31,270 bases of DNA, from the IMG/VR virus record IMGVR_UViG_3300010354_000352, positions 1 through 31,270 of that record; one strand, 5' to 3'. A program made the position numbers and the translations under genes. Positions 1 to 31,270 of the stretch are shown here, in pieces. This DNA comes from a virus. Position 1 is the stretch's first letter. Every line of letters starts with the position of its first letter. The notes beneath the pieces are model-generated. The model did no database searches. It saw nothing but the letters and a program-made list of their open reading frames with translations, and was not told where the DNA came from.

Positions 1-540
1 TCGCCTTGATGACCCTGTGCGCCTTGAACGCCCTGCTCACCTTGATGACCTTGTTCACCTTGATGCCCTTGATGACCCTGCTCACCCTGATGACCTTGTT
101 CACCTTGATGCCCTTGAAAACCTTGTTCACCTTGAGTGCCCTGTTCGCCTTGAAAACCTTGTGAACCTTGTTCACCCTGCACACCTTGTGAACCTTGTAC
201 GCCTTGAAAGCCTTGAGATCCTTGCTCGCCCTGTACACCTTGTGCACCTTGTGCACCCTGTGCTCCTTGCGCTCCCTGTACACCTTGGAAACCTTGTGAA
301 CCCTGTTCACCTTGTACGCCTTGCTCTCCTTGATGTCCTTGAAAACCTTGAGATCCTTGCTCACCTTGAAAACCCTGTGAACCTTGCTCGCCCTGTACGC
401 CCTGTTCGCCTTGGAATCCTTGGAAACCTTGTGAACCTTGTTCACCTTGTCGTCCTTGTGAACCCTGTACGCCTTGAAAACCTTGCGCACCTTGTTCACC
501 CTGTACGCCTTGCGAACCCTGAGAACCTTGTGTTCCAGCA
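1..540 (-). repeat. Collagen-like Gly-X-Gln repeat block of the left-edge gene
   Basis: A 9-nt DNA period (GGN-NNN-CAA/CAG on the minus strand, read as ccttg or ccctg every 9 nt on the plus strand) runs from about 540 to the window edge. X is mostly V, A, S, E, F, H or R, and Gln is nearly invariant in the third position. The frame is preserved throughout. Confidence 0.9.
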
Positions 541-845
541 ACAGCGGGTGTAAAAATAGTTACAGTATTGCCAGAAACAGTTACAGTAGAAACACCAGCA
601 GGATCAGCAATAATTTTTAAAGTATCGTTATTTGAAGAAGGCGATATTGATGTTGTGGAATTGGCTACATTTTTAAATACAGCATCATTTAATGCACTAT
701 TTGCGCGCGATTCTGTATTATTAAGACGCGCTTCTACATTAGTACCTTGAACGAAAATTGAATTTGCATTGACTGTTTGGGCAATGACCACTGTATCTAC
801 GGTAACATTACCATAAATTCTTGTATTACCTTGTAATTTTGCCAT
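1..845 (-). CDS. Collagen-like (Gly-X-Gln) tail fiber protein, 5' part, runs off left edge
   Basis: The minus-strand frame from ATG at 843-845 stays open to position 1 (281 full codons, no stop), so this is the 5' part of a longer gene. The first residues are [20 protein letters not shown], a leader I associate with marine T4-like phage fibers. Residues 1-100 form a non-collagenous, beta- and Asn/Thr-rich head. From about residue 103 to the edge the protein is nearly uninterrupted Gly-X-Gln triplets ([12 protein letters not shown] style), like the 2282 aa protein upstream. The role is probably a trimeric virion fiber; attachment by the N-terminal head is inferred. A 43-nt gap separates it from the LamG gene, and an AATAAATA late-promoter-like octamer lies 30 nt upstream of the ATG. 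The Shine-Dalgarno is weak (AAGAA next to the ATG). The plus-strand ORF over the same bases is a repeat shadow. Confidence 0.85.
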
Positions 846-875
846 TTCTTAAATTCTGCCCAAATGATTATTAGG

Positions 876-883
876 TATTTATT
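876..883 (-). promoter_or_regulatory. Late-promoter-like octamer AATAAATA
   Basis: The minus strand reads AATAAATA in the 43-nt gap between the LamG gene stop (889) and the left-edge fiber ATG (845), leaving a 30-nt leader. T4 late promoters have TATAAATA at -10. The same octamer occurs in two other gaps of this block at similar distances from the start codon. Confidence 0.6.
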
Positions 884-888
884 TTACT

Positions 889-1779
889 TTAAAGCCCATA
901 TCTGGACTTCGTTGCGTTATAATTTTGCAAAACTTCTGCTGCATTTAATGCTCTGCTGTATATACGAACAACGGGAATATCTCCATCAATCAAATTTCCC
1001 TTGATTACATTACCGTCCCATCTTCTCGCAATACGAATGGTTCCGCCTGAACTTGAAGTTCCTGTATAGTTTAGCGAACCATTTTCAGAGCCATTCACAT
1101 AAAATTTTAAAACTGTTCCCGTATATGTTCCAACAAAATGATACCACACATTTGTACTTGCGGCAAACCCTGTTACATTATGCCATGAACCGTCGAAAAA
1201 CCCTGCTGTAATATTATAGTTGCTTGGTGCATTATTTGTTCCAATCGAATAATTTAATTTGTTAACTAAATCAAATTGATTCGTCACAATTGCAGTTACT
1301 TTAGTTCCAATTGCAGCAGTAAATTTTACCCAAGTTTCTACAGTCCAAGTATTTAGATCTGGCACACTGGCAGTTTCAGCATATTCTCCAGCATCATCAT
1401 CAAAATTTAACATACCACCATTTTCGTTTTTAAATGTTGGCGTATTATATAAAGTTGCATCACGATCATTACCACTTAAATCATACCACGTACTGCCACT
1501 TCCTGAATATGAATCATCTTCGGCAGTATCTAAATGTAAAAATAAACTGTCAGAGACAATTGCCTTTGTCACTTCATCAAATTCTTTTGCGACTAACAAT
1601 TTACCATCTCTTGTTTGACGCTTTACCAATCCATTTGATAACGGATTAATCGTTATTTCGTCTAATTCGCTGGCTTTAAACGAAGTTTCACTTTCACTAA
1701 TTGTACTTTGTGAAACTTCATCAAAAGAACCTACACTATAGAGAGTTCCATCACTTTTTAAACTTGATGATCTAGTCAT
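889..1779 (-). CDS. LamG/concanavalin-A-like adhesin of the tail fiber block
   Basis: This is a 296 aa protein. Residues 1-80 contain two imperfect copies of a 'DGxLxVxxxFDEV' motif (SDGTLYSVGSFDEV and RDGKLLVAKEFDEV), as in fiber-associated leader regions. Residues about 82-285 look like a LamG_3-type jelly-roll lectin fold: STWYDLSGNDRDATL, a WTVETWVKF strand, WYHFVGTYTG, KFYVNGSENG, and a C-terminal DIPVVRIYSRALNAAEVLQN followed by YNATKSRYGL. Such domains commonly bind carbohydrate, so a receptor-binding or accessory adhesin role is inferred. It starts 8 nt after the stop of the 2282 aa collagen-like gene and is probably co-transcribed with it; I see no strong Shine-Dalgarno. No signal peptide or membrane segment is visible, consistent with a virion component. 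Fold assignment is strong; the ligand is unknown. Confidence 0.88.
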   Translation of the reverse strand: MTRSSSLKSDGTLYSVGSFDEVSQSTISESETSFKASELDEITINPLSNGLVKRQTRDGKLLVAKEFDEVTKAIVSDSLFLHLDTAEDDSYSGSGSTWYDLSGNDRDATLYNTPTFKNENGGMLNFDDDAGEYAETASVPDLNTWTVETWVKFTAAIGTKVTAIVTNQFDLVNKLNYSIGTNNAPSNYNITAGFFDGSWHNVTGFAASTNVWYHFVGTYTGTVLKFYVNGSENGSLNYTGTSSSGGTIRIARRWDGNVIKGNLIDGDIPVVRIYSRALNAAEVLQNYNATKSRYGL

Positions 1780-1787
1780 AATTTAAC

Positions 1788-4700
1788 TTAGATAAAAATT
1801 GTATCAATACTATCCGAAGAATCATTATAATAAGAATATGCAACCACTGTTCCAGTTGTATTTTTATATTGTACATTTGCAGCAGCAAGTTTGTGCGTTG
1901 ACAAAGTATTGCTTGCTAATGTGTAAGTCAGATTTGCAGTACCACCAAACACACCATTATTATTAAACAACAATTGTGTCGTTGAAGTATTTGCAAGTGG
2001 TACGCTAAATGTTACACTTTGTGGTACTGAATTACCATTACCAGTGATAACAATATTATCACCAGAAATTAAATTGACAGTATCAAGACCAAAGGCAACT
2101 AGTTGATTGACACCATTTACTTGCCAGTTCTTGAACGTACTGTTGAGTTGAATAGTGACGGTGCTATTGCTTTCATCAACAACAGCCATGCCCGAATCAG
2201 CGTCGAACTGAATCGTATTGATACTATTAAATGTATTAACAACAGTATTGTTGCTTGCATAAACTTCTTTAATCGTAATTGGCGCATTGGCTTTATCGTA
2301 TGCATTATTTGCTTGTAGATATGCTTGACCAGCAGCAGTTGTTGCAGTATTCGCTTGACCATAAGCCTGTCCAGCTGCCGTTGTCGCAGTGTTTGCTTGA
2401 CCGTATGCTTGTCCTGCTGCCGTTGTTGCAGTATTGGCTTGATTATAGGCATCAGTGGCTTTAGTTAAAATGCCATCAAACGATTGGAAAGCAGTGCCAT
2501 CATCACTATAACCCCACTTGTCTGTATTCTCATTCCAACGCAAGAAGGTATCAGGTGAATCACCACGATTGACTGTTACACTTGCATTGAGCGATGGTGC
2601 GCCAGTTACATTTGAATTGAGAATAATTTCATTGTCTTCAACAAGTAGCGTTTCAACATTCAACGTCGTACTGTCACCAAGAACTTCAAGATTACCTTGA
2701 ACAATCAAGCTGCCAGTAATTGTGCCACCAGCAATATTAAGTTTTAGATTGGCTTCATTGTAAGCAGCATTGGCTTGCGCGTAAACATTTTCAATTAATG
2801 ATTCAAGATTGGTATTATTTGTACCAACGTATACTACATTTGCAAAAATACCATTTGTTGTGACATTACCTTCAGCGCTGCTAATAAGAGCATCACCAAG
2901 GAAGATTGTGTTATTGCTTAGATAAAGGTCGCGGAATCTTTGTGTATTTGTACCAATATCATAAGTGATGTTTGCTTCTGGTACAATATTTTTAGTTGTA
3001 AGTGTACCAGTAATATTTGCATTATATGTTGTAAATGTATTTGAAGCAAGATTGAATGTTAGGTTAGCGGATCCATCTGGCAAGTTTTGATTATTGAAAA
3101 CAATCTGTGTATTTTGACCAGCAACAGGACCTTGATCGCCCTGCACGCCTTGATAACCTTGTGAACCTTGCTGTCCTTGTGAACCTTGTACGCCTTGGAA
3201 TCCTTGTTCACCTTGATTACCCTGATTACCGAAGTCACCCTGTACACCTTGGAAACCTTGCTCACCTTGTCGACCTTGTGCACCCTGTACACCTTGAGCG
3301 CCTTGTGCACCCTGTACACCTTGGAAGCCCTGAGAGCCTTGTTCGCCCTGTGGACCTTGTGAACCTTGTACACCCTGGAATCCTTGTTCGCCTTGTGCGC
3401 CTTGATCTCCTTGCACACCTTGGAAGCCTTGCTCACCTTGACGTCCTTGATTACCTTGTACACCTTGGAATCCTTGCTCGCCTTGAATACCTTGGAATCC
3501 TTGTTCGCCTTGTGCTCCTTGATCGCCTTGTACGCCTTGGAAGCCCTGCGATCCTTGTTCACCTTGAACTCCCTGTTCACCCTGTACACCTTGGAAACCC
3601 TGTGAACCTTGCTCACCTTGTACGCCTTGATGACCCTGAACACCTTGAGCACCTTGAGCGCCTACTGCGCCCTGTACGCCTTGAAAGCCTTGTGCACCCT
3701 GTTCGCCTTGTACACCTTGATCACCCTGTACACCTTGGAAACCTTGTTCACCTTGTGCGCCTTGGTCACCCTGTACACCTTGGAATCCTTGGTCACCCTG
3801 TACACCTTGGAAACCTTGTGAACCTTGTGCTCCTTGTATGCCTTGGAAGCCCTGAGAACCTTGCTCGCCTTGAGCACCAACTGTACCTTGAACACCTTGT
3901 GAACCTTGTTGACCTTGGAAACCTTGCGATCCCTGTTCACCTTGTACACCTTGGAATCCTTGTTCACCCTGTGGTCCTTGTTCACCCTGTACGCCTTGAT
4001 AACCCTGAGCACCCTGCTCACCTTGGAAACCTTGAGCGCCTTGCTCACCTTGGAAGCCTTGAGAACCTTGTTCGCCTTGAGCACCAACTGTACCTTGAAC
4101 GCCCTGGAATCCCTGTTCACCTTGATAACCTTGGTCACCCTGAACTCCCTGAAATCCTTGTGCACCTTGTTCACCTTGATGACCTTGGAAGCCTTGTGAA
4201 CCTTGCTCACCTTGTACGCCTTGATGACCCTGTTCACCTTGTACGCCTTGATGACCTTGTACGCCCTGTGAACCTTGTGCGCCCTGCACGCCTTGGAAGC
4301 CTTGTGGTCCAGTATCGCCTTGATCACCAGTACGAGCAAATGTAATTAATACATCTTCATCATTAGTGAATGAAGAAGCGCTGCCTGAAACATAAGAGCA
4401 ATTTACTTCAAAGTATGTACTGTGAATTGACAATGAAGAAATTGTAAACAATGCGAAATCATTTGAATCAAACTTATTAGTGATTCTAAAGTGACCCTTG
4501 ATTGTTGACGTTGAGTCATCAATAGTGACTAAGAAATTGTATACGTTTGATGAACTGTCATCAACATAATCAATGTACAATTTGTTTGCAAGTGTTACGT
4601 TTGCATTATTGAGTTTTAAATGTCCAGTGCCTGGATCAGTGTTTGCTGTATCATTATTAAAGGTGTAATCAAATGTAGCGCCACCAAAGTTACCATCACG

Positions 4701-7700
4701 TCCTTGATAACCCTGCTCACCTTGTGTGCCTTGAAATCCCTGTTCACCTTGAGGACCTTGAACGCCTTGTTCACCCTGTTGTCCTTGTGAACCTTGTACA
4801 CCTTGATGACCTTGTGAACCTTGTACACCTTGGAATCCTTGTTCACCTTGGAATCCTTGTTCACCTTGAACACCTTGAAATCCTTGCTCGCCTTGAACGC
4901 CTTGGTGTCCCTGTACACCTTGGAAACCTTGTTCGCCTTGGAAACCTTGAGATCCCTGTTCACCCTGTACGCCTTGGAATCCTTGTTCACCTTGGAATCC
5001 TTGTTCACCTTGGAAACCTTGTTCACCTTGGTGTCCTTGATAACCCTGTTCACCTTGATGTCCTTGATAACCCTGTGCGCCTTGCTCACCTTGGAAACCT
5101 TGCGCGCCCTGTTCACCTTGAGCGCCAACATCACCCTGAACTCCTTGGAATCCTTGTGCACCTTGAACGCCTTGTTCACCTTGATGACCTTGAACGCCTT
5201 GTTCACCTTGTGCACCAACAGCACCTTGAACTCCTTGGAATCCTTGTGCTCCTTGTGCTCCTTGAATTCCTTGAGCACCTTGTGCTCCTTGAGCGCCTTG
5301 TACGCCTTGGAATCCTTGATTACCTTGTGCGCCTATTTCACCTTGTACACCTTGGAATCCTTGTTCACCCTGTTGTCCTTGTGAACCTTGAACGCCTTGA
5401 TTACCTTGTACACCTTGGAATCCTTGTGCGCCTTGTACACCCTGTGATCCTTGCTGACCTTGTGAACCCTGTGCGCCTTGTACACCTTGGAAACCTTGAG
5501 GACCAAGATCACCACGATCGCCAGTACGAGCAAATGTAATTAATACATCATCATTATTGCTGAACGAGGATTCTGCACCTGAAACAAATCCGCAATCCAC
5601 TTCAAAGTAATTATTATGTACTTTAAGTGCAGTGATTGTGTAAAGAACAAAATTATTATCATCAAACTTGCTTGTAAGTCTAAAGTGTCCTTTGATAACT
5701 GATGTTGAATCATCAATTGTGACTAAGAAGTTATATGCATTTGATGTATTATCATCAAGATTATCAATATAAAGTTTTGATGCAAGCGTTAAATCAGAAT
5801 TATTGAATTTTAAGAATCCAGTTCCTGGATCAGTATTAGCAGTGTTGCTAAGAAAGGTGTAATCAAATGTAGCACCACCAAAGTTACCATCGCGTCCTTG
5901 ATAACCTTGTGTACCCTGTACACCTTGAGCGCCTTGTGTACCCTGTACACCTTGACGTCCTTGATGTCCTTGTTCACCTTGTCGACCTTGGAAACCTTGT
6001 GCACCCTGGTCACCTTGGAATCCTTGCGCACCTTGTTCACCTACAGCACCCTGTACACCTTGTGCGCCTTGTTGACCTTGTGATCCTTGACGTCCTTGGA
6101 ATCCTTGTTCACCTTGACGTCCTTGATTACCTTGAATGCCTTGATAACCTTGATTACCTTGAACGCCCTGTTCACCTTGATGACCCTGTTCACCTTGACG
6201 TCCTTGATTACCTTGTACGCCTTGCTCACCTTGACGTCCTTGGAATCCTTGCTCGCCTTGGCGACCTTGAGCGCCTTGTACACCTTGGAAACCCTGCTCG
6301 CCTTGAGCACCTTGTTGACCTTGATGACCTTGTTCGCCTTGGCGACCTTGAGCGCCTTGTACACCCTGCTCGCCCTGGTGTCCTTGGAAACCTTGTTCGC
6401 CTTGGTGTCCTTGGAAACCTTGTTCGCCTTGGTATCCTTGTTCACCTTGTGCGCCCTGTACACCTTGGAAACCTTGCTCGCCTTGACGTCCTTGATTACC
6501 TTGTACGCCTTGAAAACCTTGAGCGCCCTGCTCGCCTTGATGACCTTGATAACCTTGATACCCTTGTTCGCCTTGGAAACCCTGTTCACCTTGGTGTCCT
6601 TGATAACCCTGATAACCCTGTTCACCTTGATGACCCTGCTCGCCTTGATAACCTTGAGCGCCCTGCGCTCCTTGTACACCTTGATGACCCTGTACACCTT
6701 GGAAACCTTGCTCACCTTGATAACCTTGAGCACCTTGTTCGCCTTGAACTCCTTGGTGTCCCTGTACACCTTGTGCGCCTTGAACGCCCTGTTCGCCTTG
6801 TACGCCTTGGAAACCTTGCTCACCCTTATCGCCACGATCACCAGTTCTTGTAAATGTAATTAATACATTTGCGCCAGCAGCAAAAGAAGTGACACCTGTA
6901 GTGTGAGCAATTGGAACAGCAAAATAATTTAATTCATGAAGATGATTTCCATTAATGCTGAAATAAGCAAACTCACTAATGTTTGCTGTATTGGAAACTT
7001 TAAATGTGCCTTTGATTGTTGACGTTGAATCATCAATTGTTTGAAGATAATTGAATACATTTGCTGTATTCATATCTTCAAAGTCAATATACAACGTTGT
7101 AGCCGTTGCAAGATTTGTGCTATCAAATTTTAAATTTGCGCTGCCTGGATCAGTGTTTGCTGTATTGGTTAGATACACATACTCAAATGTTGCACCACCA
7201 AATTCTCCAATTTCACCCTTGGAACCTGTTGTACCTTGAACACCTTGGTGCCCTTGTACGCCTTGATGACCTTGAACGCCTTGATCACCCTGTACACCTT
7301 GAAACCCTTGTGAACCTTGTTCGCCTTGTACGCCTTGATGACCTTGAACACCTTGGAAGCCCTGTGAACCCTGTTCGCCTTGAACTCCTTGGAATCCTTG
7401 AGCACCTTGTTCACCTTGATGACCTTGTGAACCCTGAACACCTTGTTCGCCTTGATGACCTTGGAATCCTTGAGCGCCTTGCTCACCTTGAACACCTTGT
7501 TCGCCTTGATGACCTTGGAATCCTTGAGCGCCTTGTTCACCTTGGTGTCCTTGTGCGCCTTGAACGCCTTGTTCACCCTGTCGTCCTTGATCGCCCTGTA
7601 CACCCTGGAATCCTTGTGCGCCTTGTTCACCTTGTACACCTTGGAAACCTTGTGAACCTTGTTCACCTTGGTGTCCTTGAAATCCTTGTGCACCTTGTTC

Positions 7701-8636
7701 ACCTTGTACGCCTTGATGCCCCTGAACACCTTGATGACCTTGAACACCTTGAAAACCTTGAGCGCCTTGTTCACCTTGTACGCCTTGATGACCTTGAACG
7801 CCCTGCGAACCTTGTCGTCCTTGAGAACCTTGCGAACCTTGTTCACCTTGAACACCCTGTGCTCCTTGAATTCCTTGAGCGCCTTGAACGCCTTGGAAAC
7901 CTTGTTCGCCCTGAACACCTTGAGCTCCTTGACGTCCCTGAGTGCCCTGTACGCCTTGAGATCCTTGATAACCTTGAAAACCTTGTGAACCTTGCTCACC
8001 CTGCACACCCTGTTCGCCTTGTACACCTTGCGCACCTTGACGACCCTGTGAGCCTTGAGCGCCCTGTACACCTTGATGACCTTGAATGCCTTGAGAACCT
8101 TGTGCGCCTTGAATACCCTGTGAACCTTGAATGCCCTGCTCACCTTGTACACCTTGGAAGCCTTGTGCACCTTGAATGCCCTGTTCGCCCTTTTGTCCTT
8201 TTTCACCTTGGCGACCTTGTGCACCTTGATAACCTTGATCGCCTTGTGGACCTTGATCGCCAGCTAAACCTGTGCCACCAACTTCACCTTTTTGTCCTTT
8301 GTCGCCTTGCGCACCAACTGTACCTTGCACACCTTGGTGACCTTGTACGCCTTGAAAACCCTGTGAACCTTGTTGACCTTGTGAACCCTGTGCGCCCTGC
8401 ACGCCCTGTGAACCTTGTGCGCCTTGAACACCTTGATAACCTTGTTCGCCAAATTCGCCTTTTTGACCTTTCTCGCCTTGCGCACCTTGTGCACCTTGAA
8501 CACCTTGTGGTCCTTGTGGACCTGCAAAGGCAGCAACTGTTTGATCCCAAGTCACTCCATTCCATTGATAAGTGACATCGCCAACAGTAAATAGTTGATT
8601 AAGCGTAGGTGAATCTGGAAAATTAGGTATTGACAT
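1788..8636 (-). CDS. Giant collagen-like tail fiber protein with three inserted globular domains
   Basis: The protein is 2282 aa. Residues 1-38 form a short head ([20 protein letters not shown]) typical of phage fiber leaders. Four collagen-like blocks follow, at about residues 39-480, 599-917, 1039-1315 and 1437-1836, totalling about 1438 residues or 479 triplets. They are almost all Gly-X-Gln with X = A, V, F, E, H, S, Y, R, D, N or I, and little proline. They are separated by three homologous domains of about 120 residues beginning GGATF and ending ITF(A/T)RTGD. The C-terminal 445 residues are a fiber module with [21 protein letters not shown], an [20 protein letters not shown] segment and QAN repeats, paralogous to the C-terminal half of the 982 aa protein upstream. 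It lies 5 nt after that gene. It is probably a very long homotrimeric fiber; the trimer is inferred from the collagen pattern. The frame is intact throughout, with no indel scars. Stop is TAA. Confidence 0.9.
2311..2436 (-). repeat. Three tandem 42-bp repeats (14-aa units, [13 protein letters not shown])
   Basis: Three near-identical 42-bp units at 2311-2352, 2353-2394 and 2395-2436 encode 14-residue repeats ([14 protein letters not shown] type) in the C-terminal part of the 2282 aa protein, about residues 2067-2108. The alanine/glutamine-rich pattern suggests a coiled-coil stalk after the collagen region. Confidence 0.85.
3129..4328 (-). repeat. Collagen-like block 4 of the 2282 aa protein
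   Basis: About 133 consecutive Gly-X-Y triplets, residues 1437-1836. Y is Gln in nearly all. Common units are [12 protein letters not shown] and GSQGFQ. The DNA has a strict 9-nt period without frame loss. It is followed by the non-collagenous C-terminal module starting [15 protein letters not shown]. Confidence 0.92.
4329..4691 (-). other. Inserted globular domain 3 (GGATF...ARTGD module)
   Basis: About 121 non-collagenous residues between blocks 3 and 4. It is closely similar to domain 2: both share [32 protein letters not shown] and [11 protein letters not shown]. The acidic, beta-rich pattern resembles small globular modules that interrupt phage collagen-like fibers. Function is unknown; a receptor-contact or trimer-registration role is inference. 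Confidence 0.8.
4692..5522 (-). repeat. Collagen-like block 3 of the 2282 aa protein
   Basis: About 92 Gly-X-Y triplets, residues 1039-1315, almost entirely Gly-X-Gln. There are a few non-Gln breaks such as GEIGAQ, GAVGAQ and GDVGAQ, and it ends in GRDGNFGG. Confidence 0.92.
5523..5885 (-). other. Inserted globular domain 2 (GGATF...ARTGD module)
   Basis: About 121 residues between blocks 2 and 3, homologous to domain 3 and more distantly to domain 1. It shares [36 protein letters not shown] and [13 protein letters not shown]. The flanks GRDGNFGG and ARTGD merge directly into the collagen register. Confidence 0.8.
5886..6842 (-). repeat. Collagen-like block 2 of the 2282 aa protein
   Basis: About 106 Gly-X-Y triplets, residues 599-917, dominated by [15 protein letters not shown] and GRQ. 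This block is richest in X = His, Tyr and Arg. Confidence 0.92.
6843..7196 (-). other. Inserted globular domain 1 (diverged GGATF module)
   Basis: About 118 residues between blocks 1 and 2. It aligns by eye with domains 2 and 3 ([54 protein letters not shown]) but is clearly more diverged from both than they are from each other. Confidence 0.8.
7197..8522 (-). repeat. Collagen-like block 1 of the 2282 aa protein
   Basis: About 147 Gly-X-Y triplets, residues 39-480. Its N-terminal end has charged triplets ([33 protein letters not shown]) that become sparse further in, where Gly-X-Gln takes over. The last triplets are [11 protein letters not shown]. Confidence 0.92.
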
Positions 8637-8641
8637 TTAGA

Positions 8642-11590
8642 TTACACTGGCATAGAAATTCTTGAAATATTTAGGGCATTTACAGCGAATACTGGATCGA
8701 ACAATAAGCGCATCTGTCCTGCAGAAATGTCAGAGCCAAATGAACCCAAGTATGATCCCGTAGTGACTGTACCATATTCTGTCATATAAGCAGTTGTGCC
8801 ATTATGTAACAAAATTATTTCAGTTGCTTGATAATTTGCACCACTCTTAATTTGAATCAAGTATTTTACAGTTCGATATTCACTAATTGGTAGAATATCA
8901 ACAACAGTTTGTGCTGCTAATGAGGTTGCTCCTGTATTAGCAGAAAGAGTTATTGTATTGACTTTATATTCTGTCGCATTAATCGTCAATCTGCCATTTG
9001 ATTCAATTAATGTACTTGATACATTTAACTTTGTTTCATTTTGTAATACAGAAATATTTCCTGTAAATGTATCACCAGCACGATTTGCTTTTATTGAATT
9101 TAAATTATTTGCAGCAGCAGCAGAAGAAGCAGTGTTAGCATCATTAAGCGTTAAATCACTTGATGTATTAACAACTGGCGTTGGTGTGAGCGATACCCAT
9201 TGCGCACTTGATCCATCATTATAATAGATGTAGAACTTACCAGTATTTGCTCTCCACCACAATGAAACATTTGAATTGGCTGAAGTAGGTGCAACATCAG
9301 AGACATATAGTTCTGTATTTGCGTAAACGCCACCGCCAGCAAGTTTAGGATTATCAAACAATAAAACAACTTTATTATTTGATGGATCATCTGTACCAGT
9401 AATTGTTAAATTAGAACTATTTGCAGATTTGAAATCAAGCGTTCTTCTTGAACCAACAGCAGAACTATCAACTTGTACTGGTGTTACATTTGCAGTATTT
9501 GCTGCACTATATGCAGCATTTGCTTGATCGTAGGCTGCATTTGCTTGATCGTGAGCATCACCAGCAAATATTAATGCGTTGTTTGCAGTATCAAAGGCAC
9601 CATTTGCTTGATTATAAGCATCAGCTGCTTGTTGATTTCCTGCTAATAAAGTATCAAATGAAGTGAATGCTGTCCCATCGTCAGTCCATTCCCAATGATT
9701 TGTGCTTTCGTTCCAACGAATTGAAACGTTTGGTTCAGAACCGCGATTGACAGTCAATAAAGCATTTAAATTCGGTACATCAGTTTCAATTAAATTTGAA
9801 TTGAGGATGATCTCATTATCTTCAACAAGCAATGTTTGAACATTAAGTGTTGTACTATCACCAAGAACCGAAAGATTGCCTGTAACTGTCAAATCACCAC
9901 TAATTGTTGATAGTGCAATGTTTGAAACAGAAGTAATACGACCCTTATCGTCAACAGTGAATGATGCTATATTCGAACTGCTTCCATATGTTCCAGCACC
10001 AACACCAGTTGAAGAAAGCGCAAATCCAATGTTAGCATTACCAGAAACAGCACCTGCACCAGCAGTAACACTTACTGTTACATCGCCAGTGTTAACAAAA
10101 TTAAGTTGTTGTTTACTTAATGTTGAACCGCCATTTGCTGAAACGCGAACGGTATTTGCTGCAAGATTCGAAGTCGGTGATAATACATTATTGACATAAG
10201 TTCGTAGAGCATCAGTTTGCTCTACAGCATCTGTCGCAAGCTCTTCTACAGTAGTAATATATTGATCTAATTCGTATACAGTATTTGCTGTTGCTGCTAA
10301 TATATTGCTGTTACTGTCAAGAGCATCATATAACTGAACAACACCAGTTTGTGTTGTGTTTGCTTCACGAATTGTAATATTTGCAACAACAACATTACTT
10401 GTGTTTGATGTGCTAACTGATAATAGAGAACCTTCAATTGTTTCGACTTTTAAATTTGCACGTTCAGTAGTATCAGTAACCCAAGTTTGAACATTATATC
10501 CAGCAAGATTAATTGCATTTGCAGTTAAACTGCTGATAGCAATTTCGTCATTGGTTGTTGTAGATACTTGCGTATTGCCAAGAAACAAAGTTGTTCCTGA
10601 CAAATACAAATCGCGGAAACGTTTTTCTGGAGTGCCAAGATCGTATGTAACGTCTAGATTAGGAACAATATTTTGCGATATGATTGTGGCGGCAACGTTC
10701 AAGTTGCCAGTCATCGTATCGCCAGCCTTTAATACACGAGTATTTGCATCATCATAAGCATTATTGGCTTGTGTATAAGCAGCATTTGCTTGATCAAAGG
10801 AACTATTAGCCTGATCATATGCTGTGTTTGCTTGATCGTAGGCTGTATTTGCTTGATCAAATGCTGCAGCAGAATTTACATCATCACCTTTGGCACCTTG
10901 TATACCTTGTGCACCAATATCACCTTTTTCGCCCTTTTGTCCTTGTACACCTTGCGCACCTTGTGCACCATCTAAACCAACATATCCACTTTCACCTTGA
11001 ACACCTTGCGCACCAGTAACACCTTGTGCGCCCGTATCACCTTTGTCACCTTTTGCACCTGGTACAAAAGAATCATCACCTTTGGCGCCTTGTGAACCAG
11101 CATCGCCCTTTTCGCCTTTGTCGCCAGTTGTTCCAGCTTCACCTTGAACACCCTGTGCGCCAATATCACCTTGTGCGCCAGTTTCGCCTTTTTCTCCAGC
11201 AGCACCTTGCACACCTTGTGCGCCAGCTGCACCTTGTTCGCCCACAGCACCTTGCGCGCCAACAGAACCTTCAGCACCTTGCACGCCTTGTGCGCCAGTA
11301 TCTCCTTTTGCACCAGCAACACCTTGATCACCTTGAACGCCTTGCGCGCCAGTATTTCCTTTTGTGCCAGCAACACCTTGATCGCCTTGAACGCCTTGTG
11401 CGCCAATACCAGCAAATGTACCTGGTAAACCTTGAGCGCCTTGAACGCCCTGTGCGCCTTGCACACCTTGAGAACCTTGTGTACCTTGAACACCTTGACT
11501 GCCTTGTGGACCAGATGCGCCAGCAATCGGTGTTCCGCTACCAAGAACAACCGAGCCAATAGCGTTTTTATTTGTTAAATTTATTTTCAT
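8642..11590 (-). CDS. Collagen-like tail fiber protein (982 aa)
   Basis: The protein has a short head (MKINLTNKNAIGSVVLGSGT). Residues about 24-240 are collagen-like triplets, mixed Gly-X-Gln and charged (GDKGEKGD, GAKGDKGD). Residues 240-285 are six tandem 7-residue AYDQANT units. Next comes a fiber module with [16 protein letters not shown] and [13 protein letters not shown], a segment of RWNESTNHWEWTDDGTAF type, a second QAN-repeat patch, and a beta-rich C-terminal domain of about 250 residues. The middle is paralogous to the C-terminal module of the 2282 aa protein, but the last domain is different. The ATG at 11588-11590 overlaps the upstream TGA by 4 nt (ATGA), with AGGTAA as Shine-Dalgarno; the next gene starts 5 nt downstream. 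It is inferred to be a virion fiber; which receptor-binding end it uses is unknown. Confidence 0.88.
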   Translation of the reverse strand: MKINLTNKNAIGSVVLGSGTPIAGASGPQGSQGVQGTQGSQGVQGAQGVQGAQGLPGTFAGIGAQGVQGDQGVAGTKGNTGAQGVQGDQGVAGAKGDTGAQGVQGAEGSVGAQGAVGEQGAAGAQGVQGAAGEKGETGAQGDIGAQGVQGEAGTTGDKGEKGDAGSQGAKGDDSFVPGAKGDKGDTGAQGVTGAQGVQGESGYVGLDGAQGAQGVQGQKGEKGDIGAQGIQGAKGDDVNSAAAFDQANTAYDQANTAYDQANSSFDQANAAYTQANNAYDDANTRVLKAGDTMTGNLNVAATIISQNIVPNLDVTYDLGTPEKRFRDLYLSGTTLFLGNTQVSTTTNDEIAISSLTANAINLAGYNVQTWVTDTTERANLKVETIEGSLLSVSTSNTSNVVVANITIREANTTQTGVVQLYDALDSNSNILAATANTVYELDQYITTVEELATDAVEQTDALRTYVNNVLSPTSNLAANTVRVSANGGSTLSKQQLNFVNTGDVTVSVTAGAGAVSGNANIGFALSSTGVGAGTYGSSSNIASFTVDDKGRITSVSNIALSTISGDLTVTGNLSVLGDSTTLNVQTLLVEDNEIILNSNLIETDVPNLNALLTVNRGSEPNVSIRWNESTNHWEWTDDGTAFTSFDTLLAGNQQAADAYNQANGAFDTANNALIFAGDAHDQANAAYDQANAAYSAANTANVTPVQVDSSAVGSRRTLDFKSANSSNLTITGTDDPSNNKVVLLFDNPKLAGGGVYANTELYVSDVAPTSANSNVSLWWRANTGKFYIYYNDGSSAQWVSLTPTPVVNTSSDLTLNDANTASSAAAANNLNSIKANRAGDTFTGNISVLQNETKLNVSSTLIESNGRLTINATEYKVNTITLSANTGATSLAAQTVVDILPISEYRTVKYLIQIKSGANYQATEIILLHNGTTAYMTEYGTVTTGSYLGSFGSDISAGQMRLLFDPVFAVNALNISRISMPV
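10746..10871 (-). repeat. Six tandem 21-bp repeats encoding AYDQANT heptads
   Basis: Six 21-bp units start at 10746, 10767, 10788, 10809, 10830 and 10851 and encode seven-residue AYDQANT-type units (residues about 240-282 of the 982 aa protein). The strict heptad suggests an alpha-helical coiled-coil stalk directly after the collagen block. A degenerate second cluster of QAN units lies near 9495-9640. Confidence 0.85.
10880..11522 (-). repeat. Collagen-like block of the 982 aa fiber
   Basis: About 71 Gly-X-Y triplets, residues about 24-237. They are more varied than in the 2282 aa protein, with Ala, Asp, Glu and Lys in X or Y and KGD/KGE triplets of the kind known to stabilise bacterial collagen-like helices through salt bridges. 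Confidence 0.88.
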
Positions 11591-11919
11591 CTGGTTACCT
11601 GAGGTGTGACTGTTATTACGCCTTCCATAATTCGAATTGTCACATCCGAGGTATCCATCATCTTAATATCATAGACATAACGACCAGGATTGATATTAGC
11701 AGTCACAGCGGAGTTCATTGTTATGCTAAGATTACCATTAGGTCCGTCAAGAATAGAAATAACTAAATTTGCGGTTGGATTTGTTGAGTAGTAGGACTTA
11801 CGAAGTTGACCTGTGAATGTATAACCTGCGACGCTCATAGGAGTGCCGTCGTCATTTTTCAAGTCCATATTTGTTTGAAAATTTGTTCCCTGATCAACAA
11901 ATAAGTCTATGTAAACCAT
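11587..11919 (-). CDS. Small BppU-N-like phage baseplate/fiber-associated beta protein
   Basis: The protein is 110 aa from the ATG at 11917-11919. The frame can extend one codon to a TTG, but the ATG overlaps the upstream stop (TGATG), the usual coupled arrangement here. It shows the pattern I know from small phage proteins resembling the N-terminal domain of baseplate upper proteins: FVDQGTNFQTNMDLKNDDGT, AGYTFTGQLRKSY, GNLSITMNS, NPGRYVYDIKM and a C-terminal EGVITVTPQVTR. All are beta strands and no membrane segment is visible. It sits between a putative fiber chaperone and a collagen-like fiber, so it may be an adaptor or anchoring domain for the fiber; this is inference. The stop TGA overlaps the next ATG by 4 nt. 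Confidence 0.8.
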   Translation of the reverse strand: MVYIDLFVDQGTNFQTNMDLKNDDGTPMSVAGYTFTGQLRKSYYSTNPTANLVISILDGPNGNLSITMNSAVTANINPGRYVYDIKMMDTSDVTIRIMEGVITVTPQVTR

Positions 11920-12425
11920 CAATTATCTCGTAGATACTCGTACGTTAGTGTCTTCAGTGTGTCAAAATCAGAACAATTCACTATCCTTGTATCTGACGGC
12001 ATATCTCTTAATTTTTGTTTTTTGGCGGCAATCGTTGTTTTTAAAGCAAGATCACCTAATTCGTCTGCTTTTTGATAATCTATGTCAAGTTGTTCTAAGT
12101 CTGCACTTCTCATTGATCTGACATAATTCGCATGACATTCTTTAGCCTTTTCCATATTTATGGTAAATTGAATTGGAGAAGAAACGTCGTCAAAATTGCC
12201 TTCTAGGGCAACCCAATAGCCGACATTTGCGCTGTTTGAAAGTGCGATTTTATCAAATTCAGCTTTATCTGTTGGATTTTCTAAATCCACAACTTTATAT
12301 TGAGAATTTTCAGGAATATCTTTAGCAATAACCTGTTCCAAAGGAAGAACGCCTGTAGGCATTAAAATAGCAAAAGAACCACCATTATTCTTCAAATTAT
12401 CGTTGGTATAGACAACTAATTTCAT
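11919..12425 (-). CDS. Putative tail fiber assembly chaperone-like protein
   Basis: The protein is 168 aa with no membrane segment. The N-terminal half is mixed alpha/beta and starts MKLVVYTNDNLKNNGGSFAI. The C-terminal half is strongly helical and charged, with the segment LALKTTIAAKKQKLRDMPSD near residues 127-146; a 'KKQxLRDxP' element of this sort is common in phage tail-fiber assembly proteins. Location directly before fiber genes agrees with a chaperone role. The homology is weak, and a structural role cannot be excluded. Start choice is secure: AGGAG at 12435-12439 lies 9 nt before the ATG, and an AATAAATA octamer lies 29 nt upstream, so this is probably the first gene of a late transcript. 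The stop TGA overlaps the next ATG by 1 nt. Confidence 0.6.
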   Translation of the reverse strand: MKLVVYTNDNLKNNGGSFAILMPTGVLPLEQVIAKDIPENSQYKVVDLENPTDKAEFDKIALSNSANVGYWVALEGNFDDVSSPIQFTINMEKAKECHANYVRSMRSADLEQLDIDYQKADELGDLALKTTIAAKKQKLRDMPSDTRIVNCSDFDTLKTLTYEYLRDN

Positions 12426-12454
12426 GTTAAAAAACTCCTAAAGACATTTGTTTA

Positions 12455-12462
12455 TATTTATT
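12455..12462 (-). promoter_or_regulatory. Late-promoter-like octamer AATAAATA
   Basis: The minus strand reads AATAAATA in the 54-nt gap between the 461 aa gene stop (12480) and the chaperone-like ATG (12425). It leaves a 29-nt leader that includes a good AGGAG Shine-Dalgarno. It resembles the T4 late promoter -10 element TATAAATA. Confidence 0.62.
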
Positions 12463-12479
12463 CATCAGTGTTTCGCTTA

Positions 12480-13865
12480 TTAACTGGTAGGTTTACTGCC
12501 GACCACAATAACGCTTGCATCTTGTGATATGAAGTATCGGGTTGCACGATTTCCTGAACTATAATTCCCAGACAATCCATAAGCAACTTCTGCATAACTG
12601 GTGGTTTTATCGATCAGTTGCAAATGACCACTTCCAAGATAATAGTATGTAGATTCAGCAGAATTTGGTTTTCTGGCACAGCCCATGACTGCAAAGTTTG
12701 CGTCTGCCATTGAAGTCGCAAAATTAAGTCTGTAAACATAAACTGTAACAGGGTAAGCGCGTCTTGGTATACCATCTTGAGTGTAAGAAGATATAGTTAT
12801 ACTTGAAATATTGTTACTCGATAAAATAGTGGGACTAAAACCAATAAACCCTCCGCTAAAGTTTGCATAAGCAGAAACGAGCTCTGGAACTATCGTATCT
12901 TCTCCAATTGTTCCTGTATAACCAGGGTCGCCTTTTTCGCCCTTTTCTGAAGTAGCAGCATTTGTGCCAGCGTCACCTAAAACACCCTTATCTCCTTTTG
13001 CTCCTTTTTCGCCCTTTGTTGCGCCGATTGACTCGCCCTTTTGTCCCTTTTCACCATCATCACCAATTTGCCCATAACCAAATTCACCTTTTTCCCCCTT
13101 TTCACCTTTTGTTCCTCCAATCACTTCGCCTGTTTCGCCAATTTCTCCTTGAAAACCCTGTGCGCCTTGCACACCTTGACTTCCAGAAACGCCAATATTA
13201 CCTTGAACACCTTGTGCACCCTGACTACCTGGCTGTCCTTTTTGACCTTTCTGACCTTTAATTCCTTTATTGCCATCATCTGGTAAAGAAATTTCGACTT
13301 CAACGTCAGTAACTTTAGTATTAGATGTGTTTGCAGCAGCAACTACCCCAACTATACTGTTGGCTAAAAAATTCAAACCACGATCAATACCTTGAAACAC
13401 ACCCTCAACATATAATGGTGTTTTTGATGGGTAAGCGTCACCTTGAATCCAACAAATACCAGAATCGTCAGTACCAACAACTAAATTAGTTGTGATGGTA
13501 TTTTGAGCATTGATAATTGTATTAGATACTAAATTTTTTGTTTGAATAGTATTTGCTACATCAAAAATAACTTTACTATTTGCAAATCTTGCATCATCAC
13601 CATGGTAATATGCTTCATCATTTACAATTTTTGTTTTTGTTGTAAAATTATTTTCGACATTGGCATTGGCAACCACACTCAATGTAGTACCTGTTTGTTT
13701 ATCAATATAAAGAGAACCATTTTTAATATTTAAAACTGGTCCTGAATCTTTATAATAATTTCCATTACGAAGATCATTTACTGAATTTGCAAGATCATTC
13801 GTTGCACCACGCCAGTCGCTGAACGTGTTGTTTAATGTTATGTGTGATATGTTTGCATTAGCCAT
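12480..13865 (-). CDS. Collagen-like fiber protein, paralogue B (461 aa)
   Basis: Residues 1-196 are a non-collagenous head beginning MANANISHITLNNTFSDWRG, with NDLANSVNDLRNG and an IITTNL-like strand region. Residues about 197-320 are collagen-like and rich in charged triplets (GIKGQKGQKGQPG, GTKGEKGEKGEFG, GATKGEKGAKGDKG). Residues 320-461 form a C-terminal beta domain containing FAVMGCARKPNSAE, YLGSGHLQL and a terminal SQDASVIVVG. Head and C-terminal domain are paralogous to the 470 aa protein immediately upstream, while the collagen parts differ in length register and composition. It starts 10 nt after that gene with a weak Shine-Dalgarno. It is inferred to be a short trimeric fiber; the C-terminal domain is the likely receptor-binding or trimerising end. 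Confidence 0.87.
   Translation of the reverse strand: MANANISHITLNNTFSDWRGATNDLANSVNDLRNGNYYKDSGPVLNIKNGSLYIDKQTGTTLSVVANANVENNFTTKTKIVNDEAYYHGDDARFANSKVIFDVANTIQTKNLVSNTIINAQNTITTNLVVGTDDSGICWIQGDAYPSKTPLYVEGVFQGIDRGLNFLANSIVGVVAAANTSNTKVTDVEVEISLPDDGNKGIKGQKGQKGQPGSQGAQGVQGNIGVSGSQGVQGAQGFQGEIGETGEVIGGTKGEKGEKGEFGYGQIGDDGEKGQKGESIGATKGEKGAKGDKGVLGDAGTNAATSEKGEKGDPGYTGTIGEDTIVPELVSAYANFSGGFIGFSPTILSSNNISSITISSYTQDGIPRRAYPVTVYVYRLNFATSMADANFAVMGCARKPNSAESTYYYLGSGHLQLIDKTTSYAEVAYGLSGNYSSGNRATRYFISQDASVIVVGSKPTS
12905..13275 (-). repeat. Collagen-like block of the 461 aa fiber (KGE/KGD type)
   Basis: About 40 Gly-X-Y triplets with several short interruptions (GEVIGGTKGE, GESIGATKGE, GTNAATSEKGE). 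It is lysine/glutamate rich, unlike the Gly-X-Gln blocks downstream. Confidence 0.85.
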
Positions 13866-13875
13866 TTATATAATC

Positions 13876-15288
13876 TTATTCTCTCACAACGATAACGTCA
13901 GCTTGTGATGGTATGTAGTAGGTGAGTTCGCGATCAGCTGCACCAGCAATCGCAAAAGCAACGACAACATAATTTGCATTTCGACTTAAAAGTTGTAAGT
14001 GACCCGATGCACTATACCAGTAATTTTTAGGATCACTTCCATAAACATATAACATTTCAGTATTGTTTGGTTTTCTTGCAGTACCAGCAACGGCATAGTT
14101 TTGATCAGTCATTGGAGTTATAAAATTAATTCGAATTTGAATCAGTGGTGTTACTGAATTCCAGAACCCACCATCATAATTTTTATTTTCCGTAACAGTG
14201 ATGCTTGAAACGTTGTTTGAACCATTAATTGTTATTGGGCTTGCTGGAATAATATCTCCTGGTAACATTGCTGAACCAGTAAATGAAACATAGGCTTTTA
14301 CAAGCTGAGTTGCGCCAGAAGGTGTTCCCTTATCGCCCTTTGAACCTTGAGCGCCTTGATCACCTTTTGCGCCTTTGTCGCCTTGTACACCAGCAGTGCC
14401 TTGACTTCCTTTGTCGCCTTTATCGCCTTTATCGCCAATATCGCCACTGCCACCAATTTCACCTTTTTGACCTTTATCACCTTGGAAACCTTTATCACCA
14501 GCACCTTGTTCGCCTTTATCGCCCTTTAATCCCGTACCACCAGTTCCAGGTTCACCCTTACCGCCTTGAACACCTTGACTTCCTTGTACACCTTGAAAAC
14601 CCTGTGCGCCTTGCACGCCTTGAAAGCCTTGATTGCCTTGAACACCCTGCGCGCCAACATCTCCAGGTGCACCCTTATCACCTTTAATGCCAGGATTACC
14701 AGCAGTACTTGGCGCATCAAATACAATATCAATAATTTTTGTATTTGAAACATTTGGTGTTACTGTAATGGCACCAATACCAGTTCCGCGAAAGTTGATA
14801 CCTCTTCTTGTAGCAACAAATGTACCATCTTGATACACTGGTGTTCTTGATGGTGCTGGGTCACCATTAATAACACATTCTCCATTAGAGTAATCAGAAC
14901 CAACAGTTAGATCTGTTGTGATGGTATTTTGTCCAGTAATTAAAGTATTAGAAACTAAATTTTTTGTGAAGATTGTATTTGAAACTTGTACATATGCAGC
15001 AGAATTTGTAAAACGCGCATTAGCCCCATTTACTGTAATGTCATCAGTTGATACAAATGTCTTAACTGTTAATTGATTTGCAACAGAAGCATCAGAAGCA
15101 ACAAATAGTGTCGTGCCAGTTGGTTTGGTAATGGTCACATTACCAGATCCGATAATTAAATCTCCGTTGTCTTTGACGTATGCGCCATTACGAAGATCAT
15201 TAACTGAATTAGCGAGCACATTTGTGATGACTCGCCATTCATTAAATGTATTGTTTAATTGTAATTGTGCTATATTTGCATTAGCCAT
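13876..15288 (-). CDS. Collagen-like fiber protein, paralogue A (470 aa)
   Basis: The head (residues 1-195) begins MANANIAQLQLNNTFNEWRV and contains NVLANSVNDLRNG, TITTDLTVGSD and a TPVYQDGTFVATRRGINF segment. Residues about 196-322 are collagen-like: first Gly-X-Gln style ([12 protein letters not shown]), then charged (GLKGDKGEQG, GDKGDKGDKGSQ). Residues 322-470 are a beta-rich end domain with YAVAGTARKPNNTEMLYVYG, ASGHLQLL and SQADVIVV. It is paralogous to the next gene downstream, giving a tandem duplication. The ATG at 15286-15288 overlaps the stop of the upstream 75 aa gene by 8 nt (ATGGCTAA), and a GGTAGAG-like Shine-Dalgarno lies inside that gene. Virion fiber role is inferred. Confidence 0.87.
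   Translation of the reverse strand: MANANIAQLQLNNTFNEWRVITNVLANSVNDLRNGAYVKDNGDLIIGSGNVTITKPTGTTLFVASDASVANQLTVKTFVSTDDITVNGANARFTNSAAYVQVSNTIFTKNLVSNTLITGQNTITTDLTVGSDYSNGECVINGDPAPSRTPVYQDGTFVATRRGINFRGTGIGAITVTPNVSNTKIIDIVFDAPSTAGNPGIKGDKGAPGDVGAQGVQGNQGFQGVQGAQGFQGVQGSQGVQGGKGEPGTGGTGLKGDKGEQGAGDKGFQGDKGQKGEIGGSGDIGDKGDKGDKGSQGTAGVQGDKGAKGDQGAQGSKGDKGTPSGATQLVKAYVSFTGSAMLPGDIIPASPITINGSNNVSSITVTENKNYDGGFWNSVTPLIQIRINFITPMTDQNYAVAGTARKPNNTEMLYVYGSDPKNYWYSASGHLQLLSRNANYVVVAFAIAGAADRELTYYIPSQADVIVVRE
14325..14700 (-). repeat. Collagen-like block of the 470 aa fiber
   Basis: About 41 Gly-X-Y triplets with one or two breaks (GEQGAGDKG). The first third is Gly-X-Gln and the remainder is GDKG/GQKG. 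It ends at GDKGTPSG before the C-terminal domain. Confidence 0.85.
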
Positions 15289-15508
15289 TAGAATTCTCTA
15301 CCTTTTCTAAAAGTTTTTTCATCATTTCTTTCAAATCATTTATCTCATCTTTCAGTTCTTTAATTTCTTTTTCTTTTTCTTTATTTTTGAGCAACTCGCG
15401 TTTATATGCTTCATCTTTTGATATTGCTTTGGTATCAGTATTTAATAGCGCCATCGTATTGATATCGCGAATAAATGGAGTATTTTTTACTTTAACAAAA
15501 GATGTCAT
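15281..15508 (-). CDS. Small coiled-coil phage protein
   Basis: The protein is 75 aa from the ATG at 15506-15508. The frame extends 12 codons further upstream, but that would overlap the 904 aa gene; the chosen start has AAGGGA just before it and lies 1 nt after the upstream stop TAA. The N-terminal part reads MTSFVKVKNTPFIRDINTMA, followed by LLNTDTKAIS. Residues 30-70 are almost pure charged heptads (EKEKEIKELKDEINDLKEMM), a clear coiled coil. I associate a short 'xFIRDxxTxALLNTD' leader with small proteins of T4-like marine phage structural clusters, but I cannot name a function. It might be a linker or assembly factor for the adjacent fibers; this is inference from position. Confidence 0.78.
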   Translation of the reverse strand: MTSFVKVKNTPFIRDINTMALLNTDTKAISKDEAYKRELLKNKEKEKEIKELKDEINDLKEMMKKLLEKVENSNG

Positions 15509-15509
15509 A

Positions 15510-18224
15510 TTATCCCTTTGGTGTTGCAATTGTACGCATATCAAGAATACTTGGAAACACTGTTGGATCAGAAGAAACTAAAGCGATTTTAATCGCGAAA
15601 CTTTTAAATTTACCACCAATTGGATAAGTCGCGTTATTTTCAACATATTTAAGTTCACCATTTTCTAAACTTGGACGATATTCTATTTGTACTGGTGTAA
15701 CTTGATCCTTACTTGTGAAGTTAGTATATTTTTTCATTAACTTCCAAGATTTATTTGTAAATGGTTCAGGATCAAATCCTGAAAGGACTTTATAATAAAC
15801 GTGAACATCAGTACCAGGTGGTTTAATCATACGCAAGTAAACGCGCAAATCACCAGCATCAAATCCATCAGCAAGAACAATCTGCTTTGAAATATATTTA
15901 CTGAAAATATTACCGCCATTTCTATTTGTTTCGCCAGAAATTGAAGCCGTTGCTGTTGTGTTTCCTGAAGCGACTGGTGGTGCGGCAATTGTAATTGTTG
16001 GTGTGGTGATATAACCAAATCCAGGATTATCAATTATAATATGATCAATAGTGTTTGCTAATGGAGATCCTACTGTAGAATTTCTTACGGCATAGCCATT
16101 AGCGCCTGTACCATTACCATCTGGATCAGTAATTGTTACTGCTGCATTTGAGGTATATCCAGTACCAGAATTTGTAATAGAAATTTTACTATTTGAAATG
16201 CCTGCATTATTGATTACATTACGCATAGTAATAATACCGAGACGCTCTAGATTAATGATTGGCGACACGTCCGCGTCTGTTGTTACCATCTCTATTTGAG
16301 CATTGATACTTTGTTTAGATCCTGCACTCAACAAACGACGACGAGAAGAAGTCTTAATTGATGTGCTTAAATCGCCACCAAAACTGTATACTTTATTTGG
16401 CGAAATTGTTATGAAATCTGTGTCCATTGCGCCAGTGTTTGCAGATTTAGTCTTAATTTTATAATCAATATCTGTTGTTGAGAATGATGTTCCCGTTGAA
16501 TGCAAGAAAAGCCGATCCATCAATATCAAGTTAGTAGTCGGTGTATGTTGAAATCCAACTCTAGCGATAGTATCCTTAGTAAATGAACATTTATTAATAA
16601 CGAACATCAAGTCTTGATTTTGATATGGTGTCCACGTAGAAGCATTTTGTGAGCGGAAAAACGAACCAACATATGGTTGTTCTGAAACACGTCTTGGTGG
16701 ATTTGAGCCAAGAATATCTTGACCTAGTTCTGAAATAAACACTTCATAATCTGGAGATTCAGATTGAACAACTAAAGCATATTCAGTATCTGGAGCCAAA
16801 TATACTGGATCTGGAAAACTAAATTTTGTAAGTGTATCTGAGTCTGTGGCGTCTGGAATGTCGGAAGTTTTTACATCCTTCCACTCAACTGTCGCTACAG
16901 CAATAATTGTTTCTGTTGGAAATCCGTTTAGTGTGGTTACAATTCGACAGTTAACTGGAAACTGAACACCATCAATACCATCAACATCTGTTCCAGATTT
17001 AGGTTTTGCCTTAAAGAACAGATCAACACTGCTTACAAAAATGCCATAGTTTTGTTTTGGACTTTTTGGTACTGGAGTGAAGAATGTTTGAGCCACTGGA
17101 TCGCGACGACGTCGACGTGTTGTTGGTGGCTGTTCTCTTGGTGGTGTGACCACTTGTGTTGGTGGCGTTGCAACTGGTGGTGTAACGACAGTATTTACCA
17201 ATCCCAAGGCAGTATATTTTGCTGAAGCATACAAACCAATGTCAGAATCTTTTGCAGAAGTGCGATCAGTAATTACGAAAAGTTTTTCACCAATCGTAAA
17301 CTTAAAGTTTGGTGTTTCTGGGATATGAAAAATACCAGGAACTGTTCCAAAATCATCAACATAGGATTTACCAATTGAATATTTCGTATTTGTAGTAAAT
17401 GCGATTGTTGGTGCTACATTAAGAACAAGTTCAGTGCCATTAATCACATTGTCAATTGTACGAGCTTGACCTAAACCTGTGCCTGAAGCAATATAAACAA
17501 CGTTACCAACAATTGAACTTGAAACATTTGTTGAAGTGAAGAGCGTTCTAGTGTTGCCACTGTTTGCGCGGAAAACAATACCTGAATTATGTTCTGAACT
17601 TACGATAGTAAGTGTATTACCAGAATTTAGAGATCTGACAACTTGCGAGGCTGCAAATCGGTTGTTTGCAACAATGCTGGCTAGATTTGCAGAAAACCCA
17701 TCCCCACCAAGTTTATAAAGTATACTTGTTGCATTTCCAACCGCAACTTCACCAGAAACAGGAGAAAGAGCCAAAACAGCATTCGCATGATCCCAATGTT
17801 CAACCTTAGCAACGAAATTTCTATTAGCATATAACCCAGGCGAAGTCGCTGATGTTTGATATACAATGTCATTCGCCGCAAAATTTGTCTCAGAAAATGA
17901 ACCTGAAACTAAACTCATATTTGCAGTAATAAAATTTTCATTCAAATAAAGAATGTTATTGGCGGTTGATATGACTTTTGCGTATGCCTTTGATGTGTTA
18001 TTGATTATCCCGCCATTTTGAGAAAAATTAGAACTCGATACGTTTTGTGAAACCAAAAGTTTTGATGGTTTTTGTACAAAGTTATTTACAGCAACATCAT
18101 CAAAAAAGAAATTTACTTCTTTATCTGGTCGCAAATTTGTTCCAGTAAACAATACTTCTCTTGCGCGAATAAACGGAACAATTTGAGTAGTCGATGATGC
18201 TGTTTGTGTAGCGGTATCTGTCAT
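15510..18224 (-). CDS. Large virion structural (baseplate/fiber) protein with 'DPxAQTF' module
   Basis: The protein is 904 aa. The N-terminal segment has VPFIRAREVLFTGTNLRPD and NFFFDDVAVNNF, a motif pair found in large DUF4815-type phage proteins. Residues about 343-374 are a proline/threonine-rich stretch ending in five arginines, a likely flexible hinge. Next comes DPVAQTFF and a beta module (SSVDLFFKAKPKSG, LNGFPTETI, FSFPDPVYLAPDTEYALVVQ, QPYVGSFFRSQNASTWTPYQ, NQDLMFVINKCSF). Near residues 665-755 are two GxGY beta modules (SGTGY and PGFGY). The C-terminal end is beta-rich, ending TIATPKG. It is probably exposed on the baseplate or a fiber base. It starts 62 nt after the 224 aa gene with Shine-Dalgarno AAGG. 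Exact homologue unknown; structural role is fairly sure. Confidence 0.78.
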   Translation of the reverse strand: MTDTATQTASSTTQIVPFIRAREVLFTGTNLRPDKEVNFFFDDVAVNNFVQKPSKLLVSQNVSSSNFSQNGGIINNTSKAYAKVISTANNILYLNENFITANMSLVSGSFSETNFAANDIVYQTSATSPGLYANRNFVAKVEHWDHANAVLALSPVSGEVAVGNATSILYKLGGDGFSANLASIVANNRFAASQVVRSLNSGNTLTIVSSEHNSGIVFRANSGNTRTLFTSTNVSSSIVGNVVYIASGTGLGQARTIDNVINGTELVLNVAPTIAFTTNTKYSIGKSYVDDFGTVPGIFHIPETPNFKFTIGEKLFVITDRTSAKDSDIGLYASAKYTALGLVNTVVTPPVATPPTQVVTPPREQPPTTRRRRRDPVAQTFFTPVPKSPKQNYGIFVSSVDLFFKAKPKSGTDVDGIDGVQFPVNCRIVTTLNGFPTETIIAVATVEWKDVKTSDIPDATDSDTLTKFSFPDPVYLAPDTEYALVVQSESPDYEVFISELGQDILGSNPPRRVSEQPYVGSFFRSQNASTWTPYQNQDLMFVINKCSFTKDTIARVGFQHTPTTNLILMDRLFLHSTGTSFSTTDIDYKIKTKSANTGAMDTDFITISPNKVYSFGGDLSTSIKTSSRRRLLSAGSKQSINAQIEMVTTDADVSPIINLERLGIITMRNVINNAGISNSKISITNSGTGYTSNAAVTITDPDGNGTGANGYAVRNSTVGSPLANTIDHIIIDNPGFGYITTPTITIAAPPVASGNTTATASISGETNRNGGNIFSKYISKQIVLADGFDAGDLRVYLRMIKPPGTDVHVYYKVLSGFDPEPFTNKSWKLMKKYTNFTSKDQVTPVQIEYRPSLENGELKYVENNATYPIGGKFKSFAIKIALVSSDPTVFPSILDMRTIATPKG

Positions 18225-18286
18225 TTTATATTACCTTAAATTAAACTAAATTTGAACGATCCACGTTAAAAGTGTCGCGAATTTAA

Positions 18287-18961
18287 CTACTTACTCCTTG
18301 TTGTTGTTCTTCTAGAAGAGTCAATTCCAATAGAATTTCCCACAACCAAAGAATTGTCACCTGCATTTACGATCTGTTGCTGATCGGTTGGTCTTCCAAA
18401 AAAGTCATCAAGAGATGTGAGTGGACGCTGCCCGTCAACCGTTCTTTGTGTATTAACTGTTGAAGCAGGTTCAGAATTTAATACGCCCCAAATACTTTCT
18501 GTTGACCCATCAGCCAATACTGGAACATTTACACCAAACGTAGCAGAAAATAATCCACCAGTTAATTGCGTTGAATTGAATGGGGTAAGTGACGTTAATA
18601 ATAAATCTGTTGATGAATTTACTGGAAATATCGTTGAATTCAACACGCCTGGCTGTGTTGCTGCATTTACAAGACCATTAAATCCAAGAGCATCACCCGT
18701 TTGATTTGTTGTAGTAGGAACAAGTCTATCAGAAACAAATATGTCAGTTTCTGGATTTAATTTTAAGTAACCATCAAAACGTGCAAATTCATAAGGCTGA
18801 ACTGTGATGGCTTTGGTTGCTGTTGTTTGAGAAATAGCAGCCTCTTCTGTAAAATCCAATGTAATGGTTTTATCGTTTATTCTATAGCCACTTGTACCAG
18901 AGATTGCTGATGAGTGGATTAATTGAAGTGCTGTTTTTTCTACATACGGTCCTAATGCCAT
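18287..18961 (-). CDS. Structural protein fragment-like gene with DUF4815-associated motif
   Basis: The protein is 224 aa. Residues 28-75 contain KTITLDFTEEAAISQTTATK and VQPYEFARFDGYLKLNPETD, resembling the 'nVnPf...f.G...L.PssDxW' element that I know from the interior of large DUF4815-containing phage proteins. The rest is Ser/Thr/Asn-rich with no recognised domain, and the tail is basic (SSRRTTTRSK). The start is decided by AGGAG at 18968-18972 overlapping the amber stop of the upstream gene. The gene is in the same frame as that upstream 1026 aa gene, separated only by TAG and three codons. It is inferred to be a structural partner of the flanking 1026 and 904 aa proteins; function is otherwise unknown. 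Stop is TAG. Confidence 0.72.
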   Translation of the reverse strand: MALGPYVEKTALQLIHSSAISGTSGYRINDKTITLDFTEEAAISQTTATKAITVQPYEFARFDGYLKLNPETDIFVSDRLVPTTTNQTGDALGFNGLVNAATQPGVLNSTIFPVNSSTDLLLTSLTPFNSTQLTGGLFSATFGVNVPVLADGSTESIWGVLNSEPASTVNTQRTVDGQRPLTSLDDFFGRPTDQQQIVNAGDNSLVVGNSIGIDSSRRTTTRSK

Positions 18962-18967
18962 TTTATA

Positions 18968-18973
18968 CTCCTA
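18968..18973 (-). promoter_or_regulatory. Shine-Dalgarno TAGGAG overlapping an amber stop
   Basis: On the minus strand, the TAG stop of the 1026 aa gene is the first part of TAGGAG, 6 nt before the next ATG (TAGGAGTATAAAATG). It supports re-initiation at 18961 rather than amber readthrough. Confidence 0.75.
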
Positions 18974-21900
18974 CTCTATTGACGCCAAAAAGTCGTCATT
19001 AGTGATATCTGCGGTCAAAAAGCCATCAAATGTGTCAACAACAATACCATATTTTTCTTTTTCGCGTAAATTATCTTCGTATAGAATTGCTGTATCTGAT
19101 GCGAGAGCTTCTATTTGTGTTAATGATGTGTATATTTCTAATGCCTCAATTCTCTTCTCGAGTGTTCCTATGTCGCGCATTGTGAAGCGTTTATTTTCGA
19201 CATATTGTAGTGCAATTTCAGCAACATTTGCTGCGTAAGCAGGAGAATTGATCAGGTATAATGTCATACCATCGTCTTGATCTGCTGGTGGGATTGGATT
19301 AATCGCTGAAGTGCCTGTTCGAATTTTAAATTCTTTATCTTTTGTCAAAATAAGTTTGTCAATTCTAGGTAGATAAAATTGATATGACAATTCCATTACT
19401 TCAGATGGTTTTTGCACCTTTCCGCCAAAATAAGTTTCAGAAGGCTGACCGACGGTTCTTGTTGGTCTAAAATCAACGCAGTCACGAAGATTGTAATAAC
19501 CACCACTTTGACCATAATAAATTGGAATTGCTCCAGAAGCATATTCTGTTGCTGGGTATGAGTCTACATTAAAGTAACCAGAGGATGCGCCAGCTGAGTG
19601 GTCATAATATTTAATAAGGGCAACGATTTGACCTTTTGGTGCATTATAGCCAGGTTTTAATACAAGGCTTGCATGATCATAAAAATTATCGCGCTGACCA
19701 CCATCAAGATAATAGTGTTTTGTGATATCAATTGCATTATCAACATTTGGTGCATAATTAATATCACCAGAGTCAAAAACTTTAATTAATTGAACAACAT
19801 CTGGAACATAAAGGCTCATTGGGACGCCAGGTTCAGTTTCAATTGGACCTGCACTAGTAAACCAAACATGTCCACGCACAGCATCAATTTTAACAGAAGC
19901 GCCTATAGGTGCGCCAACTGATGTGCCATTACTTGGTGTGTCTGTTGCTGTTAGTACTGTATTTGATGTATTACCAACAACAGTTTTACGACGGCGCGCA
20001 ACAGTTTCTGTTTGCGTATCATCAACTTTTACAGTCATTAAAATATCAGCAACAATTGCTGCACTTGTACCTGTGTATATTGTTATCGATTTTTCATTAG
20101 TTTGGTAAATGCCAGAAGTTCCTGTTGTCAAGTCAACAATGCTACCATTTGAATATACTGTGGATCCAGCATTACTGCGAATAATAACCATTAAATCTGT
20201 ATTTGCTTGAGTATCAGATACAAAACTGCCTGTTCTACCAAAAGTGAACGATTCTCCCGTTGAGAGATGTCCGCCGCCATCTGATAAGGTTATTTGACCA
20301 TTGCTTGTGAAAGTTAAATTTGTTAAAACTTTTCTATGGTAATAGTCTGCGTTTGTGATCGATCCGTTTGCTAGGTAATTTTGACCTAAACGGAAAATCA
20401 TTGTATTTAAATTCGTATCAGTTAGATAAGTATTGCTTGTAGCATCTTTGCTGTCTGAATGAATATCCATTGTAGCATAAACGCTGCGTATAGTATTCCA
20501 ATTAGAATCTGCTGCTGAAGGCGCATATGCTAATGAATCTAAATCTTTAATAGCAAAATCTAAACGAGCTGTGCCACTTGGTGTTGCGGTAAATGGAGTG
20601 CTCACCGTCGCAACTTTGGTACTACCAACATAATTAATAATTTCTCGACTATCGCCAGTAGAATTAACAGTAACAGTTACATTTGTATATGCGTTATCAG
20701 TAGATGAAAAGTCTGTTGGTAAGGTAATAGTTGTTGATGTGCCACTGACTACCGTAAATGATAATGGTTGTACATTGGCGTCACAAATATATGTTTTATA
20801 AACTGTTGCTGACTCGCGATCAAAATTGCGAATTTTAGCAGTACCAATACGAGTATTTGCGTATGTTCCAAAAGAATATTTGTCAACATTTGCGCTATTA
20901 ACACAGTGCAAATCAACAGTTGGTAATGCAAAATTAAAGAAACCTTGATTACTTGATTGAACATTAGCAACGTACAAATAATTGCCATACTCAATGTTCA
21001 AATCATAATCGTTTGATGTTTGTCTATCGCGCGCTTTTCTATGAAGAATTTGTGTTGGACCAACAGTTTCAAATTCAAATCCTTTAACGTATGCTTTTCC
21101 TGGATCCAAATTGATAAAATAAGTATTACCAGTTGCGTCTTTCGTATTAGCAGATAAAGTTGCTCTAAAGTTTCTAACTGTGTAATCGCCAGATTCATCG
21201 AAAGTTCTACGAGCAAGAGTTTTTTCAAGTTCAGAATAAATTGGATATTTGACTTGTTTAGTGATTATGCCATTTTCGACGCGCAATAACTCGAAGAAAC
21301 GAGAATCATCGGTACTTGTTAATGATCTTGTTGTCAGTCTTAATGAAAACTGATAGCGATGAGCGCCAGGTGCACCTTCGTTTGAAGCGCCGAGTGCTGG
21401 ATCTAATAAAGTTGAATCTTGAGATTCATCAACAACATCAGTTTCAATTTGCAAACCGATCTTAGCCGATGGGGTTATACCGTAAGGATCTAGAGTAATT
21501 GTTTGCGGTAACACTTTAACGAAGAAACCACTGGCGTAAAATACACCTTCTTCGATACTTACTGTCGTTCCTGTCCCAACAGCACCAGTTAAAATTGTTT
21601 GAGCATAATACGTTGTAGCGCCCACAGTACGCAGCGTTTCATTATTTGTAAATGCACCGCGCATCATCTTCACCATGAGAGTTGGTGAACTTCCTGGAAC
21701 TGAGGAAGTATATGCCGCAATCACACGACCACGTTTAACCTCAGCCTGGCTATTTTGTATAACCAATTTGCCTACAAAATTATCAAGATCAATATCTTCA
21801 TTATTATAGGTTGGAAATAGTTTTACATAAGATACATTATTGTCGATGGTTAATTGACCACCAACAACTGGACTACCATCTTTGAAAATATGGTCACCAA

Positions 21901-22051
21901 ACTTCTTGATTTGATCTTGAATAATCGTTTGAAGTTGAGTTAATTCTCTTGCCTGCACCGCATATTCTGGGCGAAACAGAATTCGCACATAATTATTATC
22001 TTCATCAAAATCATCATAATAAGGTGCGCCAGTAAATGTATCGATTCCCAT
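18971..22051 (-). CDS. DUF4815-type phage baseplate/fiber structural protein
   Basis: The protein is 1026 aa. The N-terminal region carries the signature I associate with DUF4815: YYDDFDEDNNYVRILFRPEY, QARELTQLQTIIQDQI and FGDHIFKDGSPVVGG within residues 11-66. A beta domain with EEGVFYASGFFVKVLPQTITL and GPGAHRYQFSLRL-like strands follows. The middle is a long Thr/Asn-rich beta region. The later part has GHVWFTSAGPIETEPGVPMS, the NLRDCVDFRPTRTVG element and a C-terminal helical segment (MRDIGTLEKRIEALEIYTSL). Proteins of this family are virion structural components at the baseplate or proximal fiber of T4-like phages; which site cannot be told here. It starts 10 nt after gp8 with AAAGGTAT as Shine-Dalgarno and ends in TAG, in frame with the next gene. 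Confidence 0.85.
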   Translation of the reverse strand: MGIDTFTGAPYYDDFDEDNNYVRILFRPEYAVQARELTQLQTIIQDQIKKFGDHIFKDGSPVVGGQLTIDNNVSYVKLFPTYNNEDIDLDNFVGKLVIQNSQAEVKRGRVIAAYTSSVPGSSPTLMVKMMRGAFTNNETLRTVGATTYYAQTILTGAVGTGTTVSIEEGVFYASGFFVKVLPQTITLDPYGITPSAKIGLQIETDVVDESQDSTLLDPALGASNEGAPGAHRYQFSLRLTTRSLTSTDDSRFFELLRVENGIITKQVKYPIYSELEKTLARRTFDESGDYTVRNFRATLSANTKDATGNTYFINLDPGKAYVKGFEFETVGPTQILHRKARDRQTSNDYDLNIEYGNYLYVANVQSSNQGFFNFALPTVDLHCVNSANVDKYSFGTYANTRIGTAKIRNFDRESATVYKTYICDANVQPLSFTVVSGTSTTITLPTDFSSTDNAYTNVTVTVNSTGDSREIINYVGSTKVATVSTPFTATPSGTARLDFAIKDLDSLAYAPSAADSNWNTIRSVYATMDIHSDSKDATSNTYLTDTNLNTMIFRLGQNYLANGSITNADYYHRKVLTNLTFTSNGQITLSDGGGHLSTGESFTFGRTGSFVSDTQANTDLMVIIRSNAGSTVYSNGSIVDLTTGTSGIYQTNEKSITIYTGTSAAIVADILMTVKVDDTQTETVARRRKTVVGNTSNTVLTATDTPSNGTSVGAPIGASVKIDAVRGHVWFTSAGPIETEPGVPMSLYVPDVVQLIKVFDSGDINYAPNVDNAIDITKHYYLDGGQRDNFYDHASLVLKPGYNAPKGQIVALIKYYDHSAGASSGYFNVDSYPATEYASGAIPIYYGQSGGYYNLRDCVDFRPTRTVGQPSETYFGGKVQKPSEVMELSYQFYLPRIDKLILTKDKEFKIRTGTSAINPIPPADQDDGMTLYLINSPAYAANVAEIALQYVENKRFTMRDIGTLEKRIEALEIYTSLTQIEALASDTAILYEDNLREKEKYGIVVDTFDGFLTADITNDDFLASIE

Positions 22052-22061
22052 TTTTATACCT

Positions 22062-23645
22062 TTATATTTGTATAATCAAACGAATAACTTCAGATTGTTG
22101 ATCGTCTCTTACGATTGGGCTACGATTATCAATATAGAGTAATCTGCCCGTAAATGGCGAAATCTCATTATCTTCTTTTGTTATAATCGAAGTTTGAGTT
22201 GCGCTACTTTGACCAACAATTGGTTTTTCTAAATCAACAGTTCCGCGAGTATTATTTAAATGTAATGTTTTTGTATCGTAATCCCAATGAACGACTGTAC
22301 CAGTAAACGTTGCATTCACAATGTTTGAACCTTGGTAAACCGTTTCATCTAAAGCATATTTATTGCCCGAAGAAGGAGCGACAAGATTTAGACGAGTTGT
22401 TGTAGAATAGACTGAATCGTTTGCAAATGCTGTTGTTGTTGGATACAGTCTTGGATTTAATAAAAGACCGATTTGTCTATAATCTAATTTTTCATCGCCC
22501 GATATTGTTGGGATTTTACCACCCTCATCTGCATCTAACTCTACTGCAATCATTACATGAGAAGCCCCAAGTTCGTGTATTGGACTTGAGCCATGACCAT
22601 TTACTGGAGCAATTTGAACATCAAATTCAGCATTGGCACCTGTGGTTCCTGTATCTTGAATAGTGACGTTTGCGTATGAGTAGCCTTCTCCGCCATCAAG
22701 AATATTCAATCCAGTAAATGTACCGTCTTCAATTTTAGCGGTTATGATAGCGCCAGTACCGTCGCCCTCAATACTTACGATAGAGGCTGAGTTACTATTT
22801 CCGCTAGAAATATAACCATCTCCACCATTCAAAATTTCAATAATGTCAATAGATCCCGCTCCTGCAGTTCTTGCCACTAAAGTATCTGTGGTGACGGGCA
22901 TCCATTCTGAACTCATAAATTTGAGTTTTTTGTTAGAAGATATCGTGTACAAATACTTCCATTTATATCCATCGCCCATTTCAATATATGGGTTTTCAGG
23001 AAGCTGACCCGCAACCGTAATTTCTGGCATAATTGTTGAATTTGCGCCTTCATTATTATAAAGGCATTTGAATACTTGATCTTTCGTGTTACGAACATAG
23101 AATTTTTGCGCATAATGTGGAGAATTATTCACCACCGAGTATGCAACATTTGAATTGATGGAAGAGGTACTAAATCTACTATTTACCGTCAAATATGTGT
23201 TATTTGCAATATTAAGGACTTCACGAGTAACGCCATTAATTCGAATGATTCCGCCATTTGATGTATTGGTACTAAATTGTGTATTATTACCATTTACGAC
23301 AATTGAATTCGCTGCGACATTAACAGTTCCTTGCATTGGTGTAATAGACAATGTGGTAAATAAATCAACACTATCGCTATACGCATCGTATGGCGTATCA
23401 TTAACCCAATCTTCTCTAGGCACAACAATTTGCAAGTCAGAAGCAATAATTTTTTTCATCGCAATCATATCGCGATAAACTTGATTGATATAATTGGTAG
23501 TTTCTTCTGGACTTTGAACTTTATTTCCAGCCCAAGAAACTGGTCGACCTATTGTGATATATGTATTTGCTGTTGACGTTGCAAATATGCCGTCAAATTT
23601 ATCGACCAACGTTGCATTGAAATTTTTTAAAATTTTGCTACTCAT
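22062..23645 (-). CDS. gp8: Baseplate wedge subunit gp8
   Basis: The protein is 527 aa; T4 gp8 is shorter (about 334 aa). T4-like landmarks are in order: N-terminal NFNATLVDKFDGIF and YITIGRPVSWAG; IVVPREDWVNDTPYDAYSDS (compare T4 VPRRDW); FYVRNTKDQVFKCLYNN; GDGYKWKYLYTI near residues 224-235; EWMPV; and the C-terminal LLYIDNRSPIVRDDQQSEVI followed by RLIIQI (compare T4 ENRPPI...DQTEEI). The extra length includes a block around residues 270-345 with two GxGY beta modules (GGDGY and GGEGY), apparently inserted. gp8 forms a dimer in each baseplate wedge in T4. It starts 4 nt after the gp7-like gene, so translational coupling is likely. T4 comparison is from memory, but the motif series is convincing. 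Confidence 0.92.
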   Translation of the reverse strand: MSSKILKNFNATLVDKFDGIFATSTANTYITIGRPVSWAGNKVQSPEETTNYINQVYRDMIAMKKIIASDLQIVVPREDWVNDTPYDAYSDSVDLFTTLSITPMQGTVNVAANSIVVNGNNTQFSTNTSNGGIIRINGVTREVLNIANNTYLTVNSRFSTSSINSNVAYSVVNNSPHYAQKFYVRNTKDQVFKCLYNNEGANSTIMPEITVAGQLPENPYIEMGDGYKWKYLYTISSNKKLKFMSSEWMPVTTDTLVARTAGAGSIDIIEILNGGDGYISSGNSNSASIVSIEGDGTGAIITAKIEDGTFTGLNILDGGEGYSYANVTIQDTGTTGANAEFDVQIAPVNGHGSSPIHELGASHVMIAVELDADEGGKIPTISGDEKLDYRQIGLLLNPRLYPTTTAFANDSVYSTTTRLNLVAPSSGNKYALDETVYQGSNIVNATFTGTVVHWDYDTKTLHLNNTRGTVDLEKPIVGQSSATQTSIITKEDNEISPFTGRLLYIDNRSPIVRDDQQSEVIRLIIQI

Positions 23646-23649
23646 TTAG

Positions 23650-26600
23650 TTAAGTCCCAGGAATAATTTTATAATTTACTTCTTCATAAAATGGCGAAAC
23701 GACGTAAATTTTACCATTCGCATTAACCCCATCAAAGATGGAATTACATGTAATGCGTTTCGTGACGTCATTAATCGCAGCAATTTCTTTAGTTATAATA
23801 ACCGAATTTGATGAGTTTGACGTGTTTGCCACATTTATTGTAATAAGATCGCCAATAGTAAGGAACGAAGTCAAAGAAACCGAAGTGTCATAAATTGTCA
23901 CAATTGCTGTATCACTAGTTACATTTCCGCGACCAAGCCCAATAAATGACAAATTACTTTCTAATTCTAAACTTGTGTCGCTGATCACATCGACAATATA
24001 TTTAGATTGTTCGCGATAAGTGTTGCCTGTATCAATTACGATAATATCATTTGCATTCGCTGTTGAGGTGAACGATGTATCAACACCATCAATAATCAAA
24101 GAGCTTCCATTAGCATTGATTGCGCCAGTAACAGCAGACAAAATTCCAACATTTATTGTAATGTCTTTTGCTTGCAAATTTAAATTTCTATCAACATTAT
24201 ATTGTCCAAATAACGTACTGCCTGTTGTGTGTAACAAAGACATAACAGTATTTTTATACTTATTTAAGGCTTCTTCAACAATTAAAACATATGAATATGT
24301 TTGATATTTTCTAGGACCTTGTAATCGTTTACTTGAACTCAAAAATCCATCATTATTTAAAAAATATCCATCATAATTTATCAAACCATTTTGCCAGGTT
24401 GCATAGGCTTTGGCGCGTCCATCACCATAGGTGATAACTTTATACGTTCCATTCGAATATTGTGCAATATTAAATGTCACATTAGATGAAGCCACAATAT
24501 TTGCAGTGGTGAACGTATTTTGCACGTTTAACGTTCCAGAATAATTATAAAGGCGAAGCATTGAATTGTCTTCATCATAAAAGTCAATTAATGCTGTGAA
24601 ATCTGTTGTTGCTCCAGTATTTTGCCAAACGCGCTCACCAGATACAATAATTTTGTCAAAAACATCTGTTGGTTTGACATATATGTCTTTGATTTTTAAT
24701 GATACGCTGGGAGTTGAAATATAGTCAAAACCGCGCTGAGTAATTCTAAAGTCTTGAATTTCACCATAACCATCAACAACAGTATTTGCAATTTCATTAT
24801 TACTCAATATTCCAGCAACGAGTATTGCGCCAGAACCGCCTGTCGTTTGTACACTTACGTCAGGAGCAACATAATACCCCTCACCACGTTCAGTTACAGT
24901 AATCTCAGTAATATTACCAATGCCTCCAACACTCGCTACATGCGCATTTGCGCCATAACCAATAGAGGTAGAACTGTTGAAAAGAATTAAATCGTTTACC
25001 GAATAACCTGTTCCGCCAGCGATAATACGAACATTTGCAACTTGACCAAGATCTTTCATTCTCGGTCTATTTTCCACAAAAACTTTAACATTTTCATTAA
25101 TCAGCGATGAGAATGTGCGATCTACGACGAGTAAAATTGATTCATCTTCTTGCGGGACAGCTTGAACGATTTTTCGCATTTCACGAGTCGCAAGACTATT
25201 TCTTTGCACAATTAAAACATACGATCCTTCATAATATGTGACTGGATCTGTTGATAGGTAAAGTGATCTGTTGTTTGGACCTGCCAATGGAGTCGTATCA
25301 ATTTCAACCATTCCATCTTCATCAAGAACCAAATCGCTGCCATAAAAAGTTTCAAATTCGATTTCTGGTGGAGATTTATAACCCGCACCACTTTGACGCA
25401 CATCTACCAATTTAAGCGGAGCAACTTCTACGTCGTTAAATGTAAATGCTTGACCGAGAGTGGTTGCAATTGTTGAAGTTCCAATATTATCAAATAAGAA
25501 ATTTGCAGCCTGCAATTCGATATCTTTCTTATATTCAATACTATCCGTGTTAACAGTTATATTGACTGCATTACCAGTATCAACAGAACGAACATAAATG
25601 TTTGCACTATGCCCTTCTGTTGGAGTTAAAGTTGTAACATAGGTGTTAGGGAAAGTTCTGTATCCCAAACCCGCATCAACTAAATCAATTGTTTGAACTC
25701 CACCGCTCGTAACATTTTTAACGTAGGCTTCCGCTTTAATCGAGTCAGGAGTCTTGGCTAGTCCACCATAAAATACAACTGGATCTCCAGGATATGTGAT
25801 TGCATTGGTTTCGGGATCAACTTCCAAACCTCTATATTTCGTGCCACGACGAAATACGATAGGTCTACCAGATTTTGATATTGATCCTTCTATGCTGTTT
25901 CTTGCAACATAATCATTATAAAAAATTTGTTTTTCTTCTTCGGTAATCTCATCATACAATTCAATTTCAGTTTCAGTCGCCTTTTGAGTGACTTCTTCAT
26001 AAAGAGGACCAACTTTAACATTAGAAATAGAACCAATAAGTTTTTCGCGAATTTGTTGCTTTAACCCATTACCATCGACATAATCAATAATAACATATTC
26101 ACCTGCAGTGAATGGTCTTTCGTCTTTTCGAGTTACAAATATCTCTAATATCTCACGACCAGAGTCGCGGTCAACAGTTTTATATGCCGCCTCAATTACA
26201 GCTTCTGTTCGAGACTTTTCTCCATATAACTTTCTATTTTTCAAAAGATTTGTATCTAAACCCTCAAGGTCAGTAGATAATGTTAATCTGACTGCTTGAG
26301 GTATGGTCCATTTTCCATCAGAAGTTTTGAGTATGTCTGTTTTTGGATAATAAACTTCAACATCTTTATTATAGAGTACTCTGAACAAGAATTTGTATGC
26401 ATCAATTCCACCTTTTGTTCGATATAATTCTTGTATTCGTTTTGCTAGTTTTTCGCGATCAAAATTCGTTTGTGTTGTATTTGTATCTTCATCATCATCT
26501 TCTTTTTCTAGAGGAATATATTTTAAATAATTTTTAGTAAAAGCGTCATTTAAACTTGATAAAGAACTGTCGATTTTATCAATATCAATCGCATCTCTTA

Positions 26601-26757
26601 ATGCTTTGGTATAGAAAATCGTACCACCTTCTTCAGAATCTTCCAACCATTCGTAATATGCTTTCAAAAAGGCAACAAACTTCTGATGCTCGTCAGCAAC
26701 AAACGCTGGAACCTGCGTTTCAATTAAGTTGGATATATTTTCAAAAAGTTTAGCCAT
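23650..26757 (-). CDS. gp7: Baseplate wedge protein gp7-like
   Basis: The protein is 1035 aa. Residues about 25-150 contain FVAFLKAYYEWLEDSEEGGT, a helical stretch, then RIQELYRTKGGIDAYKFLFR and VLYNKDVEVYY. This closely matches a block in the C-terminal part of T4 gp7 (STKGIEASYKFLFKVLYN). Residues 815-860 contain YQTYSYVLIVEEALNKYKNT and LLHTTGSTLFGQY, which I associate with gp7 of marine T4-like phages. Between them lie several GxGY beta modules (AGLGY, SGAGY, GGTGY, RGEGY). In T4, gp7 is the core organiser of the wedge, joining gp6, gp8 and gp10. Its ATG overlaps the gp6 stop (TAATG). It has no clear Shine-Dalgarno, so coupling to gp6 is likely. Position between gp6 and gp8 supports the call. 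Confidence 0.85.
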   Translation of the reverse strand: MAKLFENISNLIETQVPAFVADEHQKFVAFLKAYYEWLEDSEEGGTIFYTKALRDAIDIDKIDSSLSSLNDAFTKNYLKYIPLEKEDDDEDTNTTQTNFDREKLAKRIQELYRTKGGIDAYKFLFRVLYNKDVEVYYPKTDILKTSDGKWTIPQAVRLTLSTDLEGLDTNLLKNRKLYGEKSRTEAVIEAAYKTVDRDSGREILEIFVTRKDERPFTAGEYVIIDYVDGNGLKQQIREKLIGSISNVKVGPLYEEVTQKATETEIELYDEITEEEKQIFYNDYVARNSIEGSISKSGRPIVFRRGTKYRGLEVDPETNAITYPGDPVVFYGGLAKTPDSIKAEAYVKNVTSGGVQTIDLVDAGLGYRTFPNTYVTTLTPTEGHSANIYVRSVDTGNAVNITVNTDSIEYKKDIELQAANFLFDNIGTSTIATTLGQAFTFNDVEVAPLKLVDVRQSGAGYKSPPEIEFETFYGSDLVLDEDGMVEIDTTPLAGPNNRSLYLSTDPVTYYEGSYVLIVQRNSLATREMRKIVQAVPQEDESILLVVDRTFSSLINENVKVFVENRPRMKDLGQVANVRIIAGGTGYSVNDLILFNSSTSIGYGANAHVASVGGIGNITEITVTERGEGYYVAPDVSVQTTGGSGAILVAGILSNNEIANTVVDGYGEIQDFRITQRGFDYISTPSVSLKIKDIYVKPTDVFDKIIVSGERVWQNTGATTDFTALIDFYDEDNSMLRLYNYSGTLNVQNTFTTANIVASSNVTFNIAQYSNGTYKVITYGDGRAKAYATWQNGLINYDGYFLNNDGFLSSSKRLQGPRKYQTYSYVLIVEEALNKYKNTVMSLLHTTGSTLFGQYNVDRNLNLQAKDITINVGILSAVTGAINANGSSLIIDGVDTSFTSTANANDIIVIDTGNTYREQSKYIVDVISDTSLELESNLSFIGLGRGNVTSDTAIVTIYDTSVSLTSFLTIGDLITINVANTSNSSNSVIITKEIAAINDVTKRITCNSIFDGVNANGKIYVVSPFYEEVNYKIIPGT

Positions 26758-28820
26758 TATTTCGTAATTGGTGTCAATCTAACGGAAATACTTTCTGGAT
26801 CATCAAAATTCACAGTCAATATTTTATTTTGACTTGATTCAAAAACTGTATTTTCGGGTTTAGCGTGCATGCTTAATTGTTTAAATTCGTTTAGAACGTC
26901 TAAAATTGTGATTTCTGTAATTTCAACCATTCCAGTAGAATAATCAATTGTACCAATACTTTCATTCACAAAAACCTTTATTTGATTTGCATCAAAATAG
27001 TACATTCTTAAATTGCCAGTTTTTCCTTGAATCACAACCTTACCTGTTCCACCCCTTGCTTCTGGTCCCCCACCAGAAATTCTAGCAATTGCTGTTGTGT
27101 ATTCTGAACCTCTTTTTAAGACATTAATAGATTTAATTCTACCATTTACAATAACAGCCTCAGCTGTTGCGCCAGTTCCATCCCCAATAATTTCAACGGT
27201 TGGGGTTTCAGTATATCCTGTGCCAGGATTTAACACCTCAATAGTATCAATTCCCGAATATGAGAATGGCGTTTCTTCAATAAAACAAGTTCTAATTACA
27301 TTACTTGAATCTGCAACTTCAAATCCAGGAGAAGAATATAAACGATTTTCTGTTGTTCCGCGAGCAAGTGGAATACCAAAATCTAATTTATACGTTCTAT
27401 TGTTATTCAACACAGGCTTAAATTTTTTCTGCACAAAAATATTTAATTCATTACTCAAAACTGCTGGATCAGCATCATCAATTTTTCTTGTGAGTCTTGA
27501 TGCTCTAAATGTTGAATTGAACTTGTTAAGTTCTTGATTGACAAAGGTCGTAATCGCACTTTTTATAGAAGTTTCAATTTGCGATGGAGTTTTATTTGTT
27601 TTTAGAGGATCATATGTGGCACGAATACCAAAATTTAAATAGTTGTAATCAGCATCAACAAACTCTGGCGTAATCGTTAAAATGCTAATTGGTTTTAGAA
27701 TTTCTTCTTTAAGGTATTCCTTTTCAACTTCAGTTATTTCAAATCCGTCTCTTGGTTTTGCTGAAATGAATACTCTACCGTATTGTGGTGGAATCACTTC
27801 ATCACCACCCCAAACCGTAACAGAATCAAAATATGGGTATTTTTTATTAATAAGCGCAATATAGTCGTTTTTCGTAACTGCTCGATTTTGCGACAAGTAT
27901 GCTTTTGGTGCGCTGAAGCGAATACTTTCAATCGATTCGATGTCAGCACCAGAAGCCGCAGTTTGTACCGTAGTGACAGATATATTACTAAATCCATCTA
28001 GGCTATCAATTAATGAAAAGGTGTTTGCTTTATTTGCGAGAGGACCGTCAGTGATTAAATAACTTACAATAAGAATATTACCATCTTCTAGTCTTTTACC
28101 TAGGACATTATCGCCGAAATAAATTTGATATTTGCTATTGTCAACTTCATCAATATAGTAAACTGCACTGGTTGCTTCAACAACAGGAGCATCTTCTGCG
28201 AGTACAAACCTTTCAGTTTGAAGATTTGTGGGCGATTTTTGCACAGTAACTTCAATAGTTGAAGTATCGATACCAGTATCCGTTAACTTAAAATTTTGTT
28301 TTGGGTTTGTTAAGTCATCAACAATAAAAGTATAAACTAATGGTGTTCCTTGTTTAATTACCGCATTAGGTAAAGAAAACTTTCCATTTTTCTTTTCTAA
28401 AATATTATCTTTTAAAATAACAAACGGAAAATTTGAACCGTTTATATTTTCACTTCTAAAACGAGTAAATCGTGGAACTAAAAGTAGGTTTTGATTGCTT
28501 TCACCTTCACCAGGTGTGATGTCTAAATTGATTCTCGCAATTGGGGCAACTCTTGATCTTGGCATATACCCTAAAAGTTTAGCGTGCGAAACAACTGACG
28601 AGCGAAGATCAGCAGTATCCATAAACATTTCGTTTGCGATCATGTTAGTGTAATATGACATATAGTGCGTATTGTACGCAAGAATATCCATAAGGATATT
28701 CAAACCTGATCCTTCAAAATCGTAGTCTGTGAATTCTGGTTTAGATTTAATAAAGTTTTTCAGATTATCCTTAATAGTCTGAAATTCTAATTCAGTTATT
28801 CGAATTTTCGATTCTGCCAT
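26757..28820 (-). CDS. gp6: Baseplate wedge subunit gp6 (baseplate J-like)
   Basis: The protein is 687 aa; T4 gp6 is about 660 aa. The N-terminal helical part reads LEFQTIKDNLKNFIKSKPEF, then DYDFEGSGLNILMDILAYNT and ANEMFMDTADLRSSVVSHAK, and a LLGYMPRSR motif. This is the characteristic baseplate-J/gp6 opening. It continues with YQIYFGDNVLGKRLEDGNIL and FSAPKAYLSQNRAVTKNDYI, typical of the central J-like domain. Around residues 500-580 an inserted patch has the GxGY module (NPGTGYTETPTVEII). gp6 forms the continuous ring linking wedges around the hub in T4. It starts 10 nt after gp25 with AGG as a modest Shine-Dalgarno and its stop overlaps the next gene by 1 nt. Confidence 0.93.
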   Translation of the reverse strand: MAESKIRITELEFQTIKDNLKNFIKSKPEFTDYDFEGSGLNILMDILAYNTHYMSYYTNMIANEMFMDTADLRSSVVSHAKLLGYMPRSRVAPIARINLDITPGEGESNQNLLLVPRFTRFRSENINGSNFPFVILKDNILEKKNGKFSLPNAVIKQGTPLVYTFIVDDLTNPKQNFKLTDTGIDTSTIEVTVQKSPTNLQTERFVLAEDAPVVEATSAVYYIDEVDNSKYQIYFGDNVLGKRLEDGNILIVSYLITDGPLANKANTFSLIDSLDGFSNISVTTVQTAASGADIESIESIRFSAPKAYLSQNRAVTKNDYIALINKKYPYFDSVTVWGGDEVIPPQYGRVFISAKPRDGFEITEVEKEYLKEEILKPISILTITPEFVDADYNYLNFGIRATYDPLKTNKTPSQIETSIKSAITTFVNQELNKFNSTFRASRLTRKIDDADPAVLSNELNIFVQKKFKPVLNNNRTYKLDFGIPLARGTTENRLYSSPGFEVADSSNVIRTCFIEETPFSYSGIDTIEVLNPGTGYTETPTVEIIGDGTGATAEAVIVNGRIKSINVLKRGSEYTTAIARISGGGPEARGGTGKVVIQGKTGNLRMYYFDANQIKVFVNESIGTIDYSTGMVEITEITILDVLNEFKQLSMHAKPENTVFESSQNKILTVNFDDPESISVRLTPITK

Positions 28821-28830
28821 TTTAAATAAC

Positions 28831-29226
28831 CTATCTTAATCTTTCTAGAAAGAGACTTATTGTTACGGGTTCCAAACGATTTACGATGAAAAATTCAATT
28901 GTTATGTTATAACCCTGATTATCATAATCTGATTGAACATAAACATTACGAAGTTTCACGCGAGGCTCATAGTTAGCAATTGTCAATTCAATTTCTTTTT
29001 GTAGTAAAATGCCAGTTTCCGCAGTCATTGGCTCAAACAATAAACGGCGAACATTCGACCCGATAGAGGGATTGAATGGTTTTTCAAAATAGTTCAAAAG
29101 AATTAAATTTTTAACCGCAGTCACAATTGCACGATCGCCAATTTTTCGATTGACGTCCTTGGTAACTGGATTGGCGCCGAAATTTAAGTCCAAATCAGCA
29201 TATGTTCTTGATACGTTTGATGCCAT
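28831..29226 (-). CDS. gp25: Baseplate wedge subunit / sheath initiator gp25 (GPW/gp25 family)
   Basis: The protein is 131 aa, the same size as T4 gp25 (about 132). It shows the family pattern: DLDLNFGANPVTKDVNRKIG at the N-terminus, AIVTAVKNLILLNYFEKPFN, GSNVRRLLFEPMT, and the conserved EPR motif at residues 87-89 (ANYEPRVKLRNVYVQ), followed by a C-terminal beta strand ending LFLERLR. In T4-like phages gp25 joins wedge to sheath and starts sheath assembly. It is the first gene after a 36-nt gap with a late-promoter-like octamer, and is followed by gp6 after 10 nt. I see no strong Shine-Dalgarno. Stop is TAG. Confidence 0.96.
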   Translation of the reverse strand: MASNVSRTYADLDLNFGANPVTKDVNRKIGDRAIVTAVKNLILLNYFEKPFNPSIGSNVRRLLFEPMTAETGILLQKEIELTIANYEPRVKLRNVYVQSDYDNQGYNITIEFFIVNRLEPVTISLFLERLR

Positions 29227-29250
29227 TTTACTAGTAAAAGTTAATAGAAT

Positions 29251-29258
29251 TATTTATT
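29251..29258 (-). promoter_or_regulatory. Late-promoter-like octamer AATAAATA
   Basis: The minus strand reads AATAAATA in the 36-nt gap between the hub gene stop (29263) and the gp25 ATG (29226). It leaves a 24-nt leader. It is identical to octamers at 12455-12462 and 876-883 and close to the T4 late element TATAAATA. Confidence 0.6.
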
Positions 29259-29262
29259 AGCA

Positions 29263-31270
29263 TTATGCAAGACGATGATATCCTGTCTTGTATAGTCGAT
29301 GATTATTGAATGTTGCGTTCTTAACGACCGCTGTACCTGCTGGTCTGTTACCAGCCTTATTATATGAAATATGAATCCAAGGTAATCCTGAACCCGTCGT
29401 TTTATATTCAAGTAACAATTGATCATGTGGCACGTTATCGCGAATCCATAGCGCAACTTCGTAGTATTCCGTTTTTGACATTCCTGGGAACTGTAAGTCT
29501 GCAGCCTGTCCAGTTTCATGTTGCGACTTACCCGCCGCACTACCCTGTGGCGTTCTAAATGCGTTGGTAACAATCATAGTTGAATACTTTTCTTTAATTG
29601 GGTCTAAGCAGTTCATTGCTAAGAGCTTAAGATTGCAAACAATTTCGGCTTTAGTGAGTCCACGTTGCGGTATAACTGGTTGTTTTTCCACTATGGCGTT
29701 CGAAGAAAGTTTACCCAAATTCCAATACTTGGATAACATCATATTTGGATCAAATTCTTCTTGGTCATTCTCAATGCCACACTCATTTGTACCCTTCGAT
29801 GGCGCTTTTGGTGGCTCGGTGTTTGCATCGGTTGTTGCGATATCTTTCAGTTCAGACTTATCATAAACGCCCTTGTCGATCTGCTTTTTAATCCATTCAT
29901 CAGCGCCCTTTTCGCCAGCATCAAAGAAGAATCCTGCGCGATCGGCTGGTGTTGGTTCAATAAACCCAGCGGATGGATTACCGCATTTGGTTCCCGCACT
30001 CAATACACCTGCAACTAAAGAACTACCGTCCTTCAGACCACCCAATGCACCAGAAAGTGGACCAAGTTGCGCCTCAAAGTTAGAGAATTTGGTGATATCT
30101 GCCGTAGCCGTCAATCCTTTAGTTATATCTTTAATAGCACCAACATCGGCTGCAGCGCCTGATAATCCGTTTGCAAGGCTTTTAATTTCCCCCATATTCT
30201 TACCGAGGTTTTCAAATCCACCCGCAACTGCCTTGAGATCCGCAAAACCTTTTAATTCATTTGCTATGTCAGATACGCCTTTAATATTATCTGCTAATCC
30301 ATTCAGATTATTACTAAAGTCTGAGAGACCAGTAATTCCATCTTTAAATCCACCAATGTTACTTAAATCTGTTGGTAAACTATTAATCTTTTCAGATAAC
30401 TCTAATATCTTACCTGTTGACGCAGAACCTGCAATTGTTTGAATGTCTGTACTTGAATTTTTAATGTCGGTAAGATTGTCGACGATAGTATTAAACTTAG
30501 ATAAGTTTGGTATCTTTTCAGCGATTTCTGGTATTGCTGCGATTTTATTTACGTTACTCAACACTTCATCTAATTTTCTTATTTTACCAAGTTCTACAGT
30601 AGCATCCGATATTTTTTCTAACTGAGCTGTAGCATCTTTAAATTTAGTTGCACCATCCAGCATTTTGGAAACATCTTGAATATCGCCAAGTTGGCTTTTA
30701 AGTTGTTCCAAATCAAATCCTGCACCAAGTTGATCTTTAATTTTGTCAGTAAATTCTGTGAGTTTTGAGATTTCTCCAAACTTTTCTGTAATGCTGTTCA
30801 AATCGCCAAGTTTTGCACTTATGTCACCAATGTTTCCAAGACTGCTTTGTAGTGATTCAAGATTTTCTAGTCCTGGAAGTTTAGTGAGCATATCCATACC
30901 AGGGATATTCGCTAAACTTGTTAATCCGCCTAATGCACCAGTTAATTGCGAAACGCTTGCTGCGACTGTTCCCGCTGCTGTTGTCGCAGCTGCTGCAGCA
31001 CCTGCAGCAGCACCTGCAGCAGCATCAGCACCTGCTGCAGCCTCTCCACCACCACCACCACTTGCTGTTGGTGAAGGTAAAAAGTCATTTGAAACCGCAA
31101 GACCACTTTTACCAATAATAACTGCTGGCGCATCAACATCAAGTAGGAACCCACCATTAATGCGCGTTGCGGCGAGAGAAGAAACAGCCACTTGAGCGCC
31201 ACTAATCTTCACAGAACCCATGGCGTTTATTTTAACATCCTTTTTCGCATTTAGATCAATGGTACAATCA
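29263..31270 (-). CDS. gp5: Baseplate hub/needle protein (gp5-like C-terminal part) with M15 peptidase domain, 5' end outside window
   Basis: An internal ATG at 31221 gives 652 aa, but the frame is open to the window edge (16 more codons), and those codons are coherent with what follows (DLNAKKDVKINAMGSVKISG), so the true start lies outside. Order: a short-repeat beta strand region resembling the gp5/VgrG beta-helix; a Gly/Ala-rich linker (31050-30950); about 300 residues of amphipathic leucine-rich helical repeats (LGDLNSITEKFGEISKLTEF type); then a C-terminal M15-type (D-Ala-D-Ala carboxypeptidase-like) domain. Putative zinc ligands are His at 29518-29520 and Asp seven residues on (QHETGQAADL) and His at 29371-29373 (PWIHISY), with DQLLLEY between, holding the probable catalytic Glu. 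It would cut peptidoglycan peptides during penetration. The hub call rests on the beta-helix and on position before gp25. Confidence 0.78.
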   Translation of the reverse strand, partial: DCTIDLNAKKDVKINAMGSVKISGAQVAVSSLAATRINGGFLLDVDAPAVIIGKSGLAVSNDFLPSPTASGGGGGEAAAGADAAAGAAAGAAAAATTAAGTVAASVSQLTGALGGLTSLANIPGMDMLTKLPGLENLESLQSSLGNIGDISAKLGDLNSITEKFGEISKLTEFTDKIKDQLGAGFDLEQLKSQLGDIQDVSKMLDGATKFKDATAQLEKISDATVELGKIRKLDEVLSNVNKIAAIPEIAEKIPNLSKFNTIVDNLTDIKNSSTDIQTIAGSASTGKILELSEKINSLPTDLSNIGGFKDGITGLSDFSNNLNGLADNIKGVSDIANELKGFADLKAVAGGFENLGKNMGEIKSLANGLSGAAADVGAIKDITKGLTATADITKFSNFEAQLGPLSGALGGLKDGSSLVAGVLSAGTKCGNPSAGFIEPTPADRAGFFFDAGEKGADEWIKKQIDKGVYDKSELKDIATTDANTEPPKAPSKGTNECGIENDQEEFDPNMMLSKYWNLGKLSSNAIVEKQPVIPQRGLTKAEIVCNLKLLAMNCLDPIKEKYSTMIVTNAFRTPQGSAAGKSQHETGQAADLQFPGMSKTEYYEVALWIRDNVPHDQLLLEYKTTGSGLPWIHISYNKAGNRPAGTAVVKNATFNNHRLYKTGYHRLA

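Follow-up and report, generated by a model that had tools for sequence, protein, structure and literature searches.

Collagen-like proteins have been described in several phage groups. In pelagimyophages the host-recognition cluster follows directly after VrlC, and collagen repeats and concanavalin A domains are reported within a structural operon (PMC7029224); the accessible portion of that paper merely lists the collagen repeats, without length, Gly-X-Gln composition or an interrupting domain. Lake actinophages carry collagen-like proteins within a hypervariable island (PMC10202952). The prophage collagens EPclA-D of pathogenic E. coli are side-fibre-type proteins with collagen blocks that prefer Gln at the Y position; Pro occupies 48% of their X positions, charged residues are numerous, aromatic residues are missing and the longest block has 322 aa (PMC3368898). 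Long Gly-X-Gln runs also exist in bacterial collagens (Paenibacillus, Rossellomorea and others), which differ by a median of 36% Pro-containing triplets. Very long proline-free collagens are encoded by LR756501, a 735-kb uncultured phage: there the domain that interrupts the collagen blocks of our fibre lies nearby (tblastn), but Y in its collagens is Ser, with no Gln across 730 triplets.

We analyzed a viral DNA stretch of 31,270 nt (IMG/VR record IMGVR_UViG_3300010354_000352, hereafter the window), which on its minus strand contains an uninterrupted ORF (1788-8636) for a giant collagen-like fibre of 2282 aa. The locus resembles the pelagimyophage cluster in its position after VrlC, its several fibre genes, its collagen and concanavalin A-like domains and its hypervariability. 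The fibre departs from the EPclPs in both of their marks, Pro-rich X positions and lack of aromatic residues: it has Pro in 9 of 484 triplets (1.9%, always at X) and 113 aromatic X residues, with a longest block of 444 residues and 1452 block residues in total. We propose that in a T4-like aquatic phage this locus encodes a long collagen shaft, built as a trimer and capped by an exchangeable lectin, and we put the probability of this model as a whole at roughly 0.68. The features are as follows:

3-845, minus strand: second Gly-X-Gln fibre gene, truncated where the contig ends; in relatives its counterpart spans 1602-1675 aa and carries 307-352 triplets
889-1779, minus strand: LamG/concanavalin-like lectin, starting 8 bp past the fibre gene; proposed as the receptor-binding tip at the distal end
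1788-8636, minus strand: giant collagen-like fibre gene, 2282 aa
1791-3122, minus strand: C-terminal region of the fibre, 444 aa, Ala/Gln/Asn-rich repeats; 82-87% identical in relatives
3123-4328, minus strand: collagen block 4, residues 1437-1838, 134 triplets, 128 of them Gly-X-Gln
4329-4676, minus strand: interrupting beta-rich domain, copy 3
4677-5522, minus strand: collagen block 3, residues 1039-1320, 94 triplets, 86 Gly-X-Gln
5523-5870, minus strand: interrupting beta-rich domain, copy 2 (AlphaFold2 mean pLDDT 93)
5871-6842, minus strand: collagen block 2, residues 599-922, 108 triplets, 102 Gly-X-Gln
6843-7190, minus strand: interrupting beta-rich domain, copy 1
7191-8522, minus strand: collagen block 1, residues 39-482, 148 triplets, 132 Gly-X-Gln
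8523-8636, minus strand: N-terminal segment, residues 1-38, 74% identical in relative L126; presumed attachment end
8642-11590, minus strand: fibre of 982 aa that includes 69 triplets of mixed collagen sequence
11587-11922, minus strand: 111-aa protein, possible fibre chaperone; resembles PHROG 'L-shaped tail fiber protein assembly'
12480-13865, minus strand: 461-aa fibre-like protein with collagen
13876-15288, minus strand: 470-aa fibre-like protein with collagen
18971-22051, minus strand: VrlC-like baseplate protein, precedes the host-recognition cluster
22062-23645, minus strand: baseplate wedge (gp8-like)
26757-28820, minus strand: baseplate wedge (gp6-like)
28831-29226, minus strand: baseplate wedge (gp25-like)

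The original prediction had described a phage collagen-like fibre of this length with four long blocks, a nearly constant Gln in the third position and little Pro, and our counts bear this out: Gly occupies strictly every third residue throughout the 484 Gly-X-Y triplets of the blocks, and 448 of these (92.6%) are Gly-X-Gln, far above chance for Gln at Y. The number of Gly-X-Gln triplets had been put too high, at about 479, which comes close to the total of all triplets. Y residues other than Gln are V, K, F, A, T, I, R, D and L, with Pro never among them; most X positions hold V (89), E (89), A (65), F (63), S (36) or H (32). Only 28 block residues are Lys or Arg, 8 of them Lys, and the net charge of the blocks is -84. 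Both conserved residues are written with varying codons (Gly: GGT 275, GGC 127, GGA 82, GGG 4; Gln: CAA 370, CAG 89), which points to selection at the protein level and not to a fresh expansion of the DNA. Pfam Collagen (PF01391) matches the fibre in 18 stretches with 745 bits (cut-off 27.2), and matches to PHROG tail fibre families were also found. AlphaFold2 gave no confident structure for the C-terminal region (pLDDT 38).

The original prediction had also raised the concern that repeat length could be an artefact of assembly. We consider this highly improbable, although repeats did break the assembly where the contig terminates within the next collagen gene (3-845), and the related fibre in L124 shows a frameshift within its last block. 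The longest exact repeat in the window measures 47 bp and none reaches 51 bp. Furthermore, intact full-length relatives of nearly equal length were found in separate IMG/VR contigs (L125, 2266 aa; L129, 2266 aa; L126, 2272 aa), the fibres of L126 and L129 being two single-triplet indels and a few substitutions apart. The fibre length is therefore credible, and on these sequence grounds an assembly artefact is unlikely to be its source.

By its position, the fibre gene belongs to a T4-like host-recognition cluster. Genes for gp25-, gp6- and gp8-like proteins and the VrlC homologue lie upstream of the fibre on the same strand. The best cultured match of the VrlC homologue is the putative VrlC of Pelagibacter phage Mosig (35% identical), and the gp6-like protein matches best that of Methylophilales phage Melnitz (38%). 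Five genes in the window bear collagen (3-845, 1788-8636, 8642-11590, 12480-13865 and 13876-15288). No comparable Gly-X-Gln fibre was found in the genome stretches examined of the cultured relatives Melnitz, Sf-CH1b, ACG-2014h and HTVC010P. Placement on the tail is drawn entirely from gene order and PHROG names, so that the fibre might sit elsewhere on the virion, as a neck, whisker or capsid decoration; this is quite improbable given a gene that directly follows the baseplate genes and VrlC and whose neighbours include further fibre genes and a putative fibre chaperone.

Comparison with relatives shows rods and domains reshuffled between related fibres. The fibre C-terminus and the downstream gene order are common to the window, L126 and L123, and the N-terminus to the window and L126. 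Both ends and the neighbouring genes are retained in the full-length relatives (2266-2272 aa), but the rods differ in length and the domains in order. The window fibre carries three domains and rods of 148/108/94/134 triplets, the L126 fibre four domains and rods of 74/53/91/145/83 triplets. Domain 1 of the window is nearest to domain 4 of L126 (72%), and domain 2 to domain 3 (81%). A constraint on total length (2266-2282 aa despite the differing layout) was considered and dropped, as there are only two independent full-length lineages.

The gene that follows the fibre after 8 bp matches the LamG family (Pfam PF13385) with 70.8 bits at a cut-off of 27.6. Its relatives were located via synteny; none turned up when virus contigs were scanned with the protein itself, since its short patterns lack conservation. 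In relative L129 the LamG core is only 15-28% identical (in windows of 40 columns) and the first 120 columns 50-62%, whereas the same relative retains 82% identity in the fibre C-terminus, 72% in gp6 and 85% in the N-terminus of the next fibre. Sequence divergence of this kind typifies a receptor-binding module that is being replaced. Outside the lineage of the window, 5 of 21 LamG genes lie directly after a collagen fibre, compared with 26 of 1504 ORFs of other kinds (Fisher p = 4e-5); the five cases belong to unrelated loci, and in L051 three successive LamG genes follow the collagen fibre. In S-PM2, LamG domains fused to other domains make up the C-terminal end of a protein annotated as a virion structural protein; the alignment of this protein across the N-terminus of our LamG protein is not meaningful.

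These data suggest that the LamG protein is probably an exchangeable receptor-binding tip of the fibre. It could instead act on its own, as a structural protein or an enzyme with no link to the fibre tip, a possibility with some weight that we nevertheless lean against. The lectin is encoded as a separate polypeptide, 16 of the 21 LamG genes lie away from collagen fibres, and LamG and collagen were never combined in a single protein in the loci examined. Set against this are the 8-bp gap, the conserved order, the hypervariable core and the same order in five other loci; moreover, the predicted structures that contain the domain interrupting the collagen blocks include one from a phage protein with the name concanavalin A-like (rank 7 match). 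A LamG lectin with a fast-changing core next to this fibre, and LamG genes directly after collagen fibres in five unrelated loci, are new here, as is an interrupting domain with no Pfam, NCBIfam or PHROG match.

The three interruptions of the fibre, each 116 aa long, are paralogues with mutual identities of 48-70%. A profile built on them gave 134 matches, 70 of them distinct, across 47 of the loci examined. AlphaFold2 models the domain with confidence (pLDDT 93) as a beta-rich fold that includes a single helix. No Pfam family was assigned to the domain in a search with the whole fibre, which gave Collagen alone, and neither NCBIfam nor PHROG returned a match when the domain was queried by itself; it is thus unclassified by sequence family and new in this analysis. 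Against the PDB, the model had no significant match (Foldseek best E 0.045), and the best VIA-align score (Z 6.1, rmsd 3.3 over 94 residues) lies in a common range with unrelated entries. The absence of a clear match among solved structures does not imply a new fold. Predicted viral structures yielded 47 matches at E <= 0.001, of which the named ones are mostly 'collagen triple helix repeat'. Some of these are catalogued as proteins of Marseillevirus LCMAC102, Indivirus and Klosneuvirus (TM 0.88-0.95), and going by these models the domain is apparently common to phages and giant viruses.

In the proposed model the fibre would be the shaft, probably homotrimeric, of a long tail (or baseplate) fibre. 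The short N-terminus would serve as virion anchor, followed by four Gly-X-Gln rods of about 129, 94, 82 and 117 nm, if fully helical, in alternation with the three beta-rich domains, which may act as joints or registration points. The C-terminal region would terminate the shaft, and the LamG lectin would likely form the exchangeable receptor-binding tip. The helix of about 400 nm in the original prediction stands as arithmetic (about 420 nm at 0.29 nm per residue, if fully triple-helical), but it would be divided into four rods by three folded domains. Long rods could provide greater reach for capturing a sparse host; this suggests a route by which phages in dilute water might assemble host-catching fibres of great length whose lectin tips can be swapped.

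Collagen triple helices are usually attributed to Pro, hydroxyproline and charge pairs. How a helix nearly free of Pro is stabilized was rightly asked before, and our data sharpen the question, since all three usual stabilizers are almost absent from the blocks: besides the scarcity of Pro itself, hydroxyproline at Y has no site because no Y position is Pro, and with just 8 Lys there are hardly any Lys-Gly-Glu pairs. Prolyl hydroxylation at Y was consequently ruled out as a stabilizer. As the Gly-X-Gln class needs no hydroxylation, it should be expressible in E. coli; what else holds the triple helix in a large natural class nearly without the usual stabilizers is a directly testable question.

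With Pro and charge pairs nearly absent, the blocks might instead adopt a polyproline-II assembly other than the collagen triple helix, or serve as a flexible tether that is disordered in part; in host-guest work, moreover, Phe and Val at the X position favour helix formation only weakly. Non-twisting polyproline-II helices are known from the long tail fibre of phage S16 and from antifreeze proteins (PMC11869133). We nonetheless regard such an arrangement as unlikely: Gly stands strictly at every third residue over 484 triplets, the blocks are kept in register as in collagens, and Gln is the conserved Y residue while its codons vary. Polyglycine-II bundles, in addition, are made of short glycine-rich runs folded on themselves.

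A collagen triple helix in these blocks would depend on Gln at nearly every Y position, as there is almost no Pro, none of it at Y, and few Lys or Arg. A collagen peptide melts about 2.1 °C higher with an axial pair of Gln at Y and Phe at X′, and a Gln-Phe NH-pi contact was seen in a 1.385 Å crystal, with a stability unchanged by salt and pH (PMC9599227). In the window fibre, all 113 aromatic X residues are preceded by Gln. Among the virus ORFs, an aromatic X is overrepresented in the triplet that follows a Gln (odds ratio 3.3; Wilcoxon test, p = 0.0014) and within the same triplet as Gln (4.2), with an intermediate value at offset -1 (2.0) and no enrichment at -2, +2 and +3 (0.8-1.2). Since many offsets and residue classes were tested, triplets are non-independent through tandem duplication, and axial and lateral contacts are inseparable here, this enrichment is suggestive only. 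Axial Gln-aromatic contacts are a plausible part of the stabilization; they cannot be the whole answer, as most virus Gly-X-Gln fibres have T, L, N, V or I at X. A distinct collagen chemistry of aquatic phages might go further, with a near-constant Gln at Y in place of Pro, hydroxyproline and salt bridges, interchain contacts of the Gln amide with aromatic and aliphatic residues holding rods of hundreds of nm, and the unclassified beta-rich domain, common to eukaryotic giant viruses, setting joints or register; this wider proposal is tentative and, to our minds, doubtful.

Length and composition of the fibre had been presented as singular, which our scans do not support. Stretches with 31 consecutive Gly-X-Gln codons were found at least 120 times in IMG/VR, and among the matches listed 120 of 120 are true Gly-X-Gln reading frames. 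A tblastn query with a collagen block against the phage collection gave no hit, an outcome that low-complexity filtering leads one to expect and that carries no weight. The same 31-triplet pattern occurs in 79 stretches of 84,980 prokaryotic genomes, with Paenibacillus and other Bacillota contributing many of the stretches. The median proportion of Pro-containing triplets is 0.9% in viruses vs 36% in bacteria, the latter with pure Gly-Gln-Gln runs excluded (Mann-Whitney p = 4e-20, an optimistic value as loci of common ancestry were kept in the test); the proline-free form is thus characteristic of viruses in these collections. The fibre is an ordinary member of a widespread and under-described class of long phage fibres, for which a limited literature search found no describing paper, and it is the class itself that constitutes a novel form of phage collagen deserving experiments. 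Several of its members are longer than the window fibre: collagen ORFs of 626, 619, 594, 553 and 522 triplets were found in L037, L016, L012, L120 and L093, respectively, and L068 contains a single pure Gly-X-Gln run of 370 triplets.

In the giant collagen-like fibre (window 1788-8636, reverse strand), the residues at the X position of adjacent Gly-X-Y triplets follow a strongly non-random order (mutual information z = 25), with the following counts for individual successions.

Succession of X residues in adjacent triplets of the fibre, observed versus expected
V to V: 0 vs 16.5
E to E: 2 vs 16.5
F to F: 0 vs 8.3
V to F: 0 vs 11.7
F to V: 40 vs 11.7
E to F: 28 vs 11.7

Depletion of identical X residues in adjacent triplets was also found in many unrelated fibres, and the order in the giant fibre may result in part from tandem duplication.

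Proline-poor Gly-X-Gln runs were also observed in four contigs binned as bacterial MAGs (L174, L176, L177 and L215), one of which (L177) additionally carries the interrupting domain of the giant fibre; these are probably virus contigs within bacterial bins. In L124, a relative of the giant fibre, a frameshift lies within the last collagen block; either the sequencing may have been at fault or the gene may be broken. Another locus contains a collagen fibre gene of 418 triplets, directly followed by LamG (concanavalin-like lectin) genes:

L051:8432-10581 (reverse-strand coordinates), three tandem LamG genes

This trio resembles a cassette holding alternative tips. In a 735-kb uncultured phage (LR756501), neighbouring genes encode proline-free collagen repeats of the Gly-X-Ser type that are very long; these repeats comprise 730, 278 and 121 triplets with GTS predominating, and none has Gln at Y.

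The window also encodes a protein with an endolysin-type region (phrog_894):

29263-31221, 652-aa protein

Its match to Peptidase_M15_3 was sub-threshold, and Ala-rich repeats are located near position 31000.

Follow-up and report, generated by a model that had tools for sequence, protein, structure and literature searches.

Which activity does a T4-like phage use to open the wall of its host, and where on the central spike is that activity carried? The question is raised by an open reading frame at one end of the window, by which we mean the whole IMG/VR record analysed here, 31,270 bases whose minus strand encodes baseplate and fibre proteins of a T4-like phage. The ORF had originally been predicted to encode a baseplate hub protein that ends in an M15-type peptidase, placing a peptide-cutting activity beyond the needle, and thus to suggest entry by cleavage of cross-links rather than, or in addition to, glycan strands.

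The hub gene and its neighbours

The hub ORF is the first minus-strand gene and stays open at the window edge. Its 668 residues cover the last two-thirds of a gp5-type central spike, and run from beta-helix strands through a Gly/Ala-rich linker and a predicted helical region to a C-terminal domain. An ATG at 31221 was rejected as the true start, since in relatives the protein continues for ~279 residues ahead of the first residue in the window. The features of the hub and of the two adjoining baseplate genes are as follows.

29263..31269, minus: gp5-type central spike (hub) gene, 668 codons visible of ~947, 5'-truncated at the contig end
31072..31269, minus: beta-helix needle, C-terminal part (residues 1-66), aligned to residues 280-345 of the full-length relative L003
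30940..31071, minus: Gly/Ala-rich linker (residues 67-110), from the sequence
29986..30939, minus: decad-repeat region (residues 111-428; regular at ~131-420), hydrophobic period ~3.30
29755..29985, minus: conserved pre-M15 segment (residues 429-505), partly common to other M15 hubs, from alignment
29266..29754, minus: M15-type zinc peptidase domain (residues 506-668), from Pfam and PHROG matches, alignment and predicted structure
29554..29556, minus: R572, invariant arginine (FR), predicted substrate contact, from alignments with inferred role
29518..29520, minus: H584, predicted first zinc ligand (SQHxxGxAxD), from alignments
29497..29499, minus: D591, predicted second zinc ligand, from alignments
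29407..29409, minus: E621, predicted active-site glutamate (LLLEY), from alignments with inferred role
29371..29373, minus: H633, predicted third zinc ligand (WIHIS), from alignments
28831..29226, minus: gp25-like baseplate wedge, 131 residues (PF04965, E 8.4e-9; phrog_261, E 3.4e-45)
26757..28820, minus: gp6-like baseplate wedge, 687 residues (PF21379, E 4.7e-23; phrog_219, E 1.7e-165)

Elsewhere in the window, a 2282-residue fibre protein (1788-8636, minus) has many matches to collagen-like tail-fibre families, and four more collagen-like fibre genes lie at 3-845, 8642-11590, 12480-13865 and 13876-15288. Three consecutive ORFs of 1026, 224 and 904 residues (15510-22051, minus) match different parts of phrog_358 (2056 positions), which would be compatible with a split gene. 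A 296-residue protein at 889-1779 matches Laminin_G_3.

Full-length relatives identify a gp5-type hub with an empty middle slot

A scan of viral contigs yielded 15 loci with close relatives of the window hub (68-85% identity in the best segment), among them full-length copies of 947-954 residues. The 947-residue copy, L003, matched Pfam Gp5_OB (PF06714) at residues 42-122 with E 1.1e-8 and PHROG 430, 'baseplate hub subunit and tail lysozyme', with E 7.1e-80; in the full-length relatives, the phrog_430 match covers the beta-helix at 147-312. By phmmer, L003 residues 12-120 aligned to residues 8-124 of T4 gp5 (PDB 1PDL) and residues 184-269 to T4 376-461, which correspond to the OB fold and the start of the beta-helix. 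The genes of the relatives follow the T4-type order of tail-tube cap, gp53, phrog_350 tail protein, gp5, gp25 and gp6. A model of the full-length hub had a mean pLDDT of 51.6 and was uninformative on packing; we used it only for secondary structure and for the Foldseek ranking, in which T4-type gp5 structures came out on top despite the poor model. From these matches, we assign the window ORF to the gp5-type hub proteins, presumably homotrimeric, and not to the T4-type tail lysozymes. The hub claim is thereby borne out by OB fold, beta-helix and baseplate gene cluster, and since the sequence upstream of the window's edge holds a hub fold in the relatives, the check proposed for the 5' part falls in the hub's favour. 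At one locus (L010:3506-4036), the hub gene is broken between its OB and beta-helix parts, by either a sequencing error or a real split.

The lysozyme domain of T4 gp5 is given as residues 174-339 (PMC7650644). It is included in T4 residues ~125-375, for which L003 has no aligned counterpart, ~60 residues filling that slot; the T4 lysozyme segment thus lacks a counterpart in the window clade. Neither Pfam nor PHROGs gave a lysozyme-domain match in the N-terminal part of the full-length relatives, tblastn with the T4 and Cr30 lysozyme pieces found no match in the window clade, and no T4-type lysozyme domain was detected between the OB fold and the beta-helix. A hidden N-terminal lysozyme was rejected on these blank results. 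The contrast drawn with T4 gp5 therefore holds, in that no middle lysozyme was found and the M15 domain follows the needle. Of the two options for entry, the cutting of peptides 'rather than' glycan strands fits better than 'in addition to', because the window-clade hub gave no match to a lysozyme or any other glycosidase domain.

The C-terminal domain is predicted to have an M15 fold with intact ligands

The C-terminal domain matched PHROG 894, 'endolysin', at E 2.2e-18 over residues 507-648, and Pfam Peptidase_M15_3 at E 4.8e-4 with 20.7 bits, just under the curated cut-off of 23.2. Against M15-type Pfam models, Astolliot scored 24.7 bits, above the cut-off, and the best member of set A2 reached E 1.1e-6. 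R572, H584 and D591 are invariant in all 46 distinct M15 segments taken from 80 loci, as are E621 and H633 in the 45 segments that reach that far, one segment being truncated. The scan that supplied the 80 loci selected on two peptide patterns, one of which includes the glutamate, so that the invariance of E621 is partly built in, and the three ligands and the arginine lie outside both patterns. In a broader alignment that includes stand-alone endolysins and PAAR-fused copies, all five residues are kept in 11 of 11 sequences. We take HxxxxxxD followed by a further H to be the M15 zinc-ligand pattern, matched here by H584, D591 and H633, and we assume for all five residues the roles of M15 enzymes in general. 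A chance match was ruled out by the phrog_894 E-value together with the residue invariance in both alignments.

We used AlphaFold2 to model the last 173 residues of the window protein with 45 aligned sequences, giving a mean pLDDT of 88.3 and a pTM of 0.87. Foldseek against the PDB ranked the zinc DD-peptidase 1LBU first at E 0.02, with nothing at E <= 0.001. VIA-align superimposed the model onto 1LBU with Z 10.9 (rmsd 3.5 over 131 residues), followed by Hedgehog structures (Z ~6) and later Ply500 (4.3) and MepA (4.0). Against BFVD, the first match was the hub of Pseudomonas phage pf16, and 28 matches had E <= 0.001. We base the fold on this second look by VIA-align and on BFVD rather than on Foldseek against the PDB alone. 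Profile HMMs built from the M15 alignments found no M15 structure in the PDB; a Fic protein returned by a PDB profile search at E 0.2 was judged to be a chance match. The C-terminal domain, as modelled, has an M15 fold, and its predicted His/Asp/His ligands, originally described as apparently intact, are present and invariant in distinct relatives. Profile match, modelled fold and ligand residues together uphold the prediction of an M15-type C-terminus.

Nei-Gojobori dN/dS was 0.020-0.064 for the M15 domain in all eight pairs compared; for the linker and decad region, seven of the eight pairs gave 0.040-0.193 and the remaining one was saturated. Only the direction of these values is trustworthy, since dS is mostly >1 and synonymous sites are mostly saturated. 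The M15 domain is under purifying selection.

A decad repeat separates needle and peptidase

The long helical region of the original prediction is indeed predicted to be helical, and is more specific than claimed, being a decad repeat with a period of 3.30. Residues ~131-420 (L003 ~410-700) repeat the pattern hxxhxxhxxx in ~29 decads, placing ~290 residues between needle and peptidase. Over the 318-residue region, hydrophobicity has its strongest spectral peak at a period of 3.305, where the power is 34.3. On the control grid, decad power was 31.5 for the window and 33.2 for L003, against a 99th percentile of 9.6 in 300 shuffles of the L003 region; power at the heptad period of 3.5 was 0.0-5.3 in 50-residue windows of the window protein. 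The length of the region hardly varies, at 318, 318, 318, 318 and 317 residues in the window and four relatives.

Power of at least 15 was reached by 11 of 232 ORFs of at least 300 codons from the collected loci, the next highest value being 9.0. The 11 comprise eight window-clade hubs and three tail fibres, the latter chosen for resembling the decad region: Achromobacter Axy10 (L119), Synechococcus S-TIP37 (L120) and Roseobacter CRP-171 (L121). The decad region matches these fibres by tblastn at E 1e-5 to 9e-3 with 19-26% identity, a likeness that may stem from the common period and not from descent. Where phmmer paired the decad region with leucine-rich-repeat proteins, with a designed coiled coil and with others, we put the matches down to periodicity, and Foldseek with the helical region matched many unrelated bundles and was uninformative. 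The decad stalk of the window clade is the new element; it is otherwise seen in phage tail fibres.

Hartmann and colleagues take 10/3 residues per turn as the assumed lower limit of coiled coils and describe even single stammers as strained (PMC4786415). A run of ~290 residues at this assumed limit implies that the stalk is either extremely supercoiled or no classical coiled coil, and it can serve to test the limits of coiled-coil geometry. The Axy10 decads match residues 51-219 of a solved '60 kDa protein' (9LC0/9YF4/9YF5; E 2.1e-21 for 9LC0), so that such repeats may already have a solved fold, although the hub decad region matches it only at E 0.033.

The middle slot varies among M15 hubs

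To describe the layouts of M15 hubs, 20 incomplete ORFs and 12 identical copies were removed from the 80 loci, leaving 48 distinct complete ORFs that still include near-identical ORFs and Cr30 itself (L081). A beta-helix shares the ORF with M15 in 47 of the 48, including the Melnitz and Cr30 types; one has neither OB nor beta-helix. A VanY-containing ORF lies directly upstream of the M15 ORF in 25 of the 48 (the OB fold is seen there in 23, two loci being cut). The window clade with its decad region accounts for 8, with the OB fold in a separate frame in L010, while OB and beta-helix without any middle enzyme found account for 6, a GH19 middle slot for 6, and a Cr30-type lysozyme for 2, one of them in an upstream ORF. 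Pfam agrees in outline over the 48 ORFs, with Gp5_OB (PF06714, E 0.01) in 45, GH19 in 6 and Phage_lysozyme2 in 1. Judged from these domain matches, the middle slot appears to hold a lysozyme, VanY, GH19 or nothing, the last being the state of the window clade. The GH19 chitinase-like middle slot with C-terminal M15 occurs at L096:2986-5802 and at L038, L039, L043, L059, L066 and L075. In Methylophilales phage Melnitz (L018:2419-5459), and likewise for the 25 ORFs with an upstream VanY, gp5 is split into an OB and VanY ORF followed by a beta-helix and M15 ORF, giving two peptidase-type domains per hub.

The loci were drawn with hub-type M15 patterns, so that this sample carries no information on the frequency of hubs without M15. 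In a search of 50,697 phage records at E 1e-5, the window protein matched 89 and the full-length hub 2,358, from which the M15 form appears to be a minority among hubs, the 89 also including stand-alone endolysins. The difference from T4 that had been pointed out is real, but it is not peculiar to the window phage, being common to pf16, Melnitz and Cr30; the general layout recurs in several known phages, which makes the window hub a variant and nothing wholly new.

M15-like domains on PAAR proteins and the position of the enzyme

A related C-terminal M15-like domain is carried by PAAR-first proteins of 328-340 residues in Astolliot, Aura, Paride, Vibrio 1.244 and Vibrio 207E48.1. The PAAR motif is present in all five; a Pfam M15-type model matched three at E 0.05, and the other two were found by tblastn only. 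The PAAR and M15-like genes, from Pseudomonas and Vibrio phages, are located as follows.

L097:4943-5944
L105:3374-4378
L106:3491-4510
L107:3512-4498
L108:3533-4516

These proteins resemble PAAR-fused effectors of the type VI secretion system (T6SS). PAAR proteins cap spikes, and the fusions thus support, without proving, a tip position for M15 on gp5. From the order of the domains and from these fusions in other phages, the M15 domain of the window hub would lie distal to the needle, though the ~290 intervening residues could fold back. Of five named M15 phages searched for PAAR, three (Cr30, BUCT-ZZ01 and Astolliot) gave a match, Melnitz a weak one and pf16 none; ten records from the window clade and its closest relatives, each of them a fragment, yielded none either.

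Proposed role in entry

We consider it probable that the hub is a T4-type spike in which the middle lysozyme is absent and the C-terminal M15 zinc peptidase is the recognised wall-cutting activity, used at entry. Contraction of the tail sheath would drive the needle through the outer membrane. Three M15 domains, tethered past the beta-helix by the Gly/Ala linker and the decad stalk, would then arrive in the periplasm and cleave peptide bonds in the peptidoglycan, making a local gap in the wall through which the tail tube can pass, unaided by any glycosidase on the hub itself. L-Ala-D-Glu endopeptidases, too, occur among the M15 enzymes of phages. Thus, even though the best fold match is a DD-peptidase, both the D-Ala-mDAP cross-link and the stem peptide are candidate substrates.

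The domain could instead act mainly at lysis, either late, like an endolysin, or in lysis from without, its fusion to the spike being incidental or the domain being processed off. The name of the nearest profile, phrog_894, would suit this, as would stand-alone relatives from Pelagibacter and Caulobacter phages, whose annotations read endolysin or peptidase M15, and T4 gp5 is itself described as cleaved in maturation (PMC7650644). We nevertheless find a lysis role improbable: a soluble endolysin needs neither the beta-helix with which M15 shares its ORF in almost every case nor the PAAR tip proteins on which it sits elsewhere, and the gene lies within the baseplate gene cluster. About as unlikely, in our estimation, is that M15 is auxiliary to a glycosidase on another virion protein, entry still depending on glycan cutting. 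The full-length hub has no glycosidase domain match and none was found in the other large window proteins scanned (the 2282-residue fibre against PHROGs only), while the Laminin_G_3 match, to a lectin/glucanase superfamily, is more likely a binding domain; yet the genome of the window phage is incomplete and dual equipment is common, with Phage_lysozyme2 and M15 in Cr30, GH19 and M15 in others, and VanY and M15 in the Melnitz type. That the domain is an inactive enzyme or serves for binding, like the Hedgehog proteins that share its fold and are its next best fold matches, seems least likely of all, and very much so, given the invariance of the three ligands, the glutamate and the arginine, the purifying selection, and a zinc peptidase as top fold match.

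Beyond the preferred reading of a peptidase used at entry, we entertain, while leaning somewhat against it, a joint reading of stalk and tip. The fibre-type stalk of ~29 decads could form a central lance on which the enzyme is projected, or tethered, far beyond the needle tip, and the group could use the tip of the spike as a cargo site in a T6SS-like manner, with M15 on the spike C-terminus or the PAAR cap and an exchangeable second hydrolase (lysozyme, VanY, GH19 or none) in the middle slot. The swap of middle-slot enzymes on one scaffold offers a natural experiment to ask which bond has to be broken at entry.

Comparison with known systems

Databases already contain this combination of domains: in Cr30, PHROG 430 runs from the OB fold to M15, and BFVD and UniProt titles name the domains on unnamed viral proteins. 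Among titles and abstract openings in the open-access literature, we found no paper describing M15 on a gp5-type hub. The Melnitz paper states that no lysin-like gene besides gp67 is present in the phage (PMC9004378), whereas the Melnitz hub ORFs carry VanY-like and M15-like domains, which are weak by Pfam and clear by tblastn and PHROG. A review assigns the endopeptidase activity of virion-associated lysins almost exclusively to phages of Gram-positive bacteria (PMC6116005). T4-like M15 hubs in Pseudomonas, Caulobacter, Methylophilales and Synechococcus phages, together with the PAAR copies of Pseudomonas and Vibrio phages, would leave that rule incomplete.

T4 gp5 (PDB 1K28, 1PDL) shares with the window clade the OB fold, the start of the beta-helix and the position in the baseplate cluster. 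It differs in its middle lysozyme, in ending at the needle and in having a separate PAAR protein, gp5.4, whereas in the window clade the middle slot is empty and M15 follows the needle. The pf16 hub, gp208, is similar in having OB, beta-helix and C-terminal M15 with no middle enzyme by Pfam, but has 510 residues, a short linker and no decad region. Among named phages, Melnitz ranks first as a relative of the gp6-like protein and, judged by E-value, of the hub M15 domain; its two-ORF hub likewise has a beta-helix and C-terminal M15 (52.6% identity in M15), with OB and VanY in a separate upstream ORF. The hub of Caulobacter phage Cr30 also has OB, beta-helix and C-terminal M15, but carries Phage_lysozyme2 in the middle and is accompanied by a separate downstream PAAR gene. 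The PAAR-M15 proteins have a related M15-like domain, apparently at the spike tip, borne on the PAAR cap and not on gp5. 1LBU shares the M15 fold, but is a cellular enzyme with 13% identity. Finally, the hubs Deep-Blue Gp189 and Vp4 Gp110 are described as having a C-terminal NlpC/P60 peptidase and being lytic in vitro (PMC11406892), and so set a precedent for a lytic hub that ends in a peptidase; they differ from the window hub in peptidase family, in their Gram-positive host and in belonging to another hub family.
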